Source: Sphingobacteriaceae bacterium GW460-11-11-14-LB5
GTDB lineage: Bacteria > Bacteroidota > Bacteroidia > Sphingobacteriales > Sphingobacteriaceae
Reading direction: 5' to 3'
Length of the DNA: 64,000 nt
Assembly (NCBI GenBank): GCA_002151545.1
Contig: CP021237.1
Location: forward strand, 4,402,001 to 4,466,000
The notes beneath the pieces are model-generated. The model did not search any database and was not told the origin of the DNA. It saw only the letters and a list, made by a program, of their open reading frames with translations. The stretch's first letter is position 1. Each line of letters opens with the position of its first letter. Both the position numbers and the translations under genes were made by a program. Below, piece by piece: positions 1 to 64,000 of this stretch.

Positions 1-3000
1 ATCGGTTATACCTTTTTGGGTGTTCGCGAGTATCCATCTATTGATCCAACCGTCGTTTCAGTAAGAACCTCTTATCCGGGGGCCAACTCCGATATTATTG
101 AATCGCAGATTACCGAACCTTTAGAAAAATCGATCAACTCTATTGATGGGATCAGGAATATTTCTTCATCAAGTAATCAGGGAACAAGTAACATCACCAT
201 CGAGTTTAACCTCGATAAAAATATCGAAGAGGCCGCAAACGATGTGCGTGATAAAGTATCGCAGGCCGCCAGAACTTTACCTAAAGATATCGACGGTTTA
301 CCCGTTGTTAGTAAGGCTGATGCCAACTCTGATCCGATTTTATCGATGACCATCCAGAGTGACAAACGCAATACACTGGAATTAAGCGATTTCGCCGAAA
401 ATGTAATTGCCGACCGTATCCAAACCATTCCGGGCGTAAGTAGCGTCCAAATCCAGGGGCAAAGAAAATATGCCATGCGCATCTGGATGGATCCGAATAA
501 ACTGAGCGCTTACGGTTTAACTTCGCAGGATATTGTTACTGCCTTAGACAATGAAAACGTAGAGCTTCCATCAGGAAAAATTACCGGAGCGACTACTGAA
601 CTCACCGTTAAAACCTTAGGAAAACTAACCAACGAAAGTCAGTTTAACAACTTAATCTTAAAAGCCGACAGCAATCAGGTAGTTAAATTAAAAGATGTAG
701 GTTATGCCGTTTTAGGGCCAGAAAATGAAGAAACCGTTCTACGCGAATCGGGCCGGCCGATGGTGGCCATTGCCATTATCCCTCAGCCGGGCGCCAATTA
801 TCTCGATATCAGTAAAGAGTTTTACAATCGTTTCGATAAGTTAAAAGCCGATATCCCAAAAGACATTAAACTGAAGGTTGCATTAGATAATACACTTTTC
901 ATCAAACGTTCGGTAACCGAAGTGGCAGAAACCATTGGTTTATCGCTGGTACTGGTAATTTTGATTATTTACCTTTTCTTTAGGGATTGGGCAATCGCTT
1001 TCAGACCATTAATCGATATCCCGGTATCGCTGGTTTTCACTTTCTTTATTATGTATGCCTTTGGCTTCTCCATTAACGTGTTGAGCTTACTGGCTATTGT
1101 ACTGGCTACGGGATTGGTGGTAGATGATGGTATTGTGGTTACCGAAAATATCTTTAAAAAGGTTGAAGAAGGTATGTCGCCATTCGAGGCAGCCATTAAA
1201 GGGTCAAATGAAATCTTTTTTGCTGTAATTTCGATTTCCATTACTCTTGCAGCCGTATTCTTACCGGTAATTTTCTTACAGGGATTTGTTGGCCGCTTAT
1301 TTAGGGAATTCGGTGTGGTAATCGGTGCAGCGGTACTGGTTTCCGCCTTTGTATCACTAACCTTAACGCCGATGTTAAATGCCTACCTGATGAAAAAAGG
1401 TGGACATAAACCATCCAGATTTTACAACTGGACAGAGCCCTATTTTGTGAAGTTAAATGATGCCTACGAATCGAACCTGAATAAGTTTTTGGATAAAAGG
1501 TGGCTTTCCGTTCCGATTATTTTGGTGTGTATGGGTTTAATTTTCTTATTCTGGAAGATTTTACCAAAAGAAACCGCTCCTTATGATGATCGAAGTGCGA
1601 TAAACATTAATGCAACTACGCCTGAAGGTGCATCATTTACCTATACCGATCAGTTTATTATGAAACTGAACCAACTGGTTCTTGATTCTGTGCCCGAAAA
1701 AAATGTAAACATTACCATTACCTCACCAGGTTTTGGTGGATCAGGCTCGGTAAACTCGGGTTTTGTAAGAATGGGCCTGGTAGATCCTGAAGATCGTAAA
1801 CGTTCGCAAAAAGACATTGCGGATATGCTTACCCGCGTCACAAAGAAATATACAGAAGGTAAAACCATTGTGAATCAACAGCCCACTATTTCCGTTGGCC
1901 GTCGAGGTGGTTTGCCCATCAGTTATATCATCCAGGCACAAAATTTCGAAAAACTAAGAGAGAAAATCCCTTTGTTTATGGATGCGGTATCGAAAGATCC
2001 AACATTCACCGTTTCGGATGTCAACCTGAAATTTAATAAACCTGAAATCAACTTAACCATCGACAGAGATAAGGCAAAAAACTTAGGTGTTTCTATATCT
2101 GCTATTGCCCAAACCTTAAATTTAGGTTTAAGCGGTCAAAGGTTTTCGTATTTCTTCATGAATGGAAAACAATACCAGGTAATTGGTCAGTTCGATCGCG
2201 GCGACCGGAAAGACCCACTAGATTTGAGTTCGGTTTATGTGCGTAATGATAAGGGCGAATTGGTTCAGCTCGATAACGTAGTTACGGCGAAAGAAGAAAG
2301 TAGTCCGCCACAGCTCTACAGGAACAACCGTTTTATCGCGGCAACTGTTTCGGCAGGTTTAGCACCTGGTAAAAGCATTGGTGAAGGTATAGATGCCATG
2401 GATGCCATTTCTAAAAAAGTGTTGGATGAAACTTTCTCTACTGATTTAAGTGGAGAATCGCGTGATTTTAAAGAAAGTTCTTCAAATACCTTCTTTGCGT
2501 TCGGCCTGGCCCTTCTGTTGGTTTATTTAATTCTTTCGGCGCAGTTTGAGAGTTTTAAAGACCCGATCATTATCATTTTAACTGTACCGATGGCCGTTGC
2601 AGGTGCGTTTTTATCGCTTTGGTTATGCGGTCAAAGCTGGAATATCTTCAGCCAGATTGGTACCATCATGCTTATTGGTCTGGTAACTAAAAATGGTATT
2701 TTAATTGTTGAATTTGCCAACCAGCTAAAAGAAAAAGGCATTCCAATCCCCGAAGCCATACGCGAAGCGGCTGTTTCGCGCTTGCGCCCGATTTTAATGA
2801 CCAGTTTGGCCATTGCCATTGGCGCACTACCCATTGCACTGGCTTTAGGTGCCGCGGCAAAAAGCAGAATGAGTATGGGAACCGTAATTGTTGGTGGTAC
2901 GTTATTCTCATTGGTTTTAACCTTATTTGTAATACCAGCCATTTACTCTTACTGGGCTAAACCATACAAACCGAATAAAGAATTAAAAGAAGCCCATCGT

Positions 3001-3033
3001 TTTGAACAAGAAGCTTTACATACAGAAGAATAA
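1..3033 (+). CDS. RND efflux transporter permease (HAE1 family), 5'-truncated by window edge
   Basis: Inner-membrane proton-driven pump subunit of a tripartite efflux system (AcrB/MexF type). The frame is open from base 1 (IGYTFLGVREYPSIDP), so the start lies upstream and by family comparison about 25-35 residues, including the first membrane helix, are missing. An internal TTG at 16 is not a credible start. 1010 residues are visible. The periplasmic porter region begins with YPGANSDIIESQITEPLEKS; TM4 carries the paired aspartates typical of the proton relay (ATGLVVDDGIVVTEN); a second membrane bundle lies near the C-terminus. The stop at 3033 is one base before the TolC-like gene start, so the two are co-transcribed. 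The adaptor (MFP) gene is presumably upstream. Substrate cannot be told from sequence. Confidence 0.95.
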   Translation: MGYTFLGVREYPSIDPTVVSVRTSYPGANSDIIESQITEPLEKSINSIDGIRNISSSSNQGTSNITIEFNLDKNIEEAANDVRDKVSQAARTLPKDIDGLPVVSKADANSDPILSMTIQSDKRNTLELSDFAENVIADRIQTIPGVSSVQIQGQRKYAMRIWMDPNKLSAYGLTSQDIVTALDNENVELPSGKITGATTELTVKTLGKLTNESQFNNLILKADSNQVVKLKDVGYAVLGPENEETVLRESGRPMVAIAIIPQPGANYLDISKEFYNRFDKLKADIPKDIKLKVALDNTLFIKRSVTEVAETIGLSLVLVILIIYLFFRDWAIAFRPLIDIPVSLVFTFFIMYAFGFSINVLSLLAIVLATGLVVDDGIVVTENIFKKVEEGMSPFEAAIKGSNEIFFAVISISITLAAVFLPVIFLQGFVGRLFREFGVVIGAAVLVSAFVSLTLTPMLNAYLMKKGGHKPSRFYNWTEPYFVKLNDAYESNLNKFLDKRWLSVPIILVCMGLIFLFWKILPKETAPYDDRSAININATTPEGASFTYTDQFIMKLNQLVLDSVPEKNVNITITSPGFGGSGSVNSGFVRMGLVDPEDRKRSQKDIADMLTRVTKKYTEGKTIVNQQPTISVGRRGGLPISYIIQAQNFEKLREKIPLFMDAVSKDPTFTVSDVNLKFNKPEINLTIDRDKAKNLGVSISAIAQTLNLGLSGQRFSYFFMNGKQYQVIGQFDRGDRKDPLDLSSVYVRNDKGELVQLDNVVTAKEESSPPQLYRNNRFIAATVSAGLAPGKSIGEGIDAMDAISKKVLDETFSTDLSGESRDFKESSSNTFFAFGLALLLVYLILSAQFESFKDPIIIILTVPMAVAGAFLSLWLCGQSWNIFSQIGTIMLIGLVTKNGILIVEFANQLKEKGIPIPEAIREAAVSRLRPILMTSLAIAIGALPIALALGAAAKSRMSMGTVIVGGTLFSLVLTLFVIPAIYSYWAKPYKPNKELKEAHRFEQEALHTEE

Positions 3034-3034
3034 G

Positions 3035-4345
3035 ATGAGCAAGAAATTAAAAATATTTATCCTACTGTTAAGCTTATCCCTTTCGGGTTTTGCACAAGAA
3101 CAGCTGAGCTTGCAGGAAGCCATTACCATTGCTTTACAGAACAATTACGACATCAAAATCAGTAAAAACCAGATCGATATAGCAAAGAACAATGCCAATA
3201 TCGGCAATGCGGGTATGTTACCTAACTTAACCGGAAGTTATACCAATGGCGGAAGTATCCAGAACACCAGGCAAACGCCTGCCACTGGCCCTGACCGGGT
3301 AATTACAGGCGCAAAAAGTACCAATAACAGTTATGGTGCCGATTTAAACTGGACTATTTTTGATGGTTTTAGCATGTTCGCCAATTACGATCGCTTAAAA
3401 GAATTGCAAAAGCAGGGCGAGTTAAACGCCCGCTTAACCATTTTAACTACTGTTGCAGATGTAATTACGGCCTATTATGATATTGTAAGGCAGCAACAAT
3501 TGGTGATAGCAGCAGATAGTGCGATGGATGTTTCGGTATTACGTACCAGTATTGCCAAAACAAAATTACAGCTTGGCCGTGGTTCAAAACTGGATGTATT
3601 AACCGCACAGGTTGATTATAATACCGATACCTCAAATTACCTGCAAACCAAAAATGCCCTACAGGTAGCTAAAGTCCGTTTAAATCAATTAATGGTTAGA
3701 GATATTGGCACCTCCTTTTCTGTTGCAAATAATATTGATGTAGATAAAGGCATTTTATTTAGCAAAATGGCCGAGATGGCCGAACAACAGAATCCGAATG
3801 TGCAGAATGCTTTTATTAATCAGCGTATTGCCTCGTTAAATCTAAAATCTATCCGTGGCGCACGTTATCCATCCGTTAGCCTAAACTCTGGTTATAGCCG
3901 GGCAAACAGTACCAGCCCTACTGGCTTTAACCAAAAATTTGCTGCAAATGGATTTACCTATGGCGTTACTGCGAGTATAAATTTATTTAATGGTTTTTTA
4001 CAGCGCCAGCAAGAACGTAATGCGAAGATTGAGATCGATAATTCGGCCTTAACCTTAAACAAAACCAAACTCGATGTAAATTCGCAGTTGCTTACCGCAT
4101 ATGAAAATTATAGCACTTATCTCGATTTGATTAAGTTAGAACAACGAAATGTAGATATTGCAAAAGAAAACTTAGATATTACCCTGGCAAAATACCGTTT
4201 AGGCAGTATTGCGCCTTTAGAATTAAGAGAAGCACAGCGTAATGCTATTGATGCCAAAAACCGTTTCATTGAAATGCAATATCAAGCTAAAATAGCCGAA
4301 ACTACACTGAAAGAAATCAGTGGAAATATAAATTTATCTAATTAA
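3035..4345 (+). CDS. TolC family outer-membrane efflux protein
   Basis: Outer-membrane channel partner of the RND pump. 436 residues with a signal peptide (MSKKLKIFILLLSLSLSGFA, cleavage before QEQLSLQEA). The N-terminal LQEAITIALQNNYDIK is the usual OEP repeat opening. Two halves of long helices follow, with the second repeat signature near the end (AKYRLGSIAPLELREAQRNAIDAKNRF). The frame is open further upstream to an ATG at 3002, but that would overlap the RND gene by 32 bases and put 11 polar residues before the signal peptide, so the ATG at 3035 is preferred. It is the last gene of the efflux operon. Confidence 0.93.
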   Translation: MSKKLKIFILLLSLSLSGFAQEQLSLQEAITIALQNNYDIKISKNQIDIAKNNANIGNAGMLPNLTGSYTNGGSIQNTRQTPATGPDRVITGAKSTNNSYGADLNWTIFDGFSMFANYDRLKELQKQGELNARLTILTTVADVITAYYDIVRQQQLVIAADSAMDVSVLRTSIAKTKLQLGRGSKLDVLTAQVDYNTDTSNYLQTKNALQVAKVRLNQLMVRDIGTSFSVANNIDVDKGILFSKMAEMAEQQNPNVQNAFINQRIASLNLKSIRGARYPSVSLNSGYSRANSTSPTGFNQKFAANGFTYGVTASINLFNGFLQRQQERNAKIEIDNSALTLNKTKLDVNSQLLTAYENYSTYLDLIKLEQRNVDIAKENLDITLAKYRLGSIAPLELREAQRNAIDAKNRFIEMQYQAKIAETTLKEISGNINLSN

Positions 4346-4348
4346 TCT

Positions 4349-4390
4349 TTATATTTAAACCCATGATATTTTATATTTAGTCCCATGATA
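4349..4390 (+). repeat. 22-bp tandem duplication of a translation-start region
   Basis: The stretch TTATATTTAAACCCATGATA (4349-4368) recurs as TTATATTTAGTCCCATGATA (4371-4390), a 22-bp period with two mismatches. The second copy contains the start codon of the kinase gene at 4385. The first copy contains a decoy ATG at 4363 that opens a five-codon frame (MIFYI) ending at TAG 4378-4380, just before the real start. Confidence 0.75.
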
Positions 4391-5248
4391 CTTGTTGCAG
4401 ATAGTGGCTCATCAAAAACCGATTGGATGGGCTATCATAATGGCGAGACCATTAAGTTTAGCACTCCTGGAATAAACCCTTATTTCTTAAGTGAGCAAGA
4501 AATTACCAAGCTGATTTCTAAAAATGAATCCTTATTACAATATGCTGATGAGGTAAAAGAAATCTACTTCTTTGGAGCCGGTTGTTCTTCACCCGACAAA
4601 CATGAAGTAGTCTCAAATGGCTTGTCGGCCGTTTTTGGTAATGCCTTTATTTCAGTAGACCACGATCTTTTGGGTTCGGTATATGCGACCTGCGGAAATG
4701 CTGAAGGTTTAAACTGTATTTTAGGTACCGGATCGAATATCTGTTATTTCGATGGAAAGAAAATCCACGATGGCCACCACGGCTTAGGTTATGTGCTTGG
4801 CGATGAAGGTTCTGGTACTTTCTTTGGGAAAAAAGTACTTTTAAGCTATTTATACAATAAAATGCCCTCCAACTTAGCGGCAGAATTTAAAAAATCTTTC
4901 CCTTCAGAAAAGGAACAGATTATTACCAATGTATATCAAAAACCTTTCCCTAACATCTATTTAGCAGGTTTTAGCCGCTTTATGGCCAGCCATAAAGACC
5001 ATCCCTTTATTCAGGATATTTTAAGAACCGGCTTTCAGGAGTTTGTAGATACGAACGTTAAAGATTATCCTAAACATAAAAATGTTCCCTGCCATTTTGT
5101 AGGTTCAATCGCCTATTATTATCAGGAAACATTAATTTCGGTGTTATTAGAAAATGGCATTGAACCTGGGAAAATACTACAGAAACCCATTGAAGAGCTG
5201 TTTAATTTTATTTTAAATAAAGAAGGAATAGTACAACAGGCAAGTTAA
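4385..5248 (+). CDS. BadF/BadG/BcrA/BcrD-type ATPase, probable N-acetylglucosamine kinase
   Basis: Cytoplasmic sugar kinase of the ASKHA fold, 287 residues. The N-terminal phosphate-1 loop is ILVADSGSSKTDW (residues 2-14). A second signature, ILGTGSNICYFDGKKIHDGH, is followed by GYVLGDEGSGTFFGKK. This is the layout of Bacteroidota proteins annotated as N-acetylglucosamine kinase, which phosphorylate amino sugars for peptidoglycan or chitin recycling. The substrate is inferred from family only. It stands alone, 39 bases after the TolC gene, with its start region duplicated just upstream. Confidence 0.85.
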   Translation: MILVADSGSSKTDWMGYHNGETIKFSTPGINPYFLSEQEITKLISKNESLLQYADEVKEIYFFGAGCSSPDKHEVVSNGLSAVFGNAFISVDHDLLGSVYATCGNAEGLNCILGTGSNICYFDGKKIHDGHHGLGYVLGDEGSGTFFGKKVLLSYLYNKMPSNLAAEFKKSFPSEKEQIITNVYQKPFPNIYLAGFSRFMASHKDHPFIQDILRTGFQEFVDTNVKDYPKHKNVPCHFVGSIAYYYQETLISVLLENGIEPGKILQKPIEELFNFILNKEGIVQQAS

Positions 5249-5363
5249 AATCGAAGTCTTATTTTTAGCTATTATAAATTTATTGTTAAAATATTCTTAA
5301 GATTGTAAACATAACAACATAAACTTTTGTTATATTTTTAACGGCATATAAATGCTAACACAT

Positions 5364-5756
5364 ATGAAGAGAATACTGGTAGTAGACGATGATATTGAGG
5401 TTTTAGAAACCATACAATTAATACTGGAAATCGGGGGATTTAAAGTTTCGGCACTAAATGATGGCGAAGAAATTTTTAACAGAATTGAAAAATTTAGTCC
5501 CGATTTAATCTTACTGGATATTTCTCTAGGGCATATCGATGGGCGTGTGTTGTGCGAGCAGCTAAAATCCATTGAAAGCACCTCTAAAATTCCAATTTTA
5601 CTGATTTCAGGTTTATACGATCCAAAAGATTTTACAACCTTAAACTACGGTCAGGACGATTTCTTATCAAAACCATTCCAAATGGATGTACTGCTTAAAA
5701 AGATCTCTAAAATTCTTTCACTGGAAGAAGATAAACCAAGTTTTCTGTTAAATTAA
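5364..5756 (+). CDS. Single-domain response regulator (receiver only)
   Basis: 130-residue CheY-like receiver with no output domain. Acidic pocket in KRILVVDDD (D8-D10), phosphoacceptor Asp at about residue 52 (LILLDISLG), conserved Lys in DDFLSKPFQ. An in-frame ATG at 5352 would add four residues (MLTH); the ATG at 5364 starts directly on the first beta strand and is preferred. No kinase is adjacent, so the partner is unknown; such proteins often relay or sequester phosphate. A strong terminator follows. Confidence 0.88.
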   Translation: MKRILVVDDDIEVLETIQLILEIGGFKVSALNDGEEIFNRIEKFSPDLILLDISLGHIDGRVLCEQLKSIESTSKIPILLISGLYDPKDFTTLNYGQDDFLSKPFQMDVLLKKISKILSLEEDKPSFLLN

Positions 5757-5779
5757 GTTAGTGCAGCCTTAAAATATTT

Positions 5780-5819
5780 AGCCAAGAGGATCTTAAGTTT
5801 CTCTTGGCTTTTTTATTTT
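5780..5819 (+). terminator. Rho-independent terminator after the response regulator
   Basis: AGCCAAGAG (5780-5788) pairs with CTCTTGGCT (5801-5809) around a 12-base loop, followed by a run of T. Confidence 0.85.
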
Positions 5820-5853
5820 TATAAAAAAAACACTTTCCTATAAATTTAATGAC

Positions 5854-6591
5854 ATGATACCAAGCAATGAATGGTTAACAACCTGGAACGAGAAACGCTC
5901 TTTATTAGCCTGTCCTAACAATTTGAATGATTATTTTGAAGAAACAGCAGTTGCTGGCAAAAAAATAGATCACCTTGAACTGGGAAGCGTTTCTATTCCA
6001 ACAGGAGAAATTCTGGTGCGTGATCCACTGGTTTATATCCAGAAAGATGCTGAACCATATTTAATTAAAGTACCAAAAGGCGAATTCCCGGTAACGGCAG
6101 CCGTAGTGGTTCCCGATGATGAAGATTGTGCCAGATATGCTGCCGTTAAAGTGCAGTTTACAGCTTATGATGCGATACGCTTTGAAGAGGCATTAATCGG
6201 AACAGAAGACCTTGTTAATTTTAATGAAGGAGAATTTTTTGGTTTTAATGTAGATGCAGGCTTAGCTTGTGTGCTGGATAAAGAAACATTAAAACATTTC
6301 TGTGCCTTTCAAGACAAGTTTAACAGAGAGAATCCTGGTAAAAATCTGTACGATGATTACTTCGCGGCACTTTTTGCAGGTAATTATGCCGAAAACCCTA
6401 TTCATCAGCGTGAAGGTGGCGATTGGATCAACTGGAAAATCCCAGGGACGGATTACCATATTCCATTTTTTCAAAGTGGTTTTGGCGATGGCACCTACCC
6501 CGTTTATTATGGTTTTGATATTGAAGGTAATATTTGCGCACTGATTATTCAGTTTATTGATATTGAACTGGCTTACGGTGAAGAGGCGTAA
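5854..6591 (+). CDS. DUF4241 domain-containing protein
   Basis: 245-residue soluble protein without signal peptide or membrane segment. The sequence matches the DUF4241 pattern as I recall it: an N-terminal LELGSVSIPTGEILVRDPL motif, a central GFNVDAGLACVLD segment, and a C-terminal SGFGDGTYPVYYGFD stretch. The function of the family is not established; some members sit near toxin/immunity loci, but nothing here suggests that. It is flanked by a terminator upstream and the htpG leader downstream, so it is probably monocistronic. Confidence 0.7.
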   Translation: MIPSNEWLTTWNEKRSLLACPNNLNDYFEETAVAGKKIDHLELGSVSIPTGEILVRDPLVYIQKDAEPYLIKVPKGEFPVTAAVVVPDDEDCARYAAVKVQFTAYDAIRFEEALIGTEDLVNFNEGEFFGFNVDAGLACVLDKETLKHFCAFQDKFNRENPGKNLYDDYFAALFAGNYAENPIHQREGGDWINWKIPGTDYHIPFFQSGFGDGTYPVYYGFDIEGNICALIIQFIDIELAYGEEA

Positions 6592-6660
6592 ATTTCAATT
6601 TATAATAATGAGGCTTTGCTTTGCAAATCATGATTAAACTGTAATAATAAAAGCAACTGG

Positions 6661-6681
6661 TGGTCTCTGAGACACAGACCA
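6661..6681 (+). other. Inverted repeat in the htpG upstream region
   Basis: TGGTCTCTG and CACAGACCA flank a 3-base centre, giving a nearly perfect 9-bp dyad about 105 bases before the htpG start. It could be an operator or a hairpin. No known heat-shock element (such as a CIRCE copy) was recognised. Confidence 0.4.
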
Positions 6682-6785
6682 TGGAACCAGCAATGATGGA
6701 TTTATGGATGCTGTCATTTTGGCAAATAAATTCTTTTGGAACAAGCCTTGTTATGCAGGATGTAGATTAAACAATTTATTTACAT

Positions 6786-8672
6786 ATGAGCATACAGGAA
6801 AAAGGAAATATCTCGATACACACTGAGAATATTTTCCCGATAATTAAGAAGTTTTTATACTCTGATAACGAAATTTTTCTTCGTGAGTTGGTTTCTAACG
6901 CAGTAGATGCGGTTCAGAAAATTAAAAGACTAGGTTCATTAGGTCAGTTTAATGGCGAAGTTGGTCAGCCATTGGTGCAAGTTGCAGTTGATAAGGATGC
7001 AAAAACCATTACCATTAGCGATAACGGTTTGGGAATGACTGCCGAAGAGATTAAAAAATACATTAACCAGGTTGCATTTTCTGGCGCAAGTGAGTTTGTA
7101 GAGAAATTTAAGGATGCTAAAGATGCCAATGAAATCATCGGTAAATTCGGTTTAGGTTTCTACTCGGCCTTTATGGTTGCAGATTTAGTTGAGATTCAAA
7201 CTTTATCATACCAGGATGGCGCAGAACCTGCACGTTGGGTTTGCGATGGCAGTACAGAATTTGAAATTACTGAAGGAACTAAAACCACTCGCGGTACCGA
7301 TATTATCCTGCATGTAAACAAAGATTCGGAAGAATTTTTAGCAGAAAGTAAACTGCAGGAAATCCTGGATAAATACGCTAAATTTTTACCTGTGCCTATT
7401 AAGTTTGGCACTAAAACAGAATCGGTTGAAGATGGCGTAGATGAGGAAGGTAAAGCCAAGTATAACGACGTTGAAGTTGATAACATAATCAACACCACCA
7501 ACCCGATCTGGACAAAAGCTCCTGCAGATTTGTCAGACGAGGATTATTTAAACTTTTACCGCGAATTATATCCATTTAGTGAAGAACCATTATTCTGGAT
7601 CCACTTAAATGTTGATTACCCTTTTAATTTAACCGGCGTATTGTATTTCCCTAAGTTGAAAAACGATTTCGAAATGCAGCGCAACAAAATCAAATTATAT
7701 TCACGTCAGGTATTTATTACCGATGAGGTTAAAGATATTGTTCCTGAGTTTTTGATGTTATTACACGGTGTAATCGATTCTCCTGATATTCCGTTAAATG
7801 TATCACGCAGTTTCTTACAGGCCGACAGCAACGTTAAAAAGATCAATAACTACATTACTAAAAAGGTTGCTGATAAATTAGGTGAGTTATTTGCCAAAGA
7901 CCGTAAAGCTTATGAAGATAAATGGAAAGACATCGGTCTTTTTGTAAAATACGGTATGATCAGTGAAGAGAAGTTTTACGATAAAGCTAAAGATTTTGCT
8001 TTAGTTGGAAACACTAAAAATGAGCTTTTCACACTTCCTGAGTATAAAGAGAAGGTAAGCGCCTTACAAACGGATAAAAATGGCACTGTGGTTTATTTAT
8101 ACACCAACGATGCGGCTAAACAAGATGCTTTTATCCAATCGGCGAACAAAAAAGATTACGATGTTTTATTATTAGACTCACCAATCGACAATCACTTTAT
8201 CAATCAATTGGAGCAAAAATTAGAGAAAACATCAATTAAACGTGTTGACTCCAGCGTTGCGGATAAATTAATTGAGAAAGACGAACAAAATGAGCATGTT
8301 TTAACTGAAGATCAGGTAAAAGAAGTAACCACTATTTTTGAAAAAGCCATTACCAAACCAGGTATGCATGTAGAAATTGTGGCTTTACATCCTGAAGAAT
8401 TACCAGTTACCATTACCATGGATGAATTTATGCGCCGGATGAAAGATATGGCTGCTATGGGTGGCGGAATGGGCTTTTACGGCCAAATGCCCGACAATTA
8501 CAAAGTTGCCATTAACGGAAACCATAAATTGGTCAGTAAAATTTTAAAGGCTGAGGGAGAAGAGCAAAGCAACCTGGCTAAACAAGCGGTAGATTTAGCG
8601 CTTTTAGCACAAGGTATGTTAACTGGTGCAGAATTAACTGCTTTTGTAAGCAGAAGTGTAGAATTAATTTAA
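6786..8672 (+). CDS. htpG: Molecular chaperone HtpG (Hsp90)
   Basis: Cytosolic ATP-dependent chaperone, 628 residues, full length. The N-terminal GHKL ATPase carries LRELVSNAVDAVQK, the DNGLGMTAEEI loop and the GKFGLGFYSAFMVAD lid motif. The middle domain contains the NVSRSFLQAD region with the catalytic-loop arginine. The C-terminal dimerisation domain follows (EFMRRMKDMAAMGGG through the end). The start at 6786 gives the family-typical MSIQEKGNISIHTENIFP. It stands alone between a 194-base leader and a strong terminator. Confidence 0.97.
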   Translation: MSIQEKGNISIHTENIFPIIKKFLYSDNEIFLRELVSNAVDAVQKIKRLGSLGQFNGEVGQPLVQVAVDKDAKTITISDNGLGMTAEEIKKYINQVAFSGASEFVEKFKDAKDANEIIGKFGLGFYSAFMVADLVEIQTLSYQDGAEPARWVCDGSTEFEITEGTKTTRGTDIILHVNKDSEEFLAESKLQEILDKYAKFLPVPIKFGTKTESVEDGVDEEGKAKYNDVEVDNIINTTNPIWTKAPADLSDEDYLNFYRELYPFSEEPLFWIHLNVDYPFNLTGVLYFPKLKNDFEMQRNKIKLYSRQVFITDEVKDIVPEFLMLLHGVIDSPDIPLNVSRSFLQADSNVKKINNYITKKVADKLGELFAKDRKAYEDKWKDIGLFVKYGMISEEKFYDKAKDFALVGNTKNELFTLPEYKEKVSALQTDKNGTVVYLYTNDAAKQDAFIQSANKKDYDVLLLDSPIDNHFINQLEQKLEKTSIKRVDSSVADKLIEKDEQNEHVLTEDQVKEVTTIFEKAITKPGMHVEIVALHPEELPVTITMDEFMRRMKDMAAMGGGMGFYGQMPDNYKVAINGNHKLVSKILKAEGEEQSNLAKQAVDLALLAQGMLTGAELTAFVSRSVELI

Positions 8673-8694
8673 TCAGGAAAACCTGTTAAAGTTT

Positions 8695-8731
8695 AAAGGG
8701 AGAAACCGAATCGGTTTCTCCCTTTTTCTTT
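8695..8731 (+). terminator. Rho-independent terminator of htpG
   Basis: AAAGGGAGAAACCGA (8695-8709) pairs perfectly with TCGGTTTCTCCCTTT (8711-8725), followed by T-rich sequence. Confidence 0.9.
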
Positions 8732-8743
8732 GGTGAATGGGCA

Positions 8744-8773
8744 TAAAAAAAGTCCTGATCAGATCAAGACTTT
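8744..8773 (-). terminator. Terminator of the minus-strand HsdR_N gene
   Basis: AAGTCTTGATC/GATCAGGACTT stem read on the minus strand, followed by a T7 run. It lies about 45 bases past the stop of the 8818-9309 gene and converges on the htpG terminator. Confidence 0.8.
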
Positions 8774-8817
8774 TAGGCAAGAATTTTCGGGAACTCTTAG
8801 ATTAAAATTAATATTGT

Positions 8818-9309
8818 TTAGCTTGCAACGTTCGCTTTTTGATCTACATTGAAGTAATCTTTATGATCTTCGATCATTTTAGCAATGGTAGCGGCTTTAG
8901 TATCGGTTATTTTAAATTCGAATAATGGCTCTTGATTTTTCTTAGATCTCACCATTTTTTCTGTGTAAAAGCGGTACACTAAACCATTGGTTAATAAACC
9001 ATATTTAGCTTTTGTTTTACGGAAATATTTAGATAGGCGTGAATCGTGAATATCTAAATTATCGTTGTGGTGTTTACATTCAACCAGAATGGTTGGTTCG
9101 CCATCTTTCATAATGGTGTAATCCACTTTTTTACTTTTTTTAACCCCGAAGTCTAGAACAGCTTCAGATTGAACCTCTGAGGGATCAAATCCTAAGATTT
9201 GGATAAAAGGCATAACTAACGCGTTCCTTGTTAAATCCTCAGATTGAACTTGTGGAAGCATTTTCTTAATTCTTACGGCAAACTGCCCGATTTCGTCTTT
9301 CAATTCCAT
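8818..9309 (-). CDS. Stand-alone HsdR N-terminal-like PD-(D/E)XK nuclease domain protein
   Basis: 163 residues matching the type I restriction enzyme HsdR N-terminal domain. Asp63 in KVDYTIMKDG and E77-C-K79 in TILVECKHH give the D-x13-ExK core of the PD-(D/E)XK fold. The following helix and the KYGLLTNGLVYRFYTE strand are also typical. There is no helicase or motor domain and no HsdM or HsdS in the window, so this is not a restriction system as it stands. Such orphan domains are common in Bacteroidota chromosomes with no settled role. It follows a 124-residue unknown gene by 21 bases, probably one operon. Confidence 0.8.
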   Translation of the reverse strand: MELKDEIGQFAVRIKKMLPQVQSEDLTRNALVMPFIQILGFDPSEVQSEAVLDFGVKKSKKVDYTIMKDGEPTILVECKHHNDNLDIHDSRLSKYFRKTKAKYGLLTNGLVYRFYTEKMVRSKKNQEPLFEFKITDTKAATIAKMIEDHKDYFNVDQKANVAS

Positions 9310-9330
9310 GTTGTTATCTATTATAGGTAG

Positions 9331-9705
9331 TTAGTTTTTTAAATTGTATTGATTAAATACCGAATTTGCAGTGATAATAATTTGATCTAAACTTTGTTTA
9401 TCAAAAAAGTTTCTGTTCAACATATCAACCATATAAGTTAATTTATTGATATCAGTTGCCCGCATGGTAAACTGAAAACTTTTCATACCATCTTTTATGG
9501 CTTGCTGAACGTAATTACGTACAACTAAAAAAGATTTTCTGAATGCGTATTCGCCATCTAACTTGCCTTTAACAGGCTTCTGTCCGTCAAGATTGCTATA
9601 CTCATTTTGCATTCTCTGGTACATGTCTGCGTTGATTCCTTGATTTTTTAGAATCCCCTTGTAGTAGATTTTATTAAGTAAATACTCGTATTCGTTGTGT
9701 TTCAT
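9331..9705 (-). CDS. Hypothetical protein, 124 aa
   Basis: Not recognised. Soluble, charged, mostly helical-looking, no Cys, no signal peptide or membrane segment. The central part (EYAFRKSFLVVRNYVQQAIKD) looks amphipathic. It lies 21 bases upstream of the HsdR_N-like gene on the same strand, so co-transcription is likely, and the pair may act together on nucleic acid. That link is inference from spacing alone. Confidence 0.7.
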   Translation of the reverse strand: MKHNEYEYLLNKIYYKGILKNQGINADMYQRMQNEYSNLDGQKPVKGKLDGEYAFRKSFLVVRNYVQQAIKDGMKSFQFTMRATDINKLTYMVDMLNRNFFDKQSLDQIIITANSVFNQYNLKN

Positions 9706-10086
9706 GTGGAGGCTTGGTAGATGTAGGGGGAATATTTCTTTGCTTTTCGGTAATTTTATCTTTTTTAGTTTTTAATAATCTTTAACCCAGTATTGTATGG
9801 CCTGTTTTTAATTTTATTATCTACAGGCTACACAAGATTGGGCAGGCAGATGTTTTTCACAACTAGTAGTTTTCACTGCTAACTGTTTTTGTTTTTGGCA
9901 AACAGTATAAAGATTATAAAAAGAAGGGATTCGGATAATTTTTTTACATCAACTACCCAGAATATTACACGAAACCCAGGTTTTTTTTAGACGAAACCCT
10001 GGATAAGTTTTTTAGTGCTATTGTTAATTCAATTCATTTTTATTTAACTTGCATTCAAATCAAATAAAACAAACATATTTATACTC
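9706..10086. other. 381-bp intergenic region between divergent genes
   Basis: AT-rich with homopolymer T runs. No reading frame over about 15 codons was found on either strand. It contains the 22-bp-spaced direct repeats at 9969-10002 and a weak promoter candidate for the LytTR regulator (TTG at 10021, 21-base spacer, TAACTTG at 10045). Nothing else was recognised. Confidence 0.6.
9969..10002 (+). promoter_or_regulatory. Candidate LytTR direct-repeat operator upstream of the regulator gene
   Basis: ACGAAACCCAGG (9969-9980) and ACGAAACCCTGG (9991-10002) differ at one base and start 22 bp apart, two helical turns. LytTR-domain regulators such as AgrA bind paired ~9-bp direct repeats separated by 12-13 bp with a GTT core; the reverse complement here gives GGGTTTCGT. 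The pair lies 85 bases before the LytTR gene. A similar pair occurs at 11067-11097. Relative to the gene it serves, its orientation is opposite to that second pair, which lowers confidence. Confidence 0.5.
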
Positions 10087-10830
10087 ATGAATCTAAAATG
10101 CGTTGTTATAGACGACGAGCAACATGCAATTGAAGTATTAACTGACCACATTGCGGAAATGCCTGGTTTAACAGTTTTTAAAACCTTTACCAGCCCTGTC
10201 CAGGCACTTACAGAGATAAGTATCGAGGACGAAATTGATTTATTGTTTATGGATATTGATATGCCAGGGATCAATGGATTGGAGCTGGCTAAAAATATCA
10301 GAGAAAAAGCAAAATATTTGATTTTTACTACTGCGCATCCTGATTATGCCTTGCAAGCATTTGATGTACAATCAGATCAGTACTTATTAAAACCTATTTC
10401 CTTTGCAAAATTTGCATTAGGTATTGACAGGATTTTAAAAAAGGAAGCAAATAATACCAAAGTGAGCACGAAAGAAGCTGATCAGGTAGCGGCACTTTAT
10501 ATTAAAGGCGACCATAAATATGCTTTTTCTAACATCGCTATTGATGAAATACTTTACATCAAAGCGCTACAGAATTATATACAGATTATTACTAAATCTG
10601 AAACCCACACTACCTACCTTACCCTGAAGGAAATTGAAAAGGCCTTAGAAAACCACGCATTTATCCGTGTTAATAAATCGAACATTGTTGCTAAAGCGGC
10701 AATTAAAAAAGTAGATGGAAATATAATCCGTTTGGTAAATAACGAGATGATCCAAATTGGCGAAGGTTATAAAGAAGCTTTCTTCGCCTATGTACAGAGC
10801 AGTTTGTTAAAATCTAATCGAAATCAATAA
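10087..10830 (+). CDS. LytTR-family DNA-binding response regulator
   Basis: 247-residue two-component regulator. Residues 1-120 form a receiver with CVVIDDEQHAIEVL, phosphoacceptor Asp56 in LLFMDIDMPGING, and the Lys in YLLKPISFAKF. Residues ~140-245 form a LytTR DNA-binding domain, with ILYIKALQNYIQIIT, TLKEIEKAL and FIRVNKSNIVAKAAI as the typical strands. The cognate kinase is almost certainly the LytS-type protein at 11123-12238, separated only by the oppositely oriented 47-codon peptide gene. Paired AAACCC repeats upstream suggest autoregulation (inference). Confidence 0.93.
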   Translation: MNLKCVVIDDEQHAIEVLTDHIAEMPGLTVFKTFTSPVQALTEISIEDEIDLLFMDIDMPGINGLELAKNIREKAKYLIFTTAHPDYALQAFDVQSDQYLLKPISFAKFALGIDRILKKEANNTKVSTKEADQVAALYIKGDHKYAFSNIAIDEILYIKALQNYIQIITKSETHTTYLTLKEIEKALENHAFIRVNKSNIVAKAAIKKVDGNIIRLVNNEMIQIGEGYKEAFFAYVQSSLLKSNRNQ

Positions 10831-10834
10831 ACTA

Positions 10835-10978
10835 CTAAAGGTCTACGATCCAGCTAGTCATTACTACTGTGTGGCTTTGGTCACCTGTAGGTGTAGTTGA
10901 ATAATTATTTTGAGCTTTGATGTTTTTATAAACGAAAACAGTTTTTTTAGCTAGTTTAGTTGTGTTTTGAGCTTTCAT
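10835..10978 (-). CDS. Candidate RiPP precursor peptide (class I lanthipeptide-like leader), 47 aa
   Basis: A 47-codon frame from ATG 10976-10978 to TAG 10835-10837, checked codon by codon. N-terminal half: MKAQNTTKLAKKTVFVYKN, a basic leader of the general KL-x-KKTV kind seen in Bacteroidota class I lanthipeptide precursors (from memory, not searched). C-terminal half: YSTTPTGDQSHTVVMTSW then IVDL, with eight Ser/Thr in the last 21 residues and no Cys anywhere. It is the only frame of note in the 292-bp gap and has a well-placed promoter (11039-11069). It sits between a LytTR regulator and a LytS kinase, 1.3 kb from the 3' end of a LanB dehydratase gene. Without Cys, lanthionine rings cannot form within the peptide; dehydrated residues or another modification would be expected. 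The alternative is an unmodified signal peptide for the kinase, or a chance ORF. Confidence 0.6.
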   Translation of the reverse strand: MKAQNTTKLAKKTVFVYKNIKAQNNYSTTPTGDQSHTVVMTSWIVDL

Positions 10979-10988
10979 GATATTTATA
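10907..10988 (-). repeat. Duplicated ~24-bp segment spanning the peptide start and its interior
   Basis: TTTTGAGCTTT followed by CATG (10965-10979) and by GATG (10908-10922) on the plus strand, with TATAAA-containing flanks in both. In protein terms KAQN occurs at residues 2-5 and 21-24, both preceded by related TATAAA-x-ATC/CAT sequence, 57 bp apart. This looks like a small internal duplication of the initiation region into the coding frame. Confidence 0.5.
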
Positions 10989-11038
10989 TTTTAATGTGAT
11001 TATTTATTGTTGTTATTAATTTCTGTAAAGATGCGGCG

Positions 11039-11069
11039 CAAAATTAACCTCAACTACTTTTTTACACAA
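11039..11069 (-). promoter_or_regulatory. Promoter for the 47-codon peptide gene
   Basis: Read on the minus strand: GTTTTG with TTG at 11067-11069, a 20-base spacer, then TAATTTTG at 11039-11046. This fits the Bacteroidota primary sigma consensus (TTG, 19-21 bases, TAnnTTTG) exactly at the -7 element. It leaves a 5' leader of roughly 55 bases before the ATG at 10978. Confidence 0.65.
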
Positions 11070-11097
11070 AACCCCAATTTTAGGAGATAAAAACCCT
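11067..11097 (-). promoter_or_regulatory. Candidate LytTR direct-repeat operator between peptide and kinase genes
   Basis: On the minus strand GGGGTTTTG (11067-11075) and AGGGTTTTT (11089-11097) have their GGG-TTT cores in register 22 bp apart. The proximal copy contains the -33 TTTTG of the peptide promoter, the position expected for an activator that recruits polymerase. The pair is also 25 bases upstream of the divergent histidine kinase start. It resembles the pair at 9969-10002. Confidence 0.5.
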
Positions 11098-11122
11098 ATT
11101 TCAATAGATTTAAAGCGAAAAA

Positions 11123-12238
11123 ATGACTTTTTCAATCCTCAAAACATTATATAAAAAATACAAACTCCACCTACTTATCTGGAGTATTTACATCATATAT
11201 GAAGTATTTATTTTAGGTTATGCATCTAAACAGTTCAAACCACCAGGCATTTATCTTCTTATATATTTAACTAATATTTCTACTTTTTATCTTCATACAT
11301 TTTTGCTCAAGAAAGTATTAAGTAAAAAAAATACCACACTCAGAATTGTAAACATTCTATTACTGATTGCTGCTATGTTAGTAACCTACATCGCAGCAAG
11401 TTATGTACTCCTTTTATTATTTCAAAAAATCGGGGTCATAGAATTCAACATGGCGAATTTTGTCCCTCGTGATTTCATACTTTCCTGCATGTATAGATCC
11501 TTATACTTTATCGGCTTTGCAACGGGTTATGTTTATCTAATCAAATCATTTCAAGATCAGAAGAAAGTAGAAGCCTTAGAACGACAAAACCTGGTTACCC
11601 AGATAGAGAAACAGGCTTTAGAGAATGATCTGGTTCAATCGCAAAACAATTATCTCCGCAGTCAGATCAACCCACACTTTCTTTTTAATACTTTAAACTT
11701 TATTTATAACGACGCCCGCAAAAAGGCACCCATGGCGGCAGATGCAATTATGAATCTGGCCGAAATGATGCGTTATGCACTAAAACGTCCTGAAGCATCA
11801 GAGATGGTTCCACTAAGTGAAGAAATTGAGCAAATTGAACACCTGATCAATCTCCATAAACTCCGAACGGCAAACACCATTAACCTGGAACTTGAAGTAA
11901 CGGGCGATATGTTCGGATTAAGGTTTCCACCACTGATCTTATTAACTTTGGTAGAAAACATCTTTAAGCACGGAAATGTTTCGCACTCTACTCAACCTGC
12001 CCTGATTAAAATTGCTTACGAAAAAGATAGTCTAAATATCAGCACCATCAACATGATTAATGATAATAAAGGCAAACAGACCGAAAGCCATCATGTTGGA
12101 ATTGACAATATTGGCAAGCGACTGAGTAATTTTTATGGCAATGATTATATCTTCAGGTATTACAAAGATCCCCTTAACCGTTATATTACCGAAATAGAGG
12201 TAACTGTAGTCAACCCGCTGGCCAGGTTAAACCGTTAA
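11123..12238 (+). CDS. LytS/YehU-type sensor histidine kinase
   Basis: 371-residue membrane sensor. Four hydrophobic helices at about 12-32, 43-62, 75-100 and 118-141, with almost no periplasmic loop. A coiled coil follows (~142-175). The His_kinase domain (PF06580 type) has phospho-acceptor His185 in SQINPHFLFNTLN. The C-terminal HATPase part has TLVENIFKHG and a GIDNIGKRL motif. It pairs with the LytTR regulator at 10087. A poly-helical sensor without an extracellular domain resembles kinases that detect small membrane-active or peptide signals (inference). Its stop codon overlaps the LanB stop by 4 bp in a tail-to-tail TTAA. Confidence 0.92.
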   Translation: MTFSILKTLYKKYKLHLLIWSIYIIYEVFILGYASKQFKPPGIYLLIYLTNISTFYLHTFLLKKVLSKKNTTLRIVNILLLIAAMLVTYIAASYVLLLLFQKIGVIEFNMANFVPRDFILSCMYRSLYFIGFATGYVYLIKSFQDQKKVEALERQNLVTQIEKQALENDLVQSQNNYLRSQINPHFLFNTLNFIYNDARKKAPMAADAIMNLAEMMRYALKRPEASEMVPLSEEIEQIEHLINLHKLRTANTINLELEVTGDMFGLRFPPLILLTLVENIFKHGNVSHSTQPALIKIAYEKDSLNISTINMINDNKGKQTESHHVGIDNIGKRLSNFYGNDYIFRYYKDPLNRYITEIEVTVVNPLARLNR

Positions 12239-15033
12239 ACTTTCATTGCATTTTGACGCTGAATATCTTTTAGCAGAAAATAGTACATGACCATTTCATG
12301 TGTTCGCTGGTCTTTGCTGAAAAGTCTGTTGACGTGCATATGCATTAAATCGGTTAATAGCTTTAGTGCATTTTCGGGCGCACATTGTTTAAGAATGCTG
12401 ATAAACGAATCTGAAAATATGCCAAAGCCCTGCTCCTGCTCTGCTGTTAATGCTGTCCATTCTGTTTTACGAAACTCCTGATAGTGGTTGTTTAACTGCT
12501 TAAAATCAGCGGCATCTAACCGGTGTTCCTCATTAAAGTTATCAGACATTAACTTCACTATTTTATGGATAGCCAGCTTATCCAGAATGTTGGATTCGAT
12601 AATCTTTGAGACCAAAAGGCTACACCCTTTATATTTGTTAAAATCATCAGCCTGGGTTGCTACAAGTGATAATACAAATTCGCTGTCCAGCTCAAAATGC
12701 TGCTCAACATCTTCAATCATATTATGACCATAACGCTCTAACTCACGCTTATAGGTTTTAATCTGCACATCGGATACCAGTCCTGAATTTATGAACAATT
12801 CCAGATCATCCATAAATTTTGAGGTTAACAGCTGCCCATCCATAGGATCGTTTAGCTGAACCCTAAACCTGATGTGGTTTCCATTTTCATTGTAGCGGAT
12901 AAAAAACCATGATTTGATCTGACCTGTATGATGGCTGAGGAAGGGTGCAATTACTTCTGTCAAAATCTGATCACTGCGCTGCTGGTGGCAATAAATTTCG
13001 AAATACAGCCATTCTTTGCCTGGCAGGAAAAATCGCGTTACCCCTGCGTTTGCAGCAGTTTTAGTTAAACCACGATAAACCTGTTCGCCATGCCCTATAC
13101 TTAAAACAAACTGAGCAAAATAGGGTTTGGCTGCTTCATCAACCACGATACTGTTTTGAGGCAGCAATGTTTCTTCAATGTAAGTACCGCCATGTTTTTG
13201 CACATATTGCAGAAAAGCATTTAAATCATCGTCGTTTTGCAAAGCAAAGCATAGAGTTTGATCGGATATACCTGCTTTGAAATATTCACTAACACCTAAA
13301 CTGCTCAGGTATGCTCTACAATCGGTAATGGATAGCCACTTTTGATCTGGTCCTAAGAGGGCTTCTTTTTTAATTTTCCATTTATTACTGCTTAAAACTA
13401 TATTTTGATATTGTAACCTTGGATAATAATCCAGATCAGGGAAAACAGTATCAAGTGAAAAGGAAAGATTTGTTTGTAAACCCTGATGTTGCAAATCGCA
13501 CAGTAACCTAAATACAGAAAGATCTGAACGGGTATAGTTATAGGCTGAAGCCATTCTCGGCACCAACCGTTTATTGAAATGTTTAGATCGAAGAATAATC
13601 TCTGTGCCCCGAACTGAAATCTGTATATCATTTAAGGCAAGTGGCGATGCTGAGGTATCGAAATTTAAGATTGATAATTGATGTCCATAAATCAGTTTGC
13701 GCCGGTTTACATTATCTACATTGGCTTCTACAATGTAGGCCACATCAAAAAATAACACCTCGGGGTTTGCCTGTTGTTCTGCAGCTGCAATATTTTGGGC
13801 GTACTGTGCTACCTCATCGGCAGCCATTGTAAACCTTCCGCTTAAGGCATTCGATGTTGCTCCCCCAATCTGTTCGATAAAAATCAAATCGTCGTGAACA
13901 GCCATTACCATGCTGAATGAATTGGGTAGCGATACTAATTTATCATTGGGCTTTAAGGCCAGTTTGTTCAGATAAACAGTTTTATCTTTTTCGAAGTTTT
14001 GCGCGGTCAGGTATGTTCTTAATGCCGTTTTAATATTTTCGCTTTCCGCTTTTTTCGGCGGCTTATTATTGAAACGCGTGATAAACTCGCTGTTTTCACC
14101 GGCCTGTTCCAGCTCATCATAACCTACCCCCATTTCGGGATCTAGTGCCAATAAAAGCGGTACTTCCTGATCTTCGAATTTCTTTTTAAACCTGAGCTGA
14201 AACTGACTCAGCGCATCACGATCTTTAGCAGGCATTATACCATGGAGCATATTGATCAGACCTGGAATAGCCTGAAACAACCGTTCATTAATGCCACCCG
14301 ACAAAACATTACGCTGCGCGATAAGATATTTTGGCAACTCGGCTGTAGCAGTGAGGCCTAAACGTTCAAAATAATCATCACCTATAATATTAGGATCGTA
14401 GTTGGTAAAAACAAGCTGTAAATCGTGCATATCCTGCAGCAAAGCGAATAGGTTTTCGGTTTCAGCCTCATTTAAATTTATGTGTTTTACCAGATCGTTA
14501 AGCCTAACCGGTGTTAAGCAGGCCGCTAATATTTGTATTACAAAGTCATCCTGATCTAACTCGGCCAGTTCGAAAACACCATCTGTACAGGCGATATAAC
14601 GAATACTGTTGGGCGTTAAATAATAACTAGTATTACTAAACAGGAGACAGTTTTTTTGCAGCAGTTCTGCAAATGGCAATTGAATATTATTCTTATATGG
14701 CCAATCAACCAGTTCGCGGAGCTTTTGGGTTTCTTCTATTACTATTCTGCTTTCAGATGGCTTAATGGCATCGTTTAATAAACTAAAACCTGCAAAAGTG
14801 CCGTAAGGGGTTGACCGGAATTTCGCACGGTTAAAATATTTCCAGATGGTAAAATAAACCTTAGGTGGAAGATCTTTAAGTTCGTTTGCTTTTACTTCTT
14901 TTATGGTTTCGTAAAAAGCTGCCGAAGATACGGATATGGCCAGTTTTAATTCCTCCCAACAATCTACCAGTTCGGATTGATATGAAAATTTAGGTGTTCT
15001 AAAAATTACAGTTGGTTGGATATTAAGCTTCAT
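12235..15033 (-). CDS. Full-length lantibiotic dehydratase (LanB) with SpaB_C domain
   Basis: 932 residues, close to NisB length. The N-terminal ~640 residues match the glutamylation part of class I dehydratases (opening FRTPKFSYQ, then KYFNRAKFRSTPYGTFAGFSL). The C-terminal ~280 residues match the elimination / thiopeptide-type SpaB_C domain (KEWLYFEIYCHQQRSDQIL, SWFFIRYNENGNHIRFRVQL). Both halves are present in one chain, so Ser/Thr dehydration through tRNA-Glu-dependent glutamylation and elimination is plausible. No LanC cyclase, protease or exporter is seen nearby. The nearest candidate substrate is the Cys-free peptide at 10835-10978. The gene converges on the sensor kinase, and a tandem repeat lies just upstream of its start. 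Confidence 0.9.
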   Translation of the reverse strand: MKLNIQPTVIFRTPKFSYQSELVDCWEELKLAISVSSAAFYETIKEVKANELKDLPPKVYFTIWKYFNRAKFRSTPYGTFAGFSLLNDAIKPSESRIVIEETQKLRELVDWPYKNNIQLPFAELLQKNCLLFSNTSYYLTPNSIRYIACTDGVFELAELDQDDFVIQILAACLTPVRLNDLVKHINLNEAETENLFALLQDMHDLQLVFTNYDPNIIGDDYFERLGLTATAELPKYLIAQRNVLSGGINERLFQAIPGLINMLHGIMPAKDRDALSQFQLRFKKKFEDQEVPLLLALDPEMGVGYDELEQAGENSEFITRFNNKPPKKAESENIKTALRTYLTAQNFEKDKTVYLNKLALKPNDKLVSLPNSFSMVMAVHDDLIFIEQIGGATSNALSGRFTMAADEVAQYAQNIAAAEQQANPEVLFFDVAYIVEANVDNVNRRKLIYGHQLSILNFDTSASPLALNDIQISVRGTEIILRSKHFNKRLVPRMASAYNYTRSDLSVFRLLCDLQHQGLQTNLSFSLDTVFPDLDYYPRLQYQNIVLSSNKWKIKKEALLGPDQKWLSITDCRAYLSSLGVSEYFKAGISDQTLCFALQNDDDLNAFLQYVQKHGGTYIEETLLPQNSIVVDEAAKPYFAQFVLSIGHGEQVYRGLTKTAANAGVTRFFLPGKEWLYFEIYCHQQRSDQILTEVIAPFLSHHTGQIKSWFFIRYNENGNHIRFRVQLNDPMDGQLLTSKFMDDLELFINSGLVSDVQIKTYKRELERYGHNMIEDVEQHFELDSEFVLSLVATQADDFNKYKGCSLLVSKIIESNILDKLAIHKIVKLMSDNFNEEHRLDAADFKQLNNHYQEFRKTEWTALTAEQEQGFGIFSDSFISILKQCAPENALKLLTDLMHMHVNRLFSKDQRTHEMVMYYFLLKDIQRQNAMKV

Positions 15034-15063
15034 TGAATTTAAATGTCAGGGGAAAATTACAAA

Positions 15064-15436
15064 GATTAATTTAGATTATCAGTTTTCAGTGGGCAGTTTT
15101 CCGTTCACAAATTAGTTTCCGGTTCTGCGTTTATCACCTAAAATCAGCGGGATTACAAATCCGGAACTGCAATGATTAATTTAGATTATCAGTTTTCAGT
15201 TGGCAGTTTTCAGTTCACAAATCAGTTTCCGGTTCTGCGTTTATCATCTAAAATCAGCGGGAATACAAATCCGGACCAGCAATGATTAATTTAGATTATC
15301 AGTTTTCAGTTGGCAGTTTTCAGTTTACAAATCAGCGGGAATACAAATCCGGACCAGCAATGATTAATTTAGATTATCAGTTTTCAGTTGGCAGTTTTCA
15401 GTTTACAAATCAGCGGGAATACAAATCCGGACCAGC
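15064..15436. repeat. Four-copy tandem repeat upstream of lanB (110, 110, 78, 75 bp)
   Basis: Units begin at 15064, 15174, 15284 and 15362 with GATTAATTTAGATTATCAG. The first two are 110 bp. The last two lack a 32-bp internal block (TTTCCGGTTCTGCG and following), removed between two AATCAG copies. Units 2 to 4 are nearly identical. No reading frame of note runs through it. It occupies most of the 466-bp gap between lanB and the PorE-like gene. Confidence 0.9.
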
Positions 15437-15444
15437 TTAATTAA

Positions 15445-15479
15445 AACAAAAAAGCCATCTTCTTTTTAGGAAGATGGCT
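15445..15479 (-). terminator. Rho-independent terminator of the T9SS operon
   Basis: AGCCATCTTC/GAAGATGGCT stem on the minus strand followed by a T run, 21 bases past the stop of the PorE-like gene. Confidence 0.9.
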
Positions 15480-15499
15480 CACCGGGATGTGATTATATT

Positions 15500-17500
15500 T
15501 TATTTTTTGGTTACTTTAAATTCAGTTCTTCTGTTTTTTGCTCTTCCTTCCGGATTATCTTTTTTCTTGCGTTTCACTACGATTTCGTTAGGCGCAATCG
15601 GCATCGATTCTCCATAACCTTTTGAGGTCATTCTGGCCGCAGCAATTCCTTTACTTTCTAAATAATCAGTACAAGATTTTGCTCTTCTGTTCGATAGATC
15701 TAAATTATACTCATCTGTTCCGATGTTATCGGTATGAGAACCTAATTCAATTTCCATTTCAGGGTTATCTTCCATAATCGGGATCAGGAAGTCTAATACT
15801 TTTTTAGAAGGCTCGGTCAGTTCGGCACTGTTAAATTCGTAATAAACATTATCCAAAGCCATCGGAATACCCAATTTGAAAGGGCTTAAGCAGTAATCTT
15901 TATAAATCAAGGTATCTGCTTTTGCTAGTTCTTCGTAAGGATAGTTTTTAGTTACTGCGAAATAATTATCTTTTGCAAAAAGCAATTTAATTGGTCTTTT
16001 TGAATCTACTTTAAACCTGTAAATACCATCGCTACCAGTCGTTATTTTCTGTGGTCCTTCGGCATTGGTTAAAGTGACATCGGCACCTGCTAAAGGCAAT
16101 TTAGTTTTACAATCGGTTAAAAGGCCTGCGATTGAAAGGAATTCTTTTTTCACTTCAAACAATTCTAAACAGCAGGATGATTCGCGATCGGAACTGATAT
16201 AACCTTTTGTTCCTTTATCATCAGTTGCGGTAAAGTAAAGATCATCTTTTGATGAGTTGAATGGATAACCCAGGTTTTTAGGATTAGACCAGTTTACCAG
16301 ATCGCCTTCTGATTCAAAGAAATCAAGACCACCGAAACCAACCCGTCCATCGGTACTAAACAATAACTTTTTGGTTAGGGGGTTATAGTATGGTGCACGT
16401 TCGTCATCTTCGGTATTAATGGTTGGGCCAAAATTTACCGCCTGACCTAATGAACCGTCTTCGCGCACGGCACAATACCAAAGATCGAATTTACCATAAC
16501 CACCACTTCTATCTGATGAGAAAAGAAGGAACTTACCATCGCTGGTTACAAAAGGTTGTGATGAATTAAAATCTTTACTGTTTACCTGTAAACCAACCGG
16601 TAGCGGATCTGACCACTTATCGCCCGTTTTTTTAGCGCTATAAATTGCATATTTTTCCTTTTCTCTCCAGGTGGTAAAATACACGGTATTTCCGTCTGGT
16701 GTAAAGCTGGCCGCTGCAATCTCTACATTTTTAGGAAAATTAATATCGATCTTTTTTACAGCCACATCAGCAGCAGTTAATTCGCCTTTAGCTGAATAAA
16801 GGTTGTTAATAAAAGGATTGGTTTTAGTGGATACCTGAACTTCTCCGGCATCAGTTTTAACCATGTCTTTTTTACTTCCTACGGCAACAGGGCGCGATGA
16901 GGTGAAATAAAATTCGTTATTAATTTTAACAGGCGCATAATTAGATCCTAAACCATTTACGTTAGCTGGCATTTTTTTGACTTGAACCATACGTGGAAAA
17001 CGCATTTCTTCGATCGCAAATTTGCAGGATTCGATTTCTTTTTGGGCATCTTTTACCAAAACATCACCAGGATTTTTTTGGATAAACTGCTGAAAGGCAT
17101 CAATAGCCAGGTTAAATTTTTTGTTTGCCCTTAAGCTTTCGGCATAATAAAACAAGGCTTTTCTAAAACGTGTATTGGTAAAGGTTATCGCTACCCCATA
17201 ATATTTTTCGGCCTCGTTAAATTCTCTGTACAGCCTGCTAGATTCGGCCAGGTTAAAGATCGATCCTTCATAATCTTCTATCACTTTATCATCAGTTGCC
17301 GATTTTCTTTCCTTACCATATGGCAAAATAACCTGGCTGCTATCGCCGGTAATTTTTAAGGCTTTTTTATAAAAAGTAGATGCAGCATAATAATCCTTAT
17401 TTTCAAAATAAGTATCTGCAACCTTTTTATAATTTACCACATACTGAGCGTTTGCAAAACTGCCAAATGCCACTAACAAAAAGAGTAATATTTTTTTCAT
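15500..17500 (-). CDS. PorE-like OmpA family protein (TPR, beta-propeller, regulatory-like, OmpA domains)
   Basis: 666-residue periplasmic/outer-membrane protein. The signal peptide is MKKILLFLLVAFGSFANA. TPR-like helices occupy about 20-150 (YFENKDYYAASTFYKKAL, NKKFNLAIDAFQQFIQKNPGD). PD40-type propeller blades occupy ~180-420 (FTPDGNTVYFTTW, TSDGKFLLFSSDRSGGYGKFDLW). A carboxypeptidase-regulatory-like fold covers ~435-520. The C-terminal OmpA peptidoglycan-binding domain has YYEFNSAELTEPSKKVLDFL and LGSHTDNIGTDEYNLDLSNR. This order is that of PorE, which links the type IX secretion machinery to peptidoglycan. An ATG at 17527 would add nine residues before the signal peptide; 17500 is preferred. 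Last gene of the adhesin/PorP operon. Confidence 0.88.
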   Translation of the reverse strand: MKKILLFLLVAFGSFANAQYVVNYKKVADTYFENKDYYAASTFYKKALKITGDSSQVILPYGKERKSATDDKVIEDYEGSIFNLAESSRLYREFNEAEKYYGVAITFTNTRFRKALFYYAESLRANKKFNLAIDAFQQFIQKNPGDVLVKDAQKEIESCKFAIEEMRFPRMVQVKKMPANVNGLGSNYAPVKINNEFYFTSSRPVAVGSKKDMVKTDAGEVQVSTKTNPFINNLYSAKGELTAADVAVKKIDINFPKNVEIAAASFTPDGNTVYFTTWREKEKYAIYSAKKTGDKWSDPLPVGLQVNSKDFNSSQPFVTSDGKFLLFSSDRSGGYGKFDLWYCAVREDGSLGQAVNFGPTINTEDDERAPYYNPLTKKLLFSTDGRVGFGGLDFFESEGDLVNWSNPKNLGYPFNSSKDDLYFTATDDKGTKGYISSDRESSCCLELFEVKKEFLSIAGLLTDCKTKLPLAGADVTLTNAEGPQKITTGSDGIYRFKVDSKRPIKLLFAKDNYFAVTKNYPYEELAKADTLIYKDYCLSPFKLGIPMALDNVYYEFNSAELTEPSKKVLDFLIPIMEDNPEMEIELGSHTDNIGTDEYNLDLSNRRAKSCTDYLESKGIAAARMTSKGYGESMPIAPNEIVVKRKKKDNPEGRAKNRRTEFKVTKK

Positions 17501-17511
17501 TTGGATTTCTA

Positions 17512-18513
17512 TTATAAACGTGGACAAAAGAAGTTTGGACCAATAATTCCGTTACGGCCAATAAGTGATATGGAAAGCTCTAAACCACCGTTACTGTTTG
17601 ATGCCCGGTTGAAAGTAGAGGTATTAACATCATAACTTAATCCGAACACCATGTTTTTTAACTGAAGGCCTACAAAGGCAATTGCAGCATCTTTATTACG
17701 GTAGTTGCCACCAAACAAAATGTTTGCTGATGGATTAACGTTAAGTTGTGCATAAGCCCCTAACGAAACTTCGTTTGTATTACCCTGATACATAAACAAT
17801 GCGTTGGGTACGATATCCAATAACTCCGAAGCCTTGATCCGCGCGCCACCATGTGCAGTAAAACGAACAGGGATACGTGAGTTTGAACCAGAGAAACGAT
17901 CGGTTGGGCGTGTTAAATGTGCTGCACTTGCGCCTAAGAAAACGTTAACACTTTTATTCGGGTTACCATCAAAGAACATGATCCCTGCATTAACATCCGG
18001 AACCAATGAAGACTGTGATGAAAGTGTTTCACCACTCATCATTCCACCATCATAACCCGAAATCGGATTAAACTGGTTGCCGAACCTGGCTTGAGAGAAA
18101 TCGAAGCTACGGTTAATAATCCCCGCCTGTAATCCAAAACTAATCATCTGTAAACCTTCGGCCCCAAACCTCAAACGGTACGAACCGGATACCAATGCCG
18201 ACAGGTAGTTAAAATCTAACTCCCCTGCCCTTTGGTTTAAAATGGTTGCACCAAATGCAAAGTTCTTTTTTGGTGCCATGTCGAAGGAGGCACCACCTGT
18301 TAAGAAAGAACTGTTAAGTGCACTCCATTGTTGTTTAAAGTTTACCGTTGCACGGTAATCGCCGTCTATCACCCCGGTTAAGGCCGGGTTAAGGTATAAC
18401 GGATTTGCATAATATTGTGAAAAATGCGGATCAGTTTGTGCAAAGGATTTAGCTGTACACAGCAGCAATCCTAGCACTGCAACATATATTTTTAAAGCCG
18501 ATAGTATTTTCAT
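17512..18513 (-). CDS. PorP/SprF family type IX secretion system membrane protein
   Basis: 333-residue outer-membrane beta-barrel with a signal peptide ending SFAQ. It opens with the family signature TDPHFSQYYANPLYLNPALTG, followed by YRATVNFKQQW. It ends with the common FGLSYDVNTSTF and LELSISLIGR strands. In Flavobacterium johnsoniae SprF is needed for export of the linked giant adhesin SprB. Here it lies 37 bases downstream of a 4217-residue CHU_C adhesin, the same arrangement, so it is probably the dedicated export/anchoring partner of that adhesin. Confidence 0.93.
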   Translation of the reverse strand: MKILSALKIYVAVLGLLLCTAKSFAQTDPHFSQYYANPLYLNPALTGVIDGDYRATVNFKQQWSALNSSFLTGGASFDMAPKKNFAFGATILNQRAGELDFNYLSALVSGSYRLRFGAEGLQMISFGLQAGIINRSFDFSQARFGNQFNPISGYDGGMMSGETLSSQSSLVPDVNAGIMFFDGNPNKSVNVFLGASAAHLTRPTDRFSGSNSRIPVRFTAHGGARIKASELLDIVPNALFMYQGNTNEVSLGAYAQLNVNPSANILFGGNYRNKDAAIAFVGLQLKNMVFGLSYDVNTSTFNRASNSNGGLELSISLIGRNGIIGPNFFCPRL

Positions 18514-18550
18514 GGTCTTTGATTTTATCTGTTTATTATTAATCCTCTTC

Positions 18551-21500
18551 TTATCTAATCAGCGTTACTGTACCTTTTCTCAATGATGTTGTTCCATTGG
18601 TGAAGGTGATATCAACCATATACACATACACACCAATTGGTTGATTTACACCTTTAAAAGTTCCATCCCATCCATTTGCTACATTGTCTGACTGGAATAT
18701 CAATTGACCCCATTGTGTGTAAATACTCATTTTGGCGCTTGATATGGTATTACCGTAGATTAAGAAGGTATCGTTCTTACCGTCGTTATTCGGCGTAAAT
18801 GCATTTGGTATGTAAACCTGATCTCCAAAAGGATTAGCAGCTTTACCAGTTACCGGAGTTGAATTTGCGCTGGTTTGGCACTCAAGCTGACCTCTGGCCC
18901 TTACAATAATGGTTACACTTTGATCTGGTTTCAAGCCTGTAGCTAAATAGGTTGTTCCGGTTGATCCACTTGTTGGATTGATCCAGGTTAAACCATTATC
19001 CAGCGAAACTTCGTATGCCGTAGCACCTGCAACCGCAGCCCATGCAAAGGTTACACTATTTGGTGTTGTGCTTTGTACCACTACTACTGGTTTTTCTAAT
19101 ACCGGCAATACATTCACCGTAACACCCGTTCTTGTTGGACTTGCACAACCACCCACTGCTACTGCTTCTACGTAATAGATTGTGGTAGCCGTTAAGTTTG
19201 GTGTAGTAAAGGTTATACCTTCTGCTAATACGGGTCCGCCAGAGCTTGCTGCATACCATCTGTAAACTAATCCTGTTACCGGATTATTAACCGTTAATAT
19301 GGTTGAACTACCTGCGCAAAGTGTTCCGTTTGCTGCTGTTACCGATGCTGGTGCAACTGGTACTGGTAGCGCAATTACATTTACTGGCGTTCTAGATGAT
19401 GAAATACAAGTTCCGTTTGCACCTTCAACATAATAAGTGATGTTTGCGTTAACTGCAGGTGTTGTAAAGTTTACGCCTGTGCCTGCTAACGTTCCGCCTA
19501 TTGCTGCGGTGTACCAATTGTAGGTTACCCCAGTTTGAGGGTTGGTAACCGTTAATACAGCCGGACTTCCTGTACAAACACTAACAGATGTTGCGGCAAC
19601 TGTTGGTACCGTAGGTTTCGCATTTACAGTTACCGTTACTTTAACACGCCCACCGTTGTTGTTACAACCTCCCGTACCGATTGCTAAAATGTAGTAATCT
19701 GTGGTGGCACTTAAAGCGGTAGTATTAAATGTTGTACCGGTGAATAATAAATTACCGGCAACTGCTGCATTGTACCATTCGTAGGTCACTCCTGCTTGTG
19801 CATTCGTTACGGTTAGTGTTGCTCCATCGCCTGCACAAACACCACCATTCGGACCAGATACTACTGGATTGTTAGGTAATGCATTTACGGTAATGGCTAC
19901 AGCCCTTGCTGTTGCAGCGGTATTTTCACATTTGTTATCACCTTTAACGGTTACATAGTATGTGGCGTTTGCCGTTAATACCGGAGTAGTAAACACTGGA
20001 CCAGTAAATACCACTGTATTTAAGGTCGCATCGCTATACCAGGTAAATATTGGATTAGTCACCGTTGTGCTGCTTGCTGCTAATGTTGCTGCTGTGCTTG
20101 CACAAACTGAAGTTGATCCGTTTACGGTAATATCTGTTGCCACCGCATTTGGATTAACAGTAACAGTTACTGTTTTCGCGTTCGCCGCAGTGTTTTCACA
20201 TTTATTGCTTCCTTTAACCGTTACATAATAAGTTTTAGTAGCTGTTAATACAGGAGTGGTAAATATTGGTCCGGTAAAGGCCACACTGGTTAACGAAGCA
20301 TCGTTGTACCAGGTAAATACCGGATTGGTTACAGTTGTTGAACTTGCATTGATTACCGCTGTTCCTGAACCACATATTCTAGCTGGGGTTGATAAGGTAA
20401 TATCCGCAGCTGTTGCGCCTTGATTAACATTAACCGTTACCACTTTAGCCGTGATACCTGAGTTTTCACACTTGTTATCACCTTTAACTGTAACATAATA
20501 TTTAGTTGTTGCAGTTAATACAGGGGTAACGAATGATGTTCCTACGTAAGCTACCGAAGTTAAGGCCGCATCGTTGTACCAGGTAAATGTTGGATTGGTT
20601 ACGGTAGTTGTACTGGCTACTAACGTCGTTCCAGATCCTGAGCAGATTGTGGCATCAGTTGCTGTTATATCTGCAGCAGTAGCAACCGGATTAACGGTTA
20701 TTGTAATTACCCTGGCTGTACCCGGTGCATTTTCACATTTATTATCGCCTTTAACCGTTACATAATAAGTGGTGGTGCTGTTTAAAGCAGGTGTAGTATA
20801 GGTTGCGCCAATGAAACTTACATTGGTTAAAGCGGCATCACTATACCAGGTAAATACCGGATTAGTTACTGTTGGTGATGTTGCACTTAATACGGCCGAT
20901 GATCCTGCGCAAGCAGATGTGCTTCCGTTTAGAATAATATCGGTAGTTGTTGCCAATGGATTAACCGTCACGGTTACTGCTTTAGCATCAGCTGCAGTGT
21001 TTTCACATTTATTGGCACCTTTAACGCTTACATAATAAGTAGTGGTGGCCGTTAATCCGGTTACGGTAAACGTTGGACCCGTAAATACTACACTGGTTAA
21101 TGAAGCATCGCTATACCATGTAAATACTGGCTGGGTTACTGTTGTACTCGAAGCCATTAACATTACAGTAGAACCTGAACAGATTTTAGCATTGCTTACT
21201 GCAATATCTGCAGCTGTTGCAAATTCTTTAACGGTTACGGTAACTACCTTAGCATTTGCCGCTAAATTCTCACATTTATTATCACCTCTTACGGTTACAT
21301 AGTAAGTAGTGGTGGCACTAAGTGCAGGTGTAGTAAAGCTGGCACCTACATGAGCTACAGTGGTTAATGCTGCATTGCTATACCAGGTAAATACCGGATT
21401 AATTACTGTTGTTGTTGAAGCAGACAGTGCGGCTGTTGATCCTTTACAGATCGTTGTTATACCATTGATGGCAATATCTGAATCAGTAGCTGCCGGATTA

Positions 21501-24500
21501 ACAGTGATGGTAATCGATTTTGCAGTAGCTGCTGTATTCTCACATTTATTATCGCCTTTAACCGTTACATAATAAGTGGTGGTTGCATTAAGTGCAGGTG
21601 TAATAAAGTTAGCACCTGTAAACGCTACCGTAGTTAAAGCCGCATCACTGTACCAGGTAAATACCGGGTTGGTTACTGTGGTGCTGGTTGCATTTAAAGT
21701 AACAGAAGAGCCACCGCAAATGGTGCTTGTTCCTGCTAAGTTAATATCAGTAGGGCCGGCAACTGGGTTAACCGTTACGGTTACCTCTTTTGCATTACCT
21801 GCTGTATTTGCACATTTATTTGTGCCGCTAACGGTAACATAATATTTAGTTGTTACGGTAATGGCTGGTGTATTAAATACGGCACCTACAAAAGCTACCT
21901 GTGTTAAGGCGGCATCGCTGTACCAGGTAAACACGGGACTGGTCACTGTTGTACTACTTGCAGTAAGTACTGCTGTTCCAGAAGCACATAATGATGTTGT
22001 TCCGGTTACTGTTACATCGGCAGCAACTGCTGATGGATTAACTGTAATGGAAACCTTGGTACGTGTTGAGTTTGAACAACCCGCTCCACTTACGGCTTCC
22101 ACATAGTAATCATGTGGTCCTACTGCAAGCGATGCAGGTGTAGTAAAGCTACTGTTGTTGGTTACCAACATGTTGCCGCCTGTAGCAGCATCGTACCAGT
22201 TATAAGTAATACCTGCCACTGCCTGTACACTTAAGGTAGCAGATGAGCCGATACAAGTTGTGGCTGGGTTGGTAGTAGACGGAATCGGTGCTACTGCCGG
22301 AGGTAAGATAGTTACCACTACTTTGGTTCCTAAAGTCTCGCAACCATTAGCTGTTGCCGTTACCGAATAGGTATAAGTACCTGCAGTTAAAGCTGGATCT
22401 GTTGTGAAAGTTGTTCCGTCTTTTCCTGCCTGATAAGTTGAGCCTAAGTACCATTTGTATACCACTCCTGCTTGTGGGTTCTGCACGCTCAATGTTGCAG
22501 ATGAACCTTGACAAGCACTTGCTGTAGCAGCGCTAACGGTTGGTGTGGTGATTACACGCTGTGCATAATCTAAATTAACAGATGTTAATGCGCCCAATAA
22601 GCCCGAGCTTAACCTCAATTCTGCTCCATCAAATTTACTGGTTGGAACGAAGGTTAATATAGCAGATGTACCGCCTGATAATAATTTTAAACTGATTAAT
22701 GGGTTAGATATTGAAACCGCATCGTTATTGCTGGTTGTACCCTGGAAAGTAGTTACCGTTAAGTTGTTTAACACCCCTACTGAAAGCAATGCACCCGGAG
22801 TGGTAATTTTCACTCTTAAAGTATCGCCTACATTTGATAATCCGGTAAAGCCAACCTGGTGATAAACAGATGCACCAAGTAATCCCACTGGGATAACTAA
22901 ACTAGATCCGGTATTGATATCGTTATCAACCGCAAAAGTTGGATTGAAAACACCGGCCAGTAAAGCTACGCCCGTTACACCGCTTGCAACTGTTGTGGTA
23001 GCCGCTCCACAAGGTGTGGTTACCGGTGTACCATTAGGAATTACGGTAACCGTTACCGTTGCCCTGCTTGTTGCAGTACATCCACCCGGAACTGTAGCTT
23101 CTACATAATACGTTGTAGTTGCGGTTAATTGTGGTGTTACATAAGTTTCACCAGTATATACCGGAACTAGTCCGTTTGCAGTAGTGTACCAGTTAATGGT
23201 TGCACCTGCTGTGCTCGAAGTTGCTTTTAATACGGCAACAGAACCTTCACTGATGGTAATTGATGGCGGCGTAATTACCGGAACATCTATAGTACCCAAT
23301 ATAATTTTAGCCTCAGTTCTTGTTGACGAGCTACCGCAGCCATTTACCGCTGCCACGAAATAACTTCTGTTGGCTGCAATTAATGGTGTTGTAAAGTTAT
23401 CACCTGTAAACAATACGGTTGTAGATACTGCTGTATCGTACCAGTTATAGGTTGTGCCTACAATTGGATTTTTAACCTGGAAAGTAACCGATGTATTCGG
23501 ACAAGTATTAACAGATGCTGATAATAGATCTGGTGTTACCGGTGCCGGGTTGGTGGTTACATTAACTACTGTTTTATAACTTACGCAACCTGTTGCAGAA
23601 ACTGCGGCAACATAGAATTTCGTATCGCCTGTTAATACTGGTGTGGTAAATATGATACCATCTTTACCAGTTAAGTAAGTGCCTGTGGCATCGTACCACC
23701 TGTAAGTTAAACTTGCTGATGGGTTGCTTACCTCAAGCTGAGCGGTTTGGCCCACACAAGCCGTAACATTTGCTGATGCTACAGTTGGTGCCACTAAAAT
23801 ACGTTGTGCGTAATTTAAGTTGATTGATGTTAAAGCACCTAATAAACCAGAGTTTAACCTTACTTCTACCCCATCGAAAACATTCGTTGGTACAAAAGTG
23901 ATCAAAGCCTGGGTATTGCCGCTTAGCAATTGAATATTGATTAAGTTATCATTTAACAATCTCGAATCACCATTGCTGTTGGTTCCAACATAAGTGGTAA
24001 TAGAGGCGTTTCCTAATAACGAAAGTGATAATAGTTTTCCTGGTGATGATACCAGAACACGTACGGTATCACCAACTTTAGATAACGAACCGAAACCAAC
24101 TCTTTGATAAACAGATGCACCAAGTGCTCCAACTGGCATAACCAGTGAAGATGCAGTTTGTGTATCGTTATCAATCGCTAATGTTGGATTAAACACGCCT
24201 GATAATAAAGCTACACCTGTAACGCCACCAACTTGTGTGGTTGCCGCCTCGCATGGTACCGGATTTGGAGATCCGTTTCCATCAACGGTGATGGTTACCT
24301 GAACGCGACTTGCAGAAGTACAACCATTGGTAGAAACAGATTCTACATAATAGGTTGTAGTAGCCAATAATGGAGGAGTAACATAAGTAGCGCCTACATA
24401 AACTGGTGTAGTTGAAGTATTAGAAGTATACCAATTGAAAGTATTGGTTGGATCTGCCGAGCTGGCTGTTAAAATTGCAGTTTGCCCTGCGCTCACTGTT

Positions 24501-27500
24501 GATGAACTTGCAGTTACTACAGGTAAAACCGGACGAGGATTTACGGATACAGCCGCCGCAGCACGTGCAGCACTTGTACAGTTTCCTTGAGCGGCTTCAA
24601 CATAATAGGTCGTAGCTGCCGTTAATGCTGGTGTTGGGAACACTGCACCTGTGAAAACCAGGTTTCCACCTACTGCAGCATCGTACCATTTATAAGTTAC
24701 CGCAGCATCTGGATTAGCAACCGATAAAGTTGCTGATGATCCTTCACAAACATTAGCAATTGTAGCCAATACTGGTGTTGGTAATGCTGGTGTAACCGTT
24801 ACCGTTACCGGAACTCTTGTTACGTTCGGACAACCACCTTTGCTTACTTGGATATAATAAGTGGTAGTAGCAGTTAAAGCTGGTGTAGTGAATGTTTCGC
24901 CAGTGGCCAATTGTGTACCACCGGTTGCAGCATCGTACCAGGCTAATGTTGTACCACCGTTTGCTGTTGCAGTTAAAGTTGCAGTGCTTCCGGCACAGAT
25001 GGTTTGAGCACCTGCAGTTACCGTTGGATTAGGATAAATTACCGTTGCACCATAAACATCTAAACTGGTTAAAGCTGTAACTAATGCGCCGAAGCTCACC
25101 TGTACCCTATCATAAGCACCGCCTGCTAATATGGTTGCAGCGAAACGGTTACCTGATAACAGCTGGAGATTTAATAATCCGCCGTTTAATTGTACTGTTT
25201 TTACAACGGTAGTACCATTTAATACGGTAACCGTTACGTTGTTTAATAAACCAACATCAGCTAAACCGGTTGGTAATGCTAAGTCTAAACGAAGACTATC
25301 TGTAGCTGTTCCAGCGTTAGGGAAAATTAATTGTTGGTAACCTGAGCCACCTACACCTACAGAAAGAGATATTCTGGTAAAGTTAGCAGGATCAGCATCA
25401 GTAGAATTTCCTGCGCCGGTTATACCGCACAATAAACAAATTCCGTTTATACCTGAGTTTTGTGAATTAGCAGCGTTACATGCAGTACCACCACCGTTAT
25501 TTAATACGGTAACGGTTACTGGTACGCGGCTTGCACTTTTACAACCACTGGCATTGGTCGTTTCTACATAATAAGTAGTCGTAGCCGATAATGTTGGTGT
25601 AGTAAATGAAGTTCCTGCGCCTACCTGTGTTCCACCTGTAGCAGCATCGTACCATTGAATGGTATTTCCGGCATCAGCCGTTGCCAATAAAGTAGTCGAC
25701 TGTCCGGCGTTAATTACCTGGCTGTTGGTGGTTACTGTTGCCGCAGTTGCTGGTGGGTTAACCGAAACATTAACTGCAGTTCTTGAACTTACAGCTGTTC
25801 CTGATACCGCCTCTACATAAAATACTGTTGGAGCAGTTACTGCAGGTGTTACAAAAACACCTGTATTATTGGTCACCAAAGGTGTACTTCCGGTAGAAGC
25901 ATACCAGTTATAGGTAACACCAGCTTGCAAATTGCTAACGCTTAAGGTAGCAGGGCTTCCGGCACACACTGTAGCTGCTGCAACCACTGGTGCATCGACC
26001 GTTACGGTTAAGCTATAGGCTGTTGTTGCTTTGTTTCCGTTGGCATCTGTTGCGGTTAAAGAGATGATAAACGTTCCACCTAAAGTTGGTGTTCCTGTAA
26101 TTTCTCTTGTTGCCGTATTAAAACTTAATCCCGGAGGAAGGTTTGTTGCTAAATAAGTATATGGTGCTGTTCCACCGGTTACCGCTGGCAAAGTTTGCGT
26201 TGGATATGGTGTACCTACAATACCATTTGGTAAAGTTGCACCAGGTAATGATAATACCCCAATTACTTTAAGTGCATAAGTATTACTTGCGGTTCTGCCT
26301 TCACTATCGGTAGCCGTTACGCCAATTGAATAATTTCCGGCTTGTGTAGGTGTACCCGAAACTTCTCTTGTTGCAGGGTTAAAAGTTAATCCCGCTGGAA
26401 GATTAGTTGCTACATAAGTATATGGACCAACACCACCAGTTGCCGAAGGCAGGGTTTGTGTAGCATATACTGTTCCTTCAGTTCCATCAGGCAAAGTTGC
26501 TGCTGGTAAGACTAAAGGATTAACAACCGTAATGCTATAATTATTGCTTGCTGTTTTTCCGTCAGCATCGGTCACCGTTACCGGTACAGTGAATGTACCT
26601 GCTTGTGTTGGCGTTCCTGAAATTGCTCTTGTAGCCGGATCAAAAGTTAATCCCGGAGGAAGACCAGTTGCCGCATAAGTATAAGGTGTTGTTCCACCCG
26701 TTGCAGATGGAATAGTTTGTGTAGGGTAAACAGTTCCTGTGGTTCCATTGGCTAAAGTTGCCGCAGGTAACACCAAAGGATCGGTTACTTTAAGCGTATA
26801 GTTAGATGTAATGGTATTGCCATTGGCATCTGTTACGGTTACCGGAATCGTAAATGTTCCGATTTGAGTTGGCGTACCTGTAATTTCTCTTGTTGCCGGA
26901 TTAAAGGTTAATCCTGGAGGAACACCAGTAGCCGAATAAGTATAAGGACCTGTTCCGCCTGTTGCAGCTGGAATTCCATTTGTAGTATATGGCGTACCGG
27001 TTACGCCGTTAGGCAATGCTCCCGGAGCCAACGCTAATGCTGGTGTTACCGTTAAGGTAAAAGTAGCAGTTGTGCTACAGCCTTTGGTATCGGTGGCCAC
27101 AACATCGAATGTTGGGTTACCCGTTGCAGTTGGTGTTCCACTTACCAAACCACTTGGCGATAAGGTTAAACCAGCTGGTAAAGTACTGCCGGCAGCTAAG
27201 GTATAAGTATAACCTGGTGTACCGCCGGTAGCAACCGGAAGTTGTTTGCTGTAAGGAGATGCAATGGTTGCATTGGTTAAAGTAGTACCTGCGAATACAA
27301 TTGCCGGATTAACCGTAATTGTTACCGGAACCCTTGTTGTATTTGAACAGGTTCCTTTAGTTACCTGAACATAATAAGTAGTAGTGGTGGTTAAAGCAGG
27401 AGTAGTGAAGTTGGCTCCTGTTCCCACTTGCGTTCCACCTGTTGGTGCGTCGAACCAGGTTAAGGTTGTACCACCATTTGCAGTTGCACTTAAGGTTGCT

Positions 27501-30500
27501 GTACTGCCCGAACAAATAGATTGTGCACCAGCAATAAATGTTGGATTAGGATAAACTACGGTTGCACCATAAATATCTAAGCTGGTTAAAGCCGAAACTA
27601 ATGCGCCGAAGCTTACCTGAACCCTATCATACGCACCACCTGCCAAAACAGTTGCTGCAAAACGATTGCCCGATAAAAGTTGAAGGTTTAATAATCCTCC
27701 GTTTAATTGTACTGTTCTTACTACGGTAGCACCGTTTAATACAGTTACGGTTACATTGTTTAAAAGACCCACATCAGCTAAACCGGTTGGTAAAGCTAAA
27801 TCTAAACGGATGCTATCAGTAGCCACACCTGTAGATGGGAAAATTAATTGCTGGTAACCTGTAGCGGCAACACCTACAGCAAGAGAAATCCTGGTGAAGT
27901 TGTTGGCATCAGCATCAGTTGAATTACCTGCGCCATTTACCGCACATAACAGACAGATCCCATTAATACCTGTATTCTGACCATTAGCGGCATTACAAGC
28001 TGTAGCACCACCGCCGTTAATTACGGTTACTGTTACCGGAACGCGGCTTGCGCTTTTACAGCCATTGCTGCTTGTGGTTTCTATATAATAAATTTTAGTT
28101 GCAGTTAAAGCTGGGGTAGTGAACGAAGTTCCTGTTCCAACCTGTGTTCCTGCTGATGGTGCATCAAACCAGGCGATGGTATTTCCAGCGTCGGCAGTTG
28201 CCGTTAACGTTGTAGTTTGTCCGGAGTTGATCACCTGGTTATTCGTCGTAACCGTCGCTAAAGTTGCAGGCGGATTAACGGAAACACTAACCGATGTTCT
28301 TGAACTGATTGCTGTTCCGGAAACGGCCTCAGCATAAAACACGGTTGCCGAATTTACAACAGGTGTTACAAAAGTACCGTTGTTACCAGTTACCAATGGG
28401 GTGCTTCCGGTAGATGCATACCAGTTATAAGTTACACCTGGTTGCAGGTTACTAACCGTTAAAGTTGCAGTACTACCTAAACATACCGTAGCAGAAGCTA
28501 CAACCGGAGCATTTACTGTTACGGTTATGGCATAAGTGGTTGTTGCTTTATTGTTATTTGCATCAGTTGCTGTTAAAGAAATATTATAGTTACCTCCTTG
28601 TGTTGGCGTTCCGGTAATTTCTCTTGTAGCTGGGTTGAACGATAATCCCGGAGGAAGGTTCGTAGCTACATAAGTATATGGCGAAGTACCACCTGTTACC
28701 GCAGGTAAAGTTTGTGGTAAGTATGAAGTACCTACAATTCCGTTAGGTAAAGTTTTAGTCGGCAAGGTTAACGTTCCAATTACTTTAACTGGATAGGTGT
28801 TGCTTGCTGTTTTACCTTGACTGTCAGTAACGGTAACATTTATTGCATAATTACCGGCCTGGGTTGGCGTACCTGTAACTTCTCTTGTTGCCGGATTAAA
28901 CGTTAAGCCTGCAGGAAGATCAGTAGCGATATAAGTATAAGGGCCAACACCACCTGTTGCAGCTGGAAGAACCTGTGTAGCATAAGCCACATTTTCTGTT
29001 CCATCTGGTAAAGTTGCCGATGGTAATACCAATGGACTGTTTATCGTAATGCTGTAATTTGTAGTCGCCGTTTTTCCGTCAGCATCTGTTACCGTAACGG
29101 GTACGGTATAAGCTCCCGGTGTTGTTGGTGTACCGGTAATGGCTTTAGTTGACGGGTTAAAAGTTAATCCCGGAGGAAGGCCTGTTGCCGAATAAGTATA
29201 AGGTGTTGATCCACCAGTTGCACTCGGAATAATCTGCGTAGGATAAACTGTTCCTGTTGTACCGTCAGCTAAAGTGGCCGCAGGTAGTAACAATGGATCA
29301 GTAATTTTGATCGTATAGTTCGAAATAATGGTGTTTCCATTCGCATCAACAACGGTAACCGGAATCGAATATGTTCCAGGTTGCGTTGGTGTTCCGGTAA
29401 TTTCTCTGGTTGCCGGATTAAATGTTAAGCCCGGAGGCACACCTGTTGCACTATAAGTATATGGTCCTGTTCCGCCAGTAGCTGCCGGAAGAGTTTGTGT
29501 TGGATAAACCGTTCCGGTCACACCATCAGGCAAGGTACCTGGTGCAAATACCAACGAAGCTGTTACTGTTAAACTGTAAGTTGCAGTTGCTTTACAGCCT
29601 TTACTATCTGTTGCAACCACATCGAAAGTTGAATTACCCGCTACAGTTGGTGTTCCTGTAATTGCACCAGTTGGCGACAGGGTTAAGCCAGCTGGCAAGG
29701 CACTGCCCGCAGCCAAAGCATAAGTATAACCTGCTGTTCCACCTGTAGCTGCTGTTAATTGTTTAGAATAAGCAAAGCCCGGTGTCGCATTGGTTAATGT
29801 TGCCCCATTAAAAATAATTTGTGGGTTTACTGTAATTACGACAGGAATCCTTGTCGATTCTGCTGTACAGCCTATTCTTCTGGCGGCAACATAATAAGTT
29901 TTAGAAGCAGTTAATGCAGGTGTTGTGAAAGTACCATTAAAAGCAACTGTTTGTAAAGCTGTTCCACCTTCAATGGCATCATACCATCTCAATTCATTGG
30001 TATTTGGCGTAGTGGCGTTTAAATCTACTGTACTGTTGTAACATGCAGCAATGGCCGTGCTCGCCGGCGTTGGTCTGCCTGCAGAGCGAATTACACCATA
30101 AACATTAAGGGTTTGCGTCAGGTTTAAGGTAACTACTGAGCCCAGTGTTACTTTCACCCTGTCGTATACCACATTTGCACCTGGAGAAAACGGTATCGAC
30201 ACCGGTTGACCACTATTTAATAAACCCAGTAAATCCAGATTTAAGGTAGTCGGAACTGATCCGGTATATACCTGGGTACCGCCGTTATATGCTGTAATTG
30301 AAATATTTTGCAAAAGCCCTGCTGTTAATAAAGCAGGAGTAGAACTAAACCGAAGGTTAATATCGTCGCCAGGATTTGATGGCGTTGCAAAATAAAAATT
30401 TTGGCTAATGGATGAGCCCACGCCAAGTATACCTAAACTAAGTTGAGAAAAATTATTTGGGTCGGTATCAATGGCCCTTTCGCTATTGGTTACCCCTGAG

Positions 30501-31204
30501 CTGCCCAATTGCAAGGCATCGAGTGTAATACCGGTACCTTCATAACCTGTAGTAAATGCCTGCGCACAAGGATCATTTCCTGAAGTATAAAATGAGTAAT
30601 AAACCTTTGTATTATTAGCTACTGAAAGCAAAAGTGCATTGGTTACATCTTTTATAAACACCCTATCATAAGCCTGTGTAGGAGTTACTGCAATATAAAA
30701 GAAACCATTTGCATCTTTTACCAGTCGTAAATTATCTGAAGAAAATCCGTCTACACTATTCCCTGCCGGGGGTACTGCCGAAGCACCGTTTCTGGCTCCT
30801 ACCTGGAATGAATGGTTTCCAAGAACTACGGTTCCACCCACATTGGCCAGTAAGGTACCTAAACTACCACCTAATAACCTGTTCAGGATGTCGCCATCAA
30901 AATCTATTCTGATATAAGATGTAACTCCTGCAGCTACCAAAGCCGGATATTTTAATTCCAGTTCGCCACTATACGACCCTATACCAACAGCAATTCCGCC
31001 ATACGAATTTACCGTAGCGAAGTTATTGTTGTTTAATGTTGCATTTGTTGCATTATCTACATGATCTGATTTGGTAACCGTATTTGCAAAAATTTTAGTT
31101 TGCGAATACGATTTCGAGGAAAAGAGCGTTAATAGAATGATGATTGCAACACAAGTATTGCGAATTATCCCTGTTCGGGACGAGAAAGTATAAGTTTTCA
31201 TCAT
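18551..31204 (-). CDS. Giant repeat-built surface adhesin with CHU_C (type B T9SS) signal, 4217 aa
   Basis: Predicted secreted adhesin. The signal peptide ends KSYSQ (~residue 35). Residues ~36-380 are a non-repeat region with a DGDILNRLLGG segment. Two near-copies of an 839-residue module follow (~382-1221 and ~1221-2060). Each has five putative-Ig (He_PIG) domains of the YTYSATGVPPGLTFNPATRE type, several Ig_7-like domains (WYDA...TTYYV) and a GINGICLLC domain. A 415-residue pair follows. Eight tandem ~89-residue Ig-like repeats cover ~3058-3778 (VFTWYSDAALT, YYVTVKGDNKCEN). An FN3-like domain lies at ~4036-4121. The C-terminal gliding-motility type sorting domain starts at IPNAFTPNNDGKNDTF and ends KGTVTLIR. 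The frame is unbroken over 12.6 kb. Role in attachment or gliding is inferred from SprB-like proteins. Confidence 0.92.
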   Translation of the reverse strand: MMKTYTFSSRTGIIRNTCVAIIILLTLFSSKSYSQTKIFANTVTKSDHVDNATNATLNNNNFATVNSYGGIAVGIGSYSGELELKYPALVAAGVTSYIRIDFDGDILNRLLGGSLGTLLANVGGTVVLGNHSFQVGARNGASAVPPAGNSVDGFSSDNLRLVKDANGFFYIAVTPTQAYDRVFIKDVTNALLLSVANNTKVYYSFYTSGNDPCAQAFTTGYEGTGITLDALQLGSSGVTNSERAIDTDPNNFSQLSLGILGVGSSISQNFYFATPSNPGDDINLRFSSTPALLTAGLLQNISITAYNGGTQVYTGSVPTTLNLDLLGLLNSGQPVSIPFSPGANVVYDRVKVTLGSVVTLNLTQTLNVYGVIRSAGRPTPASTAIAACYNSTVDLNATTPNTNELRWYDAIEGGTALQTVAFNGTFTTPALTASKTYYVAARRIGCTAESTRIPVVITVNPQIIFNGATLTNATPGFAYSKQLTAATGGTAGYTYALAAGSALPAGLTLSPTGAITGTPTVAGNSTFDVVATDSKGCKATATYSLTVTASLVFAPGTLPDGVTGTVYPTQTLPAATGGTGPYTYSATGVPPGLTFNPATREITGTPTQPGTYSIPVTVVDANGNTIISNYTIKITDPLLLPAATLADGTTGTVYPTQIIPSATGGSTPYTYSATGLPPGLTFNPSTKAITGTPTTPGAYTVPVTVTDADGKTATTNYSITINSPLVLPSATLPDGTENVAYATQVLPAATGGVGPYTYIATDLPAGLTFNPATREVTGTPTQAGNYAINVTVTDSQGKTASNTYPVKVIGTLTLPTKTLPNGIVGTSYLPQTLPAVTGGTSPYTYVATNLPPGLSFNPATREITGTPTQGGNYNISLTATDANNNKATTTYAITVTVNAPVVASATVCLGSTATLTVSNLQPGVTYNWYASTGSTPLVTGNNGTFVTPVVNSATVFYAEAVSGTAISSRTSVSVSVNPPATLATVTTNNQVINSGQTTTLTATADAGNTIAWFDAPSAGTQVGTGTSFTTPALTATKIYYIETTSSNGCKSASRVPVTVTVINGGGATACNAANGQNTGINGICLLCAVNGAGNSTDADANNFTRISLAVGVAATGYQQLIFPSTGVATDSIRLDLALPTGLADVGLLNNVTVTVLNGATVVRTVQLNGGLLNLQLLSGNRFAATVLAGGAYDRVQVSFGALVSALTSLDIYGATVVYPNPTFIAGAQSICSGSTATLSATANGGTTLTWFDAPTGGTQVGTGANFTTPALTTTTTYYVQVTKGTCSNTTRVPVTITVNPAIVFAGTTLTNATIASPYSKQLPVATGGTPGYTYTLAAGSTLPAGLTLSPSGLVSGTPTATGNPTFDVVATDTKGCSTTATFTLTVTPALALAPGALPNGVTGTPYTTNGIPAATGGTGPYTYSATGVPPGLTFNPATREITGTPTQIGTFTIPVTVTDANGNTITSNYTLKVTDPLVLPAATLANGTTGTVYPTQTIPSATGGTTPYTYAATGLPPGLTFDPATRAISGTPTQAGTFTVPVTVTDADGKTASNNYSITVVNPLVLPAATLPDGTEGTVYATQTLPSATGGVGPYTYVATNLPAGLTFNPATREVSGTPTQAGNYSIGVTATDSEGRTASNTYALKVIGVLSLPGATLPNGIVGTPYPTQTLPAVTGGTAPYTYLATNLPPGLSFNTATREITGTPTLGGTFIISLTATDANGNKATTAYSLTVTVDAPVVAAATVCAGSPATLSVSNLQAGVTYNWYASTGSTPLVTNNTGVFVTPAVTAPTVFYVEAVSGTAVSSRTAVNVSVNPPATAATVTTNSQVINAGQSTTLLATADAGNTIQWYDAATGGTQVGAGTSFTTPTLSATTTYYVETTNASGCKSASRVPVTVTVLNNGGGTACNAANSQNSGINGICLLCGITGAGNSTDADPANFTRISLSVGVGGSGYQQLIFPNAGTATDSLRLDLALPTGLADVGLLNNVTVTVLNGTTVVKTVQLNGGLLNLQLLSGNRFAATILAGGAYDRVQVSFGALVTALTSLDVYGATVIYPNPTVTAGAQTICAGSTATLTATANGGTTLAWYDAATGGTQLATGETFTTPALTATTTYYIQVSKGGCPNVTRVPVTVTVTPALPTPVLATIANVCEGSSATLSVANPDAAVTYKWYDAAVGGNLVFTGAVFPTPALTAATTYYVEAAQGNCTSAARAAAAVSVNPRPVLPVVTASSSTVSAGQTAILTASSADPTNTFNWYTSNTSTTPVYVGATYVTPPLLATTTYYVESVSTNGCTSASRVQVTITVDGNGSPNPVPCEAATTQVGGVTGVALLSGVFNPTLAIDNDTQTASSLVMPVGALGASVYQRVGFGSLSKVGDTVRVLVSSPGKLLSLSLLGNASITTYVGTNSNGDSRLLNDNLINIQLLSGNTQALITFVPTNVFDGVEVRLNSGLLGALTSINLNYAQRILVAPTVASANVTACVGQTAQLEVSNPSASLTYRWYDATGTYLTGKDGIIFTTPVLTGDTKFYVAAVSATGCVSYKTVVNVTTNPAPVTPDLLSASVNTCPNTSVTFQVKNPIVGTTYNWYDTAVSTTVLFTGDNFTTPLIAANRSYFVAAVNGCGSSSTRTEAKIILGTIDVPVITPPSITISEGSVAVLKATSSTAGATINWYTTANGLVPVYTGETYVTPQLTATTTYYVEATVPGGCTATSRATVTVTVIPNGTPVTTPCGAATTTVASGVTGVALLAGVFNPTFAVDNDINTGSSLVIPVGLLGASVYHQVGFTGLSNVGDTLRVKITTPGALLSVGVLNNLTVTTFQGTTSNNDAVSISNPLISLKLLSGGTSAILTFVPTSKFDGAELRLSSGLLGALTSVNLDYAQRVITTPTVSAATASACQGSSATLSVQNPQAGVVYKWYLGSTYQAGKDGTTFTTDPALTAGTYTYSVTATANGCETLGTKVVVTILPPAVAPIPSTTNPATTCIGSSATLSVQAVAGITYNWYDAATGGNMLVTNNSSFTTPASLAVGPHDYYVEAVSGAGCSNSTRTKVSITVNPSAVAADVTVTGTTSLCASGTAVLTASSTTVTSPVFTWYSDAALTQVAFVGAVFNTPAITVTTKYYVTVSGTNKCANTAGNAKEVTVTVNPVAGPTDINLAGTSTICGGSSVTLNATSTTVTNPVFTWYSDAALTTVAFTGANFITPALNATTTYYVTVKGDNKCENTAATAKSITITVNPAATDSDIAINGITTICKGSTAALSASTTTVINPVFTWYSNAALTTVAHVGASFTTPALSATTTYYVTVRGDNKCENLAANAKVVTVTVKEFATAADIAVSNAKICSGSTVMLMASSTTVTQPVFTWYSDASLTSVVFTGPTFTVTGLTATTTYYVSVKGANKCENTAADAKAVTVTVNPLATTTDIILNGSTSACAGSSAVLSATSPTVTNPVFTWYSDAALTNVSFIGATYTTPALNSTTTYYVTVKGDNKCENAPGTARVITITVNPVATAADITATDATICSGSGTTLVASTTTVTNPTFTWYNDAALTSVAYVGTSFVTPVLTATTKYYVTVKGDNKCENSGITAKVVTVNVNQGATAADITLSTPARICGSGTAVINASSTTVTNPVFTWYNDASLTSVAFTGPIFTTPVLTATKTYYVTVKGSNKCENTAANAKTVTVTVNPNAVATDITVNGSTSVCASTAATLAASSTTVTNPIFTWYSDATLNTVVFTGPVFTTPVLTANATYYVTVKGDNKCENTAATARAVAITVNALPNNPVVSGPNGGVCAGDGATLTVTNAQAGVTYEWYNAAVAGNLLFTGTTFNTTALSATTDYYILAIGTGGCNNNGGRVKVTVTVNAKPTVPTVAATSVSVCTGSPAVLTVTNPQTGVTYNWYTAAIGGTLAGTGVNFTTPAVNANITYYVEGANGTCISSSRTPVNVIALPVPVAPASVTAANGTLCAGSSTILTVNNPVTGLVYRWYAASSGGPVLAEGITFTTPNLTATTIYYVEAVAVGGCASPTRTGVTVNVLPVLEKPVVVVQSTTPNSVTFAWAAVAGATAYEVSLDNGLTWINPTSGSTGTTYLATGLKPDQSVTIIVRARGQLECQTSANSTPVTGKAANPFGDQVYIPNAFTPNNDGKNDTFLIYGNTISSAKMSIYTQWGQLIFQSDNVANGWDGTFKGVNQPIGVYVYMVDITFTNGTTSLRKGTVTLIR
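19870..22030 (-). repeat. Eight tandem ~267-270-bp Ig-domain repeats inside the adhesin gene
   Basis: The marker encoding VFTWY (plus-strand TACCAGGTAAATACC variants) recurs at about 20039, 20309, 20579, 20846, 21115, 21383, 21653 and 21923. Spacing is 267-270 bp, 89-90 codons. Units carry two Cys each, in the ICxGS and NKCEN positions. Confidence 0.9.
22561..25051 (-). repeat. Two adjacent copies of a ~1245-bp module inside the adhesin gene
   Basis: The segment encoding the NYAQR end of a VTGVALL...GVFNPT domain is found at 22561 and 23806, 1245 bp apart. Each copy holds the VTGVALLxGVFNPTxAxDND domain plus several WYD/WYT Ig-like domains. Copy similarity is lower than for the 2517-bp pair; outer boundaries are approximate. 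Confidence 0.75.
25023..30056 (-). repeat. Two adjacent copies of a 2517-bp module inside the adhesin gene
   Basis: GTTGGATTAGGATAAA and the following ~40 bases occur at 25023 and at 27540, a period of 2517 bp (839 codons). The order of domains is the same in both copies, with scattered silent and replacement differences. Outer boundaries are approximate. Confidence 0.85.
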
Positions 31205-31284
31205 GTCAGGCGTTATTTTAGGAGACTTACTATGTGCTAATGCTGCTGTTTGGTAAATGATTTTCAGGCATTATATAATTATGA

Positions 31285-31292
31285 CAAATCTA
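31285..31292 (-). promoter_or_regulatory. Possible -7 promoter element of the adhesin operon
   Basis: TAGATTTG on the minus strand matches TAnnTTTG, about 80 bases before the adhesin start. No matching TTG was found 19-21 bases upstream, so it may need an activator or be chance. Confidence 0.35.
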
Positions 31293-31444
31293 AATCTAGA
31301 ATAGCATCCTATCCTATCCATTGCTATTCATTTTTATGCAATCCATTTCATTCATTTTATTCATACAGGACTTTCTTCATGAATAGATTTCCTCAATTGT
31401 GAAATTATGATGACATTAGCGGTAGTCATCCCATCTGTTAATTA

Positions 31445-34036
31445 ATGAATGCTAACGATCTCCTTATCGAACTCAGGAAGTTTGTCCTTATAAAATCTGG
31501 TTTGAGAAATATCGACCCAGCTCATTGTAAGATTATTTCTGAGTATGTATTTCAAGAAACCAAAAATTATGTAAGTGAAACAACGATCAAGCGATTCTTT
31601 GGCTTCGCAAACACCTTACATAAATTCTCTTTATTTACTTTAAATAGCTTATCACAATATATTGGCTATAACGATTGGGATTCGTTTTGTAAAGACAAGG
31701 AAAATCAAACCACCTCTGTTCAAAGTATCTGGCAGGATTTAAAGCTAAAAGCACATGCCATTACAGAGATCTCGTTAATTGCGAATAAAAATAATTCAGG
31801 CGTTCCGTTTAATGCTACCGCCAACAGAAGTTTTTTTTATCCTGATTTTGATTACTTCTTAAAAAACAACTACCAGTTTACCACAGTAAGTGCTCAGCCG
31901 GGTCAGGGGAAATCGATATTGCTTGCACACATGGTAGAATATTTTTTCTTATCAGAAAATGCCCTCTACAAAAACGATATCGTATTATTGGTTAACTCTA
32001 CCAGTATTAATACCATTATCCAAAATGGAAATACTTTAAAAGACTGGTTTTTAAAAGAGTTTAAATTCGGGAGCCTGACGGAGTTAATCAGTTTTTTCAA
32101 AAAAAATCCCGAGAAGAGAGAAGGCCGTTTCATTATTATTGTTGATGGTATTGATGAACATTTAGCCAGAAGCAATTATTTTAAAACGTTTATCGACTTT
32201 TTATATAGTATAGAAGAAAACAACTTTGTTAAACTCATATTTGGCCTGCGAACAAATAGCTGGATTAATCTTCAACCCGCTATTTACGGTTCTGCATCTT
32301 TAACTAAAGCCTGGTATACGGGCTTATTTTATGATGAGGATACCTTAAGCAATGTACCATCGCTAAATGTTGATGAGGTACTCTATACCCTAAGCCATAT
32401 AGAAAATAAAATTATCAATCGGGCAGATGTAAGCGCTCCCCTATTAGCACAGTTTAAAACGCCATTCTGGTTACAGGTTTATTTCAAGCTCAAAGATGAG
32501 AACCACCATCTGGAGTTGAATAACCCTTTGTTATGTTATGAATTAATTAATTATTTTCTAGAAAAACGCGTATTTCTTGCAAAAAAAAGCACTGAAAAAA
32601 TATTTCTCCTCAAAAAAATAAGCGATTGCATTTCAGAAGGAAATAAAAAATTAAGGGTTGCTAAAGAAAAAATCCTGAGTTATATCAATTGTTACCCTGA
32701 TGCATATGAAGAACTTTTACATGCCGGGATTATCATTGAAGAAAAAAGATTAAGTACAACCATTCCGACAGAAATTGTCCGTTTTTTAAACGACGATATT
32801 TATACCTATTTCCTTTTTATACAGATCACCGATAAATTTGAATATAAACCTTGTAAATCATTTTTCGAGCATATCTTAAACAGTTTCCCTGGTCAAACCT
32901 CCCGAAGAGATCATATACTGAACTGGGCCATCAGATTCTGTATCAACCGGAACGAAATTGCCGCTTTAAAAAGCATTTTCAGACTGCCATTTACCAACAG
33001 CGAAAAAAACAGTGCTTTCGATTTTATCTGTTATGTATCTAAATACGAACTCGGTAAACCCAATTCTAACTTCAATAAGTTAAGCATTGGCATCGATTTT
33101 ATCGACATTATGGCTACCGGGCGAACCATGAGTAACCTGTATAAGGAAACCATCAAAACCATTTCGGAGAATGTACTGAATGAAGATGTTCAGATTATGC
33201 TGCATGTAATAGAATGTAACGTTAACCTTATCGATGTAGATAAAGTGGCTCTAGCCAATACCATGCAGTTGTTAAAGCGAAATTATAAAAGGTTAAACGA
33301 ACTTTTCCCGATTAACCCTTATGATTTAATTCTTTATTTCTACAATAATCTTGTTAACAAACCCAATGAGAGCAAAACGCTCGAAGATAAAATCATAAAA
33401 CTTTGCCAGGAGATAGATCAGAGTAAACCGCTTAAAAATGAAGAAATTACCTCTGCCGAAATACTTTCTTACCGGCTGGTATTGATTACCTTATTCTCTC
33501 AAAAAAGTTATGCAGAATGCCACCGTTTTATTATGGCCATACTGAGTAAGTATCCCAATATATTTTATGTAAGACATTCGGTTTTCTCCCCTTTTTTATT
33601 GCTTCATTTGGGTCAAACCTATATCAAGCTCAACTATTTTAAAAAGGCGCAGCGCATTATACAGTTCGTTGATAAAATCATCAGCAGCGATTATACCTAT
33701 TATACCAATTTTATATCGGCCAGCTTTAGTGTTTTTAAAGCCAATTTTTACAGCGCCACACATAATTACGAGCAAGCACTTATTGAAACGAATATTGGCC
33801 TGGAGATTACCAGGAAGAATGATTTTAAGATGTTCGAGATTGCCCTGTTATTAAGCAAAATCGATACCCTAAAACATACGGAAGAATCGGAAGAAGTATC
33901 GAACGTAATTAAAGAACTGCTAAACTTTTTAACGGTACATAAACTCTCCATGCCCGATTATTCTAACTTGAGCAGTCATGAATTCGAACATACCTTTAAG
34001 ATTTTAAAATCTTACCGCCGGCACCAAAACCTATAG
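31445..34036 (+). CDS. NACHT-type STAND NTPase with HTH-like N-terminal domain
   Basis: 863-residue cytoplasmic protein. Residues 1-85 form a small helical domain with VSETTIKRFFGFA and FTLNSLSQYIGYNDWDSF, a pattern I recall at the N-terminus of many Bacteroidota signalling proteins; it looks like a helix-turn-helix fold. Walker A is AQPGQGKS (150-157). Walker B is RFIIIVDGIDEHL (228-240), with the DGxDE form typical of NACHT. A sensor-like KLIFGLRTNSW follows at ~263. The C-terminal half is helical and TPR-like (~560-860). It is a single gene, divergent from the giant adhesin across 240 bp. It could be a STAND transcription regulator of the adhesin operon or a bNACHT anti-phage protein; sequence alone does not decide. 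Confidence 0.8.
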   Translation: MNANDLLIELRKFVLIKSGLRNIDPAHCKIISEYVFQETKNYVSETTIKRFFGFANTLHKFSLFTLNSLSQYIGYNDWDSFCKDKENQTTSVQSIWQDLKLKAHAITEISLIANKNNSGVPFNATANRSFFYPDFDYFLKNNYQFTTVSAQPGQGKSILLAHMVEYFFLSENALYKNDIVLLVNSTSINTIIQNGNTLKDWFLKEFKFGSLTELISFFKKNPEKREGRFIIIVDGIDEHLARSNYFKTFIDFLYSIEENNFVKLIFGLRTNSWINLQPAIYGSASLTKAWYTGLFYDEDTLSNVPSLNVDEVLYTLSHIENKIINRADVSAPLLAQFKTPFWLQVYFKLKDENHHLELNNPLLCYELINYFLEKRVFLAKKSTEKIFLLKKISDCISEGNKKLRVAKEKILSYINCYPDAYEELLHAGIIIEEKRLSTTIPTEIVRFLNDDIYTYFLFIQITDKFEYKPCKSFFEHILNSFPGQTSRRDHILNWAIRFCINRNEIAALKSIFRLPFTNSEKNSAFDFICYVSKYELGKPNSNFNKLSIGIDFIDIMATGRTMSNLYKETIKTISENVLNEDVQIMLHVIECNVNLIDVDKVALANTMQLLKRNYKRLNELFPINPYDLILYFYNNLVNKPNESKTLEDKIIKLCQEIDQSKPLKNEEITSAEILSYRLVLITLFSQKSYAECHRFIMAILSKYPNIFYVRHSVFSPFLLLHLGQTYIKLNYFKKAQRIIQFVDKIISSDYTYYTNFISASFSVFKANFYSATHNYEQALIETNIGLEITRKNDFKMFEIALLLSKIDTLKHTEESEEVSNVIKELLNFLTVHKLSMPDYSNLSSHEFEHTFKILKSYRRHQNL

Positions 34037-34692
34037 AAAAAAGCCCGGCGAATGGCAAGACTTTCATTTTCGGGGTTGCCGGGTGCAAAAACCTTTGTTC
34101 CTAAACCCGATAAAGCGTCATAGCCCGGAGCGTAGCGAGGACTATAAGCGATAGCGGGGCTGTAGTTGCCAAGAACCACAAGCCATCCATTTCCTAATCA
34201 TAAAAAACATGATGATACTAATGGGCGCTCCTTCATTTCGGTCGGTGACACCAACCGATAGGATTATTCGTTAAGGTTTATTTGGAGCGCAAAGCCTGTA
34301 CACTACAAAAAGTTTCTTCCCGTTTTCCGCTTTTACGCTTCGCTTCCTCGTACCTCGTCGCTGCAGGGTAACGCTGCAACCGCCCGCCTGCTTCGGGCAG
34401 GGGGCTGGGGAGCAAAACCAGTTTTTCATTTTTGGGGTTGCCGGGTGCAAAAAACCTTGTTCCTAAACCCGATAAAGCGAACATCCCGATTGTTCATCGG
34501 GATAAAGCGATAGCGGGGCTGTAGTTGCCAAGAAATACAAGCCGCCCATTCCCTAATCATAAAAAACATGATGATGCTTATGGGCGCTCCTTGATTTCGG
34601 TCGGTGAGACACCAACCGATAGAATTATTCGTTAAGATTTATTTAACGCAGGGCCTGTACAAACAACAGACCCTCCCTTAAGTATTGTGATT
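34037..34692. other. 656-bp non-coding region with repeats
   Basis: Contains two copies of a ~230-bp element and between them a GC-rich block with short hairpins (CCTGC-TTCGG-GCAGG at 34386-34400). A 68-codon minus-strand frame at 34278-34484 crosses the repeat boundary and looks spurious. No gene was supported here. Confidence 0.7.
34064..34650. repeat. Two direct copies of a ~230-bp intergenic repeat, 362 bp apart
   Basis: GGGGTTGCCGGGTGCAAAAA at 34072 and 34434 opens copies that share CCTAAACCCGATAAAGCG, AGCGATAGCGGGGCTGTAG, CATAAAAAACATGATGAT, GGGCGCTCCTT and GGTCGGTGA. Each copy holds complementary CCCGATAAAGCG / AGCGATAGCGGG parts and a CATAAAAAACATGATG near-palindrome, so it may fold. 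Confidence 0.85.
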
Positions 34693-35532
34693 TTATTTAA
34701 TCAAATTATAAAGCTCATCCAGCTTAGGCGAAAGCACAATCTCTATCCTTCTGTTTTTGCTTCTTCCATCGGCATTGGCGTTGGTACCCAGCGGCTGAAA
34801 TTCGCCTTTACCTGTAGCCGTCATCCTCACGCTTTCTACCTTTCCGTTCTCCGTTAAATAACGTACCACAGAGGTAGCCCTCAACACGCTTAAATCCCAG
34901 TTATCTTTAATCTGCCCCAGGTTGTTTATTTTCTGATTATCGGTATGGCCTTCTACCGCAATGTTGATTTCAGGTTGTTGTTTTAATACATTGGCCAATT
35001 GGGTAAGGGCCTGCTTTCCTTTTTCATCAATAATAATACTTCCCGAAGGGAACAACAGTTTATCGGTTAGCGAAACATAAACTTTACCATTTTTAATCTC
35101 TACGGTTAAACCACTTTTGGTGAAACCCAATAAAGCCTGTTGAAGTTTTTCTTTCAGGGCATTGGTTGCCTCATCGCGTTTACGCAAAACTTCTTCAACT
35201 TCTTTTAACCGTTTTTCGCGGGCAGCTAAATCGCCAGATAGTTTGGTGATTTCTGATGAGGAATTATTTTTTAGCTTTTTATAGCTCGCATCCATTGCAT
35301 TGTAGTTGTTCTGCAAATCGCGAAGTTCTTCAGCCATTAAAGTTGTATCCTTTTTAAGCTTGCTTACTTCTTTTTCTAAGTTTCCGATCTTAACTAAGCC
35401 CTCGTTAAAAGCAGTATACAATGAATCTTTAGTACCCAATAAAGCTTTATACTTTTTAGGCGATAAAATAACACACGAGCTTATGGAAGAGATAAACAAG
35501 AGAAGCGCAAATGCAAGAAAGGTATTTTTCAT
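34693..35532 (-). CDS. OmpA family lipoprotein
   Basis: 279 residues. Signal peptide with lipobox ending SISSC (Cys20), so it is anchored in a membrane, probably the outer. Residues ~40-130 form a long coiled coil (KEVSKLKKDTTLMAEELRDLQ, then GDLAAREKRLKEVEEVLRKR). The C-terminal OmpA peptidoglycan-binding domain has LLFPSGSIIIDEKGKQALTQL and VEGHTDNQKINNL, then DGRSKNRRIEIVLSP. Likely role is tethering the envelope to peptidoglycan. Not linked to the upstream T9SS genes by operon. Confidence 0.9.
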   Translation of the reverse strand: MKNTFLAFALLLFISSISSCVILSPKKYKALLGTKDSLYTAFNEGLVKIGNLEKEVSKLKKDTTLMAEELRDLQNNYNAMDASYKKLKNNSSSEITKLSGDLAAREKRLKEVEEVLRKRDEATNALKEKLQQALLGFTKSGLTVEIKNGKVYVSLTDKLLFPSGSIIIDEKGKQALTQLANVLKQQPEINIAVEGHTDNQKINNLGQIKDNWDLSVLRATSVVRYLTENGKVESVRMTATGKGEFQPLGTNANADGRSKNRRIEIVLSPKLDELYNLIK

Positions 35533-35546
35533 TATTTTATTTGGGG

Positions 35547-35578
35547 GTTAACTGGTTAATCGGTTAACTGTTTAATCG
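35547..35578. repeat. Short intergenic repeat, copy 1
   Basis: 32-bp sequence GTTAACTGGTTAATCGGTTA plus CTGTTTAATCG, between the OmpA lipoprotein and DUF2461 genes. Differs from the copy at 36281 by a single base. An imperfect complement lies just downstream. Confidence 0.8.
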
Positions 35579-35610
35579 TGGTGGTTAACCAACTTATACG
35601 ATTTATACAA

Positions 35611-36270
35611 TTAACCATCTATTGCATTCCGTAAAAATGCAACTAAAGGTTGTACTATTTTAAAAGAACTTATCAACTTATTAACGAGGTTTGGTTGTAA
35701 AAATTCTGCATCATCGATTTTTGTGGTGGCCTCGAAGCTTTTCAACTTTAAAAATTCGATGTTTGGATCTGCGGGATCATAACCTTTAGGTGCATTTTTA
35801 AGGGCATTATCAACACCCAGTTTAAAGTTTTTCTTAAAGGCTGCGTTATTTATAATTTCTTTAAAATCGCCAATATTATAATCGATCTCTTGCCTGATCA
35901 ATTTTAAATGCGGCGCATCAGGCATCCAGTATCCACCGGCTATAAAACTTTTCCCAGGTTGAATGTGCAGGTAATAACCTGGGTCATTACCTCCTTTTTT
36001 GGTAGAGAACCATACGCCGAAGTTATTTTTATATGGGTCTTTGTTTTTGCTGAAGCGGACATCACGATAAATGCGTAAAAGGCACTTCTTTGGGTCCATC
36101 TCTGCAGGAAGCATGGGGTCTGCTTTGGCCAGCTCTGGAATAATACTCGCTACAAGTTCGAGTACATCAGCCTTTGCATTTTCATAAACTTCTTTATTAT
36201 CGGCAAACCATTCGCGGTTGTTATTTTCCGCTACATCTTTTATAAAACTAAGGGTCTCTTTTTTTAACAT
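35611..36270 (-). CDS. DUF2461 domain-containing protein
   Basis: 219-residue soluble protein of the DUF2461 / TIGR02453 family. Typical signatures are FIKDVAENNNREWFADNKEVY at the N-terminus, LRIYRDVRFSKNKDPYKNNF, and YYLHIQPGKSFIAGGYWMP. The length agrees with the family. Function is unknown; members are widespread in Bacteroidota and fungi. It is flanked on both sides by the same 32-bp intergenic repeat. Confidence 0.9.
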   Translation of the reverse strand: MLKKETLSFIKDVAENNNREWFADNKEVYENAKADVLELVASIIPELAKADPMLPAEMDPKKCLLRIYRDVRFSKNKDPYKNNFGVWFSTKKGGNDPGYYLHIQPGKSFIAGGYWMPDAPHLKLIRQEIDYNIGDFKEIINNAAFKKNFKLGVDNALKNAPKGYDPADPNIEFLKLKSFEATTKIDDAEFLQPNLVNKLISSFKIVQPLVAFLRNAIDG

Positions 36271-36280
36271 ACAGCATTGG

Positions 36281-36312
36281 GTTAACTGGTTAATCGGTTA
36301 ATTGTTTAATCG
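36281..36312. repeat. Short intergenic repeat, copy 2
   Basis: GTTAACTGGTTAATCGGTTA plus ATTGTTTAATCG, followed at 36322-36359 by CAATTAACCAG and CGATTTAAACGATTAACC, which can pair back to it. Lies between the DUF2461 and DUF983 genes. Confidence 0.8.
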
Positions 36313-36362
36313 CTAAATGTCACAATTAACCAGTCTAAACGATTTAAACGATTAACCAATAA

Positions 36363-36761
36363 TTACTTATCGTAATACGGTTTGTATTTTATATTTGGCG
36401 ATAAAACATGGAGCAGTATCATTCTAGAATAGCGATAGTTAAACGGATACAGGGTAAAACAACCTGCAAAAATAACAATCAGATAAGGCCAGAAGGTTTC
36501 ATCGGTAAGCGGGCCAAAAATTAGATAGGTGATCAAACTGGCAAAAAGCATCTCTATTACGTTCATGGCATAACTTACATACATGGCGGCATAGAAATAA
36601 CCGGGTTCAATTTCTATACGTTGTGCACAATGCCCGCAGATTTCTTTGGTATGCTGAATGTTCCAGCCATACATACTGCCGGTAAAAATATCTCCCCTGC
36701 GGCAATGCGGACACTTACAATGTACAATGGCGTAAAGCTTTGAGGTTGTTTGATCAGACAT
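36363..36761 (-). CDS. DUF983 domain-containing membrane protein
   Basis: 132 residues. N-terminal zinc-ribbon-like cysteines (HCKCPHCRRGDIFTG and ICGHCAQ), then GYFYAAMYVSYAMNVIEMLF and a second hydrophobic helix (TFWPYLIVIFAGCFTLYPF). This is the DUF983 layout: two Cys pairs and two membrane helices. Function unknown; in alphaproteobacteria the family occurs near cytochrome oxidase genes. Here it lies four bases downstream of a small secreted/membrane protein gene, so the two are one operon. Confidence 0.88.
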   Translation of the reverse strand: MSDQTTSKLYAIVHCKCPHCRRGDIFTGSMYGWNIQHTKEICGHCAQRIEIEPGYFYAAMYVSYAMNVIEMLFASLITYLIFGPLTDETFWPYLIVIFAGCFTLYPFNYRYSRMILLHVLSPNIKYKPYYDK

Positions 36762-36765
36762 GCTT

Positions 36766-37038
36766 TTAATTTAAATTAAAAGGTTCCTTTTTCATATTAA
36801 GGTGCACATTCTTTTTTCGGTATTTTTTATACCACACTACACCAACAATAACAGCCATTAAATAGGGAAGAGATAAAAGATACAATACACCTGTGTTTAA
36901 ACCTGCGGTTTGTGTATTCCCGTTTTTAACACCTTGTTCGGCATTAATGGTACACATAGAGCATTGGGCATTAACATTGGGACTTACCGCAAATGTACAT
37001 ACCAGTACAAACAGGATAAAAATTACTTTCTTCTTCAT
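36766..37038 (-). CDS. Small membrane protein with CSMC motif
   Basis: 90 residues. Signal peptide MKKKVIFILFVLVCTFAV..NAQ, then CSMCTINAEQGVKNGNTQ and a single C-terminal helix (LLSLPYLMAVIVGVVWY) with a basic tail. I do not have a family name for it, but similar CxMC small proteins sit next to DUF983 genes in Bacteroidota. An ATG at 37047 would add three residues. The CxxC might bind metal or form a disulphide (inference). Confidence 0.75.
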   Translation of the reverse strand: MKKKVIFILFVLVCTFAVSPNVNAQCSMCTINAEQGVKNGNTQTAGLNTGVLYLLSLPYLMAVIVGVVWYKKYRKKNVHLNMKKEPFNLN

Positions 37039-37086
37039 TCGGTACAAATATAAGCATAAACGCTTGGAGGGGTTTAAAAATTATGT

Positions 37087-37121
37087 CATAAAAAAACCCT
37101 TGCTTTTTAGGGCAAGGGTTA
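37087..37121 (-). terminator. Terminator of the SusCD operon
   Basis: AACCCTTGCC/GCAAGGGTT stem with T6 on the minus strand, 35 bases after the stop of the DUF4302 gene. Confidence 0.88.
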
Positions 37122-37155
37122 CGGGAGAGATAGATTAAAATTAGATTTTAATTAT

Positions 37156-38472
37156 TTATAGCGTTCCGTACATAAAAGAACTTAAATCTGCTGTACGGTA
37201 TAAGCCTCCCAACAAAGGACTATTTACATTGGTACTGCTTACCCAATCAATTTTAAACGGACCGGTTAAAAAATAATTTTGAATATCAATTAACTGGGTT
37301 GTCCTTGCAACCCAGTTACTATCGTAAATGGGATTACTTAGTGTAATAACTCCATCATTCATTGTATAATTGTATGTCGCTACTGCTGTAAGTGTAGTAG
37401 TACCATTGTTATTTTGGGTTGTCACCGTTGCAGTATTATTACTAGTCAATGCAAAACGAACGGCTACAAGAGTCCGAGATGGAGTAAGAGTTGTTGCAAA
37501 TTTAGTTACACTTGCCTGATATATTGCGTTGAATCCTGACGTTACTCCTAATGGCAAACTTGTACCAATGTTAATACTCCTATAAGCAAAAGCAGATGGG
37601 AAACCAAATTGCAATGATAGTGGTACAATTGGAACGTTAGAGTTTTGTACATTAATCCTGGTCGTACCAACCATAATATAATAAGTCTTGCTTGCCGAAT
37701 CGTAAAACAGTTCATTAAAATAAACACTTCCGTAATTTAAATAAGCACTTAGTGAGAGTTTATTGATGCCATATGCAAAAGTTACGCTTTTGGATTGGAC
37801 AACTCCTTTGCTATCTAAATAGGTTAGCTTTAAAGTTTTTGAAGTTGGATCAATAGATAAAGCTCCTTTTGTTCCATCCGCAAATTGCAAATACGGGTTT
37901 TTATTCGCTGCAATATATGCTGTATTGGCGTCGGTCATGGTTTTTAAACCGCCGGCCAATATACTTTGGCTTTCTGCAGCAGATAAAGTTACTATCGACA
38001 TCTTATTTCCGTAAAACGTTCCCTCAAATTTAAGGGTATCGCCTGCAACGCCTGCGAAAGCAAATTCAAAGTCAGATTTTAAACCACTCGCATTTGCGCC
38101 ACCACTGATACTTGCATCAGGATCGGCTATTAAATGGATGTAGTTATACGTATCAAAAATTAAAGTTGGTCTTTGCAAAGCTTTTAACCGGTAAGTGCTA
38201 GTTTGTGGTGCTGTAGACGACGCGTTGTTCACATCGCCCATCATATCAACCTTTCCGTCAGCCAAAAACTTAAAGTAAAAAGAAAAACCTTTTCCTCCCG
38301 AAGGGTAAATGGTGGCTTTCCATCCATTTGGTGCAGCTATTAATTTAGCTTGGTTAGCAGCCAGCTCAGCTGTTAATCTAGTATCAGGATCGTCCAAAAT
38401 AGGATCTGAATCCTTTTTACAACTCGCCATTAACAAGACAACAAGTGCTATATATAAAATTTTATTTTTCAT
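37156..38472 (-). CDS. DUF4302 domain-containing lipoprotein
   Basis: 438-residue surface or periplasmic lipoprotein, lipobox LLMASC (Cys18). It matches DUF4302 in its early segment (RLTAELAANQAKLIAAPNGW, then GFSFYFKFLADGKVDM). Family function is unknown, but members are regularly found at the end of SusC/SusD loci together with a zinc-metallohydrolase lipoprotein, exactly as here. It probably helps bind or process the imported substrate (inference). Eleven bases separate it from the metallohydrolase gene. Confidence 0.88.
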   Translation of the reverse strand: MKNKILYIALVVLLMASCKKDSDPILDDPDTRLTAELAANQAKLIAAPNGWKATIYPSGGKGFSFYFKFLADGKVDMMGDVNNASSTAPQTSTYRLKALQRPTLIFDTYNYIHLIADPDASISGGANASGLKSDFEFAFAGVAGDTLKFEGTFYGNKMSIVTLSAAESQSILAGGLKTMTDANTAYIAANKNPYLQFADGTKGALSIDPTSKTLKLTYLDSKGVVQSKSVTFAYGINKLSLSAYLNYGSVYFNELFYDSASKTYYIMVGTTRINVQNSNVPIVPLSLQFGFPSAFAYRSINIGTSLPLGVTSGFNAIYQASVTKFATTLTPSRTLVAVRFALTSNNTATVTTQNNNGTTTLTAVATYNYTMNDGVITLSNPIYDSNWVARTTQLIDIQNYFLTGPFKIDWVSSTNVNSPLLGGLYRTADLSSFMYGTL

Positions 38473-38483
38473 GTTTTATAAAA

Positions 38484-39812
38484 TTAATTTCCTAAAACGC
38501 CATAAGTGAATGATGCAGCATTGGTAGTTTTTCTAAAGCCACCATATTCTATCCTCATATCTGGAGTATAAAAATAATTTAACAATAAAGGACTTTGAAC
38601 AAAATAGCCCGTTAGCGGGGCAACAGCTGTAGCAATTACATTTGCATTTGCATCTCTGGTGGTAGCCGTAAAGGTAACCTGGTTTCCAGTCGCAGCGTAA
38701 GTATGGGTAAATAAGCCAGTATAAGCTGTTCCAATCGCTGTTCCTGCAGTAGCATGAAAATTAACCTTCATCTGCATCTCTGTTGCACTGGTAAATGTGA
38801 TGGTCATATTATCCAGTTCATATTTTGCAGTGGTATTTAAAGCTAAAAGTGCAGTTTTAGCATTATTATAAGCTGTAGTAAACTCATCCGATAAACCTGT
38901 AGTGGTTGCGGGATTAATATTCACGGAGCTAAATGCTTTACCAAAACCTAAATAGCCTGATAAACTTATCGGCGATAAATCATTGAAAGATTTTTGAACC
39001 CGTGTTTGTAATCCATAAAAATCTATTCCCCAGGTTTGCTTAAAGTATGCTACAACCAGTGCTTCTTTTGCCCTGATGGAGGCTACAGCAGTAGCAGAAG
39101 TATTGGCTTTTAGCAATGCTTCGTAACCCGACTTCCCTTCGGTTAACATAATGGAAACCATTTCTGCATAATCTTCGCCTGGTGCAGCCTGTGCATACTG
39201 ACTAATGAAGCCATTAGCTGCAAAACCTGTACTATTGTTCCAATCGGCAGTATAACCAGCCGGCGTAATCAGCGGAAATTCTTTTTGATAAGTAATCGTC
39301 TGGTTTAAAATGTGGGTAAATTCATGGTGAATGGTTTTTAAAACTCTTTTCGCTACTGAGCGTTCAGATTTATCGAAGTTGTTAACGTTAAACAAAGTTA
39401 CCTTAACTCCACCTTCAGCTTCGCCCAGCGTAACAGTACCGCCAGAGTTATATTGAAGACTTCCAACTAAAACATATTGTTTAGGAGAGTATTTCTTTAT
39501 AAAATCTGAACCAGCCTCAGCAGTGTAAGGATCAATCCATGAACCTTTTACCACTTCCATTAATGGTTGTACCTTATCGTATTTTACAGGGGTAAGGGTT
39601 TTACTATTGTCGTACTCTGTACCATCCCATCTGTATTTTACATACAGATTGTAGGGTTGGGTAAAGTTGGTGAATAGCCATTTATCAAGGGTAGTTTCTT
39701 CCCATTTATCGCCACCCAGCCCAACAATTTCGCGGTTAAGGTTTTCGTCTTCTTTTTTACAACCAGAACCCGCAACTAAGAGCGCCAGCATTAAAATATA
39801 TAATTTTTTCAT
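38484..39812 (-). CDS. Substrate import-associated zinc metallohydrolase lipoprotein
   Basis: 442 residues. Lipobox ending GSGC (Cys18). Zinc site HHEFTHILNQ with H163-E164-xx-H167, fitting the family of TonB/SusD-linked HExxH lipoproteins. A downstream acidic residue needed as third ligand is likely in the GEDYAEMVSIMLTEG segment. The C-terminal ~150 residues resemble a beta-rich DUF4302-like tail. Probably cuts a peptide or protein substrate at the cell surface before import by the SusC/SusD pair (inference from family). Confidence 0.88.
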   Translation of the reverse strand: MKKLYILMLALLVAGSGCKKEDENLNREIVGLGGDKWEETTLDKWLFTNFTQPYNLYVKYRWDGTEYDNSKTLTPVKYDKVQPLMEVVKGSWIDPYTAEAGSDFIKKYSPKQYVLVGSLQYNSGGTVTLGEAEGGVKVTLFNVNNFDKSERSVAKRVLKTIHHEFTHILNQTITYQKEFPLITPAGYTADWNNSTGFAANGFISQYAQAAPGEDYAEMVSIMLTEGKSGYEALLKANTSATAVASIRAKEALVVAYFKQTWGIDFYGLQTRVQKSFNDLSPISLSGYLGFGKAFSSVNINPATTTGLSDEFTTAYNNAKTALLALNTTAKYELDNMTITFTSATEMQMKVNFHATAGTAIGTAYTGLFTHTYAATGNQVTFTATTRDANANVIATAVAPLTGYFVQSPLLLNYFYTPDMRIEYGGFRKTTNAASFTYGVLGN

Positions 39813-39828
39813 GTTGATAAATTTTAGG

Positions 39829-41283
39829 TTATCTAGGATTTTGTTGCATTCCTGCTAAGGTTACTTCACTTGGCAACTGCCAAACTTTTCTCAAATCATC
39901 AGCAGCTAACTCTACGGTATTTCCATCTGGATCAAGATGGCTAACAGGTAACTTATACCTTAAAATATCCATCCAACGCATTCCTTCTTCTACAAACTCT
40001 GCCCTTTTCAAATCCAATAAAGCGAAAATATAGGCCTGTTTGGCATCAGAGGTTCTTGAAGTGTAAAAGCTCTTAATTTTTGCATCGGTAAAATTGTGGG
40101 TAGATGCTACATAACCAGCAACTCTTTGACTAATTAATGTATTCATATCCACCAAAGCATCACTAAGCCTGTCTCTCATAATATAGGCTTCCGCTCTATT
40201 TAACAATACCTCTTCTGATGTTAATAATGTTTGCATTACATACCCAACCCCTGTACTTGCGTTTATACTGGTACGTACAAAATGTTCATAATGTTTAGGA
40301 ATAAAGTAAAAGGTTGAAGAGCTTGAATATCGTTGATATGCCGTTAAACTTATACCTAGTGGAGCAATAATGGTATTCAGTCTATTCTGACTTAAAGAAT
40401 AGACCGTAGTTTTATAATTCCTGGCACACCAAGATGCGGTTTCTGCTAACAATAAATTACCAGGATTTGCCGCACTCGACATGTTTTGAGCAATTTCAGT
40501 TGAACCACCTGTCGGTGCTGAATAAGCAAACCACGGTCTTACATTTGTAGCAAAGTTGTTGGAAGGAAAAGCTAAATTAGCATAGGTAATTACCTTCTCA
40601 TAATCTTTCTTAAATAAATAAAAACGTGTGGCAAAAGCATATGATGCTTTACGTGTAAAGTGATAAGCCGGTACTCTGTAAAGCTCATCTTTTATTAATG
40701 GAATACCTTCAAGCAAATCTTTTTCTATCTGATCGTAAACATAAGCCACTGTTTTGCGGTCGTAGTTTCTCAGTACCACTGTTTCCGGTGTGGTAACATA
40801 TGGGATACCTAAATCAGAAGCTGCTGTTGCACTATCGTAACATTTCGAAAAGAAAGTAACCAACATAAAGTGCGCATAGGCTCTAGCCACTAGTGCTTCT
40901 CCTCTTTGATGTGTATAATTCTGTGGATCCGGTGCTTTATCAATGGCATCTAATGCCTGGTTTGCAGCAGCAATCGCTTCGTAACAGTTATTCCAATAGT
41001 TATTTGGCGTATCCTGACCAGTACCCTGCACATCTTTCCAATAATAAGCATCTCTGTTTTCAGGTTTATCAAGTCCTGTTAAACTTACAAAAGATGGGTT
41101 ATCAGACATGGCTTCTGCTACCATCACATAACTTCCGCCAGGATAAGCAGTAACTAATAATTCTGAAACTTTCTCAGGCGTGTTTAATTTGGTACGCTGA
41201 TCTGGCGATACCTCTAAATATTTCTTACAGCCAGAACCAAATGCTGCAAGCGTGATGAACGAATAAATTATATATTTCTTCAT
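39829..41283 (-). CDS. RagB/SusD family nutrient-uptake outer-membrane lipoprotein
   Basis: 484 residues. Lipobox GSGC (Cys19), then KKYLEVSPDQRTKL, the usual SusD opening. TPR-like helices (QALDAIDKAPDPQNYTHQRGEALVARAYAHFMLV) and the C-terminal SusD signature (LDLKRAEFVEEGMRWMDILRYKLPV) are present. It forms the substrate-capturing lid over the SusC barrel, whose gene lies 11 bases upstream. The lack of any glycosidase in the operon and the presence of a metallohydrolase argue for a peptide or protein ligand. Confidence 0.95.
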   Translation of the reverse strand: MKKYIIYSFITLAAFGSGCKKYLEVSPDQRTKLNTPEKVSELLVTAYPGGSYVMVAEAMSDNPSFVSLTGLDKPENRDAYYWKDVQGTGQDTPNNYWNNCYEAIAAANQALDAIDKAPDPQNYTHQRGEALVARAYAHFMLVTFFSKCYDSATAASDLGIPYVTTPETVVLRNYDRKTVAYVYDQIEKDLLEGIPLIKDELYRVPAYHFTRKASYAFATRFYLFKKDYEKVITYANLAFPSNNFATNVRPWFAYSAPTGGSTEIAQNMSSAANPGNLLLAETASWCARNYKTTVYSLSQNRLNTIIAPLGISLTAYQRYSSSSTFYFIPKHYEHFVRTSINASTGVGYVMQTLLTSEEVLLNRAEAYIMRDRLSDALVDMNTLISQRVAGYVASTHNFTDAKIKSFYTSRTSDAKQAYIFALLDLKRAEFVEEGMRWMDILRYKLPVSHLDPDGNTVELAADDLRKVWQLPSEVTLAGMQQNPR

Positions 41284-41294
41284 TTTAATTCTTA

Positions 41295-44200
41295 TTAAAT
41301 ACCAACTTTTAGGGATAAAGTAATTTGTCTAGGTATTGGTAATGCTACACCACCAGATCCAAAGAACTCAGGATCCTGCCCTTTCAGTTTTTTATCGGCA
41401 TAGATTAACCAAATGTTATTTCCTTGCAGTTTTAACGATAACGAGTTTAAACCGATCGATTTCGCATATTTTGTAGACAGATTGTATGCTAACGAAACTT
41501 GTTTCAATCGTACAAAAGAACCATCAGCAACGCGATCTGAAGAATAGTTGTATGCCGTATAAGGATAAGTTCCGGTTAAAGACTTTCTTAATAAATAATC
41601 GGCAATTGATGGTACATTGGTAATGGTCTCATCACCAGGTAAAGTCCATCTATCTAAAAATTCTCTTGGCATTGCATCACTATCATCGTAGTTAGTTGCA
41701 AAAACATTTGTTAACCTGATTTTATTTCCAGCTTGATAAGAAACAAATACGTTTAGGGCGAAATTTTTATAATTGAAAGTATTGTTTAAACCACCAGTGT
41801 AAAGCGGATCAACGGAACCTTCGTATTTAAGGTAATCTGTGGTTGTACTTTGTACGTATACGTTACTGCTGGCTACACCACTTTCGTTTGTAAATACCGG
41901 TACGCCCAGGTTATTTAGTTTTTGAAAGTCGATAGAATATAATCCTCTTACCGCACCACCCTCTTTAGGGCCACCTTCCGGGATAATTAAATCGTAAATA
42001 CGTGGTTTACTTTTTAAATTGGTAATGGTGTTTTTATTGTATCCAAATGTAAAGGTGGTATTCCATTTAAAATCAGTCGTTTTAACAGGCATACCGCTCA
42101 GGTTTACTTCAAATCCATGTGAATTCATATCAGCATAATTGGCCGATTTTGTAAACTCACCACCAATACCAGAAGTTCTAAAGTTGCCGATCAGGTCGAA
42201 ACCTTTTCTATTGTAATAATCTAATGATACATTTAAGCGGCTTTGGAACAAACCTAAGTCTACCCCAATGTTAGCCTCATATTGTTTTTCCCAGGTAAGT
42301 TCCGAATTCTCTAATCCATTTAAAGTAATTCGTGGCTCTACTTCAGATAACCTTGGTCTTAATGTGGTGCTATTGGCTAAAACTACAGATGAGTTAGTGG
42401 CACTACCCATACTTGCTGTTAAACCGTAACCACCTCTTAACTTTAAGTAACTGATTTGCGAAATATTTTTAATAAATTCTTCCTGATCTACATTCCAGGC
42501 TGCACTTAAAGTCCAGGTTGGAAGCCATCTTGCCACAGCACTTTCGCCCAAACGGTTACTTCCGTCGTACCTGAATGTTCCGTTAAATACATATTTAGAA
42601 TCGTAAGAATAACTACCGTTTAAGAAAAAGGCCGCATATCTATCAAAAAATCTATCCATGCCATAGTAATTGTAATTACCTTCCAATAGCATTTTAATAA
42701 TTCTGTAATCGATAAATGGCTCACCTCCTTTGTCGTATTGATAACCATAACCATTATTGAAACTGTTTTGACGGTTTGCAAATTTGATCTCCTGTCCGAT
42801 AAAAGCGCCGAGTGCATGTTTACCAAAGTCCTGTTTCCAATCAATTTGATTTCTTACATTGAAATTTAACAGATAATCGTCGTTTCTATTGTAAAATCCA
42901 CCTTGAGGGAGTACACTTTCCTTATCGATAATTTCCGGACGGTCCGGATCATCGTATAAGAAAATATTAGCATTGGCAATAGTAGAATTTGGTGCATAAC
43001 GATAGGCAGTTGCCATATTCGAATATTCTGTAATTTTATGCTCGCGGGTTGTTTTTACATAACGCATTGCACCTACAGATCTGAATTCAAAGTTTTTAAT
43101 AAACTTATAGTTAAACTCCCCCTGCATTTTCATATCCAACATATCTAAATCGATGTAGTTGTTTTGCGTTTCGTTAAGGATATTAAATGGCGCATAATTT
43201 CTGGTAAAATATTCCAGATTACCATTGTCATCATATGCCCTTATTGTACGGCTAGTATTTAATGCATAGCTAAAAGGGTTAATATCAAAATCGCGTGTAT
43301 AGGTTCCTTCTACCACATTACTGGTTCTGCCCAATGTACCCGGAGCCCTTTGTTGCCTGTATGCTCCTGTAGCCAATAAGCCAATATTGATTTTAGGAGA
43401 AAGGGTATAATTTCCGCGAAGGTTCATGGTATATCGCTTCACATTATCTGCAATAGACCATCCGTTATCGTTATAATAACCAACTGAGAAATAGTGCTGT
43501 GATTTTTCAGATCCCGAAGAAATACTGATTGAATGTTCCTGCACAAAAGAATTTTTGAAAAGCACATCAAACCAATCGGTATTAGCGGTTGCGTATTTTT
43601 GCAAAAATGCCGCTCTTCCTTCTGGTGTATTCACAACACCAAATTGACCGGTGCTGCTATTATACTTATTAATTTCCTGGTACATTTTTGCAAATACACC
43701 TCCATTCATTCCATTTACAATATTTGGCGATAATCCACCTTTACGATAAACCTCTGCATATAACGACATCTGATCTGCAGAATTCATGATATTATAGGAA
43801 TCGTAATTTGGTTTTAAGAAAGAAGAAAAGTTACCGCTATAATTAATAGTTGTATTTCCGATCTTTCCTTTTTTGGTTGTAATTACGACTACCCCGTTCA
43901 TGGCTCTTGCACCATAAAGTGCAGTTGCCGAAGCATCCTTTAAAATGTTAAAGCTTTCTATGTCATCGGCATTTATTCCTGCTACCGATGATCCGATTAG
44001 CGTTAAAGCATCTCCGCTGGATAACTGATCATTAGAAATGTTAACGATATCTTCTAATACAATTCCATCAACTACCCAAAGTGGTTTATTCTCTCCCGAA
44101 ATAGACGTAGCACCACGAACGCGGATTTTTGGTGCAGTACCAAAAGTACCCGAAACATTCTGTACCGAAACCCCTGCAACACGGCCTTCTAACATCCGGC

Positions 44201-44948
44201 TAACATCTACAACACCATCTTGTTTTACATCACTACCTTTAACGGTTGTTGCGGATCCTGTAAATAATTTTTTCTGTATATTTTGATATCCTGTTGATAC
44301 TACATCAACTGTTTTTAGATCATTAACATTTTCTTTGAGACTTACGTTAATTCTCGTGCGGTTGTTAACCTCCAATTCAATCGTGTTGTAACCTACATAA
44401 CTAAAAACAAGTGTACCGGCATCACTTACCCTAATTGTATATTCACCATTAGCGTTGGTTGTGGTAGAATTAGTGGTTCCTTTTTCACGGATACTGGCAC
44501 CCGGGATTCCACTTCCATTATCATCCGATACTTTCCCTTTTACCTCAATAACAGCAAAATAGTTAACAATTTTATCGAAAATACTCTTTTCTTTAGGTTT
44601 AATTAAGATGGTTTTATCTTCAATAGTATAGGTTAAATCCCGTCCTGAAATAATTTTAGCCATTACTTCTTCAATGGTAGCATTATTAAAGTTCGCATTT
44701 AAAGTAGTTGTACTTTTAATGGTATTGGTTGATAACAATACATCATAACCAGATTGCTGTCTGATTTCCCTAAACATTTTCTCTAATGTTACATTCTTTT
44801 CCTTTAATGTAACCAGCTGGCCAAATGAAGCTGCACTTACCTGCATTAACGAGGCAAGCAATATGACCGTAACTAACTTCATAATTAATAGCAATTTAGG
44901 TATGTAGCGTTGATGCGTACATAAAATTCTAATATAAATTTTGTACAT
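41295..44948 (-). CDS. SusC/RagA family TonB-dependent transporter with STN domain
   Basis: 1217 residues. The N-terminus (MYKIYIR..RYIPKLLLIMKL) has the extended form common to FecR-linked SusC proteins; an internal ATG at 44882 would start directly at the signal peptide MKLVTVILLASLMQ and is the alternative. The order is: secretin/TonB STN domain (~50-120, EKMFREIRQQSGYDVLL), carboxypeptidase-like domain (~135-215, KGKVSDDNGSGIPGASI), plug (VSRMLEGRVAGVSVQNVSG), then a barrel ending LSLKVGI. The STN domain lets it signal to the FecR protein encoded upstream. A candidate ECF promoter lies at 44986-45009. Confidence 0.95.
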   Translation of the reverse strand: MYKIYIRILCTHQRYIPKLLLIMKLVTVILLASLMQVSAASFGQLVTLKEKNVTLEKMFREIRQQSGYDVLLSTNTIKSTTTLNANFNNATIEEVMAKIISGRDLTYTIEDKTILIKPKEKSIFDKIVNYFAVIEVKGKVSDDNGSGIPGASIREKGTTNSTTTNANGEYTIRVSDAGTLVFSYVGYNTIELEVNNRTRINVSLKENVNDLKTVDVVSTGYQNIQKKLFTGSATTVKGSDVKQDGVVDVSRMLEGRVAGVSVQNVSGTFGTAPKIRVRGATSISGENKPLWVVDGIVLEDIVNISNDQLSSGDALTLIGSSVAGINADDIESFNILKDASATALYGARAMNGVVVITTKKGKIGNTTINYSGNFSSFLKPNYDSYNIMNSADQMSLYAEVYRKGGLSPNIVNGMNGGVFAKMYQEINKYNSSTGQFGVVNTPEGRAAFLQKYATANTDWFDVLFKNSFVQEHSISISSGSEKSQHYFSVGYYNDNGWSIADNVKRYTMNLRGNYTLSPKINIGLLATGAYRQQRAPGTLGRTSNVVEGTYTRDFDINPFSYALNTSRTIRAYDDNGNLEYFTRNYAPFNILNETQNNYIDLDMLDMKMQGEFNYKFIKNFEFRSVGAMRYVKTTREHKITEYSNMATAYRYAPNSTIANANIFLYDDPDRPEIIDKESVLPQGGFYNRNDDYLLNFNVRNQIDWKQDFGKHALGAFIGQEIKFANRQNSFNNGYGYQYDKGGEPFIDYRIIKMLLEGNYNYYGMDRFFDRYAAFFLNGSYSYDSKYVFNGTFRYDGSNRLGESAVARWLPTWTLSAAWNVDQEEFIKNISQISYLKLRGGYGLTASMGSATNSSVVLANSTTLRPRLSEVEPRITLNGLENSELTWEKQYEANIGVDLGLFQSRLNVSLDYYNRKGFDLIGNFRTSGIGGEFTKSANYADMNSHGFEVNLSGMPVKTTDFKWNTTFTFGYNKNTITNLKSKPRIYDLIIPEGGPKEGGAVRGLYSIDFQKLNNLGVPVFTNESGVASSNVYVQSTTTDYLKYEGSVDPLYTGGLNNTFNYKNFALNVFVSYQAGNKIRLTNVFATNYDDSDAMPREFLDRWTLPGDETITNVPSIADYLLRKSLTGTYPYTAYNYSSDRVADGSFVRLKQVSLAYNLSTKYAKSIGLNSLSLKLQGNNIWLIYADKKLKGQDPEFFGSGGVALPIPRQITLSLKVGI

Positions 44949-44985
44949 TTAATAGTCTGTTTTGTGCGAAGCGCAATAAAGTTTA

Positions 44986-45009
44986 GACGCCAAAAAGCGT
45001 TTCGCGGTT
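44986..45009 (-). promoter_or_regulatory. Candidate ECF sigma promoter upstream of susC
   Basis: Minus strand AAC (45007-45009), 17-base spacer, CGTC (44986-44989), the classic ECF -35/-10 form. It would place the transcript start about 30 bases before the ATG at 44948. The likely sigma factor is encoded at 46446-47045. Confidence 0.5.
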
Positions 45010-45067
45010 ATCCAAGAAATAATTGATTTTTAATCGATTCCGGCTTACGGAATAGCTAAACAGATAA

Positions 45068-45098
45068 TAAAGGGGGGTGTTGCAAGCACTCCTTTTTT
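45068..45098 (-). terminator. Hairpin between fecR and susC
   Basis: AAAGGAGTG and CACCCCCCTTT pair around CTTGCAA with a bulge. There is no long T run on the minus strand, so it may be an attenuator or a weak terminator separating the sigma/fecR transcript from susC. Confidence 0.4.
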
Positions 45099-45222
45099 AT
45101 TTATTCAACATTTGAATCGTCAGGAGTTTTGTCGAAGTTTATTCATCATTTGTTAGGTTAAGGGTTGATTAATTAGTTTATTTTTAGAGATAAAGGTTAG
45201 TTACTCCTTCATCTTTTCTCGT

Positions 45223-46383
45223 TTATTCTTTATAGACAATTACTTTATTGCCTTTAATATCGAAACGCACTTCTCCGGTCTGCTCAAATTTTCTTAATAC
45301 TTTCGAAATTTTCTCAAAGCGACTTACTGTTCCGTAGTACATCACCTCTTTTGCAGCAGGATCGGCATATTCTATTTCTACATTATACCAGCGCGCAACT
45401 TTGCGTAAAATGCTTTCCTGCCTCTCGTTATTAAACATGAAATAGCCATTTTTCCAGGCTATTGCTTCATCAACATCTACTTCTTTCACATCCATGCCAG
45501 AAACGGATACCAAAGATTGCTCTCCAGGTTTAAGCACTTCGCTCTCATTAGTCGTCTTGTGCGAAACACGTACGCTTCCTTCCAATAAGGTGGTTTTAGT
45601 TAGCCTTTCATCTCTATAGCTGTTAATATTGAAGTGTGTACCCAATACTTCAACAGCTTGTTTATCAGTTTCCACAATAAAAGGATGTGCAGCGTTTTTA
45701 GCTACTTCAAAATAAGCTTCACCATCCAGTTTCACTCTACGCTGTTTCGCTGTTCCGATATTTAACGAATATTGAATAGAAGATGCTGCATTTAGCCAAA
45801 CCGTAGAACCATCAGGTAACTGGATTTGCCATTCGCCACCATTTGGGGTCGAAATGGTGTTCAATCTGGTATCGTTTACATTTTCTGATCCTGCTACATT
45901 ATACACCAACCGGCCATCAGCAGTTTTAGTGATCGAGAAACCAGCCTCTTTGGCAATATCACCTTTCATCGCGTCTGAAAGTGAAATTTTCTTACCATCA
46001 GCCAGGGTGAGAATAGCTTTATTTTTTCCCGGTGCTACATCAGTAGCAAAAATATGTTCCTTCTTTTTCTGTAGAGAAATGTAAGCGGTTAACGAAAACA
46101 CAATAAAAACAACTGCTGCTGCAGCCCATTTTAAGCTATTCATTAAAATCCGTTTAGGCGAACGGCCTGGTTTGTCTACCGCCAGAATTTTATTTAAAAC
46201 CGGATTCCATTTTTCTTCAACAACATCAACTGCATGTTCTTCTTCTGCGATAATCATTTTCACGATTTCGTCAGAAAGCAATGAGGTGCTGTTTTCTGCT
46301 AAAACTAAAAGTTCTTCCCTTTCGGACTCGCTTAAGGTCTTAGCTGTAAACTGTTGTAAGAGATAATGTATACGTTCTTCCAT
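45223..46383 (-). CDS. FecR family anti-sigma factor
   Basis: 386 residues. A cytoplasmic N-terminal helical part binds the sigma factor (MEERIHYLLQQFTAKTLSES). One membrane helix lies at ~78-97 (WAAAAVVFIVFSLTAYISL). The periplasmic FecR domain includes DVAPGKNKAILTLADGKKI and ISTPNGGEWQIQLPDGSTVW. The C-terminal DUF4974-like domain ends the protein (ESILRKVARWYNVEIEYAD, FDIKGNKVIVYKE). It receives the signal from the SusC STN domain and releases the ECF sigma factor. An ATG at 46410 adds nine residues; 46383 is preferred. It lies 62 bases downstream of the sigma gene. Confidence 0.93.
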   Translation of the reverse strand: MEERIHYLLQQFTAKTLSESEREELLVLAENSTSLLSDEIVKMIIAEEEHAVDVVEEKWNPVLNKILAVDKPGRSPKRILMNSLKWAAAAVVFIVFSLTAYISLQKKKEHIFATDVAPGKNKAILTLADGKKISLSDAMKGDIAKEAGFSITKTADGRLVYNVAGSENVNDTRLNTISTPNGGEWQIQLPDGSTVWLNAASSIQYSLNIGTAKQRRVKLDGEAYFEVAKNAAHPFIVETDKQAVEVLGTHFNINSYRDERLTKTTLLEGSVRVSHKTTNESEVLKPGEQSLVSVSGMDVKEVDVDEAIAWKNGYFMFNNERQESILRKVARWYNVEIEYADPAAKEVMYYGTVSRFEKISKVLRKFEQTGEVRFDIKGNKVIVYKE

Positions 46384-46445
46384 AAAGATTCTGATACTAA
46401 GAAGCAGCAAAAGAAGATTAGGACTATCGGGATATTAATTTTTTT

Positions 46446-47045
46446 CTATTTTATTTTCAAAAAGAAAAAAACAATCGGGAAAATGAACACAATGCCATGC
46501 TGATCGAGTTGTATCCGTATCGATTTTAAGGCAGTTACAAGGGCGTTTTTTACCGTATTGGGCGAGATATTGAGTATTTCTGCGATTTCAGGTATGGTTT
46601 TACCATCGCGCCTACTCAATTGGTATATATTTTTGCGTTGATCGGGTAATTTTTCGACGGCAATAGCAATAATTTTAGTTACCTCGTTTAAATTAATTGT
46701 TTCAACTGTACTATTATGGCTATTTTGTTGCTTGGCAGTAAAGGCATCAACAACCCTATCCTCTTTTAATTTTTTTCGCAGGTAGCTTAAACATTCGTTA
46801 GAAACATATTTATACAGATAGGCCTTTACATTATCTACTTCTGCTAATTTATCGCGATTTAGCCAAACCCTTAAAAATGAATCCTGGATAATCTCTTCTG
46901 CCGCATCATCAGATTTGGTAAACTTTGTGGCAAAAATCTGGAGTACAGGAAGGTATTTGAAGAAAAGAACAGAAAAAGCCTGCTCATCTCCTCCGACGAT
47001 TTTTTCTATAAGCTTACGTTCATCTTCTATCCTTCCTGGAGCCAT
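46446..47045 (-). CDS. ECF RNA polymerase sigma-70 factor (FecI-like)
   Basis: 199 residues. Sigma region 2 has FSVLFFKYLPVLQIFATKF and DDAAEEIIQDSFLRVW. Region 4 has LPDQRKNIYQLSRRDGKTI and the helix-turn-helix PEIAEILNISPNTVKNAL. The C-terminus ends in a hydrophobic FIFPIVFFFLKIK tail, common in Bacteroidota FecI-type factors. Genes for FecR and the STN-bearing SusC follow on the same strand, giving a complete cell-surface signalling set. A TAAATTTG promoter element precedes it. Confidence 0.94.
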   Translation of the reverse strand: MAPGRIEDERKLIEKIVGGDEQAFSVLFFKYLPVLQIFATKFTKSDDAAEEIIQDSFLRVWLNRDKLAEVDNVKAYLYKYVSNECLSYLRKKLKEDRVVDAFTAKQQNSHNSTVETINLNEVTKIIAIAVEKLPDQRKNIYQLSRRDGKTIPEIAEILNISPNTVKNALVTALKSIRIQLDQHGIVFIFPIVFFFLKIK

Positions 47046-47072
47046 AAATTAGTCGATCTGCCTGCTCACTTA

Positions 47073-47080
47073 CAAATTTA
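47073..47080 (-). promoter_or_regulatory. -7 promoter element of the sigma/fecR operon
   Basis: TAAATTTG on the minus strand, an exact TAnnTTTG match 28 bases before the sigma factor start. No clear TTG 19-21 bases upstream. Confidence 0.45.
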
Positions 47081-47167
47081 TAAGTGTTCTGTTGTGTGAT
47101 GTAATATACATAAAAGTGAAAAAAAATTTGGGTTAAAACAAATATCATGTACCGCTTTAAATCACAT

Positions 47168-47192
47168 TAACTAAAAAAGCCTTACTTGTTAG
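47168..47192 (-). terminator. Terminator of the respiratory operon
   Basis: AAGCCTTACC/GTAAGGCTT stem followed by T6 on the minus strand, downstream of the DUF420 gene; some T also follow on the plus strand. Confidence 0.85.
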
Positions 47193-47227
47193 GTAAGGCT
47201 TCAGTCTTTTTTTAAAAGCGAAAAACG

Positions 47228-47770
47228 CTAATATTGATAATATGGTGAAATCATCAGGTAAACCACTACACCTGTTATGGCTACATAAAGCCATAGTGGA
47301 TAAGTAATCCTGGCGATTTTTCTATGACGATCGAAACGCTCCGCTAAGGCCCTTACATAAGTAACCAATACCAAAGGAATAATGGCTATCGACAATAGGA
47401 TATGCGTTAACAAGATAAAGAAGTATACATACTTAATAGCGCCCTCGCCTCCAAATTTGGTCGATGGCGTAGTCATATGATAGGCGATATACATGACCAA
47501 AAATAATAGCGAACAGCCAATAGCGGTTTTCATCAGGTTTTGGTGTAATTGTATTTTACCATTTTTTATCGCCCATACTGCAACAACCAGCAGTACAGCT
47601 GTTATCCCGTTAATGGTAGCGTAAATTGGTGGTAAGAAAGGTAAAGCTGGCGCATCAATTCCCAGATCCTTTAACTTCACTACGAATAAAAAGGCTACAG
47701 CTACGGGTATAAAAATGGAAAGAATAATGATCCACTTGCTATATTTTTTCTCGATCGGACTATTTTCCAT
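47228..47770 (-). CDS. DUF420 family membrane protein (oxidase-associated)
   Basis: 180 residues with five hydrophobic helices. Conserved histidines sit in LHQNLMKTA, MYIAYHMTTPSTKFGG and LLTHILLSIAI, the pattern of DUF420 (the CtaM-type family linked to heme-copper oxidase maturation). It is the last gene of the cytochrome oxidase block, 52 bases after the SCO-like gene. A role in oxidase assembly is inferred from family and position. Confidence 0.88.
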   Translation of the reverse strand: MENSPIEKKYSKWIIILSIFIPVAVAFLFVVKLKDLGIDAPALPFLPPIYATINGITAVLLVVAVWAIKNGKIQLHQNLMKTAIGCSLLFLVMYIAYHMTTPSTKFGGEGAIKYVYFFILLTHILLSIAIIPLVLVTYVRALAERFDRHRKIARITYPLWLYVAITGVVVYLMISPYYQY

Positions 47771-47822
47771 GAGTTTTTAAATCTCTTTTATATTATTATT
47801 TTTTGTATCGACTTCAGACTAA

Positions 47823-48518
47823 CTACCTGCCGTCTTTAACGTTCCTTAAATACTCAGCGATAAGTACTTTAATTTCATCTTCTAACCTGGCATTTGCGCC
47901 CGCATCGTCGGCCTCATAAATACCGCGTATACGGTGCAGGTTATCGATAAGTACAATTTTATTACTAAAAATAAAATTGGTTTTCTCTTTCGTTTCATCC
48001 GCAATTACGTCGAGTAATAAACCCTTTCTAATGAGTGGATAGGTTTGAATGGTATCGCCAACCAGAAAATCCCATTTTCCAGCCTTCGCTTTAAACTGCT
48101 CAGCAAAATCTTTTATCCTGGTTCCATCCAGCGGATCGACAGACAAGCTTAAAAATTTAACCAAAGGTTTCTGCGCATAACCATCAGCTAATTCTTTAAT
48201 GTACTTACTCGTTCCCTGATTGTTTGCGCTGGTATAAAACATATTCAACACCACAATCTTATTCTCTAGCGACTTCCAGGTAACCGTATCATTATGCTGG
48301 TTTACGAGTTTAAAATCAGGAACAAGATGGTAAATGGTATCTGGTATTTTTTTCCCTTTTACACTGTGAAAGGTTGATGCAACAACCTTCTCACCAAAAA
48401 TGGGTAAGCTCTTATACCTGTTCTTGGCAAACTGTGGCAATAAGTAAAAAAACAAAAATCCCGGTATAGCTAAAATGCTTACCAGGATTATTACCTTTTT
48501 TATAGGACTTCTTTTCAT
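47823..48518 (-). CDS. SCO-like thioredoxin-fold protein lacking the copper-binding residues
   Basis: 231 residues with one N-terminal membrane anchor (VIILVSILAIPGFLFFYLL) and a periplasmic SCO1/SenC-type fold (VPDFKLVNQHNDTVTW, FLSLSVDPLDGTRI, NKIVLIDNLHRIRGIYEA). Active SCO proteins have CxxxC in an FTxCPxxCP loop and a distal His. Here the loop reads FYTSANNQGT, the usual His position reads NFIFSNK, and the protein has no Cys at all. Copper delivery to CuA by the usual route is therefore not expected. It overlaps the CoxD stop by one base, so it is firmly in the oxidase operon. Confidence 0.85.
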   Translation of the reverse strand: MKRSPIKKVIILVSILAIPGFLFFYLLPQFAKNRYKSLPIFGEKVVASTFHSVKGKKIPDTIYHLVPDFKLVNQHNDTVTWKSLENKIVVLNMFYTSANNQGTSKYIKELADGYAQKPLVKFLSLSVDPLDGTRIKDFAEQFKAKAGKWDFLVGDTIQTYPLIRKGLLLDVIADETKEKTNFIFSNKIVLIDNLHRIRGIYEADDAGANARLEDEIKVLIAEYLRNVKDGR

Positions 48519-48871
48519 TAATGGTTCATCATGTGGATGTTTAAAAACCCACCTTCTATTAGCATTAAAACAATAAAGTAAATAATGAAAATGAATGAAA
48601 CCGTTAATGATAGTTGTAAGCCAAGCTTTTCATATTTTAAGTGCATAAAATAAGCTACAATATAAAATGCTTTTAACAGCGTTAATGCAATATAAATGTA
48701 ATTACCAATGTGCTGGGTCATATATCCTTTGGGAATAAAAACCAACGCGATAATAAACTCGATAACTGTAATTAATAAAAGGATACCAAAAACTTTCCAG
48801 ATTTTACCTTTTGATAAACCTGCATGTTCTTCGTGGCCGTGGCCTTCTGTACTATGTGCGTGCTCTGACAT
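48518..48871 (-). CDS. Cytochrome c oxidase subunit IV family protein
   Basis: 117 residues. A His-rich N-terminus (EHAHSTEGHGHEEHAG) precedes three membrane helices (FGILLLITVIEFIIALVF, IYIALTLLKAFYIVAYFMHL, LSLTVSFIFIIYFIVLMLI). The AYFMHLKYE motif is typical of the prokaryotic COX4 family. It is a small accessory subunit of the aa3-type oxidase. Its stop overlaps the SCO-like start (TAATG). Confidence 0.9.
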   Translation of the reverse strand: MSEHAHSTEGHGHEEHAGLSKGKIWKVFGILLLITVIEFIIALVFIPKGYMTQHIGNYIYIALTLLKAFYIVAYFMHLKYEKLGLQLSLTVSFIFIIYFIVLMLIEGGFLNIHMMNH

Positions 48872-48896
48872 AAAAATATTTTTATAATATGATAAA

Positions 48897-49610
48897 TTAA
48901 ACCAAATAGAAGAATGTAAATACGAACACCCAAACTAAATCAACAAAGTGCCAGTATAAACCCACTTTCTCCACCATTAAATAATGTCCTCTCTTCTCGA
49001 AAGTTCCATTAATCGTCATGATTAAGATGATGATGTTAATGATTACCCCACTAAATACGTGGAAACCGTGGAAACCGGTAATGGTAAAAAATAAGTTTGC
49101 AAACTGTTGTGAAGCCACAAGTGATACATCTTCTGGTTTAAGGAAGAAGTGTTTTAATTCTTCTGCAGAAGGAATATGTCCCCACCAGAAACCATCGTGG
49201 TGTAAGTGAGTCCACTCAATTGCCTGACAGCCTAAGAACATGAAACCACCAATGATGGTTGCAATCATCCAGCCGATAACTTCTTTTTTAGAACGTCTGT
49301 GACCTGCCTCTACAGCTAAAACCATGGTTACCGAACTCATGATCAGGATAAAGGTCATGATACCTACGAAAACTAATGGAGCGCCATGTTCTGCAATACC
49401 TGGGATAGATTGGAAAACCTTATCTGGAGCTGGCCATGTTAATTTAGAAAAACGCTGAGCGCCGTAGTAGATCAATAAAGATGAAAAGGTAAAAGCATCT
49501 GACAAAAGGAAAAACCACATCATGATTTTACCATATTCTACCGACCACGGAGAACGACCACCATTCCATGGTCCGGTTTTAACTTGATCTAATTGTGATA
49601 CTGCATTCAT
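48897..49610 (-). CDS. Cytochrome c oxidase subunit III
   Basis: 237 residues, integral membrane. It contains MWFFLLSDAFTFSSLLIYY, the TMVLAVEAGHRR turn, QAIEWTHLHHDGFWWG and the signature ITGFHGFHVFSGVIIN, then YWHFVDLVWVFVFTFFYLV, all typical of heme-copper oxidase subunit III. It lies 31 bases downstream of a second, shorter subunit III-like gene. Two subunit III-like proteins in tandem are usual in Bacteroidota oxidase operons. Confidence 0.93.
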   Translation of the reverse strand: MNAVSQLDQVKTGPWNGGRSPWSVEYGKIMMWFFLLSDAFTFSSLLIYYGAQRFSKLTWPAPDKVFQSIPGIAEHGAPLVFVGIMTFILIMSSVTMVLAVEAGHRRSKKEVIGWMIATIIGGFMFLGCQAIEWTHLHHDGFWWGHIPSAEELKHFFLKPEDVSLVASQQFANLFFTITGFHGFHVFSGVIINIIILIMTINGTFEKRGHYLMVEKVGLYWHFVDLVWVFVFTFFYLV

Positions 49611-49641
49611 TTGGAAATAGTATAATAGTTTGTTAACAAAT

Positions 49642-50220
49642 TTAACGGTTCAAAAGTAAAAAAACATACAGATATATCCATAATATATCTATAAAATGCC
49701 AAAAAATAGAAGCAATTTCCATTCTGTACTGGACTTTGGCAATAGGAAGGCTTTTATAACTTCCTGCTAAAGCATTAATAATAAGGCCAACACCTGCAAT
49801 AATGTGTAATAAGTGCATGCCCGATACCACATATATAAATGATATGGCGGCATTATTTCCTACCAGGGTTGCTCCGGTTCTAACCATGCTTCCCCATGCA
49901 TTAAACTGCATTACACCAAAAGCGATGGCTAATATTACCGTAATCCACAGCATATTGCGCTGTAAGCTAAAGTTTAGTTTCTTTAAAGCTTTTGAGGCAA
50001 GCACCAAAGTGATACTGCTGGCAATAATTACCAAACTTGAGTAAATAAAAGCATCAGGTAAAACTAAACCATGCCCCTTACCCTTCGAAGCAGCAAATAC
50101 CAGGTAATAACTGGTAAAACCACCAAACATAATCGTTGATGATACGACAAATAACCAAACAATAAATTTCCTTGGTTTAGGGTCAAACGTATCCTGCATC
50201 TTTTCCATTGTTAGCACCAT
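49642..50220 (-). CDS. Second heme-copper oxidase subunit III-like protein, 192 aa
   Basis: Five membrane helices, with the subunit III marks VSGMHLLHIIAGVGLIIN and EIASIFWHFIDILWIYLYVFLLL. It lacks the extra N-terminal helices and long loop of the 237-residue paralogue. The ATG at 50218-50220 is three bases past the cyoE stop, pointing to translational coupling; an alternative ATG at 50208 would drop four residues. It probably belongs to the same oxidase complex, or is a duplicate with a separate role. Confidence 0.88.
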   Translation of the reverse strand: MVLTMEKMQDTFDPKPRKFIVWLFVVSSTIMFGGFTSYYLVFAASKGKGHGLVLPDAFIYSSLVIIASSITLVLASKALKKLNFSLQRNMLWITVILAIAFGVMQFNAWGSMVRTGATLVGNNAAISFIYVVSGMHLLHIIAGVGLIINALAGSYKSLPIAKVQYRMEIASIFWHFIDILWIYLYVFLLLNR

Positions 50221-50223
50221 AAA

Positions 50224-51132
50224 TTATTTTGCTATAAAATTTAATAATAAGCCCAGCTGTACTGCCGGGATGTAAAAAAACGAACAGAACATTACTTTCT
50301 TGGCATCAGCCAATTCCCTGTTCATTAAAAGTTTAAAAGCTAACCAGCTAAATATGAGCCCGGCAATTAAAGATAAACCTGCAATGTAATAACCGCCAAA
50401 CCCATAAATGGTTGGCAACAAACTTACCGGAATTAAAACCAGTGTGCTTAAAAAGGTCAGCAATGCTGAAGTTTTGTCTCTTTTCTTGGTTGGTAATAAC
50501 CTAAAACCAGCTTTCTTATAATCATCGTCCAAAACCCAGGCAATTGCCCAGAAATGTGGAAACTGCCATACAAACTGAATTAAAAACAAAATGCCAGCAA
50601 TGTAATAATCAATTTCATGAAACATTTCGGCTTTTAAACTACCAAATGCGGCTAAATACCCAATAAGCGGAGGTAAAGCGCCTGGAATGGCACCCACGAA
50701 AACAGCAATTGGCGATTTTCTTTTCAACGGTGTATAAGCAAAAGCATATAACAGGATTGAAAATACAGAAAGCAGGCCTGTTTCCAGGTTTAATTTACCG
50801 AGTAACCAGGTCCCTAAAAAGGCCATGAAAACCCCTAAAATCAATCCTTGTCCGGTAGTCATTCTACCCGCAGGCATAGGGCGGTCTTTAGTTCTCGACA
50901 TTAATTTATCGAGGTCCTTCTCAATAATTTCGTTAAAGCAGTTTGCAGCAGCGGTAACTAAAAAACCACCAGCAATCAGTATCAACCAGTTGCCCCAATC
51001 AATACTAGGGATATGGCCTCTACCCACCTGCATTTTCTGTCCGATCAAAAAAGAGATCGATGCCGAAAACACCACCGTAAACGATAGCCTGAATTTGATA
51101 AGCTTAGAAAAATCTGAAAGATATTGCTTCAA
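50224..51132 (-). CDS. cyoE: Protoheme IX farnesyltransferase (heme O synthase)
   Basis: 302-residue UbiA-type membrane prenyltransferase that attaches farnesyl to protoheme to give heme O. The first Asp-rich motif is NCFNEIIEKDLDKLMSRTKD; the second conserved loop is HFWAIAWVLDDDYKKAGFRLLP. About nine membrane helices. It lies 12 bases downstream of the heme A synthase gene; the two steps supply heme A to the CoxA subunit of this operon. The name ctaB is also used. Confidence 0.95.
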   Translation of the reverse strand: MKQYLSDFSKLIKFRLSFTVVFSASISFLIGQKMQVGRGHIPSIDWGNWLILIAGGFLVTAAANCFNEIIEKDLDKLMSRTKDRPMPAGRMTTGQGLILGVFMAFLGTWLLGKLNLETGLLSVFSILLYAFAYTPLKRKSPIAVFVGAIPGALPPLIGYLAAFGSLKAEMFHEIDYYIAGILFLIQFVWQFPHFWAIAWVLDDDYKKAGFRLLPTKKRDKTSALLTFLSTLVLIPVSLLPTIYGFGGYYIAGLSLIAGLIFSWLAFKLLMNRELADAKKVMFCSFFYIPAVQLGLLLNFIAK

Positions 51133-51144
51133 TTTTCTTAAATA

Positions 51145-52203
51145 TTATTGTTTATATGTACTTGTTCGGTAAACCAATAAGTACAGGTAAAACTGTAAAC
51201 TAAATAACAGCGTAGAGAATAAAATATGCAATGCCTGCGCTGCCGGTGGGAAAGCTATATATGCTAATGCAAAACCACTTAATAACTGTACGAGAAGCGT
51301 GATTAACATAAACCTTGCCGTTAACAGCGGGGCAGCCTTACCACTAAAACGGTCGATCACCATTTTATACACTACAGCATTGGCAATTACCACCAGAATA
51401 GCTAAATCGCGGTGATAGGAAAATACTTCACCTACCTTCGAAATCCAGGTATTTTTGCTTCCATAAGAGAGCGATTTTGCAATCACATCTACGGCCTCTC
51501 TAACCTCGGTTCCTAAAACAATCTGAACGATACTAATGACCAGGGTAAAGAACAAAAATCCTTTTAACCAGGCTATGCGGTACATAATTACAGAAGGCGC
51601 TTTATTCAATTGCTTCGCGTAATTGTAGGTATAAATAGATATCGCCAAAATAACCAATGCCAGTAACATGTGCACGGTTACCACCCATTGTGTCAGATTG
51701 GTAGAAACCACTATCGAACCTAACCAGCCCTGGTATCCAACCACAAAAAGATTCAGGATACTGAGTACAATAATACGTTTAGCAGTTTTGCGGTAGGTAA
51801 AAGAATAAACCACTGTTAAAAACAGGAATATCCCTGCAGCTACCCCTGCCAATCTGTTTAAGTATTCTGTCCAAGTTTTAGTTGGGTTAAACTCCTCTGG
51901 TATCGTTATACTCTTATCATGCCTGATACTATCAGCTAAGGCTACTTTGCCCATGCTTTCCAGATATTTGGCAAATTTCTCATTCTTCTTTAACCTACCT
52001 GCTACATACTTTTCTTTATAGTTGGCAGGTAGTTGCGATACATCAGTTGGCGGAATATAACGATCGAAACATTTTGGCCAATCCGGACAGCCCATGCCCG
52101 ATCCGGTACTGCGTACAATACCTCCGGCAAGTATAACCAATAGCGTAACTATAATGGTTATAAGATTAATGCTAATGAAACGTTGTTCTGATCTGCTGAC
52201 CAT
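51145..52203 (-). CDS. ctaA: COX15/CtaA family heme A synthase
   Basis: 352-residue membrane protein converting heme O to heme A. The first helix ends in the signature GGIVRSTGSGMGCPDWPKCFD, with the conserved Cys pair. Histidines at helix ends (QWVVTVHMLLAL, YHRDLAILV, ALHILFSTLL) are candidate heme ligands. An extracytoplasmic loop with YIPPTDVSQLP and an unusually long ~60-residue insert (KYVAGRLKKNEKFAKYL) precedes helix 2, a form common in Bacteroidota. Confidence 0.94.
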   Translation of the reverse strand: MVSRSEQRFISINLITIIVTLLVILAGGIVRSTGSGMGCPDWPKCFDRYIPPTDVSQLPANYKEKYVAGRLKKNEKFAKYLESMGKVALADSIRHDKSITIPEEFNPTKTWTEYLNRLAGVAAGIFLFLTVVYSFTYRKTAKRIIVLSILNLFVVGYQGWLGSIVVSTNLTQWVVTVHMLLALVILAISIYTYNYAKQLNKAPSVIMYRIAWLKGFLFFTLVISIVQIVLGTEVREAVDVIAKSLSYGSKNTWISKVGEVFSYHRDLAILVVIANAVVYKMVIDRFSGKAAPLLTARFMLITLLVQLLSGFALAYIAFPPAAQALHILFSTLLFSLQFYLYLLVYRTSTYKQ

Positions 52204-52213
52204 ATATCTATTA

Positions 52214-52262
52214 AGATGAAAAGGGTATCCGGATAAGCAGAAACTTAATCAGATACCCCTTT
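52214..52262 (-). terminator. Hairpin between coxA and ctaA
   Basis: AAAAGGGGTATCTGAT and a complementary ATCCGGATACCCTTTT flank a ~15-base loop; the stem is 11 bp. It may end or attenuate the Act/CoxBA transcript before the assembly genes. Confidence 0.6.
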
Positions 52263-52285
52263 TAAAATTTTATTTGAAGCTTAAA

Positions 52286-54166
52286 CTAGCCCTTGTTTTC
52301 TGCAACAGGGTTAGCTAATTCCCAATCTTGCTGTATTTTTTCTGCTTCTGCATTTCCTTCAAAATCGTGAGGCAAGTTAGAGCTCATGGTTTGAGAGAAA
52401 GGAACAGTTTGAGGAATAAAATCTGCATCATGTCCTGGTTTACTATAATCATATGGCCATCTGTAAACCGTAGGAATTTCTCCTGGCCAGTTACCATGTA
52501 AGTGTTCTACCGGAGCAGTCCACTCTAATGTATTAGATTCCCAAGGGTTTTGAGGAGATACTTTTCCTTTAAAGATAGAGTAGAAGAAGTTAAACAAAAA
52601 CGCTACCTGAGCCAGTGCTGCCATAATAGCTGCCCATGTTACAAATACGTTAACAGTTAACCATTTCTTCATAAATTCAAACTCGGTAAATGCATAGTAA
52701 CGACGAGGTACACCATCTAAACCTAAGAAGTGAAGTGGGAAGAATACCAGGTAAGCTGCAATGAAAGTTAACCAGAAGTGTAAATATCCTAATTTGGCAT
52801 TCATCATTTTACCGAACATTTTAGGGAACCAGTGATACACACCTGCAAGCATACCAAAGATTGCTGCAGATCCCATTACCAGGTGGAAGTGGGCAACAAC
52901 AAAATAAGTATCGTGTAAGTTAATATCTAATGAAGCATTTCCTAAGAAGATACCGGTTAAACCACCAGAGATAAAAAACGAAACTAAACCAATAGCAAAT
53001 AACATTGCCGGTGTAAAACGGATGTTACCACGCCATAATGTAGCTAAGTAGTTGAATGTTTTTACTGCCGATGGTACTGCAATGATCAACGTGGTAATCA
53101 TAAACACACCACCCAATAATGGGTTCATACCGGTTACAAACATATGGTGACCCCATACGATGAATGACAATACAGTAATACCAATTAACGAGTAAACCAT
53201 TGCATGGTAACCAAAGATTGGTTTACGTGAGTTTACCGAGATTACTTCAGATGAAATACCTAAAGCCGGCATAATTACGATATATACCTCAGGGTGACCT
53301 AAGAACCAGAATAAGTGTTGCCATAAAATTGGAGAACCACCTTCATTTGGTAAAATATCGGTACCCATTACGATATCAGACAGGTAGAAACTTGTTCCGA
53401 AACTACGGTCGAATACCATTAACACTACCCCGGCTACAAGAACAGGGAATGATAAGATACCTAAAATAGCGGTTAAGAAGAAAGCCCAGATGGTTAATGG
53501 CATTTTCCAAAGGTCCATACCTTTAGTACGCATGTTTAAGATTGTACTTACATAGTTAATACCACCCATTAAAGATGATGCCACGAAAAGTACCATACTG
53601 ATTAACCATAAAGTCATACCTAAACCAGAACCCGGCATTGCTTTAGCAACAACCGATAATGGCGGATAAACTGTCCAACCACCAGATGCAGGACCTGTTT
53701 GAATAAAGAATGATGACATCATGATCACACAGGCCATAAAGAAGAACCAGTATGAAAGCATGTTTAAAAATGGCGAAGCCATATCTCTTGCTCCAAGTTG
53801 AAGCGGAATAAGTAAGTTACTAAATGTACCACTCAATCCGGCAGTTAGTACAAAGAATACCATGATGGTACCGTGAATGGTTACCAAAGCCAGATAAAAG
53901 TCGGACTTAATACGACCACCTTCAGCCCATTTACCTAAAAATGTTTCTAAGAAAGGGAAGTTTTGATCTGGCCATGCCAATTGAATACGGAATAAAATGG
54001 ATAAGCCCATTGCTATTACCGCCATAATAATACCGGTAATTAAAAACTGCTTAGCAATCATTTTATGATCCATACTAAAGATGTACTTTGAAATCAAAGT
54101 CTCTTTATGATGCCCATGATCAGCGTGATCGTGATTGTGTTCGTCGTGTAATGCTATTGTTGACAT
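52286..54166 (-). CDS. Cytochrome c oxidase subunit I
   Basis: 626 residues, catalytic subunit of an aa3-type oxidase with 12 or more helices. The cross-linked His-Tyr/CuB motif is LFWFLGHPEVYIVIMP. Other CuB His are in WGHHMFVTGMNP. Heme ligands are in DTYFVVAHFHLVMG and the early helix VTIHGTIMVFFVLTAG. A His-rich N-terminal tail (HDEHNHDHADHGHHKE) may bind metal. The HPEVY form marks a type A oxidase. The C-terminus has an NPWESNTLEWTAP segment typical of fused or extended CoxA. Lies 23 bases after subunit II. Confidence 0.96.
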   Translation of the reverse strand: MSTIALHDEHNHDHADHGHHKETLISKYIFSMDHKMIAKQFLITGIIMAVIAMGLSILFRIQLAWPDQNFPFLETFLGKWAEGGRIKSDFYLALVTIHGTIMVFFVLTAGLSGTFSNLLIPLQLGARDMASPFLNMLSYWFFFMACVIMMSSFFIQTGPASGGWTVYPPLSVVAKAMPGSGLGMTLWLISMVLFVASSLMGGINYVSTILNMRTKGMDLWKMPLTIWAFFLTAILGILSFPVLVAGVVLMVFDRSFGTSFYLSDIVMGTDILPNEGGSPILWQHLFWFLGHPEVYIVIMPALGISSEVISVNSRKPIFGYHAMVYSLIGITVLSFIVWGHHMFVTGMNPLLGGVFMITTLIIAVPSAVKTFNYLATLWRGNIRFTPAMLFAIGLVSFFISGGLTGIFLGNASLDINLHDTYFVVAHFHLVMGSAAIFGMLAGVYHWFPKMFGKMMNAKLGYLHFWLTFIAAYLVFFPLHFLGLDGVPRRYYAFTEFEFMKKWLTVNVFVTWAAIMAALAQVAFLFNFFYSIFKGKVSPQNPWESNTLEWTAPVEHLHGNWPGEIPTVYRWPYDYSKPGHDADFIPQTVPFSQTMSSNLPHDFEGNAEAEKIQQDWELANPVAENKG

Positions 54167-54189
54167 AATTCGTTCGCTCCTGCTTAATA

Positions 54190-55422
54190 TTATTTATTTA
54201 AAGCCATTTGGTTAGTTTTCACAGCTGCTGAATCTTTAGCTGCTGAATCTGCTACTGATTTAACAGGTGCAGGTGCCACTGGCAAATTAAATTGTTTTCT
54301 TAAATCGTCGTTTAAGTATGTTTTCTGTTCTGCAATCCAGGTTTTGTATTCAGCCTCAGAAACTACACGTACCACTTTTTGCATGTTGTAGTGACCTGAT
54401 CCACAAATTTTAGCACATAGGAAAAGGTACTTAAAGTTAGGATCGTTGGTTTCTTGCTGCATTTCTGCAGTTGTTTTTGTAGGCGTAAACTCAAATATCG
54501 TTCTCATACCCGGTACGGTATTTAACTGTACTCTGAAGTGTGGCATATAAAAACTGTGAATTACGTCTTTACTGGTTAAAATCAGTTTAACTGGTTTGCC
54601 CACAGGAAGCACCATCTCATCAGCCATTTCATCATCGCGGGAGTTGATATCTTTAAAATCGATACCCAACGCGTTAGTAGCAGTAGTTAGCTTATAATTT
54701 TTGTTACCTACTATTCCATCAGCTCCAGGATAACGGATAGACCATTTAAACTGCTCAGAAGTAACTTCGATCTGTAATGGTTTGTTATTTGGATCTTCAA
54801 CTTTGAAGAAAATAGATCTCCAGGTTAAGAAACCCATTAATACCAAAACGGTTAATACTAAAGCCGGAACGATTGTCCAGATTTTTTCGATGGTATTATT
54901 GTGTGGGTAGTAGTAAGCTTTTCTTTTAGCTGAGTATTTATAGATGTAAGAAAATCCGAATAATAAGATGTGTGTAACTACAAATACAATAGTGGTAATG
55001 ATTAATGTTAAATTAAACATTTCATCAATTTTCTTTCCGTGCTCAGATGCCGCATCAGGAAGTAACATTGCCCCATGTACTGTATATTCCCAATATACAC
55101 CATATAAACCGATCACTAAAAACAGCGCAAATAAACTTGCGTGTACCCTGTTCCAGTTAATACCAACAGGTTTACCTTGTGCTTCGCGGCTTAATTCATA
55201 TACTTTTATGGCTTTACCAATAATTGCAATGAATAAGCATACGGCAAGGAAAACCAGAATATAAAATATTACCGATTTATAAACCTCGCCCATATCAACC
55301 TTCGGTGCCGCGGCAGCACCTGCTGCTGCATCTTGCGCAAATACGCTAGTGTTTGCAAAAACAGTAATCAATACTGCTAAAGCTGCGGTCGTTTTATTCG
55401 TTATAAACTTTCTTAAACTCAT
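54190..55422 (-). CDS. Cytochrome c oxidase subunit II
   Basis: 410 residues. Signal peptide ending SVFAQ, then three hydrophobic segments (extra first helix, VIFYILVFLAVCLFIAII, and two TM helices before the cupredoxin domain). CuA site LFLCAKICGSGHYNMQKVV, with both Cys, His and Met, and an upstream HSFYMPHFRVQLNTVPG. There is no heme c motif, so electrons come from a separate cytochrome c donor such as ActE. The extended C-terminus is Ala/Lys-rich. First gene of the oxidase part. Confidence 0.95.
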   Translation of the reverse strand: MSLRKFITNKTTAALAVLITVFANTSVFAQDAAAGAAAAPKVDMGEVYKSVIFYILVFLAVCLFIAIIGKAIKVYELSREAQGKPVGINWNRVHASLFALFLVIGLYGVYWEYTVHGAMLLPDAASEHGKKIDEMFNLTLIITTIVFVVTHILLFGFSYIYKYSAKRKAYYYPHNNTIEKIWTIVPALVLTVLVLMGFLTWRSIFFKVEDPNNKPLQIEVTSEQFKWSIRYPGADGIVGNKNYKLTTATNALGIDFKDINSRDDEMADEMVLPVGKPVKLILTSKDVIHSFYMPHFRVQLNTVPGMRTIFEFTPTKTTAEMQQETNDPNFKYLFLCAKICGSGHYNMQKVVRVVSEAEYKTWIAEQKTYLNDDLRKQFNLPVAPAPVKSVADSAAKDSAAVKTNQMALNK

Positions 55423-55491
55423 TTTCTTAAAAGTAGTACGCTGTACTGCTAATTATAATAATAATTAAATATTTGCTTTATCTTATCACCA

Positions 55492-56715
55492 CTACAATTG
55501 ATGATGCAAACTTTCTTGTAATAATGGGTGATTCTTTGCAATTAAAGGTTTCTTGCTTAATGATGTTAAAACCGTAAAGGTAAACAATCCTACGAAACCA
55601 ATTGCAGTACCAATTTCAATGATACCGAAACCATTATGTCCTTCTTCTACCGCTCCTGGCATAATCATTTGGTAGTAATCTACCCAGTGACCTAAAAGTA
55701 CCACGATAGAAACGAATAATAATTTCGCATCTGTTCTTTTGTTATCTCTATCCATTAATAATAATACTGGCGCTAAGAAGTTCATGGCCAGGTTTAAGAA
55801 AAACCAGAACTTGTAATACTCAAAGCGTTTGTAGAAATATACAGTCTCTTCAGGCATGTTTGCATAGTAGATCAATAAGAACTGAGCAAACCATACATAA
55901 GTCCAGAAGATAGAGAAACCGAAAATAAACTGACCTAAATTATGCAAGTGACTATTGTTAACCCATTGCATATAACCCGCTCTTCTTAATAAGATAAGAA
56001 TAATGGCGATAGTAGCTAAACTGCTTACCCACATAGCGGCGAAGTTATACCAGCCGAACATGGTTGAGAACCAGTGTGCTTCTAATGACATTACCGTATC
56101 GAAAGCAAAAATCGGTGTTGTAAAACCGTAAATTACCAGAAAGATACAAGCATTTTTAAAGCTTTTTCTGTAAGAATTTAAACCACCTGCTAAATCTTCA
56201 TTATAAGAAAACTTAACAAACATGATCGAAAATATACTATAGATACCTAAGAACACCACCTGGCGACCTAAGAAAAAAGGTACATTTAAGAATACCGATT
56301 TACCAGCAATGATAGAATCATAATTAGCACTGTTTGGATCCGTTAATCCATCTGCATGCCAGTGGTGGTATAAGTTGTGTGTGTACAAACCTGCCGAAAT
56401 TACGACAACCAGTATTACAGCTGCAATAGGCAATGTTTTTGCCATAGCCTGCGGTACACGTAAAATTGATGCAGACCAACCTGCCTGAGCTACATATTGA
56501 ACAGCCAGGAAAAATGTACCCGACATACAAACGCATGCAAAGTAATATGCCATAAGCAACAGGTTAGCAAAAGTACGCTCGTGCATTACTTTATCGCCGG
56601 CTAAGAAACCGAACAATACAGCTGCAATACCGATAACGATACCAACGATGCTTAATGTTTTTACTTTACCTGTAAACTCAAACTGTTCACTAAAATTAAT
56701 ATTGTGAGTTCCCAT
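55492..56715 (-). CDS. actF: Alternative complex III subunit ActF (quinol:cytochrome c oxidoreductase)
   Basis: 407-residue membrane protein with about ten helices, homologous to the NrfD/PsrC-like ActC and ActF subunits. Features include GTFFLAVQYVAQAGWSASILR, YNLYHHWHADGL-like His cluster (TAGLYTHNLYHHWHADG), WFSTMFGWYNFAAMWVS and PGAVEEGHNGFG. It is the final subunit of the quinol oxidase complex, transcribed 14 bases after ActE and 70 bases before CoxB. Confidence 0.92.
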   Translation of the reverse strand: MGTHNINFSEQFEFTGKVKTLSIVGIVIGIAAVLFGFLAGDKVMHERTFANLLLMAYYFACVCMSGTFFLAVQYVAQAGWSASILRVPQAMAKTLPIAAVILVVVISAGLYTHNLYHHWHADGLTDPNSANYDSIIAGKSVFLNVPFFLGRQVVFLGIYSIFSIMFVKFSYNEDLAGGLNSYRKSFKNACIFLVIYGFTTPIFAFDTVMSLEAHWFSTMFGWYNFAAMWVSSLATIAIILILLRRAGYMQWVNNSHLHNLGQFIFGFSIFWTYVWFAQFLLIYYANMPEETVYFYKRFEYYKFWFFLNLAMNFLAPVLLLMDRDNKRTDAKLLFVSIVVLLGHWVDYYQMIMPGAVEEGHNGFGIIEIGTAIGFVGLFTFTVLTSLSKKPLIAKNHPLLQESLHHQL

Positions 56716-56729
56716 TTATATTTGCTTTA

Positions 56730-57314
56730 CTATTGTCCTTTTTGTAATTGTTGAACATACATCACCACTTTCCAACGATCTGTTGGTGAGATTTGCGAAG
56801 CATGCGAGCCCATGTTATTTACACCGTAAGTAATGGTGTGGTAAATTTTACCTGCGGTAAGATCAACCATATTACCACCTCTAGATGATGCGCCTGTTTG
56901 ATAAGCAGGTACACCACTAAATTTCTCAATTTTAACTAAGTGTCCTTGTCCATCGCCTTTTTCACCATGGCAAGGGCTACAGAAAACGGTAAATAAATGT
57001 TTACCCTGAGCTAAATTAACAGTATCTACTGGTAAAGGGTTAACCATGCTCACACCTGCTGCTTCGTATCCTTCTTTTGTATTAGGATACTCATCATATT
57101 CAGTAAAACCTACTGGTTTAGTATGTGCAGGTGGCAACTGGGCTGTTTTACCATCTTTAAAATTTTTGTTTGGCTGATCCGGATTGTAAGCAATCGGATC
57201 ATACATGTTTCTGGCATATTCTAAGCCAGTACTGCGTTTATCTTTACAAGCAGAAAAGGTAGCTGCAAAAGCGATAGCTAAAAACGCCGTGTAAACAAAT
57301 TTATTCTTATTCAT
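56730..57314 (-). CDS. actE: Alternative complex III subunit ActE, monoheme cytochrome c lipoprotein
   Basis: 194 residues. Lipobox FSAC (about Cys23) after MNKNKFVYTAFLAIAFAAT. One heme c motif FCSPCHGEKGDGQGH and a distal Met region (VNNMGSHASQ). It carries electrons from the complex to the oxidase. An ATG at 57335 would overlap the ActD gene by 29 bases; the ATG at 57314 overlaps by 8 and gives a proper lipoprotein signal. Confidence 0.9.
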   Translation of the reverse strand: MNKNKFVYTAFLAIAFAATFSACKDKRSTGLEYARNMYDPIAYNPDQPNKNFKDGKTAQLPPAHTKPVGFTEYDEYPNTKEGYEAAGVSMVNPLPVDTVNLAQGKHLFTVFCSPCHGEKGDGQGHLVKIEKFSGVPAYQTGASSRGGNMVDLTAGKIYHTITYGVNNMGSHASQISPTDRWKVVMYVQQLQKGQ

Positions 57315-57843
57315 AGCTAATGTACTTTCTTTCATTATACTTTATTTCTAAAGCACCTGCATCTTTTAATAATCCATCAATTACAGTATGTTCCACATTG
57401 TCTTTTGCATCAACTGCAATAACAAAACGATCATCAGTAGCACGTAAATCCATCACTCTTGGTGCTCTTCCTGGGAATAAGTGAGTAGATGCATAATAAG
57501 TTAACACCATACCGAAAGCACAGAATAATACTGTAAGCTCGAACATTATCGGAATAAAATCCGGCAATGCGAATGATGGTTTACCACCTATGTTTACTCT
57601 CCAATCGATTACTGCGCAGAAATAAATCAAAGCGAACGCACAGCAAGTACCGGTAATACCAAAGCAAAATGCTGCGATATCGATTCTAGATCTTTTAATT
57701 CCTAATTTGGCTTCTATTCCGTGTATAGGCATCGGTGTATATACATCATGAATGCTGATGTTATTTTCCTGAAGCTTTTCGATGCCGTGCATCATTTCGT
57801 CAGGATCGCCAAAGCTGCCTAAAATATATTTGATATCACTCAT
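57307..57843 (-). CDS. actD: Alternative complex III subunit ActD (DUF3341)
   Basis: 178 residues. N-terminal DUF3341 domain (YILGSFGDPDEMMHGIEKL, DVYTPMPIHGIEAKLG), two membrane helices (FGITGTCCAFALIYFCAV, FELTVLFCAFGMVLTYYA) and a C-terminal soluble part (DDRFVIAVDAKD). Structural subunit of the complex with no cofactor. Lies three bases after ActC. Confidence 0.92.
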   Translation of the reverse strand: MSDIKYILGSFGDPDEMMHGIEKLQENNISIHDVYTPMPIHGIEAKLGIKRSRIDIAAFCFGITGTCCAFALIYFCAVIDWRVNIGGKPSFALPDFIPIMFELTVLFCAFGMVLTYYASTHLFPGRAPRVMDLRATDDRFVIAVDAKDNVEHTVIDGLLKDAGALEIKYNERKYISYE

Positions 57844-57845
57844 TG

Positions 57846-59318
57846 TTATATTTTTGCGTAATCTTCTTGTTTAACACTATCAAATTTCTCTAAAGACTCT
57901 ACGTATTCTGCAACGTATTCTTTATTCTCATGCCCTTCTTTAATCTGTTTCATTTTAGCTTGCTCACTTGCAGTTTTTAATAATAATTTAACCTCTGCTA
58001 TAGCGATTGATGGCAATACTCTTAAGAATAATAAGAATAAAGTAAAGAACAAACCGATTGAACCTACGAATACACTGATATCAACCCATGTTGGATAAAA
58101 CATTGCCCAACTTGACGGAATATAATCACGGTGTAATGAAGTAACGATAATTACGAAACGCTCGAACCACATACCCACGTTTACTACGATTGATAAAATC
58201 CAGGTCGCTTTAATGCTTAAACGGATCTTTTTGAACCATAACAACTGCGGAGAGATTACGTTACAGGTCATCATCATCCAGTACGACCACCAGTAAGGAC
58301 CAGTAGACCTGTTGATAAATGCATACTGCTCGTATTCCGAACCTGAATACCATGCGATGAAGAACTCAGTTAAATAAGCCACACCTACGATTGATCCGGT
58401 TAAGATGATGATTTTATTCATCGACTCGATGTGGAACATGGTGATGTAGTTTTCTAAGCCCAATACTTTACGTGCAACCAATAATAAGGTTAATACCATC
58501 GCAAATCCTGAGAAGATCGCCCCTGCCACGAAGTATGGAGGGAAGATGGTGGTGTGCCATCCCGGAATTACCGATGTTGCAAAGTCCATTGATACAATGG
58601 TGTGTACCGAAAGTACAAGTGGTGTAGAGATACCTGCTAAGATTAAAGACACCGCTTCGAAACGTTGCCAGGTTTTAACACTTCCACTCCATCCAAAAGA
58701 GAAGATAGAATAGATTTTTCTACGTGTACCCACTGCACGGTCGCGGATGGTAGCGATATCTGGTAATAAACCTGTGTACCAGAATAATAATGATACAGAG
58801 AAGTAAGTCGAGATCGCAAACATATCCCACACCAATGGTGAGTTAAAGTTTACCCAAAGTGATCCGAACTGATTCGGTAAAGGTAAAACCCAATAAGCTA
58901 ACCAAGGACGGCCCATGTGCGATACAACGTAAGTTGCGGCACAGATTACGGCGAAAATGGTCATCGCCTCTGCCGAACGGTTGATGGAGTTACGCCAGTT
59001 CTGACGGAAGAGTAATAGTACTGCTGAAATTAGTGTTCCAGCGTGACCGATACCTACCCACCATACGAAACCGGTGATATCCCAAGCCCAACCAACTGTT
59101 TTATTTAAACCCCATGCACCGATACCATTCCAGAAAGTGTAGCTTACTGCTACTACCCAAAGTAAAGCACCTAATGAGGCAACGATGAAACCAATCCACC
59201 AAGCCTTGTTCGGCTTGTTCTCTACCGGGCTTAAAATATCATCCGTAATTTTTGCATACGTGATGTTATCTCCGGTAATTAATGGTTCTCTAAGTATTGA
59301 TTCGTTATGTCCTGACAT
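57846..59318 (-). CDS. actC: Alternative complex III subunit ActC (NrfD/PsrC type)
   Basis: 490-residue integral membrane protein with about ten helices. It opens NESILREPLITGDNITYAKITDD, then the first helix WWIGFIVASLGALLWVVAV. Marks include GFVWWVGIGHAGTLISAVL, HMGRPWLAYW, LSVHTIVSMDFATSVIPGWH and MWFERFVIIVTSL. It is thought to hold the quinol-oxidising site. Lies 26 bases after ActB. Confidence 0.94.
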   Translation of the reverse strand: MSGHNESILREPLITGDNITYAKITDDILSPVENKPNKAWWIGFIVASLGALLWVVAVSYTFWNGIGAWGLNKTVGWAWDITGFVWWVGIGHAGTLISAVLLLFRQNWRNSINRSAEAMTIFAVICAATYVVSHMGRPWLAYWVLPLPNQFGSLWVNFNSPLVWDMFAISTYFSVSLLFWYTGLLPDIATIRDRAVGTRRKIYSIFSFGWSGSVKTWQRFEAVSLILAGISTPLVLSVHTIVSMDFATSVIPGWHTTIFPPYFVAGAIFSGFAMVLTLLLVARKVLGLENYITMFHIESMNKIIILTGSIVGVAYLTEFFIAWYSGSEYEQYAFINRSTGPYWWSYWMMMTCNVISPQLLWFKKIRLSIKATWILSIVVNVGMWFERFVIIVTSLHRDYIPSSWAMFYPTWVDISVFVGSIGLFFTLFLLFLRVLPSIAIAEVKLLLKTASEQAKMKQIKEGHENKEYVAEYVESLEKFDSVKQEDYAKI

Positions 59319-59344
59319 AATTTGTATTTTCTTTATACTAAAGC

Positions 59345-62300
59345 TTACGCTTGTACTGTTGTATCTGTATTTCTAATTTTTGTCATGTAGCCGATACCCG
59401 GTTTCACATTGATCTCTTCCAATACGTAGTAAATACGCTCAGAACGTAATGCTTTTGAAACCTCTGAATTTGGATCGTTTGCATCACCAAATACAATCGC
59501 ATTTGCTGAACAAGCTTCCTGACAAGCCATTTTAATATCGCCATCTTTTAATGGACGTTTCTCCAGTTTAGCTTGTAATTTGCCACCTTGTATACGTTGA
59601 ATACACATAGAGCATTTTTCCATTACCCCTCTCGAACGTGTAGTTACATCAGGGTTTAAAACTAATTGGGTAAACTCGTTATTTAAATAGTTATCGAAAC
59701 GTGAATCGTTCCAGTAGTTAAACCAGTTGAAACGACGTACTTTGTACGGACAGTTATTTGCACAGTAACGTGTACCTACGCAACGGTTATAAGCCATGTG
59801 GTTTAAACCATCACTTGAGTGTACCGTTGCCAATACCGGACAAACGGTTTCGCAAGGTGCGTGATCACAGTGCTGACATAACATTGGCTGGTGAACCACA
59901 GAAACGTGATCTAAGTCTTCTAACTTAGCAATTTCTTTTTCTCTGGTTACGTCACCGTCTTTAGTTTCGTAGCTGTAATAACGATCGATACGGATCCAGT
60001 GCATTTCACGACGACGGCGAACCTCATCACGGCCTACAACAGGAATGTTATTTTCAACGTTACAAGCAACAATACAAGAACCACAACCTGTACAGGCATT
60101 CAAATCGATTGCCATAACCCAGTTGTTACCTGGTTTTTCGTATTGATCCCAAAGATCGTAATCTTTATGCTCGCCTTTTTCGTTGCCCGCACCAGGATTT
60201 TTTAAGTACTCTTTAAAAGTAGCTTCTTTAATCACTGCACGACCTTCGAAAGAGTGGTGAGTTTGTGTTTGAGCTAACTCATAGTAACCGCCTGTTGGGG
60301 TAATGGTTACTGTAGTGGCATATTGGAAGGTTCCATTTATAAAAGAAACAAAAGGGAAAGCATTTTTACCCACATCGTTACCGGCTTTACCCACTTTGGT
60401 ACGGCCATAACCTAATGCAATAGATGCAGTTTGTTGTGCTTGTCCTGGCTGAATCAATACCGGAAGGTCTACTGAATATCCGTTGCTGGCTTTCACCGTT
60501 ACCACATCAAATTCTTTAACCTTTAATTTCTCAGCAAATTTTGGTGCAAGGGCAACATAGTTATCCCAGGTTACTTTAGAAACCGGATCAGGTAATTCCT
60601 GTAAGAATGCATTGTTTGCATTTTTACCATCACGCATCGGGATGTTTTCGTAAACCTGTAACTGAATATCTTTATCTAAAGCTTTGCTGCTGCTAACAAT
60701 TGAAGTAGCAACTTGCGCTAAAGATTGTGTGAATGAATAAGCTCCGGCAGTTTTTGCTGTTGCCGTAACCACTCCTTTTTCTAAAACTTCTTCCCATTTC
60801 AAACCAACAGCTGGTAACATTTTAGCTTCCCAGTTGCTGCGTACAAACTGATAGTAATCTTTAACCGGAGCATCAGCCCAGGTTAATAAACTCTCTTCAG
60901 CCTGGCGGCTATTGAAAACCGGGTTGATGGTTGGCTGAACGATAGAATAATATCCTTCGTAAGCATTTGCATCACCCCACGATTCTAAATAGTTATGGTT
61001 AATTGCAATGGCATCACAAGCAGTTGCAGTTTCATCAGCACGATCAGAGAATGAAATTTTAGCCGGAACCTTAGCCAATGCATCAGTAAACGCTTTTGCA
61101 TTTGCTGCATCGTAAACCGGGTTACTGTTTAAGAATAAAACAGCACCAACTTCGCCACGGCTCATTTCAGCAACTAAGCCATTAAATTCGGCATCGTTAC
61201 CTGCATATAAATAACAAGGGTTATCTAAATCGATCGTAGTGCCATAACTTCCGATAGCGGCGTTAATGGCATTTACTAAAATCTGCGTAGAAACATCGTT
61301 CGAACCACAAACTACAAGGCCTTTACCTTTAGCTTGTACCAATTCTTTCGCTACCAGTTTAATTACTTTATCGGCAGTGGTGTTATTACCTAATGTTCCA
61401 CCAGGTAAAGCGCTACCGGTAATGGCATTGTATAAAGCAATTAAAGCAGGTCCTTCTTCCGATAATTTAACCGGAACACGGGTATCTGCATTGGTACCTG
61501 TTAAGCTCATTCCACTTTCGAACTGAATGTGGCGGCTCATTTTTTTATTTTCTAACGATTTGTAGTTACGGTTAGCGGTATATTGAGCGGTAAACTCTTC
61601 TCCGCTAATCCAGGTACCTAAGAAATCGGCACTGAAACTTACAATTAAATCGGCTTTATCAAAGTTGTATTTTGGTAAAACGGCTTTACCAAAACTGTTT
61701 TGGTTGGCCTGGATAATACCAGTATAAGAAACCGCATCGTACTGAACCAATTTAGCAGCAGGATATTTTGCAATAAACTGTGCAATAACCGCATTAGTTG
61801 ATGGGCTGTTTACTGTTGATGATACAATACGGATTTTCTTTCCACCTGCCTGTGCTTTTGCCAACTCGCCTTTTACAAAGCTGTCGATTTTTGCCCAGGT
61901 GGTTTCTTCCACTTTTCCGTCTTTTACTAAAGCTGGTGCTTTTAGTTTAGATACATCATATAAATCTAAAACCGAAGCTTGGGCTCTCGCATCTGTACCA
62001 CAGTTAAATTGACCCGCATTTGGATTTGGTTCAATTTTAATCGGGCGTCCCTCTCTTGTTTTAACTAAAATACTCTGGCCATTAAAGCTCGAAGTATAAT
62101 AGTTAGGAATACCCGGAGTAACCTCTTCAGGTTTTACCAGGTAAGGAATAGATTTATGAACAGGGGCAGTTTGACAGGCTGCCAAAGTTACTGCACCTAA
62201 ACCAAAACCTAACGCCTTTAAAAAGTCGCGGCGTGGGGTAACGGTACTTAACCCTGCTTCATTTAAAACATCTTCTATTGGAAGTGGCTCGGCGAATTCG

Positions 62301-62377
62301 TTTTTGTTATTCTTAACAAAATCGGGTGTATTGTTATACTCCTCTAAGCCTTTCCAGTATTTTTTGTTGCTTTCCAT
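59345..62377 (-). CDS. actB: Alternative complex III subunit ActB (Fe-S/molybdopterin-like, Tat variant)
   Basis: 1010 residues. A Tat-like signal RRDFLKALGFGLGAVTLAAC begins at ~50 and carries a possible lipobox Cys. The molybdopterin-oxidoreductase-like domain (~75-740) has no sign of a cofactor-binding Cys4 motif of its own. The ferredoxin-type domain (~755-1000) carries ACTGCGSCIVACNVENNIP, CQHCDHAPCETVCPVLA, CVGTRYCANNCPYK and CSMCIQRIQGG, for one 3Fe-4S/4Fe-4S set. It is the large periplasmic electron-transfer subunit of quinol:cytochrome c oxidoreductase. Confidence 0.95.
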   Translation of the reverse strand: MESNKKYWKGLEEYNNTPDFVKNNKNEFAEPLPIEDVLNEAGLSTVTPRRDFLKALGFGLGAVTLAACQTAPVHKSIPYLVKPEEVTPGIPNYYTSSFNGQSILVKTREGRPIKIEPNPNAGQFNCGTDARAQASVLDLYDVSKLKAPALVKDGKVEETTWAKIDSFVKGELAKAQAGGKKIRIVSSTVNSPSTNAVIAQFIAKYPAAKLVQYDAVSYTGIIQANQNSFGKAVLPKYNFDKADLIVSFSADFLGTWISGEEFTAQYTANRNYKSLENKKMSRHIQFESGMSLTGTNADTRVPVKLSEEGPALIALYNAITGSALPGGTLGNNTTADKVIKLVAKELVQAKGKGLVVCGSNDVSTQILVNAINAAIGSYGTTIDLDNPCYLYAGNDAEFNGLVAEMSRGEVGAVLFLNSNPVYDAANAKAFTDALAKVPAKISFSDRADETATACDAIAINHNYLESWGDANAYEGYYSIVQPTINPVFNSRQAEESLLTWADAPVKDYYQFVRSNWEAKMLPAVGLKWEEVLEKGVVTATAKTAGAYSFTQSLAQVATSIVSSSKALDKDIQLQVYENIPMRDGKNANNAFLQELPDPVSKVTWDNYVALAPKFAEKLKVKEFDVVTVKASNGYSVDLPVLIQPGQAQQTASIALGYGRTKVGKAGNDVGKNAFPFVSFINGTFQYATTVTITPTGGYYELAQTQTHHSFEGRAVIKEATFKEYLKNPGAGNEKGEHKDYDLWDQYEKPGNNWVMAIDLNACTGCGSCIVACNVENNIPVVGRDEVRRRREMHWIRIDRYYSYETKDGDVTREKEIAKLEDLDHVSVVHQPMLCQHCDHAPCETVCPVLATVHSSDGLNHMAYNRCVGTRYCANNCPYKVRRFNWFNYWNDSRFDNYLNNEFTQLVLNPDVTTRSRGVMEKCSMCIQRIQGGKLQAKLEKRPLKDGDIKMACQEACSANAIVFGDANDPNSEVSKALRSERIYYVLEEINVKPGIGYMTKIRNTDTTVQA

Positions 62378-62425
62378 TTAAGCTATATTACTGTTTATTC
62401 GAACGTTCTTACTAAACTCTATCTA

Positions 62426-63718
62426 TTAATAGTGGCATTTACCACACTCTAAACCACCCAATAACGCTGGTGTAATTTTCTCGCCTTTTTTAATCTTTTC
62501 GTGCGCTTCGATAACCTTAGCGTAGAAAGCATTATTTTTCTGACCAGAAATATCTGTTTCCTTATGGCAGTTAATACACCATTTCATGGTTAATGGAGAA
62601 TATTGATAAATTTCTTCCATGGTATTAACCGGACCGTGACAAGCGAAACATACAGGTTCTGTTGGTTGTAATCCTTTTGCTTTACGGATTGCATCTTCTG
62701 CAACAACTACGTGTTGAGAGTGATTGAAGTAAGCAAAATCAGGAAGGTTGTGTACACGTACCCACTCCATTGGTTTAGCTTTACTTTCATCGTATTTCTG
62801 TGTTTCAGGATCGTAACCTAAAGCATTATAGATTTTTTTGATCTCAGGAGAAATCTCACCATCATATTTATCTCTTGCCTGAACCGCTTTGTGGCAGTTC
62901 ATACAAACGTTTAATGATGGGATAGTTGCATTTTTAGATTTAAATGCACCGTTGTGGCAATACTGACAATCGATCTGATTGATACCCGCGTGCAACTCGT
63001 GAGAGAATTTAATTGGCTGTACTGGCTGGTAACCGGTATGAACACCCGTATTCCACATGCCCATCCAACCGAACGAACCTAAACAGATGATTAAACACAA
63101 GATAAAGAACATCACAAATTTCTTGTTTTTGAACATCTTGCGCACACCAACCTTTAATGGCACATCTTCCTCAATCTCGATACCTTGTTTTTGTAAAATC
63201 AGGCGCTCTAACAATTTAGAAGCACGACCTAAGATTACTAAAATCACAATTGCCAATACTACGATAGCAACGATACCTGCAATTGATAAACCTGAAGTAG
63301 ATTCGTCTTTTACTGCAACACCACCTGCTGGAGTAGCTGCTTTTGGCTCACCTTCTTTAATGTATTGTAAGATGTCTTTGATTTTAGTCTCATCCAATTC
63401 AGGAAAAGAAGTCATCGCCACCTTATTGTTCTCATTAAAAACTTTAACAGCAGCAGCATCGCCAGAAGCGATTAATGCAGCACTGTTAGGGATCCATTTC
63501 AAAAGCCATGCTTCATCATGACGATCGCTTACACCAGTTAAGGCCGGACCAACCAATTTAGCATCTAACGCATGGCACGAAGAACATTTTGCTTTGAAAA
63601 GCGCTCTTCCCTCTTTAGCATCCTGCGCACTTACGGTAGAAACCGCTATTACGGAAATTGCTGAAAATACGAATAACGACTTCCAAACGCTTTTTAAAAT
63701 CATCGAGATATCTCTCAT
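62426..63718 (-). CDS. actA: Alternative complex III subunit ActA, multiheme cytochrome c
   Basis: 430 residues with six CxxCH motifs: CSSCH near residue ~45 in a monoheme cytochrome domain, then CQYCH, CMNCH, CFACH, CINCH and CGKCH in the C-terminal part. Signal peptide ends VSAQ. A helix at ~150 (IAGIVAIVVLAIVILVIL) and another at ~210 (FVMFFILCLIICLGSFGW) flank a cytoplasmic loop. The N-terminal fused cytochrome (KAKCSSCHALDAKLVGPAL) is a common Bacteroidota addition to ActA. In-frame ATGs lie at 63727, 63718 and 63703; 63718 (MRDIS) is chosen without strong evidence. Confidence 0.94.
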   Translation of the reverse strand: MRDISMILKSVWKSLFVFSAISVIAVSTVSAQDAKEGRALFKAKCSSCHALDAKLVGPALTGVSDRHDEAWLLKWIPNSAALIASGDAAAVKVFNENNKVAMTSFPELDETKIKDILQYIKEGEPKAATPAGGVAVKDESTSGLSIAGIVAIVVLAIVILVILGRASKLLERLILQKQGIEIEEDVPLKVGVRKMFKNKKFVMFFILCLIICLGSFGWMGMWNTGVHTGYQPVQPIKFSHELHAGINQIDCQYCHNGAFKSKNATIPSLNVCMNCHKAVQARDKYDGEISPEIKKIYNALGYDPETQKYDESKAKPMEWVRVHNLPDFAYFNHSQHVVVAEDAIRKAKGLQPTEPVCFACHGPVNTMEEIYQYSPLTMKWCINCHKETDISGQKNNAFYAKVIEAHEKIKKGEKITPALLGGLECGKCHY

Positions 63719-63776
63719 AATGAACACTTTATACTTATTTAATTTACTTTTTGTTGTGAAATTGATGCTGAACTAG

Positions 63777-63787
63777 GGGTAGCCCCA
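63777..63787. other. Short palindrome in the act leader
   Basis: GGGGTAGCCCC, stem of four G-C pairs with three-base loop, in the predicted 5' leader of the act operon. Confidence 0.3.
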
Positions 63788-63799
63788 CCAAAACTTGAA

Positions 63800-63807
63800 C
63801 AAAAGTA
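63800..63807 (-). promoter_or_regulatory. -7 promoter element of the act/cox operon
   Basis: TACTTTTG on the minus strand fits TAnnTTTG, about 80 bases before actA. The -33 region has only a weak match. Confidence 0.45.
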
Positions 63808-63897
63808 TAACTTATTAATAAATCCCATGACATAATAGTGACTGGAAATACAATTTATAATCATTCTAAACAAATGTCGTTTCAGGCCATTCAGGCA

Positions 63898-63940
63898 ATA
63901 AAAATGCCCATTTTCGATATGTTATCTCGAATGGGCATAC
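63898..63940 (-). terminator. Terminator of an upstream minus-strand gene entering from the right
   Basis: ATGCCCATT/AATGGGCAT stem (63904-63938) with TTTTT on the minus strand. A minus-strand frame just before it ends at 63957 (…IKTIIRKNK) and another at 63974 (…AWILKQ); which is the real gene end cannot be told from 40 bases. Confidence 0.6.
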
Positions 63941-64000
63941 TAGAAACCAATTTGGTTTATTTATTTTTTCTGATTATTGTTTTAATATCCAGGCAAACAT

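Follow-up and report, generated by a model that had tools for sequence, protein, structure and literature searches.

The window, a 64,000-nucleotide stretch of DNA (positions 4402001-4466000 of a single-contig 6.18 Mb genome from a Sphingobacteriaceae bacterium), contains a compact four-gene locus encoding a LytTR response regulator, a short precursor peptide, a LytS-type histidine kinase and a LanB dehydratase (Table 1). A preliminary description had noted the Cys-free peptide gene between the LytTR and LytS genes and a full-length LanB gene converging on the kinase gene with a shared TTAA; this observation held, and all four reading frames were confirmed where it had placed them. Its statement that the locus consists of only four genes, without LanC, protease or exporter, also held: no exporter, protease or immunity gene was found at the locus. 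An AgrB-type processing gene was absent, and the 23 longer loci (L062-L084) showed no conserved gene of the locus beyond the four. In the source genome as a whole, a genome search found one LanB match and no match to PF05147 (LanC cyclase). The seven C39-domain matches in the genome all lie away from the locus, and the peptide has no Gly-Gly site.

Table 1. Features in and around the locus (positions within the window).
Feature	Position	Strand	Details
HSDR_N (type I restriction enzyme N-terminal) small protein	8818-9309		Adjoins the locus and is kept there in relatives
Second putative operator	9969-9999	-	GGGTTTCGT-N13-GGGTTTCGT, upstream of the LytTR gene; no binding data
LytTR response regulator	10087-10830	+	247 aa; Pfam Response_reg 1.6e-17, LytTR 2.6e-16
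Precursor peptide	10835-10978	-	47 aa, MKAQNTTKLAKKTVFVYKNIKAQNNYSTTPTGDQSHTVVMTSWIVDL; leader ~1-28, predicted signal part ~29/32-47; same place in all close homologues
Predicted peptide promoter	11039-11071	-	TTTG-N20-TAATTTTG; read from sequence
Putative direct-repeat operator	11066-11095	-	GGTTTTTAT-N12-GGGTTTTGT, in the gap separating the divergently transcribed peptide and kinase genes; no binding data
LytS-type histidine kinase	11123-12238	+	371 aa; Pfam His_kinase (PF06580) 1.1e-21
TTAA common to the stop codons of kinase and LanB	12235-12238		
Full-length LanB dehydratase	12235-15033	-	932 aa, glutamylation and elimination domains; Pfam Lant_dehydr_N 1e-60, Lant_dehydr_C 2e-55
Tandem repeat	15060-15436		110-bp and 78-bp units, immediately upstream of LanB
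Long reading frame	18551-31204	-	4217 aa

Conservation of the locus and of the peptide

A LanB search gave matches in 115 of 145 congeneric genomes, 30 being negative. Each of the 29 further best LanB loci examined first has the peptide in the corresponding position, and the LytTR/peptide(s)/LytS/LanB arrangement was found in 23/23 of the longer loci. The four-gene order is the same in all close Pedobacter homologues, and those relatives of the locus that bear names all come from Pedobacter species, apart from one Mucilaginibacter MAG. Loci with a divergent LanB (28-49% identity), which lie in other genomic neighbourhoods, mostly keep the arrangement, as do a Mucilaginibacter locus (L224) and two loci of genus g14. 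The conservation check proposed in the preliminary description, on the peptide/LytTR/LytS/LanB order, was therefore run and passed across Pedobacter and Mucilaginibacter. At some divergent loci no peptide was detected by profile and small T-rich frames lie at the same place, several of them with a DPT motif and a different leader; the loci with the most divergent LanB likewise carry T-rich DPT peptides whose leader is different. Other gene orders occur at some LanB loci (L085, L087 and L143, among others), and LanB relatives of ~1000 residues are also present in the genus, so that not all LanB proteins are part of the system.

A peptide profile (E <= 0.01) matched 102 of the 145 congeneric genomes, 100 of which were LanB-positive (Fisher p 8e-17, without phylogenetic correction). 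Only two peptide-positive genomes had no LanB match: G100, with a completeness of 80%, and G102, with a marginal peptide match. At the family level, the profile search found the peptide in 108 of 400 sampled genomes and in 7 of 25 genera; at the class level, among the genomes drawn, it was found only in this genus at E <= 0.001.

The leader carries a conserved motif, K-[LI]-x-x-x-T-[LV]-F-[VI]-[YF]-K, and the family consensus reads K-L-x-K-x-T-L-F-V-Y-K-S, then T-D-P-T, then a T-rich tail. Among 138 related precursors, the Ser/Thr fraction of the core averages 29% and a core Cys occurs in only six. Neither the peptide alone nor its family matched a family in Pfam, NCBIfam or PHROGs.

Many relatives carry the peptide gene as a tandem array of up to eight copies beside LanB. 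Within 21 arrays, the tail (last 18 residues) is 93% identical and the leader 82%, the tail being the more uniform (p 2e-4); between loci, the corresponding values are 34% and 61%. Array tails show amino-acid differences of 0.068 and synonymous differences of 0.346, compared with 0.127 and 0.194 for array leaders. As synonymous sites differ more in the tail than in the leader, selection and not conversion keeps the tails uniform, and gene conversion was rejected as the source of this uniformity. Single in-array copies with a shifted or ambiguous reading frame were seen at L095 (5800-5928) and L065 (5707-5841).

These data bear on the possibility that the small frame does not represent a peptide gene at all, but a chance ORF or a regulatory transcript. 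The frame is indeed short and without a database family, but it is conserved and tandemly amplified, and its tail is under protein-level selection despite diverged synonymous sites, so that this explanation is virtually excluded.

LanB and the loci that lack it

The LanB protein matches NisB by sequence (phmmer 2e-19), and its AlphaFold2 model (pLDDT 80) has NisB, MadB and MibB as top Foldseek matches (E 4e-37 to 2e-33). Eight NisB residues are known to be catalytic, namely R83, R87, T89, R784, R786, E823, R826 and H961; these correspond to LanB R69, R73, T75, R722, R724, E764, R767 and H898, and all eight are invariant in 28 homologues, as is H900. A comparison of genome lists covered 55 genomes that have a close LanB orthologue, and 27 of them are also without LanC. 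With no LanC in the source genome, as in these 27, and Cys only seldom present in the peptides, a linear Dha/Dhb peptide is to be expected and not a lanthipeptide; both this product and the Ser/Thr dehydration itself are inferred.

The association between leader and LanB appeared strong at first (partial r 0.46), and dropped to 0.14 (p 0.06) when LytTR and HSDR were controlled. It therefore mostly reflects species relatedness and alone is no proof of leader recognition, and we did not count it as support.

Additional LytTR/peptide/LytS loci that share the leader motif but have no LanB exist in many genomes, among them the source genome. Twelve such regions with peptide and LytTR/LytS genes were identified (L125-L128 and L145-L152, with L151 truncated by a contig end), the one in the source genome being L145 (peptide at 1369554). 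In 18 further satellites (L269-L286), a LytS kinase adjoins the peptide in every case and a LytTR gene was detected on the peptide's other side in 15. It is possible that one LanB serves several peptide channels, service in trans being inferred; the satellites could also mean that modification is unnecessary for signalling.

In a rival explanation, the unmodified peptide signals to its LytS kinase, and the adjacent LanB acts on some different substrate or plays an accessory part. In its favour are the LanB-less satellites and the weakness of the leader-LanB covariation after species control. Against it, the presence of the peptide tracks that of LanB across genomes, LanB adjacency is retained in divergent loci and different contexts, the cores are rich in Ser/Thr, and the loci with the most divergent LanB have T-rich DPT peptides with a different leader. 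Hence, we consider an unmodified signal unlikely.

Peptide tail, kinase sensor and operators

The LytTR regulator is 87-97% identical in loci where LanB is only 49-70% identical. An AlphaFold2 model of the kinase (mean pLDDT 71) predicts long helices at residues 2-35, 41-67, 74-103 and 115-180, followed by the kinase core; we read helices 1-3 and the start of helix 4 as membrane helices. The sensor half is hypervariable, with a maximum at residues 61-120, and the kinase half is conserved.

Across 52 loci, tail distance tracks kinase-sensor distance given LanB (r 0.72, p 0.0005), as against 0.08 for tail distance and LanB given the sensor. A further set of 42 loci with longer flanks, partly shared with the first, gave a partial Mantel r of 0.71 (p 0.0005) when LanB, LytTR, the HSDR flanking gene and the kinase C-terminus were controlled. 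The association also persists when the TANT clade is left out, and both inside and outside the close clade. Per residue, position 29 and most of positions 32-43 covary with the sensor and most leader positions do not; the exceptions, leader positions 12 and 14, probably reflect one clade. Of the two parts of the peptide, the leader is the closer to the kinase gene, yet its association with the sensor is only r 0.10-0.17; linkage therefore does not explain the tail-sensor covariation and was rejected as its cause. Shared ancestry is not fully corrected in the Mantel and Fisher tests. The covariation itself is shown and is an agr-like ligand-receptor signature; activation of the kinase by an extracellular peptide is an inference.

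A modified bacteriocin-like antimicrobial, sensed by its two-component system and having killing as its main function, would be another explanation, and the nisin locus indeed pairs a class I LanB with a two-component system of its own. However, the locus has neither immunity nor exporter nor protease genes and the genome lacks LanC, the tail diversifies together with the kinase sensor, one tail is common to the copies of an array, and the satellites consist of a peptide and sensor system only. We therefore regard this explanation as very improbable.

Two putative operators, direct repeats of the LytTR type, were found at the locus. Most orthologous loci have a repeat pair similar to the one between the peptide and kinase genes, and its distance from the kinase start hardly varies; the second operator is opposite in sense to the LytTR gene and precedes it in the window and in some relatives. 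The -33 element of the predicted peptide promoter, which we take to be of the Bacteroidota -33/-7 type, falls inside the second repeat of the peptide-kinase operator. The motif was derived from the window first, so that the scan of relatives confirms conservation and is not a blind discovery. A strict genome-wide search recovered both operators and gave no convincing target genes beyond the locus, the matches being mostly AAACCCT repeats and intragenic sites, with L253 as the sole intergenic candidate. The AAACCCT (TTTAGGG) heptamers form short arrays at several chromosome sites outside the window (L240-L243, L247-L252 and L256-L257) and resemble plant-type telomere repeats.

The proposed circuit and known systems

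We consider it likely (probability about 0.7), without any experiment, that the locus is a modified-peptide, quorum-sensing-like signalling circuit. The conserved leader of the short precursor would be recognised by LanB, which would glutamylate and eliminate Ser/Thr of the C-terminal part to give Dha/Dhb, and the product would stay linear without Cys and LanC. Gene order, conservation, intact LanB active-site residues and the absence of LanC are shown here; leader recognition and dehydration are inferred. Cleavage of the peptide, close to the T-x-P-T motif, and its export would fall to machinery encoded outside the locus, again by inference. The mature tail would be sensed by the membrane sensor of the partner LytS kinase, which would phosphorylate the LytTR regulator, and this may bind the direct-repeat operators and feed back on the locus; tail selection, tail-sensor covariation and the operator repeats are shown, ligand binding and autoinduction inferred. 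The LanB-less satellites, whose peptides carry this leader motif, may use the same LanB in trans, which is also inferred. Against the circuit stand the lack of an exporter or protease at the locus, of a Gly-Gly site in the peptide and of convincing further targets in the strict operator search.

The preliminary description had proposed an autoinducing modified-peptide circuit. This is supported by the tail-sensor covariation and by the operators upstream of the peptide and LytTR genes, modification, export and signalling remaining inferred; the tandem arrays, LanB-less satellites and tail-sensor covariation are new beyond it. A bolder reading, which we would neither favour nor discount, is a multi-channel network in Pedobacter and Mucilaginibacter, in which one LanB hub would dehydrate several Cys-free precursors, each with its own LytS/LytTR pair, giving species-specific linear dehydroamino-acid pheromones.

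The preliminary description knew of no published system with exactly this content, and none was found in the open-access literature and family databases searched (most subscription papers were outside the search). From sequence, the locus appears to be an undescribed cell-to-cell signalling system in soil-dwelling Pedobacter, in which peptide and sensor would evolve together. If true, it would represent Bacteroidota modified-peptide signalling based on a lantibiotic dehydratase but not on the cyclase that goes with it, and many peptide-receptor specificity groups would become directly testable.

By the criteria for class I lanthipeptides, the LanB glutamylation and elimination domains are met, and LanC and a core Cys are not. 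Bacteroidota class I leaders have been described as carrying LxLxKx5L, and many of them end in GG and go with a C39 protease (PMC7268733); no LanB was reported in Bacteroidales (PMC10352776). The locus shares with pinensin-type lanthipeptides a class I LanB in Bacteroidota, but its leader motif is different and there is no GG, Cys, LanC or C39 protease at the locus. The mining in PMC7268733 was anchored on LanC and discarded ORFs without a core Cys, and such mining cannot see loci of this kind.

The nisin and agr features compared here are general background. As with nisin (NisB/NisK/NisR), a peptide, a LanB and a two-component system occur together, and LanB has a NisB-like fold and catalytic residues. 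Unlike nisin, the Pedobacter locus is without LanC, protease, exporter and immunity genes, its precursor is almost always Cys-free, and it has a LytS/LytTR pair, tandem precursor arrays and LanB-less satellites. It differs from staphylococcal agr (AgrD/AgrC/AgrA) in being without AgrB and, having no Cys, without a thiolactone, in the LanB that adjoins the peptide, and in belonging to Gram-negative Bacteroidota. Like agr and related peptide quorum sensing, however, it combines a hypervariable tail that covaries with a hypervariable membrane sensor, a conserved kinase half, and a LytTR regulator with a direct-repeat operator at the peptide gene, the repeats being conserved although binding data are lacking.
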